Origin: Pseudolactococcus piscium
Lineage (GTDB): Bacteria > Bacillota > Bacilli > Lactobacillales > Streptococcaceae
Length of the DNA: 64,000 bases
NCBI RefSeq assembly: GCF_002441695.1
Contig: NZ_JXJW01000001.1
Location: forward strand, 124,001-188,000
Direction of reading: 5' to 3'
The notes beneath the pieces were generated by a model, which saw nothing but the letters and a program-made list of their open reading frames with translations, searched no databases and was not told the DNA's origin. Positions 1 through 64,000 of this stretch are shown piece after piece. Made by a program: the position numbers and the translations under genes. Within the stretch, counting starts at the first letter, position 1. The number at the start of each line of letters is the position of its first letter.

Positions 1-1009
1 AAGCAGAAGCAAGTGTTTTTAAGTCAATCAAAGCCAACCCGATACCAGCTAATACAGCATGGGTCAGATTTGTCATGATGACTTGATTGAACATGACCAC
101 AGCATCTTCTAATTTTTTAGGTACGGTATCAGTTGCTTTGATGATGAAGACGATAATAATCATGAAAGCATATTCATGTACTTTTGGAAAAAAGTTATTG
201 AGGATATTACCAACCATGAGAAGAGAGAAGGAGAACAAGAGTCCGACACCAATTTGTTGGGCATCTAAAATGATTTTTGGTTTAGCTAATTCTTCCTTAG
301 TTGCTGTAATCAATGTACCATGGCCATTGTATTTCGTTTTGGCAAACACTTTTGAGATAGATAATGCGCCGATGATGGCGATAATATTCCCAAAAGTAAC
401 TGCTGGTGCTAATTGAGAAAAAATAGCAGTTTGATTGCCATGAAATAGACCAGATGCGTAGATTTGAGAGAGCGGGGTAATACCTGCGCCCATACCACCA
501 GCCATCATCGGCATTGATACATACATAACAGAGTGTGCAAAGCCTTTGCCAAGTAACATACCCATGAAACCTACTGCGAAGAAGCCAACGACCATCGTGA
601 CCAAAGCAACGGGGATAAATTTAGTTGATGCTTTGATCAAAAGTTTGCGATTCATCCCTAAAATAGACCCACAGATAAGCGCTGCGATATAGAAGTCCAG
701 AAAGCCGAATTGGCCGCCCATGAATTTACCAACAGCACCAATAACATGTGTCGGAATCAAGTGGAAAGTAGACAGAAGTGTTGCCCCTATCAGGGTAAAT
801 ACAGAACCTCCACCAAGGTAGGCATTCATAATAGGTAGCTTCTCACCAATATAGTAGAGGAGATGCCCTAGGGCAACTAAAAGTAAAGTGATCCCAACCA
901 TGTTGAGTGGGAGTTTGCCTAGTGCGATGACGACTGCAAGGACAATCATAACGAAGGCATAGAGTGGGAGGCTAATCCCAGAAATCTTGATTGATTTTAA
1001 CTTTTTCAT
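1..1009 (-). CDS. 2-hydroxycarboxylate (malate/citrate) transporter, C-terminus cut by window edge
   Basis: This is the N-terminal ~336 residues of a polytopic membrane protein of the 2-hydroxycarboxylate transporter family (CitP/MleP/CimH type). It starts at an ATG whose complement lies at 1007-1009 and runs off the left edge. It is very hydrophobic, with a glycine-rich segment M-A-G-G-M-G-A-G-I-T-P-L-S followed by Q-I-Y-A-S-G, the re-entrant-loop GGxG type signature of this family. The gene lies 16 bp downstream of the malolactic enzyme gene on the same strand, so an L-malate/L-lactate exchanger or malate symporter is the expected role: it would bring malate in for decarboxylation and help create a proton gradient. 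Citrate or citrate/malate specificity cannot be excluded. No separate promoter is visible in the short gap, so co-transcription with the upstream enzyme is likely. Confidence 0.85.
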   Translation of the reverse strand, partial: MKKLKSIKISGISLPLYAFVMIVLAVVIALGKLPLNMVGITLLLVALGHLLYYIGEKLPIMNAYLGGGSVFTLIGATLLSTFHLIPTHVIGAVGKFMGGQFGFLDFYIAALICGSILGMNRKLLIKASTKFIPVALVTMVVGFFAVGFMGMLLGKGFAHSVMYVSMPMMAGGMGAGITPLSQIYASGLFHGNQTAIFSQLAPAVTFGNIIAIIGALSISKVFAKTKYNGHGTLITATKEELAKPKIILDAQQIGVGLLFSFSLLMVGNILNNFFPKVHEYAFMIIIVFIIKATDTVPKKLEDAVVMFNQVIMTNLTHAVLAGIGLALIDLKTLASA

Positions 1010-1025
1010 TTTTGTTTAAGTCCTC

Positions 1026-2648
1026 TTAGTATTCTGGATACCATTTGAGGTTTTTCACTGCTTTTGACATATCTGTTTCTTTAGCTTGTGCTAGACCTTG
1101 TGATTTGGCCATGTTGGCAACTGCTTCGGCAACTTTGATAGAGACATCAGCAACATATTGGAATGGTGGCAGAACGGGTGCACCAGCTTGTGTTAAGTCA
1201 ACAAGACCGCTTAGAGAATGTGCTGCAGCACCGATCATTTCATCAGTTAAAAGTGAGGCTTCTGATGCAAGCATACCAAGTCCCAATCCTGGATAGATTA
1301 GGGCGTTATTAGCTTGTCCGATTTGGTAGTCAACCCCTTTGTAAGTGATGGTGTCTGAAGGGACACCAGTTGCGACAAAGGCTTTACCGTCAGACCATTC
1401 GATCACTTGTTGCGCTGTTGCTTCTAGTTTTTTGGTTGGATTTGAAATTGGGAAGATAATAGGACGTGCTGTATTCGCGCACATAGCTTCAACGACTTCT
1501 TTAGTGAAGGCACCTGGATCAGTAGAGGTCCCAACTAGGATGGTTGGTTTGACAGTTTTGATAATTGTCAGTAAATCTGTCATCTCAGCAGCATTCGCAA
1601 AGTCACTTCGTTTTTTAGCAAATGGTTTTTGAGCTGGTGTTAAGTCAGTCATATCATCAAATAATAGCCCTTGTTTATCGACCATAAAGAAGCGTTTGTA
1701 GGCTTCTTCCTCAGAAAGCCCTTCGCTGACCATTTCTGCATGAACACGATTTGAAATCCCTGCTCCAGCAGACCCACCACCATAGCAAAGGTAGACTTGA
1801 TCAGTTAACTTTTCACCTGTGATATCAAGTGAACCGAAGATACCACCTAGGACAACAATTCCTGTTCCTTGGATATCATCGTTGAAAGTTGGGATGACAT
1901 TTTTATATTTGTTCAAAATAGTCGCAGCGTTTGAACGACCGAAGTCTTCCCAGTGTAAATATAATTTAGGGAACATATCCTCAGCTGTGTTAACGAATTG
2001 ATCAATGAAGGCATAGTAGTCATCACCATATTGACGTTCTTGATGATTACCTAAGTACAAGGGATCATTCAAGAGTTCTTGTCTCGTTGTTCCAGCATCA
2101 ATAACAATCGGTAAAACACATTCAGGATCAATCCCAGCGGCAGCAGTATAAATCATCAGTTTACCGACAGAAATATCAACACCTTGTGTTCCCCAGTCGC
2201 CAATACCCAGAATCCCTTCAGCATCAGTGACAACGATTAGGCGAATTTTTCTATCTCCAGCAGCATTTTCAAGTGTTTCTTTAATATTTTCTGGATGGTT
2301 GATATCAAGGTAGGCAGCATATTGTGTATCCACAAATAGATGGCTGTAGTTTTCAATCGTATCAGCAATCGTTGGATCATATACGATTGGATTAAATTCA
2401 ACGATATGTTGATTAAATAAATAATAGAATAAAGTCCGGTTTGTGTTAAAAATTTCCATTAAGAAATGACGTTTTTCTAGATCATTAGGTTTCGTCAAAT
2501 ACTGTTGGTAAGTTTGTTCAGCTTGTTGGTCAATTGTTTGAACATAAGGGGGTAAAATACCAACTAAACCAAGTGATTTTCTTTCGGTCTCTGTAAAGGC
2601 TGTCCCTTTATTTAAGAAAGGGTTGTTTAAAATTTCATGTGCACGCAT
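1026..2648 (-). CDS. mleS: malolactic enzyme (NAD- and Mn-dependent L-malate to L-lactate + CO2)
   Basis: The 540-residue protein belongs to the malic enzyme/malolactic enzyme family. It begins [19 protein letters not shown], typical of lactococcal and oenococcal malolactic enzymes, and has the Rossmann segment [10 protein letters not shown], the metal-binding region F-N-D-D-I-Q-G-T-G and the C-terminal S-N-P-T motif. I place the start at the ATG whose complement ends at 2648: GGAGG lies about nine bases before it, and 540 residues is the usual family length. An ATG five codons earlier overlaps that Shine-Dalgarno sequence and is less likely. The neighbours support the role: the transporter gene follows and a LysR gene diverges. 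Distinguishing it from an ordinary malic enzyme rests on family resemblance and context. Confidence 0.93.
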
Positions 2649-2699
2649 TTGTACATCCTCCAATTAATATAATGTTGTAAAACTCATTTACAAGATTCA

Positions 2700-2724
2700 T
2701 TCTATAACTTATAAGTTATTATAG
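2700..2724. promoter_or_regulatory. palindromic LysR-type operator between mleS and mleR
   Basis: A perfect 16-bp palindrome, ATAACTTATAAGTTAT at 2704-2719, lies in the divergent intergenic region. LysR-type regulators bind dyads of this AT-rich type near divergently transcribed targets, so it is the likely MleR site acting on the malolactic operon and on mleR itself. The symmetry is seen directly; binding is inferred. Confidence 0.6.
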
Positions 2725-2805
2725 TCAACTCAACTAGATATGATAAGATTTAAGAATAACAAAATGTGCAAAGTATGATAGAATAATGAAAAGGAGTGAT
2801 GGAAG

Positions 2806-3705
2806 ATGAATTTACGAGATTTTGACTTTTTTAATGCTTTAGCTGAGTTACTGTCATTTACGCAGGTTGCCAAGCAGTTTAATGTGAGTCAGCCGACAGT
2901 TAGTCATGCCATGAAACGCTTAGAATGTCATTATAACTGTGATTTAATACAAAAAGATCCCTCACATCGTTTTGTTGTATTGACGCAAGAAGGGGAGATT
3001 TTAAAATCACATATTAGTCATATACTAGATGAATTTACGGTAGTAGAAAGTGCCATAGAGCATGCTAAGCAACATAAAATCTATGTCGGTTTTCCGCCTA
3101 TTATTCGGGCTAGATTACTGTCAAGCTTACTGGAAGTGCCAGGGACTGTTGACTTAATCTCAAAATTTGACTTGGTTTCAGGTGGCTCGAAGTCACTACT
3201 TACAAAACTATTATCAGGCCAACTAGACTTTAGTCTAATAGGCAGTATTATCCCCTTGACGCATCCTAATCTAACGGTCAACCTCTTATATCAGCGTGAG
3301 TTTTATATTTTTGTCGCTAAGGATAATCCATTAGCCCAAAAGACAGAGGTGACATTTGAAGAGACACTGGACTATCCATACATTTTACTTGAGGATGGCT
3401 TTGTCCATACCAAGGCGTTTCAAAATCTGAGTGATAAATATAGAAAAAAAGCGCAAGTCTTATTCCGATTTTCAGATGTGCACACGATTGGGCAGATGGT
3501 GACGGCCAATGCTGGTATTACCTTAATGACCGATTTTTTGCCCTTCCAAGATATGGCAGGAGTCGTTAAACTCCCACTCGTGGTAGATGATAAAGTGCTA
3601 TTCTACGTTCAATATGCCTATTTAAGACATGCGGTACTAGCTGATGAGTTAGTAGCATTTGTCGATATGCTAGATAAACTGTCTAAAGCAGATGGTTTGA
3701 AGTGA
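2806..3705 (+). CDS. mleR: LysR-family regulator of malolactic fermentation
   Basis: The 299-residue protein has an N-terminal winged HTH (residues ~1-60, with S-F-T-Q-V-A-K-Q-F-N-V-S-Q-P-T-V-S-H-A-M) and a LysR effector-binding domain (~90-290). It is transcribed divergently from mleS with 157 bp between the starts, the classical arrangement of mleR and mleS in Lactococcus and Lactobacillus. The ATG is preceded by AAGGAGTGATGGAAG, a good ribosome binding site. The expected role is activation of the malolactic operon in the presence of malate. Effector identity is inferred from position only, but mleR is the natural call. Confidence 0.85.
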   Translation: MNLRDFDFFNALAELLSFTQVAKQFNVSQPTVSHAMKRLECHYNCDLIQKDPSHRFVVLTQEGEILKSHISHILDEFTVVESAIEHAKQHKIYVGFPPIIRARLLSSLLEVPGTVDLISKFDLVSGGSKSLLTKLLSGQLDFSLIGSIIPLTHPNLTVNLLYQREFYIFVAKDNPLAQKTEVTFEETLDYPYILLEDGFVHTKAFQNLSDKYRKKAQVLFRFSDVHTIGQMVTANAGITLMTDFLPFQDMAGVVKLPLVVDDKVLFYVQYAYLRHAVLADELVAFVDMLDKLSKADGLK

Positions 3706-3780
3706 TGGTTTATATGGCATAATTGCGTCATCTCGTTTTATGGTGTTAATCTTTTCGTATTGCTATCATGTAAGATATTT

Positions 3781-3818
3781 AAAAATCCCGTCTAACCTTT
3801 AAAGGTAGATGGGATTTT
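3781..3818. terminator. bidirectional rho-independent terminator after mleR
   Basis: An AAAATCCC...GGGATTTT stem with further pairing through CTTTAAAG in the centre. T-rich ends occur on both strands, so it can end mleR on the plus strand and the small membrane-protein gene on the minus strand. Confidence 0.75.
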
Positions 3819-3851
3819 CGTCAGTGAAAATAGCTTCTCAATCGGTTAATG

Positions 3852-4259
3852 CTACTTATTTAAGCGAACATCGGGTGGTTGACAAGCTAAGGCACAGCCT
3901 AAGATTAACCCGACTAAGATACCTAAGCTAATATCAATTTTCTGTGGGAATAAATCTGGCTGTTGCTTGATCAAACAAACATAGATACTAATCAACAGAT
4001 AAAGGGACATTAGACTGAACCAGATGAGGTGTAACAGGTGTTTACCTCTTACTTTGCAGTTAAGCGATATAAATAGGGGCACTAAATAAGCAACTAGAAA
4101 AAAGTAAACTGAAGGGAAAAGTAGATTAAAGAATAAATAGGTTCGAATGACCTGTGGATTACGATCAGCATAATTAAGCTCGATGAACCTGATTAAGATT
4201 AAACTGACGATTGCACAGATAGGAAAAAAATGATAGCAAGAGACACGTCTTATCTGCAT
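3852..4259 (-). CDS. small integral membrane protein of unknown function
   Basis: A 135-residue protein with four hydrophobic stretches that read as transmembrane helices (roughly residues 10-27, 40-62, 75-97 and 107-126). I do not recognise the family. The start is well supported: AAAGGAGGTGTTCTAAC precedes the ATG. The gene is monocistronic, converging on mleR with a shared terminator. The N-terminal region carries basic residues (M-Q-I-R-R), consistent with an inward N-terminus. No catalytic motif is visible. Coding potential is supported by the strong ribosome binding site and the clean four-helix pattern. Confidence 0.6.
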   Translation of the reverse strand: MQIRRVSCYHFFPICAIVSLILIRFIELNYADRNPQVIRTYLFFNLLFPSVYFFLVAYLVPLFISLNCKVRGKHLLHLIWFSLMSLYLLISIYVCLIKQQPDLFPQKIDISLGILVGLILGCALACQPPDVRLNK

Positions 4260-4555
4260 GTTAGAACACCTCCTTTTATCATAAGTTTATCATGAATAGC
4301 AAGTGTTGTAAACGCTTACTCACTAAGTGATGTGTGACTAAGAAATCATAAAAGAAAGACGCCTAGGTTATCCAAACCTAGGCGTCTTAAGGAGTTGTTA
4401 TGAAAAATTTTAGGGATACGTTTATTATAATGAATAAAGCTTAAAATAATATTAAACGAGCATAGTATTGAGAAAAGAAACTACCTTGACTATCAGTCAT
4501 TTTCTGATAATCAAAGTAGTAGATGGACTAATCATATAAAATAGCGGGCTTGTGC
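4260..4555. other. non-coding stretch with two long hairpins upstream of xylB
   Basis: No gene is seen here. Two inverted repeats stand out. The first has a perfect 14-bp stem, AAGACGCCTAGGTT at 4356-4369 with AACCTAGGCGTCTT at 4375-4388; its T-rich flank is on the minus strand. The second is a 17-bp stem allowing G-U pairs, ACTACCTTGACTATCAG at 4480-4496 with CTGATAATCAAAGTAGT at 4504-4520. Neither is followed by a good T tract on the plus strand. Confidence 0.55.
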
Positions 4556-4616
4556 TTGACAAATATCCTGTAAGGGTTTACAATAACAATGTAAGTTTGT
4601 TCGATATACGAACTTT
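4556..4616 (+). promoter_or_regulatory. xylB promoter with cre-like site and xylO-like operator
   Basis: TTGACA (4556-4561), a 17-bp spacer and TACAAT (4579-4584) form a near-consensus sigma-A promoter. TGTAAGGGTTTACA (4569-4582) is a perfect dyad close to the CcpA cre consensus and overlaps the -10 box. Just downstream, AAGTTTGT at 4593-4600 and ACGAACTT at 4608-4615 form an operator dyad resembling Bacillus xylO. The arrangement predicts glucose repression by CcpA and roadblock-type repression by a ROK-family XylR. Confidence 0.75.
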
Positions 4617-4666
4617 CTTGATTGACATAATTTAGATAAGTACTTTGTAGTAAGAAAGGGAAAAAG

Positions 4667-6163
4667 ATGGCGTATGTACTGGGAATTGATTTGGGGACAA
4701 GCTCTCTAAAAGGCATATTAATTAATGAACAGGGTGAAGTTGTTGCAGAATCTAGCTATGACTACCCCATTTCCACACCAAAAATTGGCTATAGTGAACA
4801 AGATCCGAATCTTTGGATTGGTGCGGTAAAAAAAGTAATTGTCGATCTGGTTGGTCTCCAACCCGCTATGAAAACGGACCTAAAAGGGATTAGTTTTTCA
4901 GGTCAAATGCATAGTTTAGTCGTTTTAGATGAACAGAAGCAAGTCATTAGGCCAGCCATACTTTGGAATGATGTCAGAACAAGTAAACAGTGTCAAACGA
5001 TCACTGAAAAAGCTGGAGATTTACTTCTTGACTTAACAAAAAATAGGGCGCTTGAGGGATTTACGCTACCGAAAATGCTCTGGATTCAAGAAAACGAACC
5101 CGAAAATTGGGATCGGGTACACTATATGATGTTGCCAAAAGACTACTTGAGCTTTTGTTTGACAGATATATTTGTAACGGATTTTTCAGATGCTGCTGGA
5201 ACTTTGTTGCTTGATGTCTCTAAAAAAGAATGGGCGATTCCAATTTTAGACCTATTTGATATTCCAGTTGAAAGACTGCCGAAATTATTAGCATCACAAG
5301 ATAAAGTAGGCAACTTAACAAAAGAAATGAAAGCATTTTTTGGCTTTGAAGTTGATGTACCAGTTTTCGCAGGTGGTGCTGATAATGCCTGTGCTGCTTT
5401 AGGTGCAGGCATTATCAAGGACGGTGCAGGTATGTGCTCAATCGGGACAAGTGGTGTATTTTTATCATTTGAAAAAGACGCTAGTGTAGATTATCAAGGC
5501 AAACTTCATCTGTTCAACCATGCATCAAAAAATGACTATTATTCAATGGGTGTCACTTTGGCTGCCGGTAACAGTTTAGATTGGTTTAAGAGAACATTTG
5601 CTAAAGATAAAACTTATTCAGAATTGCTACAAGGTATTTCTGAGATACATCCGGGTTCAGATGGTCTGCTTTTTACGCCTTACATTGTAGGTGAACGTAC
5701 ACCACATGTTGATAGCCAAATTCGTGGGTCATTTATTGGGATTGATACGCATCATACCTTAACACATTTTTCTAGAGCTGTACTTGAGGGGATTACATTT
5801 TCACTCAAAGATTCCCAAGTGATGATGGAAGAGATAGCAGGTCGAAAATTTGACCAAATCGTGTCTGTTGGTGGTGGTGCAAAGAATGCTGACTGGCTAC
5901 AGATGCAAGCAGATATCTTTAATACAACAATCCTAAATTTGACAGTTGAACAAGGGCCAGGTCTAGGTGCTGCGATACTAGCTGCCATCGGTGCGGGTTG
6001 GTTTGAAAGTGCAGCAGAGGCTGCTGAAGTTTTTGTGCATTACAAAGATGAAGTGAAGCCAATTGCTGAAAATGTAGCAGCTTATACAGCAGTTTATAAA
6101 ATATATAGACAAATCTATCAGGCAACACAAGCAATCAGTCATGATTTACTGGCCTTAAAATAA
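4667..6163 (+). CDS. xylB: xylulokinase (D-xylulose + ATP to D-xylulose 5-phosphate)
   Basis: A 498-residue FGGY-family kinase. The N-terminal phosphate-1 motif reads [11 protein letters not shown], followed by F-S-G-Q-M-H-S-L-V, the substrate-loop signature of xylulokinases. The C-terminal ATPase half carries [20 protein letters not shown] and [11 protein letters not shown]. Length is standard. It is the first gene of an operon with the phosphoketolase gene 13 bp downstream, which consumes its product, and has its own promoter. Another FGGY substrate is possible in principle, but the xylose isomerase nearby and the Q-M-H-S motif make xylulose the best choice. Confidence 0.92.
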
Positions 6164-6176
6164 GCTAAAACATAGG

Positions 6177-8546
6177 ATGGATAATAAACAAATGCTAGAT
6201 TTCTCTTCAGAAGCGTACCTTTCAAAAGTTGATGCCTGGTGGCGTACAGCTAACTATATTGCAGTTGCACAGATGTATCTCAAGAATAATCCGTTGTTAA
6301 AACATGAGATTCAAAAAGAAGATTTAAAAAAACACCCCATAGGACATTGGGGAACAATTTCAGGGCAAAACTTTATTTATGCCCATCTTAACCGCGTCAT
6401 TAACAAGTATGATCTGAACATGTTCTATATAGAAGGTCCAGGTCATGGTGGGCAAGTGATGGTAGCTAATGCTTATATTGATGGCACTTATACCGAATTA
6501 TATCCTGAGATTACACAGGATGAGGCAGGGTTTAAACAACTCTGTAAAATATTTTCCTTTCCTGGAGGCATTGCATCACATGCAGCGCCAGAAACACCTG
6601 GCTCAATACATGAAGGTGGCGAATTAGGGTACGCTTTATCACATGCTACAGGTGCTATTTTAGATAATCCAGACGTGATTGCTGCGACAGTTATTGGTGA
6701 TGGGGAAGCAGAAACCGGTCCGCTTGCCGCAGGATGGTTCTCAAATACATTTATTAACCCGGTAAATGATGGGGCTATTCTGCCTATTTTGTATCTAAAT
6801 GGTGGTAAAATATCGAATCCAACGATCTTAGAACGAAAATCAGATTTTGAATTGACTCAGTATTTTGAAGGACTCGGTTGGGATCCTATATTTGTTGAGG
6901 GGACGGATGCAGCTGTACTTCATCCTTTAATGGCTAGTAAATTAGATCATGCAATTGACCGAATTAAGGAAATTCAAGCAGAAGCACGTCAAGGTAAAGC
7001 AGAAGATGCTGAGATGCCACACTGGCCAGTTTTAATTGTTCGGACACCAAAAGGGTGGACAGGCCCTAAATCTTGGGATAACGCCCCAATTGAAGGCGGT
7101 TTTCGTGCCCACCAAGTGCCGATTCCAGTCGATGCTGACCATATGGCAGAAGTTGATGCTTTGATAGATTGGTTAAAGTCATATCGTCCGGATGAGCTAT
7201 TTGACGAAAATGGCACAATTAGAGACGAGATTCGTACCTTGTCGCCAAAAGGCAATCAACGCATGTCATCAAACCCGATTACTAATGGGGGAATTGATCC
7301 TAAACCATTGGTTATCCCTGATTGGCAATCTTATGCATTATCTATTAAACCTGGTCAAACTGTGGCACAGGACATGATTGAATTTGGTAGATTTGCTAAA
7401 GCATTAATTGTCGCTAACCCAGAAAACTTTCGTATTTTTGGACCTGACGAAACGAAATCAAATCGCTTGAACGCCATATTTGATGTGACAAATCGTCAGT
7501 GGCTGGGAACAAAGAGAGAAGACTACGACGAATGGATTTCACCAGTTGGTCGTGTGATTGATGGGCAATTATCAGAGCACCAATGCGAAGGCTTCTTAGA
7601 GGGCTATGTATTGACTGGGCGACATGGCTTTTTCGCAAGTTATGAAGCATTTTTACGAGTTGTTGATTCAATGATTACGCAACATTTTAAATGGTTACGT
7701 AAAGCTAAAGAGCAGCCTTGGCGTCATCATTACCCATCGCTTAACCTGCTTGCAACATCCACAGTTTTTCAACAAGATCACAACGGCTACACACATCAAG
7801 ATCCAGGTCTCTTGACCCACTTATCAGAAAAAAAACCTGAGTTTATACGAGAATATTTACCAGCAGATACGAACACCGTATTAGCAGTAATGGCTGAAGC
7901 ATTAGGGTCTGAAGAATTGATTAACTTGATTGTTTGTTCAAAACAGCCTAGACCTCAGTTTTACTCTGCAATTGAAGCTGAAATTTTAGTTAAAGAAGGC
8001 CTGAAAATTATTGACTGGGCATCCACTAATGCGGAAGATGAAGCACCAGATTTAGTGATTGCAGCTGCAGGTACGGAACCAAATTTAGAAGCATTAGCTG
8101 CCATTACTCTCCTTAAAGCAGAGAAACCAGAACTTAAAATTCGCTTTATTAATGTTGTAGACTTACTTAAACTACGTCATCCATCCGTTGATCCTAGAGG
8201 GTTAAGTGATGAACAGTTTGATGCATACTTTACAACTGATAAGCCTATTGTATTCGCCTTTCATGGGTATGAAGGACTAATTCGTGATATCTTCTTTGAT
8301 CGACATAATCAGAATGTATTAATTCACGGGTATCGTGAAAATGGCGATATTACAACGCCATTTGACATGCGTGTCTTTAGTGAAATGGACCGTTTCCATT
8401 TGGCACAAGATGGTGCTAATGCTGTTTACGGTAAAGAAGCTGCGCCGTTTTCACAAAAAATGACTGACACGATCAATTTCCATCATAGCTATATCCGTGA
8501 ACATGGTGAGGATATACCAGAAGTTGAAAATTGGATATGGTCATAA
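6177..8546 (+). CDS. xpkA: xylulose-5-phosphate (D-fructose-6-phosphate) phosphoketolase
   Basis: A 789-residue thiamine-diphosphate enzyme splitting xylulose 5-phosphate with phosphate into acetyl phosphate and glyceraldehyde 3-phosphate, the key step of heterolactic pentose fermentation. Family signatures visible are [15 protein letters not shown] around residue 146 and [12 protein letters not shown] near residue 178, plus G-H-W-G-T and G-P-G-H-G-G in the ThDP-binding region. The length matches the family. The start is uncertain: the first ATG (6177) has a poor ribosome binding site, while an ATG at 6192 has AGGATGG 12 bases upstream. Coupled to xylB by a 13-bp gap. Fructose-6-phosphate activity cannot be judged from sequence. 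Confidence 0.95.
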
Positions 8547-8588
8547 GAGACATGACCATATCGACATAAACTTAAAATGATTGTTTTA

Positions 8589-8684
8589 AAGTATGACAGG
8601 TGTAAACTGACAGTCAGCCAACTGCCAGTTATACGTCGATAATTGAGCCTCCTTAGCTAATTTAACCTGACATCTGTGATACTT
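8589..8684. other. structured intergenic element, long imperfect hairpin
   Basis: AAGTATGACAGGTGT (8589-8603) pairs with ACATCTGTGATACTT (8670-8684), with one mismatch and one G-U. Inside lies a second dyad, AACTGACAGT with AACTGCCAGTT. The element sits between the xpkA stop and the terminator before galM. It could be a processed or regulatory RNA, or a repeat-like element. No known class was recognised. Confidence 0.4.
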
Positions 8685-8728
8685 TATTCAATATATTATG
8701 TTGTCTCGTTTTGAGATGACATGTAAAT

Positions 8729-8768
8729 GATGCACGATCCCTGTTCGCCAGTGGGCGTGCATCTTTTT
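8729..8768 (+). terminator. rho-independent terminator or attenuator upstream of the epimerase gene
   Basis: GATGCACG (8729-8736) pairs with CGTGCATC (8756-8763), followed by TTTTTAT. It lies 21 bp before the epimerase start, so either xylB-xpkA ends here and read-through feeds galM and the ThuA-like gene, or it attenuates them. No strong promoter is seen after it. Confidence 0.7.
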
Positions 8769-8788
8769 ATAACATTGTGAGGAGAAGT

Positions 8789-9793
8789 ATGAGTGTAATA
8801 ATCAAAAAAGTCAGTCTAGGGAAAGACAAAACATCATCTTTAGTGATTTTAAAAAATGATGACTTGACTGTAGAGTTGCTATCTTATGGTGCCCATCTTT
8901 ACCGAGTACTTGCTAAAGATAAAGTTGGTAAGAAAGAAAATATTGTACTAAATGTGACGCCGATGTCTGATATATCGCATGACTTGCAGTACTTTGGTGC
9001 GACAGTCGGTCCAGTTGCTGGACGTATTAAGCAGGCAAAAATTGGTCAATTGTCACTACAAGCAAATGAGAATGGTAATTCACTGCATAGTGGATCGCAA
9101 GGTTGGTCTTTTCAAGAATGGGAACTAGATTGGCAAGAAGACAAGAATAGCATCACGGTTAGCTTTAGCTATTTAGATGATAAATCTGGCTTTCCTGGTC
9201 CGATTAAAGCAGCCGTTATTTATAGATTAGCCGGTGATCAGTTGACCATCACATTTACTGGGGAGTCCTCTGTTGCCAGTTATTTCAATCCAACCAATCA
9301 TAGCTATTTTAACCTTAGCGGGGACCTAAAAACCACTATAGAAGAGCAAAATCTTTATGTTTCAGCACCTCATATATTGGAGACGGATAACGCACTAATT
9401 CCTACAGGCGCCTTTATTGGCGTTTCGGATACACCTTATGATTTTACAAATCCCAAACGAGTGAATCAGGCTTTGCGTGATTTACCAAATGGTTTAGACA
9501 CAGCTTACATTTTTGCAGAAGACTCAGATAGCAATACAGTTTTAGTATCCGATGATGTAAGTGGTAGAACGTTAACTGTAACGAGTAATGCACGAAGTGT
9601 TATTATATACACTGCGACTGGATGGCATCGGACAACTTACGTTAATCATCGTCCAATGGTGAAAAATTTAGGACTTGCAATAGAGTTTCAAGAAATCCCT
9701 GATACACCCAATCATCCAGAATGGGGAGATGTAGCACTTCTACCAGGAAAAAAAATAGTAAAAAGTATCAACTATAAATTTGGAGTGAAATAA
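8789..9793 (+). CDS. galM: aldose 1-epimerase (mutarotase), probably for xylose or glucose
   Basis: A 334-residue GalM-family protein interconverting alpha and beta anomers of aldoses. Visible features are the catalytic-domain segments G-A-T-V-G-P-V-A-G-R-I, S-L-H-S-G near residue 100, N-P-T-N-H-S-Y-F-N-L-S-G with the conserved His, and the C-terminal A-I-E-F-Q-E-I-P-D-T-P-N-H-P-E-W with the catalytic Glu. The ATG at 8789 is chosen because GAGGAG lies just before it; an in-frame GTG four codons upstream overlaps that site. It sits after xpkA and 1 bp before the ThuA-like gene. Context suggests use with xylose released from oligosaccharides (xylM-like role), but sugar specificity is not visible. 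Confidence 0.88.
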   Translation: MSVIIKKVSLGKDKTSSLVILKNDDLTVELLSYGAHLYRVLAKDKVGKKENIVLNVTPMSDISHDLQYFGATVGPVAGRIKQAKIGQLSLQANENGNSLHSGSQGWSFQEWELDWQEDKNSITVSFSYLDDKSGFPGPIKAAVIYRLAGDQLTITFTGESSVASYFNPTNHSYFNLSGDLKTTIEEQNLYVSAPHILETDNALIPTGAFIGVSDTPYDFTNPKRVNQALRDLPNGLDTAYIFAEDSDSNTVLVSDDVSGRTLTVTSNARSVIIYTATGWHRTTYVNHRPMVKNLGLAIEFQEIPDTPNHPEWGDVALLPGKKIVKSINYKFGVK

Positions 9794-9794
9794 G

Positions 9795-10472
9795 ATGGTA
9801 AAAAAAGTCATAAGTATCACTGGTGATTTGTATCACCACAAATCAGATGGTAAAGATTATATTCAGCATGCCTTAGATTTATTGGATGAGTTAGTTAATT
9901 ATGAAAATATACCAATTGAAAAATTGGCTGATGCAATTCTTGAGAATCCTGATTTGATTATTTTATCAATAGAAAATCAAGTCGTAGGACAAGAAGACAA
10001 TGCTAGTGGATGGCTGACACCTGAAATTAGCAAACTGATTATCAAATATGTCGAGCATGGTGGTAGTTGGCTTTCCCTGCATTCAGGGTTATCAAATTAT
10101 CCCCAAGATTCAGACTATGTCAAAATGATCAAAGGGTATTTTATCATGCATCCAGAGCAACTAGCGGTGACGTATCAATCATATATAGCAGAATGTCCAA
10201 GTGAGTTTACGATCATAGATGAGCATTATCAGATTGGCATGATTGATGCTTATACAACAATTTTTTTACGTAGTATTTCTAAGTATGGGGAGTCAGTTGC
10301 TGGATGGCGTCACTTTTATGGGAGTGGTAAAGTTGCAGGATATGCCCCAAGTCATAATTTAGAAGGGATGGAAAACGAGACAAATTTGGCTATTTTGAGC
10401 ACGGTTATAGGCTGGCTACTTAAGCATCAGTCAAGTGTAAGGTGGAAACAATACTTGAAGTCTCAAGTCTAG
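9795..10472 (+). CDS. ThuA-like (trehalose-utilisation/amidotransferase-fold) protein
   Basis: A 225-residue ThuA-family protein of the class I glutamine-amidotransferase-like fold. It starts V-I-S-I-T-G-D-L-Y-H-H, has L-I-I-L-S-I-E at residues ~54-60 and the loop Y-V-E-H-G-G-S-W-L-S-L-H-S-G-L at ~85-99, which in ThuA proteins holds a conserved His in place of the nucleophile Cys of amidotransferases. GGAG at 9782 precedes the ATG and the gene starts 1 bp after the epimerase stop, so the two are co-translated. Members are often found in sugar-catabolic operons and some act in 3-keto-sugar metabolism, but the reaction is unsettled. Here it may modify an unusual substituent or oxidised sugar from xylan; this is inference. 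Confidence 0.75.
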   Translation: MVKKVISITGDLYHHKSDGKDYIQHALDLLDELVNYENIPIEKLADAILENPDLIILSIENQVVGQEDNASGWLTPEISKLIIKYVEHGGSWLSLHSGLSNYPQDSDYVKMIKGYFIMHPEQLAVTYQSYIAECPSEFTIIDEHYQIGMIDAYTTIFLRSISKYGESVAGWRHFYGSGKVAGYAPSHNLEGMENETNLAILSTVIGWLLKHQSSVRWKQYLKSQV

Positions 10473-10516
10473 CTAGGCTCTTTTAAGTGGCAAAAATAGG
10501 ACGATTTAATAACGAC

Positions 10517-10555
10517 AAAGTATCCCTCTTGTTAACTAGAGGGATGCTTTTTTTT
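10517..10555 (+). terminator. terminator of the xylB-xpkA-galM-thuA-like operon
   Basis: AAAGTATCCCTCT (10517-10529) pairs with AGAGGGATGCTTT (10538-10550), followed directly by a run of T. A strong rho-independent structure. Confidence 0.85.
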
Positions 10556-10702
10556 ATTTGTCTGTCTTATCTAGTACGTCTGTCATCATAAATCAATGAT
10601 AGTTAAGGTAGTGAGAAATTGCTGATAATGCTAGTAAACAGATAAATATTGGTCTTGTTAGTCAGTTTCGAAAAATAATAAGTAAAAAATATAGGAAAAG
10701 TA

Positions 10703-10848
10703 TTGACAAACTAGGTGGAAGCGGTTACAATGAGTTTATAAGTTAGTACGCCGAACAATCTAACTAGGTTTGGATATGAAAAGTACTTACAAAAAACATT
10801 TTAATTAACATCGTATGGTTAGGTTAGTTTATAATTTTTCCTAACTAA
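10703..10848 (+). promoter_or_regulatory. xylA operon promoter, perfect cre and two xylO-like operators
   Basis: TTGACA (10703-10708), a 17-bp spacer and TACAAT (10726-10731) form the promoter. TGGAAGCGGTTACA (10716-10729) fits the TGNNANCGNTNNCA cre consensus exactly and covers the -10 box. AGTTAG-N13-CTAACT spans 10741-10765 just after the start site. TTAGTT-N13-AACTAA spans 10824-10848, the same arms and spacing as Bacillus xylO. Predicted control: CcpA repression and dual-operator repression by a ROK-family XylR. Confidence 0.82.
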
Positions 10849-10883
10849 TTGGCTCGTAAAAAACGAGTAGGAGGAAGCACAAC

Positions 10884-12194
10884 ATGACATATTTTCCAGA
10901 GATTGAAAAAATTCAATACGAAGGTGTAGATGCAAAGAATCCCTTCGCGTTCAGACACTACAACCCCGAGGAAGTAGTTGCAGGCAAGACGATGAGAGAA
11001 CATCTCCGCTTTGCCATTGCCTACTGGCATACCATGACACAAGATGGCTCAGACCCCTTTGGTAGTGCAACTAATCAACGGCCATGGTTGGGTGAGACAG
11101 CCCTCGAAACAGCGAAAAATCGTGTTGAGGCTTTCTTTGAAATATTGGTCAAACTAGATGCCCCTTACTTTTGTTTCCATGATATCGACATTGCACCAGA
11201 AGGCGAATCACTAGCCGAATTCTTTGATAACTTAGATGTTATTACGGATCTGATCAAAGAAAAGATGGATGAAACAGGTATTAAATTACTTTGGAACACG
11301 GCTAATCTATTTTCAAATCCGCGTTTTGTCAATGGTGCTGGGTCATCAAATAACGCTGATGTCTTTGCTTACTCGGCAGCCCAAATCAAAAAAGGCTTGG
11401 ATATCTCTAAAAAATTAGGCGGTGAAAACTATGTCTTCTGGGGTGGTCGTGAAGGTTATGAGTCCTTGTTAAATACGGATATGGCCCTTGAACAAGACAA
11501 TATCGCCCGTCTCTTTAAAATGGCGATTGCCTATGGTGAGAAAATCGGTCACAAACCCCAATTCTTGATTGAGCCAAAACCAAAAGAACCAATGAAACAC
11601 CAATATGATTTTGATGCCGCAACAGCGCTTGCCTTCATCTTGAAGTATAACTTGCAAGGGGACTTCAAACTTAACTTGGAAGGCAACCATGCGACATTAG
11701 CTGGTCATACATTTGAGCATGAGCTAACTGTCGCTCGGATCAATGATGCGCTTGGCTCTATTGATGCCAACCAAGGGGATGTCTTACTTGGCTGGGACAC
11801 AGATGAGTTTCCAACAAACGTACTAGATACAACGCTTGTCATGGTTGAAATTTTAGAAAATGATGGTCTGGCACCTGGTGGCATTAACTTCGACTCAAAA
11901 GTGCGTCGCTCATCATTTGCGGCTGAAGATTTGTTCTTGGCACATATCGCAGGATTTGATACCTTTGCACGCGGCTTGAAAGGTGCAGCGGCGATTCTAG
12001 AGGATCGGTTCTTGTCAGATTTAAAAGCCAGTCGATATGCCAGCTATCAAACAGGCATTGGTGCAAACATTTTAGCTGACAAGGAAGACCTTGAGTCCTT
12101 GACTGCCTACTCGCTAGAGCATGGTGGGGAAATAAAAAATGAATCAAGTCATATTGAACTTGTCAAATCACACCTGAATGATTACTTGGTTTGA
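10884..12194 (+). CDS. xylA: xylose isomerase (D-xylose to D-xylulose)
   Basis: A 436-residue class II xylose isomerase. The catalytic and metal-binding segments are visible: [12 protein letters not shown] near residues 98-109 (catalytic His-Asp), [29 protein letters not shown] and [17 protein letters not shown]. The length is typical of lactic acid bacterial XylA. AGTAGGAGGAAGCACAAC before the ATG is a strong ribosome binding site. It is the first gene of the operon with the ABC importer and the xylan-degrading enzymes; its product feeds xylulokinase from the preceding operon. Confidence 0.96.
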
Positions 12195-12267
12195 TTGGTG
12201 TAAGTAACTAATTTGATACTAACTAGAAGCAATCCTCTAAAATAAAGGAAATAAGAAGGAGCATGAA

Positions 12268-13593
12268 ATGAAAAAATGGCAAAAAGTGGCAGTGAGTGCT
12301 GTGACAATTCTGTCGATTGCAGCGTTAGCTACAGGGTGTTCGGCTGGCAAGAAAAAGGGCAATACGACTGAAAATAAAGGGGCTGTGCAAGTCAGCTTTA
12401 GTTGGTGGGGGAATGATGATCGGCATAAAGCCACACAAGATATGATCACGAATTTTGAAAAGGATCATAAAGATATCTCTGTTAAGGGAGAACCAAGTGG
12501 CTTTGGTGACTTGGACCAAGTCTTTACAACACGCTATGCAGGAAATACCCTGGCTGATGTGACGACTTTGCTATATAGTTGGGTACCTCAGTTTGGCCAA
12601 AATGGTGGCTTCTATGATTTAAACAAAATCAAGAGTCTAGATTTATCGACATATAACAAAGACTTTTTGAAGTTTGGTCAGGTTGACGGCAAGCAAGTTG
12701 CTGTGCCTTATGGCGAAAACACACTTGTCATGTATGTCAATAAGACTGCATATGAAAAAAATGGTATTGATGCTGCATCCCTTAAGACTTGGGATGATTA
12801 TGCAACAGCAGCAAAAAAATTACCTGAAGGGTCCTTCATGATTGCCTCACCTACATGGCGCTTTCCAGTCACTGTCTGGTTGCAACAAAAAACTGGCAAA
12901 ACTGAGTTTAATGCAAAAGGTGATTTGAACTGGTCAGAGCAAGACTATCTTGATGGCATGACTTGGTATAAAAAAATGGCCGATGCACGTGTCTTTGTTT
13001 CTCGTAAGGACTACTTAGAAAATGTTGGGACAGAACCGGTTTCATTAGCAACTAATAAAAAATGGTTGAACGGTGAATATGGTGGCGGTATTGGTTGGAA
13101 TGCGGGTATTACATCAGATTATCAATCTTTAAAAGCAGTTGGTAGTGAGCTTGTCATTGTGGACTATCCGATTGCAGAGGGTGGTAAAAAGGTTAACCTC
13201 TTATCAAAACCATCTATGTTATTTGGTGTTAAAAAGAATGAAAAGAATCCTGAGCAAGTCGGGACATTCTTAAATGACTTTCTTAATGGTGAGAAAGCAA
13301 ACGAGATACTAGGGCTATCTCGTGGTATTCCAGCGTCATCAGCAGCTGTCAAGTCCTTAACTAAATCAGGTAAGTTAACTGGTTTCATGAAGGATGGCTA
13401 TGACTATGGACAAAAAGCAGTCAAGATGAACGAGACGCCTTTCTATGAAGATGGTAGTTTGACAACTATCTACACAACAGAGATTGAAGCTGTAGAACTT
13501 GGCAAAACTGATTTGAAAACAGCAGCGAAAAATGTGTTTACAAAGACAAAAGATCAAGCTGCTAAACTTGCAAAAGATTATAAACTAAAATAA
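12268..13593 (+). CDS. ABC transporter sugar-binding lipoprotein (xylo-oligosaccharide/aldouronate candidate)
   Basis: A 441-residue family 1 extracellular solute-binding protein. A basic start and hydrophobic signal are followed by the lipobox L-A-T-G-C with the lipidated Cys at position 24. The mature part starts with a charged linker and continues V-Q-V-S-F-S-W-W-G-N-D-D-R-H, typical of oligosaccharide-binding proteins. AAGAAGGAGCATGAA precedes the ATG. It lies 73 bp behind xylA and ahead of two permease genes. Because alpha-glucuronidase and beta-xylosidase downstream lack signal peptides, the likely ligands are short glucuronosyl xylo-oligosaccharides. Ligand identity is inferred. Confidence 0.85.
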   Translation: MKKWQKVAVSAVTILSIAALATGCSAGKKKGNTTENKGAVQVSFSWWGNDDRHKATQDMITNFEKDHKDISVKGEPSGFGDLDQVFTTRYAGNTLADVTTLLYSWVPQFGQNGGFYDLNKIKSLDLSTYNKDFLKFGQVDGKQVAVPYGENTLVMYVNKTAYEKNGIDAASLKTWDDYATAAKKLPEGSFMIASPTWRFPVTVWLQQKTGKTEFNAKGDLNWSEQDYLDGMTWYKKMADARVFVSRKDYLENVGTEPVSLATNKKWLNGEYGGGIGWNAGITSDYQSLKAVGSELVIVDYPIAEGGKKVNLLSKPSMLFGVKKNEKNPEQVGTFLNDFLNGEKANEILGLSRGIPASSAAVKSLTKSGKLTGFMKDGYDYGQKAVKMNETPFYEDGSLTTIYTTEIEAVELGKTDLKTAAKNVFTKTKDQAAKLAKDYKLK

Positions 13594-13610
13594 GTCGTTC
13601 TAATCAAAGA

Positions 13611-13644
13611 TATGGGAGCAAATATGTTAATGTTTGTTCCCATA
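13611..13644 (+). terminator. intergenic hairpin between binding-protein and permease genes
   Basis: TATGGGAGCAAA (13611-13622) pairs with TTTGTTCCCATA (13633-13644), 12 bp with one G-U. There is no T tract, so it probably acts as a partial terminator or 3' mRNA stabiliser that raises the amount of binding protein relative to permeases. Confidence 0.5.
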
Positions 13645-13737
13645 ATCATTTACTCGGCTATCCTATAGCGGTGTATTTCTAGCTGTTTTGATTGCTGTAA
13701 ATGCTTATTCCAATTATTGAATTCCGAGGAGGGAAAA

Positions 13738-14622
13738 ATGAGAAGTAAAAAAATTGGATTAATTTTTGTAACCCCATGGCTCATTGGGTTTATCGGTTTG
13801 ACAATTTGGCCAATTCTATCATCATTTTATTACGCGTTGACGGACTACTCACTGGCACGTGTTGGACAAAAAGTTGCCTTTCTAGGGTTACAAAATTATA
13901 TCAATTTATTCAAAGATCAGACCTTCATCGCCTCTTTAAAAGCGACGTTGATTTATACGGTGGCGACAGTACCACTTCAGTTAGGTTTTGCACTATTTGT
14001 TGCCTTCATTTTGAACTTTAAGTTGAAGGCGATTAATTTCTATCGAACAGCCTACTACATTCCCTCTATTTTAGGTGGGAATGTCGCTGTGGGTGTCCTA
14101 TGGCGCTCTATGTTTCAACCTAAAGGGTTAGTGAATTCGTTTTTAGGGATATTTGGGGTACAGCCAATCAATTGGCTATCAACAGCAACTGGGGCAATGA
14201 TCGTTCTTGTCATTTTAAAAGTTTGGCAGTTTGGATCAGCAATGCTCATATTTTTGGCGGCACTAAAAGATATTCCAGGTGAGCTATATGAGTCAGCTAG
14301 TCTTGAGGGGGCGTCTAAGTTGACCCAGTTTTTAAAAATCACAATCCCCCTAATAACGCCGACAATCTTCTTTAATCTTGTCATGCAGCTCAATAATGCC
14401 TTTCAAGAGTTCAATGGTCCCTATATTGTTACAGGTAAAGGCCCACTAAATTCGACGTATCTGGCATCTATGTATATTTATGATAAAGCCTTTAAAGAAT
14501 TTGATATGGGCTATGCAAGTGCCGCAAGTTGGGTGTTATTTGCCTTGATTGTTGGGACAACGATTATCTTATTTTCTAGTCAAAGAAAATGGGTCTATTA
14601 CTCTGATGGAGGTGGGAAATAA
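13738..14622 (+). CDS. ABC sugar importer permease (MalF/UgpA-like)
   Basis: A 294-residue permease with six predicted membrane helices. The cytoplasmic EAA loop reads Y-E-S-A-S-L-E-G-A-S-K-L-T-Q-F-L-K-I-T-I-P (around residue 190-210), the contact site for the ATPase. I choose the ATG at 13738 because GAGGAGGGAAAA precedes it; upstream in-frame codons overlap that site. It forms a pair with the next gene, overlapping it by one base. No ATPase gene is present in the locus, so a shared MsmK/MalK-type ATPase from elsewhere must power it. Confidence 0.9.
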   Translation: MRSKKIGLIFVTPWLIGFIGLTIWPILSSFYYALTDYSLARVGQKVAFLGLQNYINLFKDQTFIASLKATLIYTVATVPLQLGFALFVAFILNFKLKAINFYRTAYYIPSILGGNVAVGVLWRSMFQPKGLVNSFLGIFGVQPINWLSTATGAMIVLVILKVWQFGSAMLIFLAALKDIPGELYESASLEGASKLTQFLKITIPLITPTIFFNLVMQLNNAFQEFNGPYIVTGKGPLNSTYLASMYIYDKAFKEFDMGYASAASWVLFALIVGTTIILFSSQRKWVYYSDGGGK

Positions 14623-15497
14623 TGGCTGTTACACCTAGTTTATCTGAAAATAGAAAACTGCAAAATCAAAAATTCTCTGCCGTAATGAGATATGTCGTCT
14701 TAACACTGGTTGCAGTGGTCATGCTTTATCCAATTATTTGGCTGGTAGGTGCGTCGTTTAAAGAGAATAATGAGATTTTCACATCCATTGGGTTTATTCC
14801 AAAGCGTTTAGATTTTCAAGCTTATATTGACGGTTGGAATACCAAAGGGGATTATACATTTACTTTATACTTCATTAATACCTTTAAATATGTCGTGCCA
14901 AAGATCGTTTTCACACTTTTGTCTGCGACGATCACAGCTTATGGTTTTGCTCGATTCGAGTTTCCTTTTAAGAAAATTATGTTTTCTTTATTGATGGCAA
15001 CCATGTTCTTGCCTCAAGTTGTCACGCGTATTCCTTTATATTTATTCTGGAAAAATCTGGGTCTGTTGGATACCTACATCCCTTTGATTGCCAACTCAGT
15101 GTTTGCCCAAGAGCCCTTCTTTGTATTTATGATGATTCAGTTCTTGCGGTCGATTCCAAGAGATTTAGATGAAGCAGCAACGATAGATGGTTGTGGCGAA
15201 TTTGGTATTTTATGGCGGATACTAGTGCCAGCCTTGAAACCAGCTTTGATCTCGTGTGTAATCTTCCAATTCGTCTGGAGTTTTAGTGATTTCCTTGGAC
15301 CACTTATCTATATCACGTCTCAAGATAAATTCCCGGTATCCCTAGCCTTGAAGTTGAATATTGATCCATCGACGAATACACCATGGAATCAAGTGTTTGC
15401 CATGTCGCTTATCTCACTTTTACCTGCGATTATCTTGTTCTTTAGTGCCCAAAAATACTTTGTTGATGGGGTAACGTCTTCAGGTATTAAAGGATAA
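14622..15497 (+). CDS. ABC sugar importer permease (MalG/UgpE-like)
   Basis: A 291-residue permease whose start overlaps the previous stop (TAATG). It has an N-terminal hydrophilic tail of ~20 residues, six predicted helices and the EAA loop D-E-A-A-T-I-D-G-C-G-E-F-G-I-L-W-R-I-L-V-P around residue 185. It is the partner permease for the binding protein at 12268 and the permease at 13738, by family pairing and overlap. The C-terminus ends F-V-D-G-V-T-S-S-G-I-K-G, the usual MalG-type end. Confidence 0.9.
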   Translation: MAVTPSLSENRKLQNQKFSAVMRYVVLTLVAVVMLYPIIWLVGASFKENNEIFTSIGFIPKRLDFQAYIDGWNTKGDYTFTLYFINTFKYVVPKIVFTLLSATITAYGFARFEFPFKKIMFSLLMATMFLPQVVTRIPLYLFWKNLGLLDTYIPLIANSVFAQEPFFVFMMIQFLRSIPRDLDEAATIDGCGEFGILWRILVPALKPALISCVIFQFVWSFSDFLGPLIYITSQDKFPVSLALKLNIDPSTNTPWNQVFAMSLISLLPAIILFFSAQKYFVDGVTSSGIKG

Positions 15498-15521
15498 TAC
15501 GACGTATGATAAGGAGGAATC

Positions 15522-16211
15522 ATGAAATTTAATTTTGATTTTTTGACAGATTGGACAGTTGATATTGTTAACGCTGTCTATCGCTTAACGATTCAGAGCC
15601 TGTATTTTATTTTATCGAATAGTCTGTTTCTGATGATGCTTTTGGTATTTAAAATGACGCTCAATAATTTTATCTTATTTCTAGTCCCTATTTTCCTAAT
15701 GCTTATCAGCTTTTTAACACAATTTACCATAAATGAAGCGGGTAAAGGACCGCTAGCTTTTAAAGCATATTGTCGCCTGTATCAAAGGAATCTAAAGTCT
15801 CAGTGGCAAATGAGTGTCTTTTACACCCTACTAATCGCTTTTCTGGTTTTTGACTTTCGGATTTTAAGTGTGCTAAAAAATGGCTTGCTTTATGTGCCAT
15901 TTTTGATAACAAGTGGTTTTCTCATCAGTAGTCTGTTTTTTATGATCTTGATAGCAACGGACGCAAGATCAAAGCAACTCAGCTTAGGTAGAAAATTTTT
16001 CTCAGCCTTGTTAATTGCTTATAGATTACCTTTAGTCACTTTGGTTAACATGATCTGTCTTGTTGGGATTGCCATTTCCTTAGTTTTATTTCCTATCGCT
16101 TATATCTGTATACTTGGTGGCTTGATCAATTATTTGATTTATCTAAATTGTCAGTGTCGGTTCTCAGTTAGCCTGTATTTTGGAGATGTGTCAGGTAAGA
16201 TTGGCTTCTAG
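15522..16211 (+). CDS. YesL-like (DUF624) membrane protein
   Basis: A 229-residue integral membrane protein with about five to six hydrophobic helices and no catalytic motif. Its length, hydrophobic pattern and place directly after a CUT1-type ABC permease pair match the DUF624/YesL family, found beside oligosaccharide importers in Firmicutes; its molecular role is unknown. AAGGAGGAATC precedes the ATG. It is probably an accessory of the importer or a sensor; this is inference. Confidence 0.65.
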   Translation: MKFNFDFLTDWTVDIVNAVYRLTIQSLYFILSNSLFLMMLLVFKMTLNNFILFLVPIFLMLISFLTQFTINEAGKGPLAFKAYCRLYQRNLKSQWQMSVFYTLLIAFLVFDFRILSVLKNGLLYVPFLITSGFLISSLFFMILIATDARSKQLSLGRKFFSALLIAYRLPLVTLVNMICLVGIAISLVLFPIAYICILGGLINYLIYLNCQCRFSVSLYFGDVSGKIGF

Positions 16212-16321
16212 AACAGGGGTGTGAGTCTGATGTCAAAAAAGGTGGATTAGCTGTCTTTACTTTGTTAAGAAACGGGTGATAGCAGTATGATATCAATTAA
16301 AGAGGGAAAGAGGATAGCAAG

Positions 16322-17434
16322 ATGAATTGGAAGCCGATTTTTGGCTACTTAAGTTCGGATTATCGATCGTGGCCAAGTTATTTACAAGCTGAGCAACAGG
16401 TCATTACATTAACGCTTGATGCCGGTGGGGCTAGTCTGCGTTTAGTGCTAGAAAATGAGTATGGCATTGAGTCTTTAATATTTAGCGAGGTAACCTTATC
16501 GCACCAGGGCGAGGTCTACCTAGTTCAGGTGCTAAGGCAAGATACGATTTGTGTTCGACCAGGTGAGCGGATTCAGACCGATCCAATCGCGGTAATGTTT
16601 GAGTCGGGGGATCAGATTGTTATCACGACACAGTTAGCTAAACCGACGATTATAACGAGTGGCATTGTCACTTATTCAGATCAAAATATAAGCGTTGAGA
16701 ATAGGTACCAAAATCAAGTTGAGCCGCAAGAAAAAAGATTCAGAACAAGACAAGAAAACCCTGCCTTGCAGTTTGTCTATGGCTTTCAATACTTAGAAGC
16801 TGTGACGGATGCTAAAACGGTCCATTTCTTTGGAGATTCATTAACGCAGCAAGGTTGGCTAATGGATGGTTTAAAAAGTAGACTACGAGAGGAGCAGCTA
16901 GACGCGTTTGGTCTTGTTAATCTTGGTATTGGCGGCAATCAAATACTAGTTGGGACAGATCAACCTGCATCAGACGCTTATCTGCGTCATGGTGCTTCTG
17001 GTCTCTTAAGGTTTGAGAGGGATGTGTTTTCCTTAGCGGTACCAGACACAGTTTTACTATACCATGGGATTAATGACTGCCTGTTTGGGACTGCCAGTGC
17101 AGCAGTGATTATTTCAGGCTTGATGCACTACGCTGATATCGTCAAACGTTATGGTAGTCGATTAGTCGCCTGTACGTTGACACCTGCCGGAAAGTCTGAT
17201 TTTTATCAGTCCTCATTTGAGGCTAAGCGACAGGCCGTCAATGCTTGGATTAGGGAGACGTCCTTATTTGACAGTGTATTAGATTTGGATTTTCTGGCAC
17301 GAGATGCCGTATCACAGGTCAAGCTAGCGGATGAAATCGATCGAGGAGACGGCCTGCATTATAGTCGAGCTGGTGGTCATCTACTGGCGCAGCGCTTACC
17401 CAAAGTAACACTATTAAAGATATTAGGAGAATGA
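16322..17434 (+). CDS. SGNH/GDSL-family esterase, likely acetylxylan or acetyl-xylo-oligosaccharide esterase
   Basis: A 370-residue protein with an N-terminal beta-rich domain (~1-155) and a C-terminal SGNH hydrolase domain. Block I reads H-F-F-G-D-S-L-T-Q-Q-G with the nucleophile Ser, block II N-L-G-I-G-G-N, block III Y-H-G-I-N-D-C and block V D-G-L-H-Y-S with the catalytic His. There is no signal peptide, so it works in the cytoplasm. It is located 3 bp before the alpha-glucuronidase gene. Acetyl groups on imported xylo-oligosaccharides are the expected substrate, like carbohydrate esterases of the two-domain Axe/CE2-CE3 types, but substrate is inferred from context. Confidence 0.8.
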   Translation: MNWKPIFGYLSSDYRSWPSYLQAEQQVITLTLDAGGASLRLVLENEYGIESLIFSEVTLSHQGEVYLVQVLRQDTICVRPGERIQTDPIAVMFESGDQIVITTQLAKPTIITSGIVTYSDQNISVENRYQNQVEPQEKRFRTRQENPALQFVYGFQYLEAVTDAKTVHFFGDSLTQQGWLMDGLKSRLREEQLDAFGLVNLGIGGNQILVGTDQPASDAYLRHGASGLLRFERDVFSLAVPDTVLLYHGINDCLFGTASAAVIISGLMHYADIVKRYGSRLVACTLTPAGKSDFYQSSFEAKRQAVNAWIRETSLFDSVLDLDFLARDAVSQVKLADEIDRGDGLHYSRAGGHLLAQRLPKVTLLKILGE

Positions 17435-17437
17435 GAC

Positions 17438-19399
17438 ATGTCGAACAAAGACAGCTGTTGGTTAACTAAAAAAATCACAGATGACAGATACCAAGGCTAT
17501 TATTTAAATGATACATCAAAGATAGCAACAACCATTGCTGATGAATTCTCGGACTTGTATACTAATATGCACAAGAAAAGCAATCAGGAAGATGCAGATA
17601 TTGTGTTTGATCTTGTTACGGATGCACGTTTGGGACAAGAAGGGTTCAAAGTTGTCCTGGAAAATCATGTTATCACTATTTTAGCGAATCACTCAAAAGG
17701 CTTACTTTATGGGTTTTATCATATCTATACTGTTTTAGCACAGGGAGCAGATGTTGTCAGCCTCATGTCGATTCCTGATCAAAGTATTCGGATGATCAAT
17801 CACTGGGATAATATGGATGGGTCGATCGAACGTGGGTATGCGGGAGATTCTATTTTCTACAAAGCTAACACCTTTAGGCGAGATTTTGAGTTAATTCGGC
17901 AATATGCACGCTTGCTTGCATCAGTAGGGATCAATGCCGTATCGATTAATAATGTCAATGTGCATCAAGTTGAAACCCGGTTAATTCTAGAAGAAAATTT
18001 ACCAGATGTTAAAGAAATATCAGATATTTTTAGCCATTACGGCATTAAAACCTATCTGAGTGTGAATTTTGCATCTCCTAAACTCGTCGGTGGCTTGGCG
18101 ACATCTGATCCATTAGCTGATGATGTCAATAGATTTTGGACGAAAATTGCCAAAACGATCTACCGTGCGATTCCTGATTTCGGAGGGTTTGTCGTTAAAG
18201 CTGATTCAGAAGGAGAACCTGGGCCCTTTACTTATGGTAGAGGACATGATGACGGTGCCAACATGTTCGCCCGTGCACTGTCACCTTATGGTGGTCATGT
18301 CATTTGGCGGTGTTTTGTCTATGATTGTAAACAGGATTGGCGAGATAGGTCGATAGATCGTGCGCGTGCCGCCTATGATCACTTTATTGGGTTAGATGGT
18401 AAATTTGATGATAATGTGACGCTACAAATCAAATTAGGACCGATAGATTTTCAAACGAGAGAACCTGTAACCCCTCTCTTTGGTGCCTTGAAAAAGACCA
18501 ATCACATGATCGAATTTCAAATTACGCAGGAGTACACTGGCCATCAAAAGCATATTTACTATTTGGCCCCTGTTTGGAAGGAAGCGTTGGACTTTGATAC
18601 GCAAATGACGGATGGCAAGAGTTTGGTGAAAACGACACTCAAAGAACATTCCGTTATACCCTCTCTTTCTGGGATTGCGGCTGTTGGTAGTGTCGGTATG
18701 GATAACAACTGGACGCATCATAAACTGATGCAGATCAACCTATTCGCTTATGGTAGGTTATGCTGGGATAACGGGTTGACCTCTCAGGAGATAGCCGATG
18801 AGTGGCTCAAGCTGACCTTCTACTTAAGTGCCCAAGCCAAGGCAAAACTATTAGACGTTTTATTAACATCTCGTGAAACCTATGAGTTTTATACGGCGCC
18901 GCTTGGGATTGGTTTTATGGTTAAACCGCAGTTGCATTACGGGCCTGATGTCGATGGCTACGAATATGATCGCTGGGGGACGTATCATTTTGCCGATCGT
19001 AATGGAATCGGTGTCAACCGGACGTCGATAGATGGTACAGGCTATACAGCTCAGTATGGTGCAGCGCTTGAAGCGCAGTACAATGATTCAGCGACATGTC
19101 CTGACAATCTAGTCCTATTTTTCCATCACCTTCCCTATACACACCGGCTTCAAGAAAGTGGCAAGACGTTGATTCAGCATATCTATGACACCCATTTTGA
19201 AGGTGTTGAACAGGTTGAACACTATATTGCTGTTTGGGAAGCACTGGAAGATGAACTAGATGTCGTCTCTTTTGAAAATGTCAAATTGCTTTTGGCCGAA
19301 CAGTATCGTGTTGCCAAAGACTGGCGGGATCAGGTCAATACTTATTTTTGGCGTAAATCTGGTATTGCGGATGCGCACAGTAGACAAATTTATGATTGA
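17438..19399 (+). CDS. aguA: GH67 alpha-glucuronidase
   Basis: A 653-residue glycoside hydrolase family 67 enzyme that removes (4-O-methyl-)glucuronic acid from the non-reducing end of glucuronoxylo-oligosaccharides. Recognisable segments are the N-terminal substrate-binding domain with G-L-L-Y-G-F-Y-H, the barrel segment I-N-H-W-D-N-M-D-G-S-I-E-R-G-Y-A-G, and V-K-A-D-S-E-G-E-P-G-P-F-T-Y-G-R in the catalytic centre. There is no signal peptide, so it is cytoplasmic, which requires oligosaccharide import. The length agrees with GH67. It is translationally close to the upstream esterase. The product glucuronate is handled by the uxaC-kdgK operon ~4 kb downstream. Confidence 0.93.
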   Translation: MSNKDSCWLTKKITDDRYQGYYLNDTSKIATTIADEFSDLYTNMHKKSNQEDADIVFDLVTDARLGQEGFKVVLENHVITILANHSKGLLYGFYHIYTVLAQGADVVSLMSIPDQSIRMINHWDNMDGSIERGYAGDSIFYKANTFRRDFELIRQYARLLASVGINAVSINNVNVHQVETRLILEENLPDVKEISDIFSHYGIKTYLSVNFASPKLVGGLATSDPLADDVNRFWTKIAKTIYRAIPDFGGFVVKADSEGEPGPFTYGRGHDDGANMFARALSPYGGHVIWRCFVYDCKQDWRDRSIDRARAAYDHFIGLDGKFDDNVTLQIKLGPIDFQTREPVTPLFGALKKTNHMIEFQITQEYTGHQKHIYYLAPVWKEALDFDTQMTDGKSLVKTTLKEHSVIPSLSGIAAVGSVGMDNNWTHHKLMQINLFAYGRLCWDNGLTSQEIADEWLKLTFYLSAQAKAKLLDVLLTSRETYEFYTAPLGIGFMVKPQLHYGPDVDGYEYDRWGTYHFADRNGIGVNRTSIDGTGYTAQYGAALEAQYNDSATCPDNLVLFFHHLPYTHRLQESGKTLIQHIYDTHFEGVEQVEHYIAVWEALEDELDVVSFENVKLLLAEQYRVAKDWRDQVNTYFWRKSGIADAHSRQIYD

Positions 19400-19474
19400 T
19401 ATAATGATGCGCGTAAAGTAGGTGTCCTATTTGTCAATTTTTAGGCGCTAGCGATTAAATTAAGGAGTGTAGAA

Positions 19475-21571
19475 ATGACAATCACCCATCAGGAAGCTCG
19501 AAAGCAAGCGATTGAAATCGTCTCACAGATGAGTCTAGCAGAGAAAATCAGTCAAATTGATTTCGATGCATCAGCTATTGAGCGCTTAGGCATTCCCCAC
19601 TATAATTATTGGAATGAGGCGCTTCATGGTGTTGCTAGGGCGGGTGTTGCAACTGTTTTCCCCCAGGCTATTGGGCTTGCTGCGACTTTTGACAAGTCCT
19701 TGGTCCGAGTAGTAGCTGAGGCGATATCTGTTGAAGGACGAGCGAAATATAACACTTACTCAGAATATGGGGACCGAGATATTTATAAGGGCTTGACGTT
19801 CTGGTCGCCAAATATCAATCTCTTTCGAGATCCACGTTGGGGAAGAGGACAAGAAACTTATGGTGAAGATCCCTACTTAACTGCGCAGATAGGTGTCGCT
19901 TTCATCAAAGGCTTGCAAGGAGATGGTAAGTATTTGCGTCTGGCAGCCTGTGCCAAACATTTTGCTGTACATAGTGGACCAGAGGAAGAACGGCATTATT
20001 TTGATGCGGTCGTCAACCCAAAAGATTTAAGTGAATTCTACTTACCCCAGTTTGAAGCCGCCATTAAAGAAGCTGATGTAGAAGCTTTCATGGGGGCATA
20101 TAATGCGGTCAATGGTCAGCCGGCTTGTGTTAATGAGCAGTTGATAAAAGAGATTTTGCTTGATAAATGGGGCTTTGAAGGCCATGTCGTTAGTGACTAT
20201 ATGGCACTAGAAGATGTCCACGAGAACCACCATTATACAAAAACTGCTGCCGAAACGATGGCGCTAGCCATGAAAGTTGGCACTAATCTTTGTGCGGGGA
20301 AAATTTCGGATGCCTTATTTGAAGCAGTTGGTAAGGGCTTAGTCACCGAGGACGAAATCGCGGCATCTGTCGTGAAACTCTACACAACACGTGTCAGGTT
20401 AGGTATGTTTGCGGCTGATAATGATGATGATCAGATTCCTTATGAAGCCAATGCGTCTAAGGCGCATGAAGCGCTGTCCTTAGAAGCTGCAGAAAAATCG
20501 ATGGTATTGCTGAAAAATGACCACTTCTTACCATTAGAGAAAGCCAGGATTAGCTCAGTCGCTGTTATCGGACCGACCGTCAGAAATATCGGCGCTTTAG
20601 CAGGGAACTATGCAGGAACAGCGAATCAATACGTGACCTTTGATGCGGGGATTCGACAAGTCTTATCTGAAGATGTGCGTGTCACTTACGCCTTAGGTTG
20701 TCATCTTTATGCTGATCATGCCGAAAGTAGTTTGTCACGTGCTAATGAGCGCGAGAGTGAGGCAGTTATTGCGGCAGCCCATGCTGATATCGCCTTGCTT
20801 TGTCTTGGATTGGATCCAACGATTGAAGGGGAACAAGGTGATTCGGGCAATATCTATGGATCGGGTGATAAAGCAAGCCTGTCATTGCCAGGTCAACAAA
20901 AAAGATTGCTAGAAAAAGTTTTGGCAACTGGTAAGCCTGTCATCGTTGTATTGACCGCGGGTAGTGCTTTGAGTTTGGATGGCTTAGAGGGTCACCCAAA
21001 TGTTAAGGCGATAATCCATGCTTGGTATCCAGGCAGTCATGGCGGTAGGGCGCTTGCTAATATTTTATTTGGCGACACCAGTCCAAGTGGCAAACTACCA
21101 GTTACATTTTATAGAGATACAGTCGGTTTACCCGATTTTTCTGACTATAGTATGAGCGAGCGGACCTATCAAAATACGCAGCTTGAGGTACTCTATCCAT
21201 TTGGTTATGGCTTAACTTATGGTCAGTCAGTCGTTAAGTCAGTCATGCTTGAGGACTTGGCTTTGACGATAACGCTGTCAAATATGGGCGATTATGCGTG
21301 TGAAGAAGTGCTTCAAGTTTATGCTAAAATTGATTCCGAATTTGCACCGAAAAATCATAAATTAATTGCTTTTGAGCGAGTTTTTTTGCCGAAAGCTGAG
21401 GACGTGCAAGTAACGATTCAACTAAAAAGCGATAGTTTTAAAGTTGTTAACACACAAGGAGAGTGGGTTGTTGATGGATCAACAGCCATAGTGTCAATTG
21501 ATTTTGGCCAACCTAATTTAGAAAGTTCAGTAGTAGAAGTTGCGTTAGCTGAAGTATTTGTTAAGGACTAG
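19475..21571 (+). CDS. GH3 beta-xylosidase
   Basis: A 698-residue family 3 glycoside hydrolase. The N-terminal barrel has W-N-E-A-L-H-G-V-A-R-A-G, F-R-D-P-R-W-G-R-G-Q-E-T-Y-G-E-D-P, A-A-C-A-K-H-F and the nucleophile region G-H-V-V-S-D-Y-M-A-L (Asp in S-D-Y). The alpha/beta sandwich and a fibronectin-III-like tail follow. W-N-E-A-L-H-G-V-A-R-A-G is typical of xylosidase members rather than beta-glucosidases. There is no signal peptide. It is the last gene of the operon, ended by the terminator at 21615. Some alpha-arabinofuranosidase activity is possible in this subfamily. Confidence 0.9.
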   Translation: MTITHQEARKQAIEIVSQMSLAEKISQIDFDASAIERLGIPHYNYWNEALHGVARAGVATVFPQAIGLAATFDKSLVRVVAEAISVEGRAKYNTYSEYGDRDIYKGLTFWSPNINLFRDPRWGRGQETYGEDPYLTAQIGVAFIKGLQGDGKYLRLAACAKHFAVHSGPEEERHYFDAVVNPKDLSEFYLPQFEAAIKEADVEAFMGAYNAVNGQPACVNEQLIKEILLDKWGFEGHVVSDYMALEDVHENHHYTKTAAETMALAMKVGTNLCAGKISDALFEAVGKGLVTEDEIAASVVKLYTTRVRLGMFAADNDDDQIPYEANASKAHEALSLEAAEKSMVLLKNDHFLPLEKARISSVAVIGPTVRNIGALAGNYAGTANQYVTFDAGIRQVLSEDVRVTYALGCHLYADHAESSLSRANERESEAVIAAAHADIALLCLGLDPTIEGEQGDSGNIYGSGDKASLSLPGQQKRLLEKVLATGKPVIVVLTAGSALSLDGLEGHPNVKAIIHAWYPGSHGGRALANILFGDTSPSGKLPVTFYRDTVGLPDFSDYSMSERTYQNTQLEVLYPFGYGLTYGQSVVKSVMLEDLALTITLSNMGDYACEEVLQVYAKIDSEFAPKNHKLIAFERVFLPKAEDVQVTIQLKSDSFKVVNTQGEWVVDGSTAIVSIDFGQPNLESSVVEVALAEVFVKD

Positions 21572-21614
21572 AGTTCTCTTACTATATGAAAAATAAGCCT
21601 ATTCTTAAAGCTGT

Positions 21615-21652
21615 ATTAAAAAAATGGAGATCGTTGTCTCCATTTTTTTAAT
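21615..21652. terminator. bidirectional terminator between the beta-xylosidase gene and the ROK gene
   Basis: AAAAAAATGGAGA (21618-21630) and TCTCCATTTTTTT (21637-21649) form a stem with a six-base loop and T runs on both sides. The ROK stop codon lies inside the distal arm, so one structure serves both convergent transcripts. Confidence 0.85.
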
Positions 21653-22838
21653 AGGTATTTGATGCTTGTACTTCTTGTATATAGTCCCGATTGTATTTGA
21701 GATTTGGTATATCAAAGTAGTGTTGCACATTTAAAGCTAATGCGCCAAAGATTGCAGCACGATCATGAAGAAAAGAGTTACGAAGGATTAATTTCTTTGC
21801 AAAAGTACTTTTTAAATTTGTTTTGATCATCTCGCTAATTTCAGGCAGCTCCTTAAATAAGTCGCCATTTAGTGTGATGATTTCTGGATCAAACATCATG
21901 ACAAGAGTATTAATAGAAATAGACAACATATCAACAATTTCTTTGATAAAGTCAAGTGTTTCAGGATCATCATTTCTAAAATATTCTCGAATAATAATCA
22001 TATTTACAAAGTTCATATTTTTGATTTGACTAAATTGACGGTAAATTGCTGATAGGCTTGTATATTGTTCTAAACAGCCAGAATTTCCACAAATACAACG
22101 TAGACCATCTTTTTTGATTATCGTATGACCGACTTCACCAGCATTACCACTACGTCCTTTTTCAAGAACACCATTTTGAATAATACCTGCTCGAATCCCA
22201 TTTCCTAAACTGAAGTTGATGAGATAATTGCTATGTGACGTAAAGGAATATTCGCCAAAAGTTGATAAGATAGCCTCATTTTCGATATGAATGTCAAAAT
22301 CATACTTATCTTGAAGGATATGGAAAAGATCGATTTGGTCAATATTTGATCGAGGGGTAAATGTGATTTTCTTGTGATCAACTGAACCGTGAATAGCAAT
22401 AGTTAAGCCGATGACACCAAGATCAGTCTCTGGTAGTTTATTTATGTTTTGATCAATCAGTTGCGTAATTGTTTCGATGACATTATCTTTTGTTGTGTTG
22501 ACATCTGTTTGTTTGCTTTGGGAGATAATTTGTTGGTTGAGGTAACTAGCTGTGAATTTTAGATAACCGGCATCGATGTCTAAGAGAAGAGAAGTACCTG
22601 CTTTTTCATTAAAGTAAATCATGATTGGTTTTCTGCCGCCACTTATCCCCCCTTCTCCGGTTCCTTTCTCAAAAATTATCTTGCGATCAAGTAAATTAGC
22701 GGTAATTGCTGTAATTGATGTCTTATTTAAACCGGTAATTTTAGAAAGTTGGATACGTGAAATGCCATTTGACTTAATAATTTCTTGTAAGACAATAGAT
22801 ACATTTTGCTCCCGAACTTTAAATTGATCTGTTTTCAT
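21648..22838 (-). CDS. ROK-family repressor, XylR candidate
   Basis: A 396-residue ROK regulator with an N-terminal winged HTH (~residues 10-65, S-R-I-Q-L-S-K-I-T-G-L-N-K-T-S-I-T-A-I-T) and a ROK sugar-kinase-like domain. The zinc-binding motif is intact: C-I-C-G-N-S-G-C-L-E-Q-Y. I choose the ATG with complement at 22836-22838; a GTG three codons upstream is possible and both have only a modest ribosome binding site. The gene lies between the xyl and uxu operons, and xylO-like operators stand before xylA and uxaC, so a xylose- or xylobiose-responsive XylR is likely. The other ROK gene at 29302 is the alternative XylR. Confidence 0.82.
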   Translation of the reverse strand: MKTDQFKVREQNVSIVLQEIIKSNGISRIQLSKITGLNKTSITAITANLLDRKIIFEKGTGEGGISGGRKPIMIYFNEKAGTSLLLDIDAGYLKFTASYLNQQIISQSKQTDVNTTKDNVIETITQLIDQNINKLPETDLGVIGLTIAIHGSVDHKKITFTPRSNIDQIDLFHILQDKYDFDIHIENEAILSTFGEYSFTSHSNYLINFSLGNGIRAGIIQNGVLEKGRSGNAGEVGHTIIKKDGLRCICGNSGCLEQYTSLSAIYRQFSQIKNMNFVNMIIIREYFRNDDPETLDFIKEIVDMLSISINTLVMMFDPEIITLNGDLFKELPEISEMIKTNLKSTFAKKLILRNSFLHDRAAIFGALALNVQHYFDIPNLKYNRDYIQEVQASNTY

Positions 22839-23070
22839 ATGTTGCACGCTTTCTTTTGGATTTGACTGACTATATGACCCAGTTATTAATCCAGACTTTC
22901 CTTATATTATAGCAAAAACTAGCTTAAAGGGAAACTATTAGTTTCTATTGTGCGATTAATTGTTTTTTGATTTTATTTTTTGCCCTTTTAAATATTGAGT
23001 ATAGAGAATTCCCTTAATATGAAAGAAATAGGCGTATTTAAATCTTACATAAAAAAAGATAAATAAAGCC
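22839..23070. promoter_or_regulatory. ROK gene promoter region with a 15-bp palindrome
   Basis: GAAACTATTAGTTTC at 22931-22945 is a perfect dyad about a central T. It lies upstream of a minus-strand TATAAT-like box near 22905 and is a candidate autoregulatory site of the ROK gene. The rest of this stretch is AT-rich without a gene. Confidence 0.4.
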
Positions 23071-23138
23071 TTGCAAAAAAAGTTGAAAACGATTACAATA
23101 TAATTATCGTAAGTTAGTTAGTTTTAATTACTAACTAT
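23071..23138 (+). promoter_or_regulatory. uxaC operon promoter with perfect cre and xylO-like operator
   Basis: TTGCAA (23071-23076), a 17-bp spacer and TACAAT (23094-23099). TGAAAACGATTACA (23084-23097) is a perfect cre over the -10 box. TAGTTAGT (23115-23122) and ACTAACTA (23130-23137) form a perfect dyad, also readable as TTAGTT-N13-AACTAT, the same geometry as the xylA operator at 10824. A further half-site ACTAACTAG lies near 23274, before the start codon. Confidence 0.78.
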
Positions 23139-23302
23139 CGAAAAGTGATATTATATTATTATGAAATGTCAACTTGTATTAATGTTTATAAGGTGGAATG
23201 AGGCATGAGATGTTGTTTTTATTGATTGTTAGACTTTTATAGTTGGTAAGTATGATAATGATGTATTATAAAACTAACTAGATATGTATAAATGGAGGTA
23301 GT

Positions 23303-24727
23303 ATGTTTATTGACAAAAATTTTTTACTAGAAAGTGCATTAGCAAAATCATTATTTCATAATTTTGCAGAAAATGCGCCAATTATTGATTACCACTGTCA
23401 TTTAGATCCTAAGCAAATTTCTGAAAATGTTCGATTCACTTCTATTACGGAACTTTGGTTAGCTGGTGATCATTATAAATGGCGTGCAATGCGAGCTTGT
23501 GGGATACCTGAAACAAAGATTACAGGGGATGCGAGTGAGTGGGAAAAATTCTATGCTTGGGCACAGACCATTGAACGTTCTTTAGGCAACCCGCTTTATC
23601 ATTGGACACACCTAGAATTGAAGCACTATTTTGGTATCACAGAGTTGCTTAGTACATCAAGTGCTGAGCGGATATTTAAGTCGTGTAATCATTATCTGAG
23701 TGAACATGAGGTCACAGCGCAGTCTTTGATTTTAGCTGCTAATGTCAAATATATTGGGACGACTGATGATATGTTAAGTGACTTAAGGTATCATCAACAG
23801 CTTGCGGCTTCAAATTTCCCTTGCAAAGTTGCACCAAGTTTTCGTCCTGATCCAGTGATTGGGATTGAGAAACCTGAGTTTAGTGATTATATACAAAAAA
23901 TATCTGATTTTAGAGGCAGTAAAGTGACGGGATTTTTAGATCTGGTTAACTTTTTAGAAACTCGATTGCTATATTTTACAGAAAATGGTGGTAGTGTTAG
24001 TGATCATGGTTTTACAGCTGTGCGATATGAAGCTGCTACTCCTGATGAGCTAGATCTTATTTTTGAAAAAGCGATGAGAAAAGCACCACTTGATACGGTA
24101 GAGCTTGCTAAATGGCAAGGTCAGATTATGGTCGCTCTAGGTAGGCTTTATAAGCGATATGATTGGGTTATGCAACTTCATTTTGGTGCTGTTCGTGGTA
24201 CCAATACACGATTATATACTGTAGCGGGTGCTGATAGTGGTGGTGACAGTATTTATGATCAAGCTGATCTCTCGCTACAATTAAACAAGTTACTAGATAA
24301 GCTTGATCAAACAAATGAGCTACCAAGAACGATTCTTTATAACACTGATCCAAGTCAAAACGATATGATTGTAACAACCTGTGGTAATTTTCAGCTGAAT
24401 GATGATGGCATCAAGAGTCGCGTACAATTTGGTGCAGGTTGGTGGTTTAATGACACCTATAGAGGGATGATTGGTCAAATGGAAAGTCTAGCCGATAACG
24501 GCCTTCTGATGAACTTTGTCGGGATGCTAACAGATTCCAGAAGTTTTCTTAGCTATTCACGTCATGATTATTTCCGTCGTATTTTTGTCAATTATGTTGC
24601 AGATAAAGTGTCACATGGCTTTTATCCGGATGATATGGCATTACTAAGTCAAATGATAGTAGATATTTGTTACAACAATGCCAAGTCCTATTTTAAGTTC
24701 AACTCCCTAAGTGAATCAGACAAATAG
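23303..24727 (+). CDS. uxaC: glucuronate isomerase (D-glucuronate to D-fructuronate)
   Basis: A 474-residue uronate isomerase of the amidohydrolase superfamily. The N-terminal I-I-D-Y-H-C-H-L-D-P motif is the metal-binding segment of the family, with later conserved parts M-Q-L-H-F-G-A-V-R and G-A-G-W-W-F-N-D. AATGGAGGTAGT before the ATG is a strong ribosome binding site. It is the first gene of a five-gene hexuronate operon and takes the glucuronate released by the GH67 enzyme. It also normally acts on galacturonate, but no tagaturonate branch (uxaB, uxaA) is seen here. Confidence 0.95.
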   Translation: MFIDKNFLLESALAKSLFHNFAENAPIIDYHCHLDPKQISENVRFTSITELWLAGDHYKWRAMRACGIPETKITGDASEWEKFYAWAQTIERSLGNPLYHWTHLELKHYFGITELLSTSSAERIFKSCNHYLSEHEVTAQSLILAANVKYIGTTDDMLSDLRYHQQLAASNFPCKVAPSFRPDPVIGIEKPEFSDYIQKISDFRGSKVTGFLDLVNFLETRLLYFTENGGSVSDHGFTAVRYEAATPDELDLIFEKAMRKAPLDTVELAKWQGQIMVALGRLYKRYDWVMQLHFGAVRGTNTRLYTVAGADSGGDSIYDQADLSLQLNKLLDKLDQTNELPRTILYNTDPSQNDMIVTTCGNFQLNDDGIKSRVQFGAGWWFNDTYRGMIGQMESLADNGLLMNFVGMLTDSRSFLSYSRHDYFRRIFVNYVADKVSHGFYPDDMALLSQMIVDICYNNAKSYFKFNSLSESDK

Positions 24728-24742
24728 AAGAGGAGCTACCTA

Positions 24743-26392
24743 ATGAAACTGACAGATAACTATCTAACGCATAGCGAGCTGTTTGCACAACAAGCAATCA
24801 CGATACCAAAATATGATACCTCCCTTGTACGACAAAATACGCTAGACAATCCGGAGTGGGTTCATTTTGGTGGTGGTAACTTATATCGCTGTTTTCACGC
24901 GCAAGTCGCACAAGAGTTGCTAAATAGTGGGGATATGACGGCAGGTATTGTGCTTGTGGAAACTTTTGGTAAGGATATGATTGACGACCTTTATCACAGA
25001 TTTGATAATCGGTCCTTGACTGTGGTGATGAAAGCAGATGGGACATTTGATAGAGAGTTGGTTGCATCGACTGCTGAGAGCTTGTTTGCGCACGCCAGTC
25101 GGCCAGCTGATGTGGCGAGATTACGAACAGTCTTCCAAAATCCCAGTCTAAAGTTGGTCACGATAACCATTACCGAAAAAGGCTATATCATCAAGGACTC
25201 ATCCGGTAAATTATTACCAAAAGTTGCTGCTGATACGCAAGCAGTCGTCAAGTTTGAAAATATGCAACATACTATGTCTCAGTTAGCTTGCCTTTTATAT
25301 GAGCGATTTATAGGTGGCGCTGCCCCGCTGGCTGTCGTATCGACTGATAATTTTTCCCATAATGGGGATAGATTGAAGGCTGCGATCCTTGAAATTGCTG
25401 ACAGCTGGCTGATAGCAGGTTATGTGACACAAGCCTTTATTGAGTATGTCAGTCTAGGAGATAAAGTTAGTTTCCCCTTATCGATGATTGATCGCATTAC
25501 GCCACAGCCGAATCAGGAGATTGGGGAGGAGCTAGCTGACGCAGGGATTGACGACATGCTGCCATTTATCTCGACCACACAAGGCATGCGCTTATCAGCT
25601 TTTGTCAATACAGAAGCAGTCCACTATCTGGCAATAGAAGATGACTTTCCAAATGGTCGGCCAGCGCTTGACAAGGCTAGTGGGGTGTTACTAAGTAACC
25701 GTGATACGATCAATAAGGCAGACTTGATGAAAGTATGTACGTGCTTGAATCCCTTACACACAACGCTTGCTATTTTCGGGTGTTTACTTGGCTTTGATCG
25801 CATCTACAAGGAAGTCAATGACAAGGATTTATTAAGTTTGATTGAACAAATAGGGTTTGTTGAAGGCTTGCCTGTGGTAGAAAATCCAGGCATTATTGAC
25901 CCGGTTACCTTTATGAATGAGGTCATTTATCAACGCTTTGCTAATCCAAATATTCCTGATACACCGCAAAGAATTGCTGCTGACACCTCTCAAAAGATTG
26001 GGATACGCTTTGGTGAAACGCTAAAAGCATATGTCTTAGCACCTGATAAAGAGGTGCAGGCATTAACCTTCATTCCCTTAACAATTGCTGCATGGTGTCG
26101 CTATTTACTAGCGGTTGATGATCAAGGTCGGCCATTTGTGGTCAGTTCTGATCCCTTGCTTGATGAACTCCAATCACAGCTATCAAGTGTGGCCTTGGGT
26201 GATCAAGTAGATATGTGGCCTGTGCTAGCACCGATTTTAAGTAACAAACGCATTTTTGGTGTTGATCTGGTCGAGATTGGCCTATCTGATAAAATATCAG
26301 GATTTTTTGCCCAACTGATAAAAGGTCCTGGTAGTGTAAGACGTGCGCTGAAAGAGACCTTAGCATCTCATGCTAAGGTGATTGAAAAATAA
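24743..26392 (+). CDS. uxuB: fructuronate reductase (D-mannonate oxidoreductase)
   Basis: A 549-residue member of the mannitol dehydrogenase family, NADH-linked reduction of fructuronate to mannonate. The N-terminal Rossmann segment reads [12 protein letters not shown], and S-T-D-N-F-S-H-N-G in the middle is the family C-x-N/D-N-x-x-x-N-G type motif. The C-terminal domain contains A-I-F-G-C-L-L-G-F and K-E-V-N-D. GAAGAGGAGCTACC precedes the ATG, 15 bp after uxaC. Assignment to fructuronate rather than tagaturonate or mannitol comes from uxaC before it and uxuA after it. Confidence 0.92.
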
Positions 26393-26411
26393 TAAAGAAG
26401 AGAGAAATAAG

Positions 26412-27488
26412 ATGAAAATGACGATGCGTTGGTATGGTAAACAAGATGATCCAGTTAAGATTGACTACATTCGACAAGTCCCTGGTATGACAGGGATCGT
26501 CGGTAGTTTGTTTGATGTCCCAGTAGGCGAGGTTTGGCCAGAAGATAAAATTTTAGCACTTAAAACAGATGTTGAACAAGCAGGGTTAACCTTAGAAGTA
26601 ATCGAATCAGTAAATATTCATGAGGACATTAAGTTGGGCTTGCCTTCACGTGATAGATACATAGAGAATTATAAAGAGACGATTCGCCGTCTGGCAAAAA
26701 TTGGCATTAAAGTGATCTGCTATAATTTTATGCCAGTCTTTGATTGGATGAAAACGGAAATGGCCTATCCACTAGCAGATGGGTCGACAACCATGGCATT
26801 CTTCCTAGAAGGTGTCCAAAAAACGCCGCAAGAAGTTGCTGATGATGTCATGTCACAAAACGAAGGGCTAGCCCTACCAGGATGGGAACCAGAACGTTTA
26901 GTAGATATCACAAAACTGATCGCCCAATATCAAGATGTAACAGAAGCAGACCTGAGAAACAATCTCACCTATTTTCTACAGCAAATTATCCCGGTTTGTG
27001 AGGCAGTTGATATTAAAATGGCTATCCACCCAGATGACCCACCCTATTCTATTTTTGGCTTGCCGCGCATCGTTAAGAACCGTGATGATCTAGCCTATAT
27101 TTGTGAGGCAGTTGATTCACCCTATAATGGGATTACCATGTGTACAGGCTCTATCGGTGAAGATCCTGATAATGATCTTGTGGCGATCGTGGCAGAGTTT
27201 GCTAAACGAGATCGGATTCCTTTTGCCCACGTTAGAAATGTCAAATTTATAGAGGCTGGGGGGCGTGACTGCTATGAATCTGCCCACTATAGTCCCTATG
27301 GCTCACATGATTTATTTGAGGTCATGGCAGCCTTATACGATAATGGATTTGATGGGTATATTCGACCGGATCATGGGCGCATGATTTGGGGAGAAACAGG
27401 TCGTCCAGGATATGGGCTCTATGATAGAGCCCTTGGTGCTATGTACTTGACAGGCCTGTGGGAAGCATTAGAAAAGAGACATGTTTGA
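26412..27488 (+). CDS. uxuA: mannonate dehydratase (D-mannonate to 2-keto-3-deoxygluconate)
   Basis: A 358-residue UxuA-family protein of the TIM-barrel fold. It starts M-K-M-T-M-R-W-Y-G, standard for the family, and carries the metal-site segments [23 protein letters not shown] and [14 protein letters not shown] take the ATG at 26412, preceded by AAAGAAGAGAGAAATAAG; an ATG ten codons upstream overlaps the end of uxuB and does not fit the family start. The length agrees with the family. Confidence 0.95.
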
Positions 27489-27499
27489 TGAGGTGTATC

Positions 27500-28147
27500 A
27501 TGAAAAAACAAGTTATTTTAAATCAGATTGCATCGGCTGGTGTGATTGCTGTTGTTCGGGGTGACTCAAAAGAGGCGGCAGTAAAGGCCGCAAATGCCCT
27601 TGTTTTAGGTGGGATTGTTGGTCTTGAGATAACCTATACAGTACCCGATGCTAGTCAAGCGATTTCAGAGTTGCGTGCAGCATATCAAGATCATGCCGGC
27701 ATTGTGATTGGTGCTGGGACAGTCCTGGATGCCATAACTGCAAGGCTAGCAATCATGTCTGGTGCAACATTCATTGTCAGCCCAACATTTGACATAGAAA
27801 CTGCTGAAATCTGTAATCTCTATCAAATTCCTTATCTACCGGGATGTATGACGATTACTGAAATGAAAACTGCACTTAAGGCAGGGGTAGACATCATCAA
27901 ACTTTTCCCAGGTAATGTCTACGATCCTAGTATTATCTCAAGTTTTAAAGCCCCATTGCCACAACTTAACATCATGCCAACAGGTGGGGTGTCCGTAGCA
28001 AATATGGCAGACTGGTTTAAAGCGGGCGTGATCGCTGTCGGTGCGGGTGGTAATCTGCTAGCCCCAGCAGCTAGTGGCGATTATGCTGGTGTCACAGCGA
28101 TGGCAAAACAATATGCTGAAAAATATGCTGAAATTTCTCAGAAATAA
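27500..28147 (+). CDS. kdgA: 2-keto-3-deoxy-6-phosphogluconate (KDPG) aldolase
   Basis: A 215-residue class I KDPG/KHG aldolase splitting KDPG into pyruvate and glyceraldehyde 3-phosphate. G-L-E-I-T-Y-T contains the catalytic Glu, G-A-G-T-V-L-D the phosphate region, and D-I-I-K-L-F-P-G the Schiff-base Lys. The ATG at 27500 is preceded by GATGAGGTGT; longer in-frame starts run into uxuA. It is encoded 11 bp after uxuA and before the kinase gene. Confidence 0.94.
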   Translation: MKKQVILNQIASAGVIAVVRGDSKEAAVKAANALVLGGIVGLEITYTVPDASQAISELRAAYQDHAGIVIGAGTVLDAITARLAIMSGATFIVSPTFDIETAEICNLYQIPYLPGCMTITEMKTALKAGVDIIKLFPGNVYDPSIISSFKAPLPQLNIMPTGGVSVANMADWFKAGVIAVGAGGNLLAPAASGDYAGVTAMAKQYAEKYAEISQK

Positions 28148-28161
28148 AAAGTGGGTAAGCG

Positions 28162-29163
28162 ATGAAAATATTAACCTTAGGGGAAATCATGTTACGTTTG
28201 TCATCAGCAAGCGGGCAACGTCTATCAAATACGTCATCTTTGAGCTGCCATTATGGAGGTGGTGAAGCTAACGTCGCCATTTCTTTAGCAAATTTTGGTC
28301 ATGACGCCTACTTTGCCAGTCTGGTGCCAGATAACCTATTAGGTCTAGGAGTCAAACAACACTTACAGTATTATGGGGTGCATACGGATTATTTGCTATT
28401 TGGTGGCGAACGTTTAGGGACTTATTATCTAGAGACAGGTGTCAGTCAGCGCGGGAGTCAGGTCATATATGACCGTGCATACTCAAGTTTTTCTCAAATC
28501 TCAAATGATATATGGCAAGATGCCACGCTGTTTACAGGGATTGACTTGTTTCATATCTCAGGGATTACCCCAGCCTTATCTGAGGACTGGCAAGTTTTGA
28601 CCAAACAACTCATTCAAAAAGCCAGGCTAGCAGGGTGTAAAATCAGTTTGGATATCAACTATCGAGGCAAACTTTGGACACAAGCAGCTGCAGGTCTGGT
28701 TATTCGGGAGTTATTACCACTAGTTGACTATTGTTCGGCAGGTGAGCTGGATGCCAGATACATTCTAGCCTTATTTGATGACAAAGCGATATCAGTTGAC
28801 TTGCTAACTTGCTATCAGAAAATGGTAGCGACCTATCCGAATCTTGCTGTCATTTATTCGACCAAGCGTCAAGTCAGATCGGCTTCAGAAAATGACTTAC
28901 AAGGGTTTATTTATAGGGATGGACACTTGAGCATGTCTCAAGCATATCACATCAGCCCGATCATTGACCGTGTTGGTAGTGGGGATGCTTTTTCAGCTGG
29001 TATCTTACATGGTATTTTAAAGGGGTGGGATGCACAGGAAATCATCACATTTGGGACAGCGGCATGTGTCCTCAAGCACACAATCGAAGGGGACCGTAAC
29101 CTGTTTACTGAAAGAGAAGTACTAAGGTTTCAAAAGCAAGGGTCTGGAGACATCAAGCGTTAA
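28162..29163 (+). CDS. kdgK: 2-keto-3-deoxygluconate kinase
   Basis: A 333-residue PfkB/ribokinase-family sugar kinase. The N-terminus reads M-K-I-L-T-L-G-E-I-M-L-R-L, followed by Y-G-G-G-E-A-N-V-A-I-S-L-A (PfkB signature 1 region), and the C-terminal D-R-V-G-S-G-D-A-F-S-A-G holds the catalytic Asp and anion hole. It phosphorylates KDG made by UxuA so the aldolase can act. It is the last enzyme gene of the hexuronate operon, 14 bp after kdgA. Confidence 0.92.
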   Translation: MKILTLGEIMLRLSSASGQRLSNTSSLSCHYGGGEANVAISLANFGHDAYFASLVPDNLLGLGVKQHLQYYGVHTDYLLFGGERLGTYYLETGVSQRGSQVIYDRAYSSFSQISNDIWQDATLFTGIDLFHISGITPALSEDWQVLTKQLIQKARLAGCKISLDINYRGKLWTQAAAGLVIRELLPLVDYCSAGELDARYILALFDDKAISVDLLTCYQKMVATYPNLAVIYSTKRQVRSASENDLQGFIYRDGHLSMSQAYHISPIIDRVGSGDAFSAGILHGILKGWDAQEIITFGTAACVLKHTIEGDRNLFTEREVLRFQKQGSGDIKR

Positions 29164-29182
29164 GCTAATCTTGCTTACAAAA

Positions 29183-29216
29183 GTTCGTTGACCCAACTAA
29201 CATATATTGGTATAAT
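29183..29216 (+). promoter_or_regulatory. promoter of the second ROK gene with overlapping operator
   Basis: TTGACC (29188-29193), a 17-bp spacer and TATAAT (29211-29216). GTTCGTTG-ACC-CAACTAAC (29183-29201) is a 7-of-8 dyad covering the -35 box, a likely autoregulatory operator. Its half-sites recall those at xylB but the spacing is shorter. Confidence 0.68.
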
Positions 29217-29301
29217 AAAAAAAAGAGAGAACAGATGTTAAAGTTAAGTTAATCTAATGAATAGATGAAGCGCATGACATACTGAACTAGGGGTGAGTGA
29301 A

Positions 29302-30486
29302 ATGGCAAAAAAAGCAAATCTTGATGTTGTTCGAGAAAATAATCGTAAGCTAGTCCTACAAACGCTATTTAATGCCGATAAAACATCTCGAAGCTCAATT
29401 TCTAAACTAGTTGGCCTACAAAAGTCAACAGTCTCTTCTATTTTTTTAGATTTGGAAGCTGAAGGGTTTGTTCAAGAACTGGGTATTGGCGAATCGTCAA
29501 ACGTTGGTGGTAGAAAACCGAGTATGATCCGCTTTAATCGGCAATACGGCTATGTCTTAGCTTTTGATTTTGGGGTTAGACATTTGAGATATACCCTCAA
29601 CCATTTGAGTGGCGAAACGATTCGTGATGGGGCAATCGCCATTAAGTCAAAGCAAGTTGGGCCAGTCTTTGAGGAGATGAAGAAAATCATCGATACGATA
29701 GCGATTCCTGATACAATCAATGGCTTGGTTGGTATCGCTATCGCTGTACATGCCCCTGTCTTTAATAATCAAATTATTTACAGTCCTTTCTTTGATTTTG
29801 ATGCCTTCGACTTAGTTGGGGAATTAGAAAAATTGACAGATGTACCAGTTATCATGGAAAATGAAGCAAACCTTGCTGCTATTTTTTATCGAGATTACCA
29901 TGTGTATGATGAGACGATTGAGTATCAAGACTTTATTTCACTCAATATCCATAATGGGATTGGCGTAGGTATTATCTGTAACGGGCAAATTTTTAGGGGT
30001 GTGAATGGTCTGGCAGGAGAAGTAGGGCGGACGATTATGTTTGATCCCAAGTCAAGTCTGACTGCGGGAGAACCATTACCGAGACTAGAAGATTTGTATT
30101 CAGAAAATGCGATTATTAGTCGCGTTGCAGCCAATAAACAGATTCCTCATCTATCACGTAAAGCATTTCTTGACCTACTAAGAGAAAAAGATAGTAGCGT
30201 CATGCCCTTGATGGCAGAGTGGCAGATTGCGATTGCAACGTTCATCTATAATCTCAATCAACTTTACGCACCACAAGCGATTTTTATCTCCTCAAGAATT
30301 TTTGATAATTTTCCAGAAATCACACAAGCTACCTTGACGATTGTTGACGAGCTTGACAGTGTCCATAAGCCTGACTTGATTATTTCAGATTCTTCTGTCC
30401 ATGATGCGTCGATGCTAGGCGGTGTCGCCTTGATTTCACGTAAAATATTAGGCTTATCCGATTATGTGCTAACATTTTCTTTATAG
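29302..30486 (+). CDS. ROK-family regulator without the zinc-binding cysteine motif
   Basis: A 394-residue regulator with a winged HTH (S-R-S-S-I-S-K-L-V-G-L-Q-K-S-T-V-S-S-I-F, residues ~25-45) and a ROK domain. The characteristic C-x-C-G-x-x-G-C-x-E zinc motif is absent: after G-L-A-G-E-V-G-R-T-I the sequence runs M-F-D-P-K-S-S-L-T-A-G-E with no Cys. The ATG at 29302 follows GGGGTGAG. It sits behind kdgK with its own promoter. It is probably a regulator of the hexuronate operon or a diverged XylR; the effector is unknown. The related ROK protein at 21648 keeps the motif. Confidence 0.8.
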   Translation: MAKKANLDVVRENNRKLVLQTLFNADKTSRSSISKLVGLQKSTVSSIFLDLEAEGFVQELGIGESSNVGGRKPSMIRFNRQYGYVLAFDFGVRHLRYTLNHLSGETIRDGAIAIKSKQVGPVFEEMKKIIDTIAIPDTINGLVGIAIAVHAPVFNNQIIYSPFFDFDAFDLVGELEKLTDVPVIMENEANLAAIFYRDYHVYDETIEYQDFISLNIHNGIGVGIICNGQIFRGVNGLAGEVGRTIMFDPKSSLTAGEPLPRLEDLYSENAIISRVAANKQIPHLSRKAFLDLLREKDSSVMPLMAEWQIAIATFIYNLNQLYAPQAIFISSRIFDNFPEITQATLTIVDELDSVHKPDLIISDSSVHDASMLGGVALISRKILGLSDYVLTFSL

Positions 30487-30528
30487 AATTAGGTAGAAGT
30501 GAGTCCTTAACCTATTCAAGTGAAATAG

Positions 30529-30563
30529 AAAAAATACGACAATTTGATCTGTCGTATTTTTTT
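30529..30563. terminator. terminator after the second ROK gene
   Basis: AAAAAATACGACA (30529-30541) and TGTCGTATTTTTT (30550-30562) form a 13-bp stem with an eight-base loop. A/T runs on both flanks let it work in both directions; the flavin reductase gene converges on it. Confidence 0.85.
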
Positions 30564-30606
30564 CGTATGATAAGTCTATCCGATACGGTTGCCTCTAATT
30601 CTCTAT

Positions 30607-33033
30607 TTAGTCAACCTTATCTGCAATCGCAGTTTTGCCTGCGATACGACCAAATGTGAAGATGTCTGTTAGAGAGTTACCACCTAGGCGGTTACCGGCA
30701 TGGATACCACCTGCTACCTCACCTGCAGCGTAAAGACCTGGAATGATTTGGCTAGATGCATCTAAGACATGCGTTTTTGTATCAATTTTCAAGCCACCCA
30801 TTGTATGATGCACGGCTGGTTTTCTTGGTGTTGCGTAAAATGGTGCCCGCTCAACTTTCAAGTCAAACACATCCTTGCCAAATTCTGGATCTTCTCCCTT
30901 ATCAACATAACTGTTATAGTTGTTGATTGTTGTGACGAATACAGTGGGATCAATTGCTAATTTTTCGGCTAGCGCTTCAAGAGAATCCGCTTTAAATAGT
31001 GTCCCGTTTGCAACTTGACGATCTATTTTTTCCTGACTGGTATTATAGGCTGTATTTTTGATGTTTTCATCAGCAATCAAGTAGAACAATGACCCATTAT
31101 CAATCGCAGCTTGGGTTAACTGGTCACGACTGCCATATTCATTGACAAACCGTTTACCTGATTGGTTGACCATGACGAAGTTTTGTGGTGGGACTTGAAG
31201 ACCACTAAATAAGGCACCAGTCTCAGGATCAGAGACGGGCATCATTTGAGAAAATCCCATGCCAGTTAAATCAGCTCCAGCACTTTGTCCGAGTACAATA
31301 CCATCACCTGTAATTGCTGGAGAATTAGAGGTTTTGATGTCATCGGCAATTTCAGTCCAGTAGGTATTATAGGCTTTCAGCATCTTAGTATTGGCACCGA
31401 ATCCGCCTGTTGTTAAGATGACAGCTTTGGCATGAACAGTGACTTTCCCACCAGCTAAACCAGTGCCTTCAATCCCGCTGACTTGCCCATCTTTGATGAT
31501 GAGGCTTTCTACTGGGGTATCCGTAATGATTTCCCCCCCATTTGCTTCAACAAAGGTTTGTAGCGCTGAAACAAAAGCATAGCCTTCACTTTTAAGTGGT
31601 TTATGACCACGGCGCCAAAGGGCACCAACTGGCATTGACACTTCATCTGGATCAAATGCAACGCCAATCTCTTCTAGCCATTTAACAGATTCTAAAGCAC
31701 GGTCTGTCAGGATTTTGACCAGATCATATTGACCATAAATCACATTGCCGAGTTGGTCAGTCCGTTTGCCTCCCAGATAGGTTTGTAATCTATGGAAAAT
31801 AGCTGAATCAAACAAGTACCCCTGTGTCCCCTCGATATCATTCAGGTAGGCTGTGACTTGGGCCTTAAAAGATTTAAAATCTGCTAAATATTCAGGGTCT
31901 ATTAGACTTTCATCGATAGCTGCCATTTCTTGTAGGGTATGGCTCTCTCCAAGATTAGCCGCAAATGTATTTTGCCAAGTAGGATCAGCCGCATTCATAG
32001 GGCCGCCAGTTCTGACCGTATTTCCACCTACGGCTGGGAATTTTTCAACGACGATGACTTTTTTACCTGACTGCAAAATAGTAGCAGCAGCAGCTAATCC
32101 AGCGCCACCCGCCCCAACAACGACAACATCAGTCTCATATGTTTCGTCGCCATGATATTGTGCGCTTGCCGCTTTTGCGCGTTTTCTAAGCGTATCAGGA
32201 TTAGCACCAGCTAGTTTAACCGCTTTTGCGACACCATCAAGCACCCCATTACTTGTTACTGATGCACCAGAAATAATATCCACATTTAGGGTTTGTCCTT
32301 CAATGATTTGTGTTGGCATTCTAGTAAAGACAACGTCAGCTATCCCCTGTGATTCACCAGACGTATCGATGTCGATTGTTTTAATACTATCTTCAGTAAA
32401 TGTGACAACCATCGGCAGGTCACCGTTATGACCGACAGTCGTTACCGCATAGTCACCGGGTTCAAAAACAAGATCCTCAGGCACATTTAACAGATTAGCG
32501 ACTTTAGTGAACCTCATGAATCGTAAGAAGCAGCTTTCAAGGAAATTAATGGTCCCTTCAACTTTTAATTGACCAGCTGCATCAAAGGCAAGATTTGCCT
32601 GTCCAAGTAGAAATTCATAACCAGGCATGACTGCTGCATTAACGCCGGGCGCATCTAGAATTTGACGCAAATGTAATTGCGCGCGTGATGAGCCTTGGAC
32701 ATCTAGTGAAGCCCCGACGATCATCACTGGTTTCCCGTCAAGTGGATGTAAATTAAACGATAACCATTCAAGTAAACTCTTTAAACTAGAGGGGATGGAA
32801 TGATTGTATTCTGGCGTTGCGATGATCACACCATCAGCATCCGTTATTTTTTGATTAAATGCTTGAATGAGAGGGGAATAAGAGGCATCTTTTGATTCGT
32901 TAAACATGGGCACATCTTTAATTTCGAGAATCTCTATTTCTGCTTGCTCACTAAAGTGATCTTTCATAAAAGTTAATAACAAGCGATTGTATGATGCTTT
33001 GGCATTTGTGCCTACAAGTCCGATAAATTTCAT
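30607..33033 (-). CDS. flavin reductase/FMN-binding/fumarate-reductase-like fusion, hydroxycinnamate reductase (HcrB-like) candidate
   Basis: An 808-residue three-part flavoprotein. Residues 1-175 are an NADPH-dependent FMN reductase domain. Residues ~190-285 are an FMN-bind domain with D252-I-I-S255-G-A-S258, matching the ApbE flavinylation motif, so FMN is expected covalently on Ser258. From ~300 a fumarate-reductase-type FAD domain begins with [12 protein letters not shown] and ends with H-H-T-M-G-G and N-R-L-G-G-N-S. GGAGGTGTGGCAAA precedes the ATG, which overlaps the upstream stop (ATGA). There is no signal peptide. The domain order and partner gene resemble HcrB of Lactiplantibacillus plantarum; a fumarate, acrylate or other enoate substrate is possible. 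Flavinylation by the ApbE at 34721 is inferred. Confidence 0.82.
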
Positions 33034-33653
33034 TTTGCCACACCTCCATTTACGTTTTCCCAAGCAAATTTTCGTTTACTTGCTGCCTGCTCAGGATTTT
33101 TTTTGCTAATCTCATTTGTCATGTCTGCAAATGATAAGAATTCAGCGAAATCTCCCTCTAGTTCAACTACCTTATCTTGATTAAGCAAGGTAGGCGTCTC
33201 ATCAAAGGCTTCAAGAGATCTGCCTAAGAAAAATTCTGATCCTGGTAAAATTCGCGCTTTCAGCTCAGGTGCATCTAGAATCTGACGCAGATGAGTTTGT
33301 GCGCGAGAGGTGCCAAGTGAACCGTGTGAGGCACCAACAATCATGACTGGTTTTTCGATTAAAGGGCGTGTTGTATACGACAGCCACTCAAGCACGCTCT
33401 TCAAGGCAGCAGGGATGGAGTGATCGTATTCTGGCGTTGCGATGATAACACCGTCAGAAGCAGTGATTTTCTCAGATAACAATTTGACTTCAAGTGGCGC
33501 TGTTTTGTCATCTGGCTCATTAAAAGCAGGGATATCAGCAATTTCACAAATTGTAATTGTTGCTGATGGGGCAAAGTGTTGCTTCATAAATTGGAGCAGC
33601 TTGCGATTGGTTGAGCTGTCTGCATTGGTGCCGACGATTCCGATTAGGTTCAT
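33030..33653 (-). CDS. NADPH-dependent FMN reductase-like subunit (HcrA-like)
   Basis: A 207-residue flavodoxin-fold reductase. It begins [17 protein letters not shown], the FMN phosphate loop, and has [15 protein letters not shown] followed by P-V-M-I-V-G-A-S. It is strikingly similar to residues 1-175 of the downstream fusion protein (for example both share T-S/S-S-R-A-Q[10 protein letters not shown]), so one arose by duplication of the other. The stop overlaps the next start. It likely supplies electrons from NAD(P)H to the large subunit. The LysR gene diverges from it. Confidence 0.8.
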
Positions 33654-33739
33654 GAGTTTCCCTTTCTGAGTAACTTTGAATTCGCTTTCAAAGTTTGTGA
33701 CTTAACTAACTTAAGTTTAATCCTATCCGTTGAAAATGT

Positions 33740-33782
33740 AAAATAGTTTTATGGTTATCGGGTTATAACAATTTTGTTATAA
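33740..33782. promoter_or_regulatory. LysR-type operator between the flavin reductase operon and its regulator
   Basis: A 20-bp dyad, TTATAACAA-TT-TTGTTATAA at 33763-33782, with nine perfect pairs per arm, in the 149-bp divergent region. It lies next to the start of the LysR gene and is the likely binding site of that regulator, controlling both directions. Confidence 0.65.
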
Positions 33783-33802
33783 TAAGTAAAAAGGAGCATA
33801 GC

Positions 33803-34729
33803 ATGGCACAACTTTATTCTCAACAAACCTTACATTACTTGGATATCTTGTTAAAACATGGTAACTTTACCAAGGCGGCCAAGGATTTATATGTCTCACA
33901 GCCACATCTGACACAAACAATCAAACGGATTGAAATTGAACTGGGGGCAAAAATCATTAATCGAGATGTTACCCCATTGCAACTGACAGCAGCAGGAAAG
34001 GTCTATCATCAGTATTTAATGACTGCTGAAAATAGAAAGGAAAAGTTTCGGCAACAGCTGTTCCAATATACCAATCCGGATAAAAAAGTCATACATATCG
34101 GTATTTTATCCAGTCTAGGCTCATTTTTACTGCCCTTATTTTTACCAGAATTTATGCGGACCTTTCCAGATGTCAAAATAGAGTTGCATGAAGCATTGCC
34201 TGAAATAAATGAAGCAAAAATTCTAAATGGGCAGATTGATTTTTTCATCGGTCAAAATCCTGAAACCATTTCCCCGAATCTTAAAAAGATACATTTTGGC
34301 AACCATGGTTATTTTGCCTTGATTCCCAAATGTTCTACGCTTTATCAACCAGGTCACTATCGCATACCAGACCAGGCTATCCCGCTCAAAACGCTTTTAA
34401 AGGAACCCTTAATTTTGACTAAGAGAGGGTCAGCGATTCGCAGACAAGTGGATTATCTCCTGCAAAAATATAAGATACAGCCTAATATTGTCTTAGAGAC
34501 CAATAACATTTATACGGCGATTAATCTCTCTAGAGAAAATGCAGGGGTAACCTTGTTTGCTGAAAGTATCAAAGTGGTTGATCAGCATCAGGCATTTAAC
34601 ATCTACAAACTGCCACTATCCTTGCTGTCCTTAGACTATTTTATTAGCTATGATACAAAAAAAATTCTCGATCCAATCGATCAAGAATTCCTTACTTATT
34701 TTGAAAAGGCCAGCGCTAAACTAGGGTAA
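33803..34729 (+). CDS. LysR-family regulator of the flavin reductase operon
   Basis: A 308-residue LysR protein: winged HTH at ~1-60 (F-T-K-A-A-K-D-L-Y-V-S-Q-P-H-L-T-Q-T-I) and an effector domain from ~90 (K-V-I-H-I-G-I-L-S-S-L-G-S-F). AAAAAGGAGCATAGC precedes the ATG. It is divergent from the two reductase genes and its last 9 bases overlap the convergent flavin transferase gene. By analogy with hcrR beside hcrAB in Lactiplantibacillus it may respond to hydroxycinnamates, but the ligand is unknown. Confidence 0.82.
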   Translation: MAQLYSQQTLHYLDILLKHGNFTKAAKDLYVSQPHLTQTIKRIEIELGAKIINRDVTPLQLTAAGKVYHQYLMTAENRKEKFRQQLFQYTNPDKKVIHIGILSSLGSFLLPLFLPEFMRTFPDVKIELHEALPEINEAKILNGQIDFFIGQNPETISPNLKKIHFGNHGYFALIPKCSTLYQPGHYRIPDQAIPLKTLLKEPLILTKRGSAIRRQVDYLLQKYKIQPNIVLETNNIYTAINLSRENAGVTLFAESIKVVDQHQAFNIYKLPLSLLSLDYFISYDTKKILDPIDQEFLTYFEKASAKLG

Positions 34730-35650
34730 CTGATTTTTCATCGCGTTTTGACTAGCAGCCATCTGATTATCTTTTGTGATGACAATCGCTTCGATACCCT
34801 CAATCTGGTTGACTTGTTTGATGATAGTAGCGGCTGGTTTACCAAAAAGCTGAGTTGTCCATATTTCCCCATCTAATGATTGTTTTGAGATGATGGTTAA
34901 GCTTGCTAGGTCATTTACGACAGGATACCCTGTTTTACTATCAAATATATGATGGAAAATATGCCCATCACGTTTTAAGTTACGTTCATAGATGCCACTC
35001 GTCACGACGGATAGGTCGTTTATTTTTAAGACAAGGACATTGTTGCCTCTCGGGAGAGCAGGATTTTGAATGCCAATGTGCCATGCATCAGACGTTTCTC
35101 TAGGCGACTTACCAAAAGTCAGAACATTGCCACCTAAGTCGATAAAGCCAGCACTTGCCTGCTCACTTTTAAAATAGGCCATGATTTGATCAGCGAAATA
35201 ACCTTTGGCTAGGGCGCCTAAATCAATCTCCATTCCCTTTTCCTTCAAAAAGATCGTCTGCTGTTCCTCATCTAAGATGATGTTGTTAGGATCTACAAAG
35301 GGTAAGGTGCGATTAATGCTATCCTGACTAGGCTGCTGCGCGTCTTTAAAGCCAACATGCCAGAGTTTGATTAAGGGACCAATCGCAATATTTAGCAAAC
35401 CCTCTGCTTTGAGGCTTTCCCTCTTACCGATTTTGATGAGGTCGAACAAGTCTTGCGGCACCTTGACTGCTTGTCTACCTGCTTGTCGATTAATCTGCAT
35501 TAAGTGTGAGCTAGGATCATTTGCACTAAATATATGTTCATACTCCCTTAATCTGTTAAATGCTTCATCTAACAATGCCTCGTGTTGTGGATGCGCAACA
35601 CCACACCTGATGACAGTCCCCATCAGGTTGCTACTTTTTTCTGTGAACAT
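34721..35650 (-). CDS. apbE: FAD:protein FMN transferase (ApbE family)
   Basis: A 309-residue ApbE-family enzyme that moves FMN from FAD onto a Ser/Thr of target proteins. Visible signatures: I-D-L-G-A-L-A-K-G-Y-F-A-D, A-G-F-I-D-L-G-G-N-V and H-I-F-D-S-K-T-G-Y-P-V. The C-terminal metal-site segment, usually A-D-x-x-T-T/A, reads G-E-I-W-T-T here, with Glu in place of Asp. There is no signal peptide or lipobox, so it acts in the cytoplasm, as needed for a cytoplasmic target. The only flavinylation motif seen nearby is in the 808-aa reductase, making that the expected substrate. It converges on, and overlaps by 9 bp, the LysR gene. Confidence 0.88.
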   Translation of the reverse strand: MFTEKSSNLMGTVIRCGVAHPQHEALLDEAFNRLREYEHIFSANDPSSHLMQINRQAGRQAVKVPQDLFDLIKIGKRESLKAEGLLNIAIGPLIKLWHVGFKDAQQPSQDSINRTLPFVDPNNIILDEEQQTIFLKEKGMEIDLGALAKGYFADQIMAYFKSEQASAGFIDLGGNVLTFGKSPRETSDAWHIGIQNPALPRGNNVLVLKINDLSVVTSGIYERNLKRDGHIFHHIFDSKTGYPVVNDLASLTIISKQSLDGEIWTTQLFGKPAATIIKQVNQIEGIEAIVITKDNQMAASQNAMKNQLP

Positions 35651-35951
35651 TTTTGCTTCCTTATCATGTCTCCGATTTTGATAGTCTCATTTTAACACAT
35701 TTTTTTCAGTAACAGATGCTAAACTTGTTGCATTAGGAAAAGAACTTAGTTTACCTATGTAAAATAGATTCGTATTTTTCTGATAGCCTTAAGCATCTCG
35801 TCCAAATAGCCCATAGTCACAGTAAACCGTGGACTTAGAGACCAGTTTTGAGCTATAATTTAGGTAATAGCGATTTCCTTACTGAGTTGAACTTTAACAA
35901 GCAAGCGTAAAATAATCGCCATGATATGGCTAAGTATAGAGCAGGAAGTAG
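35651..35951. other. intergenic region between apbE and the MutS-like gene
   Basis: No gene is seen. A TATAAT at 35854-35859 with a weak -35 (TGGACT, 35830-35835) may drive the downstream plus-strand gene. No strong dyad was noticed. Confidence 0.35.
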
Positions 35952-37646
35952 ATGAGTATGACAAATGTATGGATTTTCTTAGGTATTTTAGGCCTACTTT
36001 TTATCATCACAAGCTTGATAACTTGTGTTGAACGTTTAAAACTTAGACGGGAAGTCCGTCGAAACTGGGGAAGACCTGCCAGACGAACTAGAAAAGACAG
36101 CGAAGCAAGTTTAAAAGAGGCTTGGCAGATGGCACAGAAATATACAGCATTTGATGCCCAAGTCGATGAGTTAACCTGGTATGATTTAGATTTATTTAGT
36201 GTTTTCCAAAACCTGAATAGTACCCAGTCTAGTATTGGCTCTGAAGCACTTTATCAGAGACTACGACACTATAATCTCTCTTCAGAGGATAATGCGCGCC
36301 TAGAAAAACTCATTCTTTTTTTTGAGGCACATCCAGATAGACGTGATCAGGTGCGATATCACTTCGCCTGCTTAGGAAAGAGAGATCATAATTTTGTGGC
36401 CCAGTACCTATCTGAGACCAAGTCGCAAAAACTACCAAATTTAACCTTTTATCTGGCTTGTGCTTGCCTACCCATCGTGTCATTGATCTTGGCGATTTTC
36501 CAACCTGTTCTTGGGGTATTGCTGCTGATTGGGTCTCTGGTCTTTAATATTTGTTACTATCAGTTTAAGAAGGTTGCTTTAGAAACCGAGCTAAATAGTA
36601 TGAGTTATTTAGTACAGACAATCGCAGTCGCCAAAAAAGTTGCTAAAATCCAGACGCCATTTCAAACTGCCTTAGTCGATAATCTTAGACCGATTCAAGC
36701 CATTTCAAGAGTTGGCTTATCTTTTCGGGTTAAAACTGGGTCAGAAGGAGAAGTGTTTTTTGACTATTTGAATGCGGTAGTGATGTTACCCTTTATCGCC
36801 TATAATTTGGTCATATCAAAAATTATGCACCATGATCAGGAAGCCAAAAAAGTCTGGGAATTGCTTGGCGAACTTGAAGTTGCACTGGCCATTTTAAATT
36901 TACAGGTAGCAACTGATACCCCCATCTGTCAGCCCGTTTTTACAAGCGATTTTAAGGTATCAGCTACTGACATGACCCATCCCCTTTTGGAAGATGCTGT
37001 CGCTAATCCTGTCAATTGGCAAAAGCATATGCTTGTCACGGGATCAAATGCCTCTGGTAAATCATCCTATGTGAAGGCACTGGCGATTAACTGTATCCTG
37101 GCGAATGCCATCAATCGGGTTTATGCGACAGCTTTTAGTCTGCCTAGAGCACATGTCGTGACATCAATGGCTATCGAAGACAACATTTTTGAAGGGGACA
37201 GTTATTTTATAGCTGAAATAAAATCTGTCAAACGGATTCTGGACTTAGTGTCAAACCAGATACCTTGCCTTTGTTTTGTTGATGAAATTTTAAAGGGAAC
37301 GAATACGATCGAGCGGATTTCTGCGTCTAGTAGTTTGGTTCATTGGTTGGCTAACTATCAAGAAGTGTTAAGTATGGTGGCAACACATGATATCGAATTG
37401 ACTGAAATTTTAGCGCATGATTGTGACAATATCCATTTTGAAGAAAAAATCACTGAATCAAATGGTGTCACCTTTGACTATCGGTGTCAAGTGGGACCAG
37501 CTAAAACAAGAAATGCCATCGCTTTATTAGAGGTCTTACATTATCCAGAGGCGGTAGTAGCAAACGCGAGTACCATGGCTGAAAACTTTGATAAGACTAG
37601 AAAATGGCAAGTATTAGAACAAGAGACAATAGTAGCAAGTAACTAA
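35952..37646 (+). CDS. membrane-associated MutS-family ATPase
   Basis: A 564-residue protein with an N-terminal hydrophobic helix (residues ~6-25), a MutS-like core with two further helices near 167-200 (L-A-C-A-C-L-P-I-V-S-L-I-L-A-I-F) and a C-terminal MutS V-type ATPase. Walker A is G-S-N-A-S-G-K-S-S, Walker B C-F-V-D-E-I-L-K-G-T-N, then the signature segment E-R-I-S-A-S-S and A-T-H-D-I-E. The mismatch-recognition domain I of true MutS is missing, as is the Smr domain of MutS2. Such membrane MutS homologues are known in Firmicutes, but their function is not established. A monocistronic gene with a strong terminator. Confidence 0.78.
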   Translation: MSMTNVWIFLGILGLLFIITSLITCVERLKLRREVRRNWGRPARRTRKDSEASLKEAWQMAQKYTAFDAQVDELTWYDLDLFSVFQNLNSTQSSIGSEALYQRLRHYNLSSEDNARLEKLILFFEAHPDRRDQVRYHFACLGKRDHNFVAQYLSETKSQKLPNLTFYLACACLPIVSLILAIFQPVLGVLLLIGSLVFNICYYQFKKVALETELNSMSYLVQTIAVAKKVAKIQTPFQTALVDNLRPIQAISRVGLSFRVKTGSEGEVFFDYLNAVVMLPFIAYNLVISKIMHHDQEAKKVWELLGELEVALAILNLQVATDTPICQPVFTSDFKVSATDMTHPLLEDAVANPVNWQKHMLVTGSNASGKSSYVKALAINCILANAINRVYATAFSLPRAHVVTSMAIEDNIFEGDSYFIAEIKSVKRILDLVSNQIPCLCFVDEILKGTNTIERISASSSLVHWLANYQEVLSMVATHDIELTEILAHDCDNIHFEEKITESNGVTFDYRCQVGPAKTRNAIALLEVLHYPEAVVANASTMAENFDKTRKWQVLEQETIVASN

Positions 37647-37653
37647 AAGTCAC

Positions 37654-37692
37654 AAAATAGGCCCCATCAATTTGATGGAGGGCCTATTTTTT
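37654..37692. terminator. terminator after the MutS-like gene
   Basis: AAAATAGGCC (37654-37663) and GGCCTATTTT (37681-37690), with inner CATC/GATG pairing, followed by TTTATT. It works in both directions. Confidence 0.85.
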
Positions 37693-37712
37693 ATTGCTAG
37701 ATTTGAATCAGT

Positions 37713-38025
37713 TTAGCTTAATTTTGCGGGCTTTAAATCGATCAAATTAGGTGCCTTTATTTTTTCGATGACAGCGCCCGAAGGAACCATTAAAATATCA
37801 CTAGCATAATCTTTAGCAGCAGATGAAGCCATTGCACCTGAACTTCTCATTTGTTAAAAGTCCAGTAGAATCGTTGAGATGACATGTAATACTTTTTCAA
37901 TCCAAATAATGACATATAAATCATCACCTAGTTTTAAGAAGGTCGCATAGTCAGTATCTGCTAATCCTGCTTCGTTACCTGAGAAACAGGCCCAAGTAAA
38001 TAAGTTGACTGATGGTAGTAGCTAG
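37713..38025 (-). pseudogene. decayed gene remnant of unknown family
   Basis: On the minus strand a reading frame gives L-L-P-S-V-N-L-F-T-W-A-C-F-S-G-N-E, then G-D-D-L-Y-V-I-I-W-I-E-K-V-L-H-V, an in-frame TAA at 37854-37856, then Q-M-R-S-S-G-A-M-A-S-S-A-A-K-D-Y and a stop at 37713. Both parts share one frame, so a single nonsense codon splits them, and a TAG stands just before the first part, so the N-terminus is lost. The compositional pattern looks like real protein, not random sequence. The family was not recognised with certainty. No ribosome binding site or promoter fits. Confidence 0.5.
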
Positions 38026-38221
38026 GAGTGAACACTATTACAAGATGATACTTACAGTCCATAAAATATCGATATTTGACAATAATAGTTAATCAGATTT
38101 ATAAAGAAAAAAGTGTTGAGCCCTTTAAAATAGGCTCAACACTTATTGATACTCTGAATAAATCATGTGGACTATTCTAAAGAGGATATGCTAGTAACTA
38201 TCCGAATTAATAGTCGTTAAT
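38026..38221. terminator. non-coding stretch with the lipoprotein-gene terminator
   Basis: AAGTGTTGAGCC (38111-38122) and GGCTCAACACTT (38133-38144) form a 12-bp stem. On the minus strand it is followed by a T-rich TTTTTTCTTT, so it ends the lipoprotein gene starting at 39367. Nothing else is seen here. Confidence 0.8.
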
Positions 38222-39367
38222 TTACTTTGTTTTAAAACCAGATGTATCCAATTCTTTTCCATTGATTGATGTGATTAAAAAGGATAGACCATAACCAATT
38301 TCATCTCCATACGCTTTGACATTAACTAATTTTGCAGTGAAAGATGGTATAACAGTTCCAGAAGTAAGTGCATGTGATACATCTATTGATTCAGCGTAAA
38401 CAGGTATAGTTGAAGAAATATTGTTAGGATCACACAATCGTACAAAATGATTATTTATTTTGTCGCTCCAGTGATCAGGGTAATTTTTTCCGGATTTTGC
38501 TATTACTCCTGCATTGAAAGTGTATATTTCTCCTTCTGCCAGTTGGTTACTATTAAATTTATCCATCAGCTCAGCAAATGTAATTTGTATGGCAGGGGGA
38601 GTAGGTTTTTTTTTTTCTTGTGTAGCAGATGTTGTGGTTGCAGCCTTACTTTCTTTTTCTTGACTAGCAGCACTAGCACCACTGGCTTCGTATGATTCAA
38701 TAATTTTTTGATTTTGTTTTAAGGTGATTGTTTTGGTAACTTTTTTATCGCCTATTGATGCAGTTACTTTAATACTGTCTGTTTTTAGACTATTGAGCAT
38801 GTCATATGAGAGTATGAAGTCACCTTTTGAATCCGAAGTTGTTGAATCTCCTATAATTCCCATTCCGATAGTTACTTGGGTATTTGGTAAAGATGTACTA
38901 CCTTTAATTTTAACTTTTCCATCTTCATCTGCGACCTGGTCATCAGTGATATTTAATGCTAATTTTTTTTGATCCATTTTTTTATGCACTATACTTACAT
39001 CGTCCATTTTTTTAATTTCACTTAAATCAGTATATGAAATGTTATATTTTCCTGATGTTCCCGAAGTACTTTTGACTTTAATTATCACGATATCATTTTT
39101 AGCAACTTTAGGATCTTTTTTAGATTTAAAAGCTAGATTATTATCATTACCTGCTAATAAACTATAGTTACCAGATAGGATATTATGACTCGTTTTTTCA
39201 ACGTTGAAAACGACAGTCTTATCTGTTAAATCTTCACCATTGTCAAGTGCAGTTTCAAATGAGCTAATATTATAATCAGCACTTGTTTGAGTTGTTGCAT
39301 TCTTGCCACAAGAAGCAAGTATTGCTAAGCATAATAAGCTAAAGCTTATGAAGATTAATTTTTTCAT
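38222..39367 (-). CDS. lipoprotein of unknown function with an Ig-like segment
   Basis: A 381-residue predicted lipoprotein: signal peptide with lipobox L-A-S-C (Cys at position 20), a first domain to ~residue 145, a segment at ~148-222 with I-K-G-S-T-S-L-P-N-T-Q-V-T-I and T-I-T-L-K-Q typical of bacterial Ig-like/carboxypeptidase-regulatory folds, an Ala/Ser/Lys/Thr-rich linker (~227-253, A-S-G-A-S-A-A-S-Q-E-K) and a C-terminal domain. AAGGAGTTTTACC precedes the ATG. Base composition is more AT-rich than its neighbours (many AAT, TTA and GAT codons), suggesting lineage-specific or transferred origin. It is encoded alone, between terminators. Confidence 0.75.
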   Translation of the reverse strand: MKKLIFISFSLLCLAILASCGKNATTQTSADYNISSFETALDNGEDLTDKTVVFNVEKTSHNILSGNYSLLAGNDNNLAFKSKKDPKVAKNDIVIIKVKSTSGTSGKYNISYTDLSEIKKMDDVSIVHKKMDQKKLALNITDDQVADEDGKVKIKGSTSLPNTQVTIGMGIIGDSTTSDSKGDFILSYDMLNSLKTDSIKVTASIGDKKVTKTITLKQNQKIIESYEASGASAASQEKESKAATTTSATQEKKKPTPPAIQITFAELMDKFNSNQLAEGEIYTFNAGVIAKSGKNYPDHWSDKINNHFVRLCDPNNISSTIPVYAESIDVSHALTSGTVIPSFTAKLVNVKAYGDEIGYGLSFLITSINGKELDTSGFKTK

Positions 39368-39676
39368 GGTAAAACTCCTTAGATTCTTGATATATAGGTA
39401 TAAGAAATAGGTAATTACAGATAAGTATTCTTGCCCCCTGACTCACTCCTGAATCTGTGAGTAGGATACTATGAGAATAGTACAAAGATATAATTATTAT
39501 ATCACGCTGATGCACGATAATCAGTAAAATTATATAAAAATGGCAAAAAAATTACATTAATTGATGATATGTAGCTTAATACAAATATAGGTTATCAGCA
39601 TAAAACCTGATAACCTATATTTGTATTAAGTAGTTTGTCTCACTAAAGGTGAGGGCATTATGCTAACAGCAGAGCA
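39368..39676. repeat. non-coding region with a 24-bp perfect inverted repeat
   Basis: CTTAATACAAATATAGG continuing to TTATCAG at 39575-39598 is repeated inverted at 39607-39630, 24 perfect pairs around the eight-base loop CATAAAAC. There is no T tract on either side. A 17-bp palindrome, GATATAATTATTATATC, lies at 39487-39503 in the lipoprotein promoter region. The long hairpin stands downstream of the DUF915 gene (minus strand) and may end or protect its mRNA. Confidence 0.6.
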
Positions 39677-40510
39677 TTACTGTAAGTCTCCTGTTAGAAA
39701 GTCATAGAGATACTGATCAACTAGTGGGTTGCGTTGATGTAATTTGCTGTGTTGTGCTTTATTGTTAGTGATTTTTTTCTCTGTGTAAGATTTAACCTTG
39801 TTCTCAACGAGGTAGCTTAAGGAGCGTGAGGAATTGATAGGCACGACCCCATCAGAGCCATCTCCTATATCACCAAATAGATTTAAGATACGTGTATTCT
39901 CGGGAAAATAGGCGCGATTATCGTACATGGCTTGATAGAAATCAACCATAAAACTTGGCTTGCCACCTTTGTCGAGCGTTAGGGGCTTACCATCATGTTG
40001 GCCACCCATTCCCCTAAACCCATTAAAAGGACCAGCGAGTGTTACCAGCCTTGCTAACTCAGGCGTTTTATCCTTGTCAGCAGTCACGGCCCAATTTACC
40101 CAAGCATTCGCACCAGCAGAATGGCCCACAGCATTAAAACTGCTTATCTTATAGTCTTTTTTTAAGTTGATGAGTACTTGATTTAACTGGGTATCGTCTG
40201 GTTTACCATCTTTAAATACAATGGCAATGATGGGATACTTGATGTCAGGATCCCAAGTACCACTAGTCGTCAGTTTCCCATCAGGCGCAATCGTATACTT
40301 TAGCACCTGCTTAAACTCCGAATGCTGACTAAGTGCTGCGATCATATTTTTTTCTGATCCATAGTTACCACCATAGCCATGTACAAATAAGGTTGGGGCA
40401 TGGTAAGTTTGATTTGCTTTAAGTGGCACTATTTTCTGTCTTGTCTTTAATAAGAAAAAACCTAAAGTGACGAGTATAATAAGTGCCAAAACGGTGATTA
40501 TTTTTTTCAT
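39677..40510 (-). CDS. alpha/beta-hydrolase of the DUF915 family, membrane-anchored
   Basis: A 277-residue protein with an N-terminal signal anchor (K-K-I-I-T-V-L-A-L-I-I-L-V-T-L-G-F-F) and an alpha/beta-hydrolase fold. L-F-V-H-G-Y-G-G-N-Y-G-S-E is the oxyanion region, V-G-H-S-A-G-A-N-A-W the nucleophile elbow (Ser in H-S-A-G), and the His of Q-H-S-K-L-H near the end may complete the triad. DUF915 proteins are common surface hydrolases in lactic acid bacteria; substrates are unknown. The gene has its own promoter and a 5' region free of other genes. Confidence 0.82.
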   Translation of the reverse strand: MKKIITVLALIILVTLGFFLLKTRQKIVPLKANQTYHAPTLFVHGYGGNYGSEKNMIAALSQHSEFKQVLKYTIAPDGKLTTSGTWDPDIKYPIIAIVFKDGKPDDTQLNQVLINLKKDYKISSFNAVGHSAGANAWVNWAVTADKDKTPELARLVTLAGPFNGFRGMGGQHDGKPLTLDKGGKPSFMVDFYQAMYDNRAYFPENTRILNLFGDIGDGSDGVVPINSSRSLSYLVENKVKSYTEKKITNNKAQHSKLHQRNPLVDQYLYDFLTGDLQ

Positions 40511-40701
40511 TTATATGACATTCTAGTCTAGATGACGAGGTGCAGTAGAAGAAGAAAAATTTTTCTATGCAATTTTCATAGGCTATGCTAGTTTTATTAT
40601 ATCATGCACCAGGTTAGTTATCGGTAAAGGCATCTCGCTAATTTTTAGTTGCACATTTGTCAAATAGCATGTCATATCTGATTGTTTCAAGAGGTAAAGA
40701 C

Positions 40702-40741
40702 AAAAGCTGTTAACACTCGCTTTTTATTGTTAACAGTTTTT
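40702..40741 (-). terminator. terminator overlapping the end of the HTH gene
   Basis: AAAGCTGTTAAC and GTTAACAGTTTT pair around a 14-base loop, with T-rich sequence on the minus-strand side. The stop codon of the HTH gene at 40710 lies in the stem. Confidence 0.55.
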
Positions 40742-40952
40742 GCTTAATTATCTTTTGGTAGGCTAATAGATTAGCAGGTTGACAGTCAAGTGCTTTACAG
40801 ATGGTATCTAGCATAGAGAATCTAACCGCACTGACTCTTTCATTTTTCAACTTTGATAAATTAATCGTTGTTATCCCAACTTTTTTTGAAAGATGATTTA
40901 AAGATATTTTTCTATCTGCCATGACACGAGCCAATCTTATCACAATACTCAT
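40710..40952 (-). CDS. small XRE-family helix-turn-helix protein
   Basis: An 80-residue Cro/C1-type HTH protein: M-A-D-R-K-I-S-L-N-H-L-S-K-K-V-G-I-T-T-I-N-L-S-K-L-K, then L-D-T-I-C-K-A-L-D-C-Q-P-A-N-L-L, typical of the small regulator encoded after DUF2975 membrane proteins. Its ATG overlaps the stop of the upstream broken DUF2975 gene (ATGA), so it was co-translated with it. An internal ATG at codon 11 is an alternative start. The regulator frame is intact, while its partner is not. Confidence 0.8.
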   Translation of the reverse strand: MSIVIRLARVMADRKISLNHLSKKVGITTINLSKLKNERVSAVRFSMLDTICKALDCQPANLLAYQKIIKQKLLTIKSEC

Positions 40953-41234
40953 ACTGTTCCATCAACCTCTTTTTGTAATAAAAGGCTATATGCAAAGATG
41001 AGAGAAATAGCATAAATAATAAGTGTAAGGACTATCCGACCTAAATCAAAGGTAAAAACTCCAAATTTTGTGAATAATATCAAAACGATACCTTTTAGAA
41101 TTGGAAGCAATAAACTTGTCACGACTAGTAAAATACTTATTTTACTTATTTAAGTAGTAAGACTGAGTGTGAAAGGTGTCCGACCGATTGCGCATTTTTG
41201 AGATCTTTTTGATCAGTTTTTCTCTATTCATCAT
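40949..41234 (-). pseudogene. broken DUF2975 membrane protein gene
   Basis: The 5' end is intact, GAAAAGGAGACGTTA then ATGATG at 41234, but reads only M-M-N-R-E-K-L-I-K-K-I-S-K-M-R-N-R-S and ~12 more residues before a stop at 41142-41144. A different frame then encodes I-S-I-L-L-V-V-T-S-L-L-L-P-I-L-K-G and ends A-Y-S-L-L-L-Q-K-E-V-D-G-T-V just at the HTH start. This is the C-terminal pattern of DUF2975. The normal ~160-residue protein has lost its first helices by deletion plus frameshift. Confidence 0.72.
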
Positions 41235-41349
41235 TAACGTCTCCTTTTCTTCCTAATTTCAGTATGGCACATAAAACAAAACAATAATTATGTATCGGTT
41301 ATCGATAATATATCGTTTTTAAGGGGGCGTATGTTATTTTTTAAAAAAA

Positions 41350-41380
41350 TGTTGACGCTTACATTTTTTTGTGATAGAAT
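41350..41380 (+). promoter_or_regulatory. promoter and cre-like site of the first beta-glucoside operon
   Basis: TTGACG (41352-41357), a 17-bp spacer and TAGAAT (41375-41380). TGTTGACGCTTACA (41350-41363) differs from the cre consensus at one core position (G for A) and covers the -35 box. Confidence 0.65.
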
Positions 41381-41397
41381 GAATTTAGTTAAATATC

Positions 41398-41477
41398 AGG
41401 TATGTAACTGTATTACAGGCATGGCCGAGTTAATGTAATCACGAACTTTTTTTGTGATTGTATTAATTCGGCTTTTT
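41398..41477 (+). promoter_or_regulatory. RNA antiterminator (RAT) site and conditional terminator of the first beta-glucoside operon
   Basis: AGGTATGTAACTGTATTACA followed by GGCATGGCC (41398-41426) matches the BglG/LicT RAT pattern. It overlaps the left arm of a terminator whose 19-bp arms span 41424-41442 and 41454-41472, followed by TTTTT. Binding of an unphosphorylated BglG protein would block the terminator and permit expression of the PTS gene. Confidence 0.85.
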
Positions 41478-41527
41478 GTTTAGTCTTGATCACATTAAAT
41501 AAATGCCCAACATCTGGAGGAATGAAA

Positions 41528-44814
<3,287 letters not shown>

Positions 44815-44835
44815 AAATGAATTAGGAGTAGTCTG

Positions 44836-45741
44836 ATGTTGATTAAGAAATCCTTGAATGACAACGCGGTGATTGCCGTAGATAAAGATGATAGTGAGTT
44901 CATTTTATTTGGCAAGGGAATCGGTTACGGGAAAAAGGTAGGAGATGTCGTAGATGAGTCCGTTGTCAATCAAACATTTATTCCTTTAAATGACTCAGCG
45001 ATTAAAGATTATATCAGCTTGTTGGCATCAATTCCGCCAGTGATTTTAGAAATTACGCGATCTACCGTTGAACAGGCAAAAAAAGTACTCAAGTGTTCAT
45101 TAAATACGACTGTTTATTTTATGTTAAGTGATCACTTAAATTTTGCTATTGAGCGTCAAAAGAATGGGATCATTATTCAAAATCGTGTTTTTTGGGAGAT
45201 TAAAACTTATTATCCAGATGAATTTGAGATTGGTCAGTATGCATTAGCATTGATAAAAAAAGAGCTAGGTATTACGCTAGCTGATGAGGAAGCAGCAAAT
45301 ATTGCCTTTCATATCATCAATGCACAATCTGAGGATGGTGTCAAAAAGGATAGTATGAACTATGCAAATCTGATCTCAAGTGTGATTAGTATTGTTCGCC
45401 ATAGTATCGGTCGTCAGATTTATACAGAAAGTATACATTATCAACGCTTTATTACACATCTCAAATTTTTCTCAGAACGATTTTTTTCAGATAGCATGCT
45501 GACGGAAAAAGATGATTCACTATTTGAACAAATTGCGATAGCCTATCCTAAATCAACAGAAATTGCCTTCATGGTCAAAGACTATTTAACAACTGTTTAC
45601 GACAAACAGATTCCTAAAGAAGAGATTACTTACTTGAGTGTTCACATCAATAGATTGATTAAAACCCAAGAAATCGATGCAGAAAAAAATACACCTCTTG
45701 CGTCTGGAGATGAGCCTGACGTTCTTGGTGCTAAGACATGA
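44836..45741 (+). CDS. BglG/LicT-family transcriptional antiterminator (first operon)
   Basis: A 301-residue antiterminator: RNA-binding CAT domain at ~1-55 (F-G-K-G-I-G-Y-G-K-K-V-G-D) and two PRD domains. Conserved His residues are visible in L-S-D-H-L-N-F, I-A-F-H-I-I-N-A, F-I-T-H-L-K-F-F and L-S-V-H-I-N-R-L, so all four PTS-phosphorylation sites appear present. TTAGGAGTAGTCTG precedes the ATG. It is the last gene of the operon and expected to act on the RAT at 41398. Confidence 0.9.
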   Translation: MLIKKSLNDNAVIAVDKDDSEFILFGKGIGYGKKVGDVVDESVVNQTFIPLNDSAIKDYISLLASIPPVILEITRSTVEQAKKVLKCSLNTTVYFMLSDHLNFAIERQKNGIIIQNRVFWEIKTYYPDEFEIGQYALALIKKELGITLADEEAANIAFHIINAQSEDGVKKDSMNYANLISSVISIVRHSIGRQIYTESIHYQRFITHLKFFSERFFSDSMLTEKDDSLFEQIAIAYPKSTEIAFMVKDYLTTVYDKQIPKEEITYLSVHINRLIKTQEIDAEKNTPLASGDEPDVLGAKT

Positions 45742-45771
45742 CGACAATGATTAACTCAGTTTATTATGATG

Positions 45772-45862
45772 GCTTATGCTATTTAGCAATAGCATAAGCA
45801 GATGATAGTATAAATGACCATGAAATCTCTGTTTTTCATACAGATTTCATGGTCATTTTATT
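45772..45862. terminator. tandem hairpins: operon terminator region
   Basis: GCTTATGCTATT-TAGC-AATAGCATAAGC (45772-45799) is followed by a second, stronger stem at 45812-45859 (TGACCATGAAATCT with AGATTTCATGGTCA) with T-rich ends on both sides. The second serves the bgl operon on the plus strand and the phosphatase gene on the minus strand. Confidence 0.8.
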
Positions 45863-45870
45863 TTTCATTA

Positions 45871-46467
45871 TTAGTAATGCGTCGTGTCGTTTAAACAGGC
45901 TATTTTAGACGCATCATTTGCTAAAGTTAAGATGCTTAATGATGTCGGATCCAGGTCAATATGATTAAATAACGCTTTATCTTGTTGCAGAATGCTAATC
46001 AGCATCTTTAGTGTGATTCTATGAGAAACAATGGCAATATGACCAGTCATGCTTTTAATTTGTTCGTGATCAATAAATTTTTTGAGTCTCTTTTCGAGGT
46101 CATCAAAACTTTCACCACCTTTTGAGGGAGTGTAACTAAAAGGATCTTTAAAAAAATTAAACCATTCCTTAGGAGATTCAGTTTTAATTTGGGTATAGGT
46201 TTTTCCTTCCCAATTCCCCATGGCAATTTCTTGTAGGTCATCTGAATGTATGATCGGTTGGTCATCAAAAATAAGGTTAGCAGTTTGGCTCGCCCTAGTG
46301 GCAGTACTTGAAAATATTTTATCCAAATTGAGTGATGCTAATTTGGTAGCTAGTTTTGTAGCTTGTGATTTTCCTAAACTTGTTAACTCAGAGTTGAGAC
46401 TACCTTGCATTTTTTGCGATAAATTCCATTGCGTTTGTCCATGTCTGATTAAATATATATGTAACAT
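45871..46467 (-). CDS. histidine phosphatase family protein
   Basis: A 198-residue phosphoglycerate-mutase-like phosphatase. The catalytic motif is L-I-R-H-G-Q-T-Q-W-N near the N-terminus, with S-T-A-T-R-A-S-Q-T-A, W-E-G-K-T-Y and I-V-S-H-R-I-T-L (second His, with Arg after it). The substrate is not visible; such proteins in lactic acid bacteria may act on small phosphorylated metabolites. It is transcribed divergently from a LysR gene with a symmetric palindrome between them. Confidence 0.85.
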   Translation of the reverse strand: MLHIYLIRHGQTQWNLSQKMQGSLNSELTSLGKSQATKLATKLASLNLDKIFSSTATRASQTANLIFDDQPIIHSDDLQEIAMGNWEGKTYTQIKTESPKEWFNFFKDPFSYTPSKGGESFDDLEKRLKKFIDHEQIKSMTGHIAIVSHRITLKMLISILQQDKALFNHIDLDPTSLSILTLANDASKIACLNDTTHY

Positions 46468-46481
46468 CGTTCACCTCTATT

Positions 46482-46528
46482 TTCATTATATTGTATTTGC
46501 GAAATCCCCACAAATACAATATAATGAA
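46482..46528. promoter_or_regulatory. symmetric divergent promoter in an 18-bp perfect inverted repeat
   Basis: TTCATTATATTGTATTTG (46482-46499) and its exact reverse complement (46511-46528) flank an 11-base centre. A plus-strand promoter TTGCGA-17-TATAAT (46497-46525) and a minus-strand TTGTGG-17-TATAAT (46513-46485) mirror each other inside it. The LysR protein encoded to the right may bind here. Confidence 0.65.
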
Positions 46529-46560
46529 GTCATATATAAATAAAAGTTATGAGTTGACCT

Positions 46561-47391
46561 ATGAATATACATCATCTAGAGATTTTTTTCCATGTTGCTA
46601 AGTTTTCATCCATATCAAAAGCGTCAAAATATCTATTGATCAGCCAACCAGCAGTCAGTGCACAGTTAAAAAAACTAGAGCAGACCTACAATGTAAAGCT
46701 AATTGAAAAAGCGGGTCGGGGGATTAAATTAACCCAGATAGGGGAGCACCTATATGGCTTGATTTTTAGTTTTTTTGATACGGCCTTACCAGAAGTAGAT
46801 GCTTTATTGACGCAATCAACGGCCATTAAAGTCTATGGCAATTATTTGATGACGCAGTATATCGTACCAGAAGTATTAGCCAACCACCAAGTGACCCAAA
46901 ATCAAGATCGTATGTTAATCAAAAGTATGCCATCATCTAGCGCCTTGGCTAAACTTGAAAAAAATACCTGTGACCTCATCTTGATAAGTGCCATGAATGC
47001 TCCCTTACTGCCAGCAAACCTTGTCGTTACAAAATTATTTGATGATGAGCTTGTCTTGATCAGCAAGGCAAAATCCGTTGCTGACATCGCGTCAATCATT
47101 ATTAGTGAGAGTAAAAAAACGAGTCTTGATAGCGTTTATGAGACCCATCATACTTTTGCTAATCTCCCTGTATTTACAGTTGAGTCAACGCAGGATGCAA
47201 TTGCCAATATTCGCGTCAATCATAATAGTGCGACCTTAGTTTCTGCACGATTTTTAACCTATTTGTCTGATGAAATCATCTGTATTGCAACGGCTATAAA
47301 AAGTCATTTTTTTGCGGTACACAAACAAGAATCACCTCAAAAAAAGATGATCAATACTATCATCTCTGAACTTAAAGCTAATCAAGGGTGA
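46561..47391 (+). CDS. LysR-family transcriptional regulator
   Basis: A 276-residue LysR protein with HTH S-S-I-S-K-A-S-K-Y-L-L-I-S-Q-P-A-V-S-A-Q at ~17-36 and an effector domain of the phosphate/periplasmic-binding fold, somewhat short for the family. The ATG follows AAAGTTATGAGTTGACCT, a weak ribosome binding site. It is paired with the divergent phosphatase gene. The target and ligand are unknown; the phosphatase gene or CsoR-ABC operon are candidates from position. Confidence 0.75.
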   Translation: MNIHHLEIFFHVAKFSSISKASKYLLISQPAVSAQLKKLEQTYNVKLIEKAGRGIKLTQIGEHLYGLIFSFFDTALPEVDALLTQSTAIKVYGNYLMTQYIVPEVLANHQVTQNQDRMLIKSMPSSSALAKLEKNTCDLILISAMNAPLLPANLVVTKLFDDELVLISKAKSVADIASIIISESKKTSLDSVYETHHTFANLPVFTVESTQDAIANIRVNHNSATLVSARFLTYLSDEIICIATAIKSHFFAVHKQESPQKKMINTIISELKANQG

Positions 47392-47442
47392 AACTAGTAG
47401 GTTTAGTATGTGAAAATATTGTTCCCAAAAAAGTTAGACATT

Positions 47443-47470
47443 AAGACAAGATCATTTCTTGTCTTTTTTG
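47443..47470 (+). terminator. terminator after the LysR gene
   Basis: AAGACAAGA-TCATT-TCTTGTCTT followed by TTTTG. Confidence 0.85.
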
Positions 47471-47578
47471 TTACTTTGCATCAGTTAATTATCGTTTATC
47501 AGGCTTATCCAGATCGATAACTGCTTAATTCAGTTACTCAAAGTAAGGTGATAGGTGATTAAAATGAGATTAAGACCA

Positions 47579-47631
47579 TTGACATTTCAATAGTCAATTG
47601 TTAATATACATATAGGGGGTATGGGTATATG
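47579..47631 (+). promoter_or_regulatory. promoter and CsoR-type operator of the metal-sensor/ABC operon
   Basis: TTGACA (47579-47584), a 17-bp spacer and TAATAT (47602-47607). CATATAGGGGGTATGGG plus TATATG (47609-47631) is a G-rich quasi-dyad like CsoR-family operators. It includes the ribosome binding site and the start codon, so repressor binding would block early transcription. Confidence 0.65.
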
Positions 47632-47913
47632 AGTAAGAAGAAGGTAAAAAGAGATGCAGCACTTGTTAGCGATTTAACTAGACGGACTAATCGTATAGAA
47701 GGGCAAATTAGAGGCATTACTAGGATGGTCAATGAAGATGTTTATTGTGATGATATCTTGCATCAGATTATTGCTGCTAAAGCTGCCTTAAATGCTGTTA
47801 GTAAACTATTACTGAAAAATCACATGCAAACGTGCTTGGTTGATGGGATTAAGGATAATAATGAAGCCATTATTGATGAGGTGTTAGCTACAATTGGGAA
47901 AATGATTAAGTAA
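47629..47913 (+). CDS. CsoR/RcnR-family (DUF156) sensor repressor
   Basis: A 94-residue all-helical repressor of the CsoR family. Residues T-N-R-I-E-G-Q-I-R-G-I form the DNA-binding face typical of the family. Cys40 (V-Y-C-D-D), His65 and Cys69 (N-H-M-Q-T-C) give a Cys-His-Cys set as in Cu(I)-sensing CsoR; a persulfide sensor (CstR) normally lacks this His. It is followed 13 bp later by an ABC exporter rather than a copper ATPase. Copper sensing is therefore suggested but not certain. Confidence 0.85.
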   Translation: MSKKKVKRDAALVSDLTRRTNRIEGQIRGITRMVNEDVYCDDILHQIIAAKAALNAVSKLLLKNHMQTCLVDGIKDNNEAIIDEVLATIGKMIK

Positions 47914-47926
47914 AGGAGATCAGTAG

Positions 47927-48889
47927 ATGAATATTATTGAAGTGAATCAGTTAACAAAGACATACCATAAAAATAATGGGGAAGCTTTTGATGCAGTCAA
48001 AGCCATTAATTTTACAGTTAAATCTGGTGAGATTTTTAGTTTTCTTGGTCCAAATGGAGCTGGAAAATCCACAACCATTGGGATGCTGACAGCTCAAATA
48101 CTGCCTACCTCAGGCAGTATTAAGATTTTTCAAAAAGCTTTAGATGCGAATGTTACTGAGTTAAAATCTAAAATTGGTGTGGTAACGCAACATAATAATC
48201 TTGATAGAGGGTTGACGGCTAGAGAAAATTTACTTTATCATGCCCATTATTTTGGGATGCATGGTGAAGCGGTAAAGCAACGTGTCGACTTTTTACTTGA
48301 AAAATTTGGGTTAAAAGCGTGGGAAAATGAATTTGTTAAGCATTTTTCAGGTGGTATGATTCAACGGCTGAAAATCGCAAGAGCGATTGTGCATAAGCCA
48401 GAACTATTATTCCTTGATGAACCAACAACAGGATTAGATCCCCAATATAGAGAAATTCTTTGGGAACAAGTGCTTGACTTAAAGCAAGAAGGCACAACTA
48501 TTTTTCTAACAACGCACTATATGGAAGAACCTGAAAGGTTTTCAGATAGAATCGCCATTTATGCTAAGGGAGAAATTAAAGCGATTGGGACAGCGCAAGA
48601 ACTTAGAAAGCTGATACCGGGACACCTGATTGCGAGGTTAACGGGAGCTAATATTGAGGCGAATCAAGTTAAGGTGTTACAGGACTTATCTTTCGTTGAA
48701 AAAGTTGACTTCACAGATCAAGCTATCGTTTTCTATTTAAAAGATGGAGATCAATCAAAAACTGATTTTGTAACCTGGTTAATAAACTCACAAATTAGGT
48801 ATGATAATTTGACAATATCAAGTGCAACATTAGATGATATATTTATTCAATTGACATCTGAGCAAGAGGAGAATGGGGGGGATGTATGA
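47927..48889 (+). CDS. ABC exporter ATP-binding protein (DrrA-like)
   Basis: A 320-residue ATPase: Walker A G-P-N-G-A-G-K-S-T-T, signature F-S-G-G-M-I-Q-R-L, Walker B L-L-F-L-D-E-P-T-T-G-L-D-P and switch His in T-T-H-Y-M-E-E. The C-terminal ~80-residue extension is typical of drug or metal ABC-2 exporters. TAAAGGAGATCAGTAG precedes the ATG. Its stop overlaps the permease start (ATGA). It is controlled by the CsoR-type gene upstream. Confidence 0.92.
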   Translation: MNIIEVNQLTKTYHKNNGEAFDAVKAINFTVKSGEIFSFLGPNGAGKSTTIGMLTAQILPTSGSIKIFQKALDANVTELKSKIGVVTQHNNLDRGLTARENLLYHAHYFGMHGEAVKQRVDFLLEKFGLKAWENEFVKHFSGGMIQRLKIARAIVHKPELLFLDEPTTGLDPQYREILWEQVLDLKQEGTTIFLTTHYMEEPERFSDRIAIYAKGEIKAIGTAQELRKLIPGHLIARLTGANIEANQVKVLQDLSFVEKVDFTDQAIVFYLKDGDQSKTDFVTWLINSQIRYDNLTISSATLDDIFIQLTSEQEENGGDV

Positions 48890-49671
48890 CTAGACAAGAC
48901 TTTCGTGTTATGAAATTTATGATTAAACGAGATTTACTAATTCAACTTCGAGATAAATACGAGTTTATTTTCCGAGTGGCGATGCTGCCATTTATCCTGA
49001 TCTTAGTATATGGCTATGTCCTACCCAAATCTGGTATCTTACCTGAGACATTTCCTCAATATATGTTCCCTGGGATAATTGGGATGAGCTTACTGCTAAC
49101 AGGTATTCATGGGACGGCAATACCACTCACGATGGATTTTAATATGTCACGAGAAATCGAGGATAGGCTACAAGCGCCAATTAAAACAAGTTACATTGCT
49201 ATCAGTAAAATGATTGTCGGGATTATTCAGTCATGGATTGGTGCGCTCATCGTCTTACCAATTTCTCTCTTGTTCATGCGACACTATATTGTTGTTTCAA
49301 TGACTAGCGGTCAAATAATCGGGTTTTTCTGTGTAATATTTTTAGCGTCCTTCACATCAGCAGCTCTAGGACTTTTGGTGGGGACAATCGTTAAGCCAAA
49401 TCAAATCGCAGCCATGTTTCCCGGCTTTTTAATGCCAATTGTATTTACAGGTGCAATTTTCTTTACTTGGGATTCTCTGGCAAAAACACCACTTATTCAA
49501 AAATTAGTGTTAATCAATCCGCTCTTGTACATTAACGAAGCCCTAAGGTCGCTAATGATTCCAAATGCACCATCAATTCCTATTTTTTATAGCCTATTAG
49601 GGATTATTGGGTTTACAATTTTAATGGGTGCTATCGGATATAAACGATTTAAAAGGTTAGTTGTAAAATAA
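48886..49671 (+). CDS. ABC-2 type exporter permease
   Basis: A 261-residue membrane protein of the ABC-2 family with six predicted helices and the characteristic N-terminal R-D-L-L-I-Q-L-R-D-K-Y-E-F and the conserved P-x-x-x-L-x-P-I-V-F-T-G-A-I-F region. It starts within the ATPase stop codon. Cargo is unknown; the CsoR-type regulator points to export of a metal chelate, a peptide or a thiol-reactive compound. Confidence 0.88.
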   Translation: MTRQDFRVMKFMIKRDLLIQLRDKYEFIFRVAMLPFILILVYGYVLPKSGILPETFPQYMFPGIIGMSLLLTGIHGTAIPLTMDFNMSREIEDRLQAPIKTSYIAISKMIVGIIQSWIGALIVLPISLLFMRHYIVVSMTSGQIIGFFCVIFLASFTSAALGLLVGTIVKPNQIAAMFPGFLMPIVFTGAIFFTWDSLAKTPLIQKLVLINPLLYINEALRSLMIPNAPSIPIFYSLLGIIGFTILMGAIGYKRFKRLVVK

Positions 49672-49832
49672 ATATCTACTCAGGTTTCCTAAAAGAATAG
49701 GCATGAGCAGATATTTAATGATCTAACTAGATGTTTTTGACAGAACAATGAACAAAAAATGTTAAAAAACTAGTGATTTACAAAAGGTTTGAGGGACTTT
49801 TTAATGAGAAATTTTGTAATTGATAAAAGTAA
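49672..49832. terminator. weak terminator-like hairpin after the ABC exporter
   Basis: AAATATCTACTCA and TGAGCAGATATTT pair with one mismatch (49673-49713) but are followed by AATGATC rather than a T tract. Nothing else is seen up to the next promoter. Confidence 0.4.
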
Positions 49833-49861
49833 TTGACATCGCTTTCATGATATGCTAAAAT
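49833..49861 (+). promoter_or_regulatory. promoter and perfect cre of the second beta-glucoside operon
   Basis: TTGACA (49833-49838), a 17-bp spacer and TAAAAT (49856-49861). TGACATCGCTTTCA (49834-49847) fits the cre consensus TGNNANCGNTNNCA and lies between and over the -35 box. Confidence 0.78.
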
Positions 49862-49871
49862 AAAAATTAAT

Positions 49872-49962
49872 AAGGGCTTGTTACCGTAATAAGGGCAATA
49901 CCTAAATATATGTGTCATCTTTAACGGTGTTTTTCGTATATTTTGGGGTATTGTTCTTTTTT
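49872..49962 (+). promoter_or_regulatory. RNA antiterminator (RAT) site and terminator of the second operon
   Basis: AAGGGCTTGTTACCGTAAT followed by AAGGGCAATACC (49872-49902) matches the RAT pattern. It overlaps the left arm (49894-49912) of a terminator with right arm CGTATATTTTGGGGTATTG (49935-49953) followed by TTCTTTTTT. Confidence 0.82.
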
Positions 49963-49976
49963 GTTTGGAGAAAATA

Positions 49977-50813
49977 ATGAAAATCAAAAAAGTGCTAAAT
50001 AATAATGTGGTGATTGCTTCGGAGACAGAAACGGGGCAAGAAAAAATAGTGATGTCAAATGGGTTGGGTTTCAATAATAGCATTGGAGATGAGATAGACA
50101 AAACAGACAGTCAAAAAATATTTGTTTTGTCTGATGATGTCTATCAAAAGTACGTCACCTTAACACAACATATTGATCCTAAGGCATCCGTATTGGCAGA
50201 AAAAATTATTTCTTATGCACAAGAACAGTACCACATGCCGTTAAATGAAATTATTCATTTAACGCTTACTGACCATGTCGATTCTGTTTTATCACGAGTT
50301 GAAGTTGGTCAATTACTGACCAATAAATTGACATTAGAAATCAGTAGAATATACGAAAAAGAATTTCAAATTGGCCAATATGCTCGCCAATTGATTTCAG
50401 AGATGGTTGGAAAGGAGATTTTAGCTGACGAGGCAGCATTTATTGCCCTACATATTTTGAATAACAGAATTGATTTAGATGAAAGTGAAAAACAAACGAA
50501 CACAACGGTGAAATTTATTTCAGATATAGTAAAGGTTGTTGAAACTTATTTTCAGTGTCAGTATGATGAAACATCTTTTTCCTACTATCGATTCGTTATG
50601 CATCTAAAAGGATTGGTCAAAAGGTTAGGCTCTAGTAAGTTTAAGGATGATAATACCTTATTTGAGACGATGGTCGTGACTTATCCAGAGGCTGCAAAAT
50701 GTGCAATAAAAGTTGAAAAAATGATTTTTCTAAAATATCATAAGGGCATCGGGTCGGAAGAGAAAGCTTATTTGATTTTATATATTGAAAAGTTAAACCG
50801 TGAAAAAGAATAG
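49977..50813 (+). CDS. BglG/LicT-family antiterminator (second operon)
   Basis: A 278-residue antiterminator with a CAT RNA-binding domain (residues ~1-55, M-S-N-G-L-G-F-N-N-S-I-G-D) and two PRDs. His residues are seen in L-T-D-H-V-D-S, I-A-L-H-I-L-N-N and F-V-M-H-L-K-G, but the last PRD2 site reads A-Y-L-I-L-Y-I-E-K-L-N-R, with Tyr where the family and the paralogue at 44836 have His. TTTGGAG precedes the ATG. It is first in its operon, in front of its own PTS gene. Confidence 0.88.
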   Translation: MKIKKVLNNNVVIASETETGQEKIVMSNGLGFNNSIGDEIDKTDSQKIFVLSDDVYQKYVTLTQHIDPKASVLAEKIISYAQEQYHMPLNEIIHLTLTDHVDSVLSRVEVGQLLTNKLTLEISRIYEKEFQIGQYARQLISEMVGKEILADEAAFIALHILNNRIDLDESEKQTNTTVKFISDIVKVVETYFQCQYDETSFSYYRFVMHLKGLVKRLGSSKFKDDNTLFETMVVTYPEAAKCAIKVEKMIFLKYHKGIGSEEKAYLILYIEKLNREKE

Positions 50814-50883
50814 TACTCATGCATAGTAAATCGATCCGATTTATTATGCATGGGCATACGTGAAAGAATTGATTGGAGAAGAT

Positions 50884-52746
50884 ATGGATTACTCAAAAAT
50901 TGCATCTAAGATTTTAGCAGGTGTTGGTACACAAGATAACGTGGGGTCGTTAACACATTGTATGACACGTCTGCGTTTTGTTTTAAAAGATGATAGTAAA
51001 GCTGATGACGACTTAATTGCTGACCTAGAAGGTGTTGTTGCAGTTAAACGTCAAGGTGGTCAATACCAAGTCATTATTGGTAATGAAGTGGCTAAAGTTT
51101 ACGATGAAATCAATAAAGTTGGTGCCTTTTCAGATGCTGGTAATAGCAATGTGAAAAAAGAAAAGCAAAATATTTTTTCAACTATTATTGAGTTTATAGC
51201 TGGTTGTATGTCCCCTTTATTTCCAGCACTTATTGGGTCTGGTTTAGTAAAAGTGGTCTTGTTAATTTTAGGGCCTAGTATTTTCAAACTGATTACGGAC
51301 ACGAGTGATACTTATATCATTTTGAATGCCCTTAGTGATGCAACATTCTATTTCCTACCTATTTTGGTAGCTGCAACAGCAGCACAACGTCTAAAGACAA
51401 ATATGTATATGGCGATGACCATTGCGGCATTCCTAGTCTATCCTGGCTTAATTACGCTATTAGGTGGTGATAAGGCAACGCATTTATTTAATGTCTTCCC
51501 TGTCGTGCATGCATCATATGCGTCATCTTTATTGCCAGCTATGCTGTCTACTTTACTCTTGAAACATGTTGATATCTCAGTAGATAAAGTAACACCTGAG
51601 TGGGCTAAAAATTTCTTTAAACCACTTGCTACATTATTCATTACAGGGTTACTTGCCTTGGTCATTTTAGCGCCAGCAGGCGCTATCTTGGGTGACTGGC
51701 TCATGGTAGCAGTTGACACGCTACATACTTATGTACCTTGGCTCACAATTCCTTTATTAGCTGCATTTATGCCTTTTATTGTTATGACTGGTATGCATTG
51801 GGCATTTTTACCAACAACAATCATGGCTTTGAGTAACCCAAATATTGGTTTTGATATGCTTTTACTACCAGCTATGTTTGCATCAAATATTGCCCAAGCA
51901 GGTGCTGTATTCGGCGTCGCTTTGAAATCGAAAAGTACTGAAGTTAGAGGGATGGCTATCCCTGCGGGTATCTCTGCCTTACTTGCGGGTGTAACTGAAC
52001 CTGCCTTGTACGGCGTTAGTTTAAAAAATAAAAAAGTACTCTATGCACAAATGCTTGCGGGTGGTGCTGCAGGTCTAATAGCCGGTATCTTTTCTCTAAA
52101 ATCATTTGCGATGGCAACACCAAGTTTGTTGTCAATTCTACAGTTTATCGCGCCAAAAGATGGTAACAATTTCATCATTGCGTGTATCGTTTTTGTTGTT
52201 TCCTTTGTTGGATCACTTGTTGGTGCTTACTTCTTGATCAAACCAAATACGGTTGCAGCAAGTACATCAGATCATGACGTGATCAGTGAAGCAGAGTTGA
52301 CTGTGAGAAATCCGATTGAAGGCAATGTCATTGCTTTATCAGATGTTGAAGATGCGACTTTTGCATCTGGCGTTTTAGGTAAAGGCTATGCAGTTGAACC
52401 AAGTGAAGGCGTTGTGAAAGCCCCGTTTTCTGGAACAGTCGAGTTAATGATGAATTCATATCATGCGGTTGGCCTAAAATCTGATAGTGGTATCGAATTA
52501 TTGATTCATGTCGGCATTGATACGGTAGAACTTGCAGGCAAATATTTTACGCCGAAGGTAAAACAGGGAGACCAAATTAAACTTGGTGATACATTATTAA
52601 CTTTTGATATTAAAGCAATTAAAGCAGCAGGTTATCCAATTGTCACACCAATCATTGTCACTAATACGGATGATTTTTCTGAAGTGAAAATTGGTGAATT
52701 GGGTGATAAATTACTTTTAGAAACAATGATTGAATTTAAGAAATAG
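50884..52746 (+). CDS. beta-glucoside PTS EIIBCA (second system)
   Basis: A 620-residue EIIBCA: EIIB with T-H-C-M-T-R-L-R-F (active Cys ~26), EIIC with ~10 helices and G-V-T-E-P-A-L-Y-G-V, EIIA with L-L-I-H-V-G-I-D-T-V-E-L (active His). The ATG at 50884 follows TTGGAGAAGAT; an upstream in-frame GTG is less likely. It is a paralogue of the EII at 41528 and followed by its own GH1 gene 10 bp downstream. Probable substrates are aryl- or disaccharide beta-glucosides. Confidence 0.9.
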   Translation: MDYSKIASKILAGVGTQDNVGSLTHCMTRLRFVLKDDSKADDDLIADLEGVVAVKRQGGQYQVIIGNEVAKVYDEINKVGAFSDAGNSNVKKEKQNIFSTIIEFIAGCMSPLFPALIGSGLVKVVLLILGPSIFKLITDTSDTYIILNALSDATFYFLPILVAATAAQRLKTNMYMAMTIAAFLVYPGLITLLGGDKATHLFNVFPVVHASYASSLLPAMLSTLLLKHVDISVDKVTPEWAKNFFKPLATLFITGLLALVILAPAGAILGDWLMVAVDTLHTYVPWLTIPLLAAFMPFIVMTGMHWAFLPTTIMALSNPNIGFDMLLLPAMFASNIAQAGAVFGVALKSKSTEVRGMAIPAGISALLAGVTEPALYGVSLKNKKVLYAQMLAGGAAGLIAGIFSLKSFAMATPSLLSILQFIAPKDGNNFIIACIVFVVSFVGSLVGAYFLIKPNTVAASTSDHDVISEAELTVRNPIEGNVIALSDVEDATFASGVLGKGYAVEPSEGVVKAPFSGTVELMMNSYHAVGLKSDSGIELLIHVGIDTVELAGKYFTPKVKQGDQIKLGDTLLTFDIKAIKAAGYPIVTPIIVTNTDDFSEVKIGELGDKLLLETMIEFKK

Positions 52747-52753
52747 GAGATAG

Positions 52754-54202
<1,449 letters not shown>

Positions 54203-54212
54203 GGATTATCAT

Positions 54213-54260
54213 ACAAAAGAAAATGCGTAGGAAATGATTTCCGATCGCTTTTTCTTTTGT
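54213..54260 (+). terminator. terminator of the second beta-glucoside operon
   Basis: CAAAAGAAAATGCG...CGCTTTTTCTTTTG with inner GGAAATGATTTCC; an interrupted but long stem with T-rich 3' arm. Confidence 0.7.
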
Positions 54261-54378
54261 AAGCTATTTTATATCCGATAGATGATGCCTATCAAAAACG
54301 AATCTAACAGAATCATTAGGTTTTAGATTATCACAAAAAATGACAAGCAAGAAGCAAAAAATGACCTAGAGATTATAG

Positions 54379-54395
54379 TTGAAAACGGATACAAT
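54379..54395 (+). promoter_or_regulatory. cre site before the Nif3-like gene
   Basis: TTGAAAACGGATACAAT fits the WTGNAANCGNWNNCWW form of the cre consensus and overlaps a TACAAT -10 box (54390-54395). The -35 is weak. It indicates CcpA control of the downstream plant-glycan cluster. Confidence 0.7.
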
Positions 54396-54429
54396 GAAAG
54401 TATGCAAAGTAAATGAAAGAGGTAATGCA

Positions 54430-55299
54430 ATGAAAATTCAAGAAGTAATTGATCGTTTGATGGCCTACCATCCAGATTTAGGTGATGCAGAAACGTGTGA
54501 TGGTATTAAATTTGGCGATGCACAAGTAGCCTGTACAGGTATTGTCTCGGCTTTGGTCCCAACAGTTGAGGTCATCAAACAAGCTATCTCATTAGGCGCT
54601 AATCTTTTAATCGTTCACGAGCCAACATCATATCTGACGCCTGATTGGTCAGAATGGCGCGCAGATTTTGACTGTCAAGTTTATGATGAAAAAATAGCCT
54701 TAATTCAAGCGCATCAACTTGTGATTTTTCGAGATCATGATCACATGCATGCAGATCAGCCAGACCAAATTTTTACAGGTGTCTTAAGCTATTTAGGGTG
54801 GCTACCTTATTTGACGGATACACAAACTGTTCCTTTTGGATTTACCATCGAATTTCCAGAGTCAAAAACACTTCATGCGATTAATCAAGAGTTGATGATG
54901 AAGATTGGGATGAATGGCTTACGCTATGTTGGCAATGGCCAAGCTAGGATTAAAAAACTTGCATTTGTCGGTCATCTTTTTCCAGATGCTTTTATCCCAC
55001 AACAGGAAAAAGAAGACGGGACTTGGACAGATTATGCAACAGAACTCATAAAAAGCATGGCGCAGGATGGCATCGAGTGTATCATTCCAGGTGAGGTGGT
55101 AGAGTGGACAGTGCTATCTTATATTCGTGACGCAAATGCTCAGGGAAAAAATCTTGCTTGTATTAATCCAGGTCATTTTAATTGGGAGGAATTGGGGGAA
55201 AAGTATGCAGTAGCATGGCTTAAAGAGATTACAGACGCGCAAGTACCTGTGACCTATGTGGCATCTGGGGATCTTTGGCAATACGAAATTAAGCAATGA
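54430..55299 (+). CDS. Nif3-like (DUF34) metal-binding protein
   Basis: A 289-residue diverged member of the Nif3/DUF34 dinuclear-metal family. Counterparts of the family motifs are seen: E-T-C-D-G-I-K-F-G-D for the N-terminal D-x-x-G-L-x-x-G-D segment, L-L-I-V-H-E-P-T-S-Y where most members have H-H-P, R-D-H-D-H-M-H-A-D for the N-x-H-x-x-x-D segment, and N-P-G-H-F-N-W-E-E at the C-terminus. The ATG at 54430 follows AAAGAGGTAATGC; the longer upstream frame lacks a ribosome binding site. CcpA control and position ahead of a glycoside transporter suggest a catabolic role. Function unknown. Confidence 0.72.
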   Translation: MKIQEVIDRLMAYHPDLGDAETCDGIKFGDAQVACTGIVSALVPTVEVIKQAISLGANLLIVHEPTSYLTPDWSEWRADFDCQVYDEKIALIQAHQLVIFRDHDHMHADQPDQIFTGVLSYLGWLPYLTDTQTVPFGFTIEFPESKTLHAINQELMMKIGMNGLRYVGNGQARIKKLAFVGHLFPDAFIPQQEKEDGTWTDYATELIKSMAQDGIECIIPGEVVEWTVLSYIRDANAQGKNLACINPGHFNWEELGEKYAVAWLKEITDAQVPVTYVASGDLWQYEIKQ

Positions 55300-55355
55300 C
55301 TAGCATGCAGATTGTCTTAAATATACTTATGGTGCCATAAAGTCATGACATAACT

Positions 55356-55382
55356 AAACCGGAGTTGCATCTCTGGTTTTTT
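55356..55382 (+). terminator. terminator after the Nif3-like gene
   Basis: AAACCGGAG and CTCTGGTTT (one G-U) around TTGCAT, followed by TTT. Confidence 0.72.
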
Positions 55383-55453
55383 AGTGGCTTAAATGAGCGA
55401 AAAGTGCAAAAAATGACAAGTATTCTGAAAAGAAAAGGAAAGATAGCTAGAAA

Positions 55454-55467
55454 AGAAAGCGCTATCA
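55454..55467 (+). promoter_or_regulatory. cre-like site before the GPH transporter gene
   Basis: AGAAAGCGCTATCA matches the cre consensus except at the first position (A for T). It lies 46 bp before the transporter start and may add CcpA control to the transporter-esterase operon. Confidence 0.55.
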
Positions 55468-55512
55468 TTGTCTTAGATATAAAAATAACGAAATTACATA
55501 GGAGGCTTTACG

Positions 55513-56865
55513 ATGAATGAAGTAAGTCAAAAAATGCCATTGTTGGAGAAAATCAGTTATGGCGCAGGTAATATGGGGATTTGTCTAAGTACAACAGTCA
55601 TTACAACATTTGCCATGTTTTTCTATACCAACGTCATTGGTATCAATATTTTACAAGTAGGCACGATTTTACTATTTGGTGGTATTGTTGATGCCATCTC
55701 AAATGCTTTTATGGGTGTGATCGTTGATCATACAAAATCACGTTGGGGAAAATGTCGACCTTATTTGATTTTTGGTGCCATTCCAATGGCAGCAGCTTGT
55801 TTCTTTGTTTTCCATGTTCCTGATGCAAGTGCCTCAACAAAATATATTTACGCACTCATTACCTATATCATCTATACTTTGGCTTGTGCCGCAGTCTTGA
55901 TTCCACAAAATGTCTTGATGGCAGCAATTACAGATGATCAAGATGATCGCTTAGCCACTAATATGTTTGGCTCACTAGGCACTAACTTTGGTCAGCTGAT
56001 TCCAAGTTTAATGACCTTAGGCTTGGTTGCATTCTTGGGGAATGGGTCAGACTACAAGGGGTTTAACTATGTGATTCTAATCTTTGGTGTCATCGGTGCA
56101 GCATTAACCATGATGGCTGGTTTCAATACAAGAGAACGGATGAACATGTCCGCAATTGGCCAACAAAAAATTTCAGCTAAGGATACCCTTCGATCTTTTA
56201 AAAATGGGCCATGGCTACTGGTGACACTGATTACCTTATTTATCATTGCCCAAGTTGTCGTTAAAGCATCAACGACGGTTTATTATACAACCAATGTCCT
56301 GGGTAATCCTGGGGTTTCATCTGCCTTGCTATCGATTTTAAGTATTATTGGTGTGCCTATCACACTCATTATTCCGATTATTGCTAAAAAAATCGGGAAA
56401 CACAAACTTGTCCTGATGGGTGCAGCCATGGGTATTATTGGGAATATGGGCTTACTTGTTACTAAGGGCAATATTCCTGGTGTGATTGCTTGTACAGCCT
56501 TTGCAGCAGCAGGATCAGCCTTTATTACTGGGATTGTATTTGTCATGTGTGCTGAAACAGTTGACTATGGGGAATGGAAGACTGGTATTCGTGTACAAGG
56601 CTTTCTAATGGCCTTTATCGGTTTTGCAGTCAAGGTCGCTAATTCTATCGTACAACTGTTAATTTCAGGGATTCTTAATTCTGGTGGCTTTAATGGTCAA
56701 GCAAAAGTTCAAACTGCGTCGGCAGTTAACGCCATTGAATTCTGTTATGTTTGGTTACCTATTATCTTTTTCGCAGCGGTTATTATCTTGAACTATTTCT
56801 ACAAATTAGATAAAATATACCCACAAGTTATAACTGATTTGGAAGCCAGACGTGCAGCTTTATAA
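55513..56865 (+). CDS. GPH-family glycoside/pentoside:cation symporter
   Basis: A 450-residue transporter of the glycoside-pentoside-hexuronide family with ~12 membrane helices. It begins K-I-S-Y-G-A-G-N-M-G, typical of the family, and has D-A-I-S-N-A-F-M-G-V-I-V-D-H-T-K-S-R-W-G-K-C-R-P-Y, its main signature. It lacks the C-terminal EIIA-like domain of LacS. AGGAGGCTTTACG precedes the ATG. Relatives carry xylosides, isoprimeverose, melibiose or glucuronides. The esterases behind it suggest substituted xylo-oligosaccharides or other plant oligosaccharides. Confidence 0.9.
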   Translation: MNEVSQKMPLLEKISYGAGNMGICLSTTVITTFAMFFYTNVIGINILQVGTILLFGGIVDAISNAFMGVIVDHTKSRWGKCRPYLIFGAIPMAAACFFVFHVPDASASTKYIYALITYIIYTLACAAVLIPQNVLMAAITDDQDDRLATNMFGSLGTNFGQLIPSLMTLGLVAFLGNGSDYKGFNYVILIFGVIGAALTMMAGFNTRERMNMSAIGQQKISAKDTLRSFKNGPWLLVTLITLFIIAQVVVKASTTVYYTTNVLGNPGVSSALLSILSIIGVPITLIIPIIAKKIGKHKLVLMGAAMGIIGNMGLLVTKGNIPGVIACTAFAAAGSAFITGIVFVMCAETVDYGEWKTGIRVQGFLMAFIGFAVKVANSIVQLLISGILNSGGFNGQAKVQTASAVNAIEFCYVWLPIIFFAAVIILNYFYKLDKIYPQVITDLEARRAAL

Positions 56866-56929
56866 AAATAAGACATGTGGCGTCAAGTGAGACAAACATG
56901 TCTGATGATAACTTAAAAAGGAGAACATT

Positions 56930-57721
56930 ATGTCAATATTTAGAACTTCATTTGCTTCAGCTTCCCTGTTTCGGACCGTCAATTTAACGGTCATTGTGCC
57001 GATTGAGTCTTACGGTAATCCTGAACTTGAGGCAAATAAACCCCAAAAATTTAAAACACTTTATCTTTTACATGGGTTTGGTGGCAGCCAAGATGATTGG
57101 TTGGATTATACTAATTTGAGAAGCCTGGCTGAACTGCATAACTTAGCGATTGTCTTACCAGCTGCTGAAAATAGTTTTTATGAAAATATTGGCGGTATCG
57201 GTGGTGATTATAGTGATTTTGTCGGACAAGAAATCGTTGACTTTACACGCCGTGCTTTTCCTCTCTCAGACAAGCGAGAAGATACTTTTATTGGCGGCTT
57301 ATCAATGGGCGGATTTGGCGCGTTAAGATTAGGTATGCTGTATCATCAAACATTCAGTAAAATTATTTCTCTATCCGGTGCTTTTATTATCGATAATATC
57401 ACAGATATTAAGCCAGATCATCGTGACATGATTGCTGATTACGCCTACTACACAAGGATTTTTGGCGATTTAAAACAATTAAAAGGTAGCGATAAGGACC
57501 CGCTTTATTGTGTGGATCAAGCAATTAGTTCAGGTCTTGTGCCAGCAGTTTATCAGGCAGTCGGTACGGAGGACTTTTTACTAGAAGAAAATCATAATAT
57601 GCGTGATGCTTTAACAACACGTCAAATTCCCCTAGACTATCATGAAAGTTCAGGAATTCATGATTGGCAATTTTGGAATACGTATTTACCAAAAGCCATT
57701 GATTGGCTGTTAACCGAATAA
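56930..57721 (+). CDS. alpha/beta-hydrolase esterase (EstA/CE1-like), first of three
   Basis: A 263-residue esterase: oxyanion region L-L-H-G-F-G-G-S-Q-D-D-W near residue 46, nucleophile elbow G-G-L-S-M-G-G-F-G-A-L around residue 124, acid Asp in V-G-T-E-D-F and catalytic His in G-I-H-D-W-Q-F-W near 248. AAAAAGGAGAACATT precedes the ATG. There is no signal peptide, so it is cytoplasmic, matching import of esterified oligosaccharides by the transporter. The family includes tributyrin esterases and acetyl/feruloyl esterases; the G-x-H-D-W-x-x-W end is common in CE1-type enzymes. Confidence 0.85.
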   Translation: MSIFRTSFASASLFRTVNLTVIVPIESYGNPELEANKPQKFKTLYLLHGFGGSQDDWLDYTNLRSLAELHNLAIVLPAAENSFYENIGGIGGDYSDFVGQEIVDFTRRAFPLSDKREDTFIGGLSMGGFGALRLGMLYHQTFSKIISLSGAFIIDNITDIKPDHRDMIADYAYYTRIFGDLKQLKGSDKDPLYCVDQAISSGLVPAVYQAVGTEDFLLEENHNMRDALTTRQIPLDYHESSGIHDWQFWNTYLPKAIDWLLTE

Positions 57722-57802
57722 AAAATGGCGTATACTGGATTTGTGACATAAAAAATTGTTAAAATTGACTCAAAAGATGAATTGCTAACAAAGGGAGCGC
57801 AT

Positions 57803-58675
57803 ATGCCAGAACTCTATGAGACTGAAGAATTTACCAGAGATCAAATTCCGATTCGTATATTTAATCACTATTTTGAAGGAAAAGACATTTTTACACCTGC
57901 GCACTGGCACCAAAATGTCGAATTCAACCTCACAACTGGTGGTTGTATTCAACATATGGTAGCTGGTGAGCTATTTGAGCATCAACCTGGTGATGTTGTG
58001 ATCGTGAATAGCGGTGTCCTGCATAGTAATCATTGGATAGCCCCAACAGATTATTTTGAAGGGGTAACGGTTCAAGTCTCTAAAGCATTTCTTGATCAAT
58101 GGCTGAGCAGTCGCTTATCATTTCAGGTTCCTGATAAGGCTTATGAACGTGAGGAGTTGATCGCAGTCTTACTGAAGTTTGGTCAATTAAAAAGCCAACT
58201 TGGTGATGACACGCGTTATGATGAGGCTGACAAAAATGAAGCGATGACACAATTGATTCAGTTGCAATTGATGGCAACTCTCTTTCAACTGTTATCTGTG
58301 TTAAAAGCCTATTGTTCAGTTGAAAAAACAATTGATCACCAGCGCGATATTAGGTCATCCGAGACTTTAAAAGAAATTGTCAACTATATTGATGGTCATT
58401 ATCAAGAAACGGTTTCGTTGGCAAGTGTTGCGGCGGCCTTTCACTATACGCCCGCCTATTTATCACGGATTTTCAAATCACGTATGGGGATGAAATTTCA
58501 TGATTACCTGCAATATAAACGGCTACATAGCTGTATTTCGGTTATGAGAAATCATCCTGACCGTCAACTAGCGGCTCTAGCCCTGGATAACGGTTTTCCA
58601 AATGTCAAATCCTTTATTGAAACCTTTAAAAAACACTTTGATTGTACCCCATCAGAGTGGCTGAAAAAAGAATAG
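57803..58675 (+). CDS. AraC-family transcriptional regulator
   Basis: A 290-residue activator: N-terminal cupin (~20-95, H-W-H-Q-N-V-E-F-N-L and Q-P-G-D-V-V-I-V-N) and a C-terminal double HTH (~195-290, S-L-A-S-V-A-A-A-F-H-Y-T-P-A-Y-L-S-R-I-F-K). The ATG at 57803 follows AAAGGGAGCGCAT. Located between the first and second esterase genes, it probably senses a sugar or aglycone and activates this cluster. No operator could be assigned. Confidence 0.88.
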   Translation: MPELYETEEFTRDQIPIRIFNHYFEGKDIFTPAHWHQNVEFNLTTGGCIQHMVAGELFEHQPGDVVIVNSGVLHSNHWIAPTDYFEGVTVQVSKAFLDQWLSSRLSFQVPDKAYEREELIAVLLKFGQLKSQLGDDTRYDEADKNEAMTQLIQLQLMATLFQLLSVLKAYCSVEKTIDHQRDIRSSETLKEIVNYIDGHYQETVSLASVAAAFHYTPAYLSRIFKSRMGMKFHDYLQYKRLHSCISVMRNHPDRQLAALALDNGFPNVKSFIETFKKHFDCTPSEWLKKE

Positions 58676-58684
58676 GAGTAGCTA

Positions 58685-59485
58685 ATGGCTTATCTTGAAC
58701 TACAATTTGCATCACAAGCAATTTCAAAATATACAACACTTAAAGTGTACTTACCATCAGATGGGACTAGTGGTACACTTTTTGAACCACCTTATAAAAC
58801 AGTATACTTTTTACCAGGATTTAGTAATGACGCGACTGCTTTGATGACTTATTTAGGACTTCGAAAAGAATGTGAACTCAAGGGCATTGCAATCGTTATC
58901 ATTGATGGTGACAATTCATTTTATGTTGAGCAGGCTAACCATCAAGCCAATTATTCGACTTTTATCAGAGAAGTTGTTGAGGTCACTCGGAAACTCTTAC
59001 CTTTGTCAGAAAATCGTAATGATACATTCATTGGTGGTATCTCAATGGGTGGCTATGGTGCCTTACTGAATGGCTTACGTTTCCGTGATATGTTCTCTAA
59101 AATCGTTGCCTTGTCACCAAGTGCAGACTGCTATGATTTGATTTGCCACCACGATATGTTGTTTCAAGAAGCCCTGTTTACCACGACATTTGGAGATAAA
59201 GCCACTTATTATGCTGAGGATACAAATCTGGCAAAATTTTATGGAGAAGTTGATCAAGCTGATATGCCAGAACTTTTTATTGCTTGTGGCGAACAAGATG
59301 ATCTGGTCTTAAAAGGTGTGACTGACTTACGTGACAGCTTGATAAAGGAAGGGATTTCATTTGTCGATAGACGTGGCACAGGGAAACATGAGTATGCTTA
59401 CTGGGAAAAACAAATGGATCCAGCATTTTCATTTTTAGCTGACATCCAACCTGGCACACAAGCTGACCTTATTTTGAAATTTTAG
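58685..59485 (+). CDS. alpha/beta-hydrolase esterase, second of three
   Basis: A 266-residue esterase related to the protein at 56930: F-L-P-G-F-S-N-D-A-T-A for the oxyanion region (Gly-Phe in place of His-Gly-Phe), F-I-G-G-I-S-M-G-G-Y-G-A-L for the nucleophile Ser near 125, and G-K-H-E-Y-A-Y-W near 238 with the His. ATAGGAGTAGCTA precedes the ATG. It starts 9 bp after the regulator stop. The replacement in the oxyanion loop suggests a different ester from that of its paralogue. Confidence 0.83.
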   Translation: MAYLELQFASQAISKYTTLKVYLPSDGTSGTLFEPPYKTVYFLPGFSNDATALMTYLGLRKECELKGIAIVIIDGDNSFYVEQANHQANYSTFIREVVEVTRKLLPLSENRNDTFIGGISMGGYGALLNGLRFRDMFSKIVALSPSADCYDLICHHDMLFQEALFTTTFGDKATYYAEDTNLAKFYGEVDQADMPELFIACGEQDDLVLKGVTDLRDSLIKEGISFVDRRGTGKHEYAYWEKQMDPAFSFLADIQPGTQADLILKF

Positions 59486-59502
59486 CAGTGAGAGGAAGTC
59501 CT

Positions 59503-60642
59503 ATGGTATCAAGAGCACTCATGACGCAGTTCTTATCTGCCTGTCCGATTTTACCCCCTAAAGATAATGTGTTGGCTCAAGAAGCAGATGAAACTGGACA
59601 AACCTGGCTTCAAGTTAAGGCTGACCAAGCAAAATCAGTCCAATTAGCGATTTATGATCAAGTATATGATTTCAAGAAAAATGACGCAGGTATTTGGCGC
59701 TTAGCCTATCCCATGTCAGATGGGATTACGATGGTACAGTTACGGATTGATGAGCAAGACGTGTTAACGCCCTATCTTCCTATTGGCTATGGCTATAGTA
59801 GGCCTTATAATTATGTGGCTCTTGATACAGATGAGGCTAGTTTTTATGGCTTAGCTGATGTCCCCCACGGCACCATTCATCACGAGTACCTTAAGTCTCA
59901 GGTCACTGGTAATTGGGAACGCTGTCTCGTTTATACACCGCCCGGTTATGAAGCACAGACAGATACAAGCTACCCAGTCCTTTATCTACAGCATGGTCAT
60001 GGTGAAAATGAAATTGGATGGACCAGTCAAGGAAAAGTCAATTTCATTTTGGATAATTTACTTGCCAAAGGCACATGCAAACCGTTTATCGTTGTCATGA
60101 GCAATGGCATGGTACAAGTCACGGATGCGTCTGGTCAAACCGTTGTGGATCATACCTTATTTGAAAGCTACTTACTTAAAGATGTTATTCCGACGATGGA
60201 AGGTAAATATCGGATCATCGGTGACCGGGACAATCGTGCGATGGCTGGCTTATCGATGGGGTCAATCCAAACCAGTATCGTCACCTTTAATCATCCGGAG
60301 CTTTTTAGTCAAGTCGGCTTGTTCAGTGGCTTTCTACACGATTTCATTCAAGGTCACGCCCTCATGGATATGGTCAAACGTGATCCGTCTGACAACGCAC
60401 ATTTGATGAGGTTAACTGATGCCAATAGGTTTTTAACTGACTACGATGTCTTTTTCCGAGCAATAGGCGAACAGGATATTTTTATGGCAGAGTTTGAAGC
60501 AGATAATGTCTTACTTGATAGCAAAAATATTTTGGATCAGCGTAGTCTGTATAAAGGTGGTCATGATTGGAATGTATGGCGCAAGTGCATCAGAGACTTT
60601 GCGTCTCTACTATTTCAAGATAGTACCCATAAAAAAATATAA
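59503..60642 (+). CDS. esterase with N-terminal E-set domain (feruloyl/enterochelin-esterase-like)
   Basis: A 379-residue two-domain protein: an N-terminal immunoglobulin-like E-set domain (~1-105) as in CE1 feruloyl esterases and enterochelin esterases, then an alpha/beta hydrolase with V-L-Y-L-Q-H-G-H-G-E-N-E-I-G-W, nucleophile elbow M-A-G-L-S-M-G-S and His in G-G-H-D-W-N-V-W-R. The start at 59503 follows GAGAGGAAGTCCT. No signal peptide is seen. The architecture is that of ruminal and gut feruloyl or acetylxylan esterases. Ferulate or p-coumarate release from arabinoxylan oligosaccharides is a plausible role; substrate is inferred. Confidence 0.85.
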   Translation: MVSRALMTQFLSACPILPPKDNVLAQEADETGQTWLQVKADQAKSVQLAIYDQVYDFKKNDAGIWRLAYPMSDGITMVQLRIDEQDVLTPYLPIGYGYSRPYNYVALDTDEASFYGLADVPHGTIHHEYLKSQVTGNWERCLVYTPPGYEAQTDTSYPVLYLQHGHGENEIGWTSQGKVNFILDNLLAKGTCKPFIVVMSNGMVQVTDASGQTVVDHTLFESYLLKDVIPTMEGKYRIIGDRDNRAMAGLSMGSIQTSIVTFNHPELFSQVGLFSGFLHDFIQGHALMDMVKRDPSDNAHLMRLTDANRFLTDYDVFFRAIGEQDIFMAEFEADNVLLDSKNILDQRSLYKGGHDWNVWRKCIRDFASLLFQDSTHKKI

Positions 60643-60692
60643 GGAAAAGACAGAAGAGAGAAGCAGCAGGTTCATTCAAAATATTAACTACA

Positions 60693-60737
60693 AAATAAAG
60701 CCTTAACTCTAGTTTGGTCGAGTTAAGGCTTTATTTG
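60693..60737. terminator. terminator of the esterase operon
   Basis: AAATAAAGCCTTAACTC (60693-60709) and GAGTTAAGGCTTTATTT (60720-60736), 17 perfect pairs, works in both directions. Confidence 0.88.
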
Positions 60738-61096
60738 TTAATCATGTTTTTGATATTCTAATAGATCACCAGGTTGGCAATCTAATGGCATCTAAAGTTA
60801 AAAATTTCTTCACATTTTTAGGCGGAATACTGAATTAACTAATAATAAAATTAGACAAAAAATGAGAGTATAAGTCTGTCAAAGTTACCCTACAACCCTT
60901 ACGTGCCATAGAAAACGGCTTCAAAGGCATCAGCTTTTATTTATATAACTCTAACTATATTACGAAAGCGCTTGCATAAACTAAAATCAAATGGTAATAT
61001 AATGCTGTAGGTGATTTGTATGCGGTTTCATTTATCTAAACAAATTATCGACGCATTTATTTATTGTAAAAATTTATTTAAAGATAAAGGAGACAT
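60738..61096 (+). promoter_or_regulatory. long leader with cre-like site and promoter of the cellobiose-type PTS genes
   Basis: No gene is seen in this stretch. CGAAAGCGCTTGCA (60963-60976) matches the cre consensus except for its first base and overlaps a possible -35 TTGCAT (60972-60977), with TAATAT (60995-61000) or TATAAT (60998-61003) as -10. No RAT site was found. Confidence 0.6.
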
Positions 61097-61411
61097 ATGG
61101 ACGACGCACAGATGGCAGTTATTATGCCGTTGATTATGTACGGGGGAGAGGCAAAATCTTCAGCGGTAGAAGCAATTCGCGCAGCTAAAACAGGTGATTT
61201 TAAAACCGCTGACGAACGGATCGCAGCAGCAAGTAAATCAATTATTGAAGCGCATCATAGTCAAACTGAATTGTTGACTAAAGCAGCAAATGGTGAGGAT
61301 GTACCTGTATCTATTTACATGGTACATGCGCAAGACCATTTAATGACAGGCATTGCTTTCGTTGATTTGGCGAAAGAAATCATTGATTTGTACAAGGTGA
61401 TTAAAGCTTAA
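61097..61411 (+). CDS. lactose/cellobiose-family PTS EIIA
   Basis: A 104-residue EIIA of the lactose/cellobiose family, all-helical trimeric type. The phosphorylated His is expected in Y-M-V-H-A-Q-D-H-L-M (His ~77), and E-A-H-H-S-Q-T-E-L-L around residue 54 matches the family. AAAGGAGACAT precedes the ATG. Genes for EIIC follow; no EIIB gene is found in the window, so the protein must use a partner encoded elsewhere. Confidence 0.9.
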   Translation: MDDAQMAVIMPLIMYGGEAKSSAVEAIRAAKTGDFKTADERIAAASKSIIEAHHSQTELLTKAANGEDVPVSIYMVHAQDHLMTGIAFVDLAKEIIDLYKVIKA

Positions 61412-61415
61412 AAAC

Positions 61416-61480
61416 AAACCCCTTCGTGTCTGGTTACACCTAACCAAATAGAAGGTTGATGTTTAAAGGGGAGAAAAAAT
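61416..61480 (+). promoter_or_regulatory. inter-cistronic mRNA structure that could cover the EIIC ribosome binding site
   Basis: CCCCTT (61418-61423) is complementary to the AAGGGG Shine-Dalgarno sequence (about 61468-61473) before the EIIC gene, and an inner hairpin GGTTACACCTAACC (61431-61444) lies between. This could tune translation of EIIC. Confidence 0.35.
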
Positions 61481-61481
61481 T

Positions 61482-62948
61482 ATGAATGCATTACAACAGT
61501 GGATGGAGAGACACATCGTCCCAATCGCAGCTAAAATTGGGTCGCAAAAACATTTAGTTGCCCTTCGTGATTCGTTTGTCGGCATGTTACCAGCAACGAT
61601 GGTAGGGGCTATGGCGACATTAGTCTCTGTACTGATTGGTACTGTACCCAGTGCGATCCAACAATTAGTTGAAGGACCTACGAAAGCCGCAGCAGCAGCT
61701 GCTGCAGGCAATGCTTGGACATTGTCAAAAACACCTGTTTTTGAACAACTTGCTGGCATTTCAGGACTCGTGAGCCAAGGGACATTGACAATTATTGGTC
61801 TTATTTTTGCCTTTTCATGGGGGTACAACTTATCAAGAGCCTACAAAGTTAATGAACTTGCAGGTGGTATCGTTGGGGTGGCAGCGCTAATCGCTGGCCT
61901 ACCTAATATTTTAAGCGTTGCGACAGCTGGCCTTTCTGAAAAAGCGATGGCGACTGTTAACAGTAACATCGAAGCGCAAGGTATTGCGACTTGGAAAATG
62001 GCCCTTTCAGTTGGTCAACTAGATGCGGGTGCTTACTTCGCCGTGATGATTATGGGTGCGCTTGCCGTTATCATCTATGCAAAATTAATGTTGGCAGACA
62101 TTACAATCAAAATGCCTGAATCAGTACCACCAGCAGTATCTAAAGCTTTCTTAGCGATCATCCCAACAATCGTTGCAGTATATGCAGTTTCGGTGATCTA
62201 CTACTTCATTAAAGTATGGACTGGCAGTGACTTGATTTACTTGATTGGTAAATACATCGCTGAACCATTCCAAGCCTTGTCACAATCACTTGTTTCAGTA
62301 TTAATCGTGACCTTCTTCGTCTCTCTCTTCTGGTTCTTTGGTATCCATGGTACTAACGTTTTAGGTCCAGTACTAGATGGTATCTGGGGTCCACTTCAAT
62401 TGGCCAACATGGACGTTTATAAAAAAGTTGGTTTGGCAGGCGTTAAAGAACTTGTTGCCAAAGGGGCAACAGATAAAGCACACGCCGTTGATGGTAGTTT
62501 TGTTACCCTCTGGGTACGGGGTTCTTGGGACGCTTATGCTTGGTTTGGTGGTACTGCGGGTACGATTACACTGATCATCGCTATTCTTTGGTTCTCTAAA
62601 CGTGAAGACTACAAAACAGTGGCAAAACTATCAGTTGCGCCAGGTGTCTTTAACATCAATGAACCAGTCATGTTCGGTATGCCTTTGGTATTGAACTCAC
62701 TCTTCTTCATTCCACTTTTACTAGCGCCAATGGTATCCGTAACCATTGCTTATCTTGCAACTGCAGCACACTTGGTATCACCGGTTGTCTTGCAAGTACC
62801 GTGGGTAACACCACCATTCCTTAACGCTTACATGGCAACAGGATTTGACTGGCGTGCAGTGATTGTAACCATGGTAACCTTTGCAGCTTCATTTGCTATC
62901 TGGTTCCCATTTGTTATCGCATCAAACTCAATGGAAGAAGAAGTTTAA
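61482..62948 (+). CDS. celB: cellobiose-type PTS EIIC
   Basis: A 488-residue EIIC permease of the lactose/cellobiose family with ~10 helices. It starts M-N-A-L-Q-Q-W-M-E-R-H-I-V-P-I-A-A-K-I-G and carries F-F-G-I-H-G-T-N-V-L and F-N-I-N-E-P-V-M-F-G-M-P, the latter with the conserved N-E-P motif of the sugar site. TAAAGGGGAGAAAAAATT precedes the ATG. It pairs with the EIIA at 61097 and needs an EIIB from elsewhere, as in Lactococcus, where ptcB and celB are separate. Substrate: cellobiose or another beta-disaccharide. Confidence 0.9.
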   Translation: MNALQQWMERHIVPIAAKIGSQKHLVALRDSFVGMLPATMVGAMATLVSVLIGTVPSAIQQLVEGPTKAAAAAAAGNAWTLSKTPVFEQLAGISGLVSQGTLTIIGLIFAFSWGYNLSRAYKVNELAGGIVGVAALIAGLPNILSVATAGLSEKAMATVNSNIEAQGIATWKMALSVGQLDAGAYFAVMIMGALAVIIYAKLMLADITIKMPESVPPAVSKAFLAIIPTIVAVYAVSVIYYFIKVWTGSDLIYLIGKYIAEPFQALSQSLVSVLIVTFFVSLFWFFGIHGTNVLGPVLDGIWGPLQLANMDVYKKVGLAGVKELVAKGATDKAHAVDGSFVTLWVRGSWDAYAWFGGTAGTITLIIAILWFSKREDYKTVAKLSVAPGVFNINEPVMFGMPLVLNSLFFIPLLLAPMVSVTIAYLATAAHLVSPVVLQVPWVTPPFLNAYMATGFDWRAVIVTMVTFAASFAIWFPFVIASNSMEEEV

Positions 62949-62976
62949 TCATTCCTCCTTCGTTGGGCAGATGCTC

Positions 62977-63003
62977 AAAAAGACGGCGGAAGTCGTCTTT
63001 TTC
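62977..63003 (+). terminator. terminator after the EIIC gene
   Basis: AAAAAGACG-GCGGAAGT-CGTCTTTTT followed by C, a typical rho-independent terminator that works in both directions. Confidence 0.85.
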
Positions 63004-63062
63004 TATTAAAAAATGATAAAATAGGGACATAGAAATAGCTTAAAAATAGGAAGAGGTAACGC

Positions 63063-63269
63063 ATGTTAGTCGTGAATATGGCAATGAAGCAACAAGATGT
63101 TATTGCAGTTTTGGAAGCAAATGGATATGAATTTTTAGAAAAAAAGGGCATTCGCCTATACTTCAATACTGCTGGTGACTTGGCGGAAAAAGCGGCAGAG
63201 GCTAAAGCGCTAATTAAGGCACAACCTTGGGGAGTCGCCCTATACTTTAATGTAGAGGTGGTAAAATAA
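63063..63269 (+). CDS. small conserved-looking protein of unknown function
   Basis: A 68-residue soluble protein, M-L-V-V-N-M-A-M-K-Q-Q-D-V-I-A-V-L-E-A-N, with a mixed alpha/beta pattern and no known motif. GGAAGAGGTAACGC precedes the ATG; an ATG at codon 6 or 8 is possible. Its stop overlaps the next start by one base (TAATG), so it is the first gene of a three-gene operon ending with DUF3284. Confidence 0.65.
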   Translation: MLVVNMAMKQQDVIAVLEANGYEFLEKKGIRLYFNTAGDLAEKAAEAKALIKAQPWGVALYFNVEVVK

Positions 63270-63448
63270 TGCTACAAAAATGGGGATGGGCTTTTATTAG
63301 CTTGGCACTTTTAATCTTTATCTCAACGCTACAAGGTGCTGGTGCCTTCCTAATCTTAAGTATCTTGGTTTTCATCCTTGGTCTTGGGATGGTCATTGTG
63401 GGCGGCAAAAAAGATAAAGCAGAGCAAAATGGGGAACCTAAGGTATGA
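63269..63448 (+). CDS. small two-helix membrane protein
   Basis: A 59-residue protein: M-L-Q-K-W-G-W-A-F-I-S-L-A-L-L-I-F then L-Q-G-A-G-A-F-L-I-L-S-I-L-V-F and a basic/acidic tail ending E-N-G-E-P-K-V. There are two hydrophobic helices. It starts in the stop of the previous gene and its stop overlaps the DUF3284 start (ATGA), which supports that it is translated. The family is not recognised. Confidence 0.68.
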   Translation: MLQKWGWAFISLALLIFISTLQGAGAFLILSILVFILGLGMVIVGGKKDKAEQNGEPKV

Positions 63449-63873
63449 AAATAGTAAAAACTTTGGCTGTACCTCGCCAATTTGTCTTTGAAAAAATTCT
63501 TGAATCGGGTCTGTATGATATTGAAAAAAATACTGGTAAACGCCCTAAAACAGCTAGTTTATCTGGATTTAAGTACAAGAAAAAATTTGGTGCCAAGCAA
63601 AATCAAGCAGGTGAAATCGTTATTGATGAGGTCATCGAACCTGCTGTTTATGCCTTTACAACAAAAACGGTTAGAAATACTTACACCACACGTTGGGAAA
63701 TGCATCGGATTGATGACAAGCTGACAGAAGTAGTGATTTCAGAAGATATGATCTCACACGGTTTTTTCCAAAATTTGAATGATATGATGATGCAAATTGG
63801 TCTGGGCTGGGTGAAGAAACGACAGATGACAGCCATTTTAAACAGTATTTCAAGCGCCTATAACGGACGCTAA
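63445..63873 (+). CDS. DUF3284 family protein
   Basis: A 142-residue protein of the DUF3284 family (START-like/polyketide-cyclase-like beta-rich pattern), starting M-K-I-V-K-T-L-A-V-P-R-Q-F-V-F-E-K and ending A-I-L-N-S-I-S-S. DUF3284 genes in streptococci and lactococci often lie next to cellobiose PTS genes, as here. The function is unknown. Its start overlaps the upstream stop, so it is translationally coupled. Confidence 0.78.
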   Translation: MKIVKTLAVPRQFVFEKILESGLYDIEKNTGKRPKTASLSGFKYKKKFGAKQNQAGEIVIDEVIEPAVYAFTTKTVRNTYTTRWEMHRIDDKLTEVVISEDMISHGFFQNLNDMMMQIGLGWVKKRQMTAILNSISSAYNGR

Positions 63874-63983
63874 TCAGTCACTAGTTTCATATTAAGCAAT
63901 TAGAAGTATTAAAAAACACAGATTAGTTGCCTCTTTCTCGGATAACTAGCTATTTTAATTTAAGCGTATAGAAAAGGGGTAAT

Positions 63984-64000
63984 ATGGAACATGAACAATT
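63984..64000 (+). CDS. start of a gene cut by the right window edge
   Basis: AAAAGGGGTAAT precedes an ATG reading M-E-H-E-Q before the window ends. The good ribosome binding site suggests a real start, but only five full codons are present, so nothing can be said of the product. Confidence 0.4.

Follow-up and report, generated by a model that had tools for sequence, protein, structure and literature searches.

The characterised relatives of the longest of the three esterases described here, esterase 3, are CBM48-CE1 esterases of xylan loci that act on xylan, including Bacint_01039 (6ne9), wtsFae1A (6rzo) and DmCE1B (7b5v) (PMC8040265); their architecture and catalytic residues are also those of esterase 3. 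In the sucrose/raffinose locus of Ruminococcus gnavus, AgaSK, an alpha-galactosidase/sucrose kinase, is encoded together with a sucrose-6F-phosphate phosphorylase (PMC6521584). Plant sucrose esters form a large class, with members in Polygala, Polygonum, Smilax, lily and buckwheat relatives, and the natural compounds combine acetyl, feruloyl and coumaroyl groups (PMC6273327). The molecular function of the NIF3/DUF34 family is debated, and the DUF34 review contains 0 occurrences of the terms "sugar" and "carbohydrate" (PMC8469502). Among the literature matches listed, nothing on point connects NIF3 with sugar clusters or describes a bacterial locus for acylsucrose catabolism. PF00756 esterases of the EstA/FphF type (2uz0, 6vh9, 4rgy), which have either broad or poorly defined functions in the cell, align with esterases 1 and 2 along much of their length; unlike them, esterases 1 and 2 share a unit with a sugar transporter.

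The locus lies within a window of 64,000 nucleotides of Pseudolactococcus piscium, the whole stretch of DNA that was analysed. The first-pass annotation had placed a transporter, an AraC regulator and three different esterases at 55513-60642; the ORFs were confirmed there, with profile matches above their cut-offs, so the gene content stands, but the boundary does not, since the unit is larger and begins with an overlooked NIF3-like gene. The six genes, all on the + strand, span 54430-60642, and their features are as follows.

54379..54394, + strand: cre-like site (TTGAAAACGGATACAA), a pattern match, identical in the sister genome
54430..55299, + strand: NIF3/DUF34-like protein, first gene (PF01784; fold match to XynX; kept in the sister genome and in clostridial cassettes)
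55513..56865, + strand: GPH cation symporter, the importer (TIGR00792; 60% identity to the GPH protein of the L042 cassette)
56930..57721, + strand: esterase 1, single-domain (PF00756, conserved triad)
57782..58675, + strand: AraC-type regulator with a cupin-like N-domain (PF12833, PF02311)
58685..59485, + strand: esterase 2, single-domain (PF00756, conserved triad)
59488..60642, + strand: esterase 3, CBM48-CE1 type, feruloyl esterase-like (PF00756, alignment to 6ne9, triad, tree)

The mechanical ORF of the NIF3-like gene starts at 54379, with the gene start taken as 54430, and the likelier start of the AraC-type regulator, judged by eye, is the ATG at 57803. The cre-like site follows the known cre consensus, a looser form of which matches 5 times within the window, and promoter and terminator scans gave signals not above shuffle level. 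The sister genome (G003) carries the six genes in the same order at 95-99% identity, and further copies of the set, 30-60% identical, are present in Clostridia; from this conservation of order and content we conclude that the grouping is not due to chance.

The symporter scores 310.4 bits against TIGR00792 (cut-off 231.35), and esterases 1, 2 and 3 score 56.0, 52.7 and 63.6 bits against PF00756 (cut-off 22), a family with 7 matches in the genome, these three included. Two architectures had been proposed for the esterases, and this holds within the single Pfam family, as two are single-domain proteins (33% identity to each other) and one is longer. Conserved in the alignments are S125/D215/H244 of esterase 1 (12 sequences), S120/D205/H235 of esterase 2 (8 sequences) and S256/D330/H359 of esterase 3 (11 sequences), which we take from family knowledge to be catalytic. 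The oxyanion-loop motifs are LHGFG, LPGFS and QHGHG, respectively. The first two had been noted before and are present, but the reading that they reflect different acyl groups did not survive: among esterase 2 relatives the variable position is P in 7/8 and H in 1/8, so the acyl group can hardly be read from the motif, which was rejected as a specificity marker. A strongly hydrophobic N-terminus was found in none of the three esterases, which are likely cytoplasmic.

The NIF3-like protein scores 58.8 bits against PF01784 (cut-off 23.4) and its fold matches twelve NIF3-family rows at Z 12-30. It reaches only 29.1 bits against TIGR00486, the YbgI/SA1388 equivalog, where the curated cut-off is 130.55, and is thus a divergent paralogue. 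H63, E64, D104, H249 and E253, candidate ligands of a dinuclear metal site, are invariant in 16/16 sequences. Among solved structures it comes closest to XynX (9g9u; Z 30.2, rmsd 2.1 over 261 residues, 31% identity) of Geobacillus proteiniphilus T-6, which, to judge by its name, is encoded in a xylan cluster, where a GDSL acetylxylan esterase gene lies nearby, a setting unlike that of the present gene. The NIF3-like protein accompanies the cassettes as a conserved partner.

Residues 37-377 of esterase 3 align with 6ne9 (E 4.5e-58), and the alignment with 6rzo begins at residue 34; these structure-sequence alignments place a CBM48-like N-domain ahead of CE1, while a separate Pfam CBM48 match is absent at E 0.001. 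The protein thus resembles the CBM48-CE1 type, with a predicted feruloyl esterase-like activity. In the tree it falls within a clade of 14 rows (support 100/97), 12 of them clostridial, and it is nested among Lachnospiraceae; at one locus of this clade, L234, a weak GH3 match (27%) lies close by. Esterase 3 did not group with the Bacteroidota (xylan) CBM48-CE1 enzymes: a separate 53-row clade, mainly of Bacteroidota and Acidobacteriota, excludes it, so that it differs from the enzymes of xylan loci both in its position in the tree and in its gene company. Its distribution is sparse within the family (2/335 genomes at E 1e-20), with matches in 7/398 genomes of the phylum draw and 14/299 of the class draw (E 1e-25, own genome counted), where the other matches, among those listed, cover the catalytic domain at 33-37% identity.

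We defined a cassette, after inspection of the data, as at least three of NIF3, EST1, EST2 and EST3 (the three esterases) within about 11 kb, and found it in 11 genomes (the window, G003, L040, L041, L042, L043, L046, L047/L208, L049/L150, L148 and L199). A GH13_18 phosphorylase lies inside 7/11 cassettes, accompanied by a sucrose kinase in L041, L043, L046, L148 and L199, and of the sucrose phosphorylase type in L047/L208 and L049; in the remaining 4/11 (G1007, G1009, G000, which is the present genome, and G003) it is encoded elsewhere in the genome. Neither the window cassette nor that of G003 contains a sucrose-acting gene, and none was found in the stretches examined around L040 and L042. 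A GH32 gene lies directly upstream of EST3 in L046, with a homolog in L049. Among clostridial genomes with esterase 3, GH13_18 is present in 9/9 with a cassette against 4/11 without (Fisher p 0.005, ignoring shared descent, from few and related genomes and with the definition fixed afterwards). Against the link with sucrose, L238 has EST3 and EST1 but no GH13_18 match in its genome.

The phosphorylase that accompanies the kinase has 6s9u as its best PDB match (E 1e-167), and R152, K364, YYQ and K434 (numbered by alignment to 6s9u) occur in 6/6 clostridial phosphorylases. These are residues of the strict sucrose-6F-phosphate phosphorylase type (PMC6720575), to which, on this sequence evidence, we assign the clostridial enzymes. 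No informative solved relative of the kinase was found; it also forms the C-terminal part of GH36 proteins, the AgaSK architecture, and of 18 kinase loci 6 have GH36, 3 others have EST1, and, against the reading favoured below, 8 lack a GH36, esterase or NIF3 relative. The clostridial cassettes share their kinase and phosphorylase families with the R. gnavus locus, with esterases in place of the alpha-galactosidase, while the window cassette differs in having neither kinase nor phosphorylase. The GH13_18 enzyme of the present genome, with the sucrose phosphorylase 7qqj as its best PDB match, is encoded within a locus of the raffinose type and does not necessarily act together with this cassette.

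The single importer and the three esterases, which have two architectures and are probably cytoplasmic, bear out the earlier suggestion that the imported molecule carries several ester groups, and acetyl plus feruloyl, given as examples, fit the esterase families. A cell-wall glycan is not the best fit as the source, because related clostridial cassettes often adjoin sucrose enzymes; the sucrose kinase, sucrose-6F-phosphate phosphorylase, sucrose phosphorylase or GH32 found beside them points to acylated sucrose. We give about even credence to the reading that the unit serves the use of a small acylated sugar, most likely an acylated sucrose such as the feruloyl, coumaroyl and acetyl esters of plants, and that it is shared with Lachnospiraceae through descent or transfer. 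The AraC protein would sense the substrate or a product and switch the genes on, with catabolite control possibly acting through the cre-like site, and the GPH symporter would import the ester. Esterase 3 may then act on the hydroxycinnamoyl groups, leaving other acyl groups, probably short ones like acetyl, to esterases 1 and 2. The freed sucrose could be split here by the organism's own sucrose phosphorylase and in Clostridia by sucrose kinase with sucrose-6F-phosphate phosphorylase, or by sucrose phosphorylase, encoded in or outside the cassette; the NIF3-like protein might, as a guess, provide a metal-dependent hydrolytic or chaperone step in acyl-sugar breakdown. The fuller proposal, which we put forward at slightly below even confidence, is a new system for plant acylsucroses (phenylpropanoid and acetyl esters), in which three intracellular esterases and a NIF3 paralogue, conserved in acyl-sugar breakdown, would travel as a set and work with an exchangeable importer (GPH or ABC). 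Gut Clostridia would couple it to a sucrose kinase and a phosphorylase, and the lactococcus-like lineage would have received it by transfer. If true, the proposal would make the bacterial use of plant sucrose esters recognisable from a gene signature and place a divergent NIF3/DUF34 paralogue in a defined sugar-ester pathway, open to a knockout test.

The absence of a sucrose enzyme from the window cassette and the resemblance to XynX make acylated xylo-oligosaccharides the main competing substrate, which we regard as unlikely. Small feruloylated or acetylated products of xylan breakdown, e.g. feruloyl-arabinosyl-xylose, would be imported and deacylated, and their sugars passed to the upstream xylose and glucuronate pathways. 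A glucuronoxylan locus does lie 24-50 kb upstream in the same window, and the solved esterase 3 relatives come from xylan loci (PMC8040265). Xyloside-carrying transporters are also common in the GPH family. However, the glucuronoxylan locus is equipped with an ABC transporter of its own and with a GDSL esterase adjoining GH67. Esterase 3, moreover, clusters with proteins of the clostridial cassettes and lies outside the 53-row clade, 19 rows of which are accompanied by a GH3 or GH67 match. Across 12 genomes of the genus, GH67 occurs in G000, G006 and G010 and esterase 3 only in G000 and G003; the cassette is thus present in a genome that lacks GH67, and GH67 in genomes that lack esterase 3, so the dependence on GH67 suggested in the first-pass annotation is unsupported, and membership in a glucuronoxylan unit by co-occurrence was rejected.

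Rather unlikely, too, is another acylated small glycoside (acyl-glucose, a chlorogenate-like compound, phenylpropanoid glycosides or acylated beta-glucosides) whose sugar would enter general pathways, for example through the beta-glucoside PTS and GH1 genes directly upstream of the cassette (41486-54202). Plants make many such esters (PMC6273327) and the window cassette holds neither a sucrose nor a xylan gene, but the beta-glucoside operon is absent from the corresponding place in G003, and the clostridial cassettes contain sucrose-type enzymes rather than GH1. That the esterases act broadly in detoxification or in lipid/ester hydrolysis and share an operon with an unrelated sugar transporter, as the EstA/FphF-type matches of esterases 1 and 2 might suggest, appears very improbable. 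Several Clostridia have the same three esterases together with NIF3, an AraC protein and a sugar importer, in a different gene order, and this recurrence speaks for a single pathway.

Base composition was uninformative as a sign of transfer, the six genes having 38.5-42.5% GC against 38.9% for the window. A plasmid origin was rejected, as window positions 40000-64000 have no near match among 72,556 plasmid records; 78 plasmid records contain an esterase 3 match, and identity stays under 60% throughout the matches listed (10 of 78).

ORF calls and profile searches found the transporter, AraC regulator and three esterases described in the first-pass annotation at window positions 55513-60642, all on the forward strand with small gaps between them, and an overlooked NIF3/DUF34-like gene ahead of them is part of the same unit:

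54379-54394, cre-like site (pattern match), identical in the window and in the congener G003
54379-55299 (mechanical ORF; conserved start 54430), forward strand, NIF3/DUF34-like gene, before the GPH gene
55513-56865, forward strand, GPH symporter (ORF and profile match)
56930-57721, forward strand, esterase 1 (EST1; PF00756)
57782-58675, forward strand, AraC regulator (Pfam match)
58685-59485, forward strand, esterase 2 (EST2; PF00756)
59488-60642, forward strand, esterase 3 (EST3; PF00756)

All parts of the cassette are members of known families, and a literature search by title found, among the matches listed, neither this gene combination nor the substrate proposed here. The three esterases share one Pfam family, PF00756; esterases 1 and 2 are single-domain proteins, 33% identical to each other, with 4rgy and 7l0a as best solved relatives by sequence, and residues 37-377 of esterase 3 align with 6ne9, the protein aligning well also with 6rzo and 7b5v; PMC8040265 names these three as CBM48-CE1 esterases of xylan loci. 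The putative catalytic Ser, Asp and His are invariant in cassette sequences (12 EST1, 8 EST2, 11 EST3). The order NIF3-GPH-EST1-AraC-EST2-EST3 is retained in G003 at 95-99% identity, followed by the same PTS genes as in the window; upstream, a beta-glucoside operon in the window stands against a DUF915 gene in G003. A lactose/cellobiose-family PTS IIA, IIC and DUF3284 set (61097-63873) lies 454 bases past the cassette, in the window's own genome (G000) and G003.

We favour a reading in which the cassette serves acylated sucrose: the GPH symporter would import the sugar ester, the cytoplasmic esterases would deacylate it, probably with some division of labour, and the freed sucrose would yield glucose 1-phosphate and fructose by phosphorolysis. 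Mixed feruloyl, coumaroyl and acetyl sucrose esters would account for a single importer being paired with three esterases, and plant sucrose esters carrying all three groups on one molecule are tabulated in PMC6273327. Gene content, protein families, conserved residues, synteny and tree are direct results, and we infer the substrate, how the esterases share the work, the regulation of the cassette and the role of the NIF3-like protein.

The same gene set recurs in clostridial loci, where gene order and importer differ and the proteins are 30-60% identical to those of the window (SK, sucrose kinase; SPP, GH13_18 sucrose-6F-phosphate phosphorylase; MBL, metallo-beta-lactamase-fold protein):

L042, GPH-EST1-EST3-AraC-EST2-NIF3, gene content closest to that of the window
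L040, ABC-NIF3-EST2-EST3-EST1-DUF3237
L041, ABC-NIF3-DUF3237-EST1-SK-SPP-EST3-EST2-MBL
L043, ABC-NIF3-DUF3237-EST1-SK-SPP-EST3
L148, NIF3-EST1-SK-SPP-EST3-EST2-MBL
L199, SPP-SK-EST1-AraC-ABC-MBL-EST2-EST3
L047/L208, ABC-NIF3-MBL-EST3-EST1-EST2-sucrose phosphorylase type (EST1 read in two frames)
L046, GH32-EST3-LacI-ABC-EST1-NIF3-SK-SPP
L049/L150, GH32-EST3-LacI-ABC-MBL-sucrose phosphorylase type-EST1-NIF3

Sampling was unequal, L199 having been fetched via a kinase match and L148 via a NIF3 match; the L199 EST3 also turns up in the esterase 3 search of the 200-genome draw. A cassette was defined, after the data were seen, as a stretch of about 11 kb with at least three of NIF3, EST1, EST2 and EST3. 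By this count there are 11 cassettes, seven with a GH13_18 phosphorylase inside; the remaining four genomes (G1007, G1009, G000 and G003) encode one elsewhere. Clostridial genomes with esterase 3 but without such a cassette have a phosphorylase in 4/11 cases, and the genome of L238 (G1023), a locus with EST3 and EST1 only, gave no phosphorylase match anywhere. A GH32 gene stands immediately 5' of esterase 3 in two Oscillospiraceae (L046 8134-9849, by Pfam; L049 8272-9930, by homology). The phosphorylase of G000 is of the sucrose phosphorylase type (best structure match 7qqj) and belongs to a raffinose-type locus:

contig C3, L207 8757-16737, reverse strand, sucrose phosphorylase, ABC genes and GH36 alpha-galactosidase

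The best structure match of the L043 SPP was 6s9u, an Ilumatobacter phosphorylase strict for sucrose-6F-phosphate (E 1e-167; runner-up 1.4e-84). R152, K364 and K434, tied to the substrate phosphate in PMC6720575, and YYQ, given there as the motif of the strict clade, occur in 6/6 clostridial SPP sequences. The structure search gave no informative solved relative for the kinase. In a draw of 200 Lachnospiraceae genomes, 18 kinase loci were surveyed, some on short contigs. GH36 accompanies the kinase in six, with the kinase forming the C-terminal part of the GH36 protein in L200 (Pfam) and L201, the architecture of R. gnavus AgaSK, whose cluster includes SPP (PMC6521584), and lying near it in L195, L202, L204 and L205. 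Kinase-like and SPP-like domains share one ORF of 789-834 aa in L202 (8216-10585), L203 (583-3030) and L204 (8389-10893). An EST1 relative is found in 3/18 (L145, L196, L199) and a NIF3 relative in L138; 8/18, some contigs being short, have no GH36, EST1 or NIF3 relative. With three 200-genome draws around G1009 treated as one set, as their handles suggest, the kinase occurs in 6/10 genomes with a NIF3 relative vs 12/190 without (Fisher p 3.8e-5), and in 4/10 with esterase 3 (E <=1e-80) vs 14/190 (p 0.007), shared descent being ignored in both.

A xylan-derived substrate is kept as a live rival, since the solved structure nearest to the NIF3-like protein is XynX. The window also holds a glucuronoxylan locus, which has an ABC transporter of its own and, adjoining GH67, a GDSL esterase (16322-17434):

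4667-30486 (about 4.7-30.5 kb), glucuronoxylan locus: FGGY kinase, phosphoketolase, aldose epimerase, xylose isomerase, ABC sugar transporter parts; GDSL esterase, GH67, GH3; glucuronate isomerase, mannitol-dehydrogenase-family (UxuB-type) protein, UxuA, KDPG aldolase; PfkB kinase and two ROK proteins

The proposed dependence of the cassette on GH67 was not supported: GH67 is present in 3/12 genomes of the genus (G000, G006 and G010) and esterase 3 in G000 and G003, so each is found without the other.

The NIF3-like protein matches PF01784, falls outside TIGR00486 and is, by sequence, a divergent paralogue. The closest structural match of its predicted fold (mean pLDDT 89.8) was Geobacillus T-6 XynX (Z 30.2, rmsd 2.1, 261 residues); SA1388 scored lower (Z 23.2). 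H63, E64, D104, H249 and E253, putative metal ligands, are invariant in 16/16 NIF3-like sequences, which would fit a retained metal site. A PF00756 or GDSL-like gene lies near 6/12 NIF3 matches from a 200-genome draw around G1009 (L040, L042, L138, L143, L145, L146; L138 counted on a weak BLAST match and an S15/BD-FAE-type protein, L146 read by eye). This proximity, together with the match to XynX, suggests that several pathways may pair a NIF3 paralogue with intracellular esterases acting on sugars. DUF3237 proteins are encoded beside NIF3 and esterase genes in L040 (11986-12417), L041 (5960-6370), L043 (6467-6868) and L143 (10138-10572), and ChbG/YdjC-type carbohydrate deacetylase-like genes were seen by eye near NIF3 relatives in L139, L142 and L144.

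Esterase 3 is present in 2/335 genomes of the family. Among the best 80 of 567 relatives in an alignment scan of named genomes, possibly without G000 itself, the ten top rows are mostly Lachnospiraceae (45-54% identity). In a 99-row tree the window and G003 sequences fall in a 14-row clade (100/97) whose other 12 rows are clostridial, apart from a clade of 53 rows, most of them from Bacteroidota and Acidobacteriota. On this placement, exchange of the cassette with Lachnospiraceae, or with a source shared with them, is most likely; we infer the direction from how rare the cassette is in the family. GC content was uninformative on transfer. By BLAST against single reference proteins, GH3 or GH67 matches lie near 19 rows of the 53-row clade and GH32 or GH36 near two.

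Elsewhere in the window (30607-35650), two adjacent reverse-strand genes carry FMN reductase domains; one of the two also has FMN-binding and FAD-binding domains, and an ApbE gene lies near.
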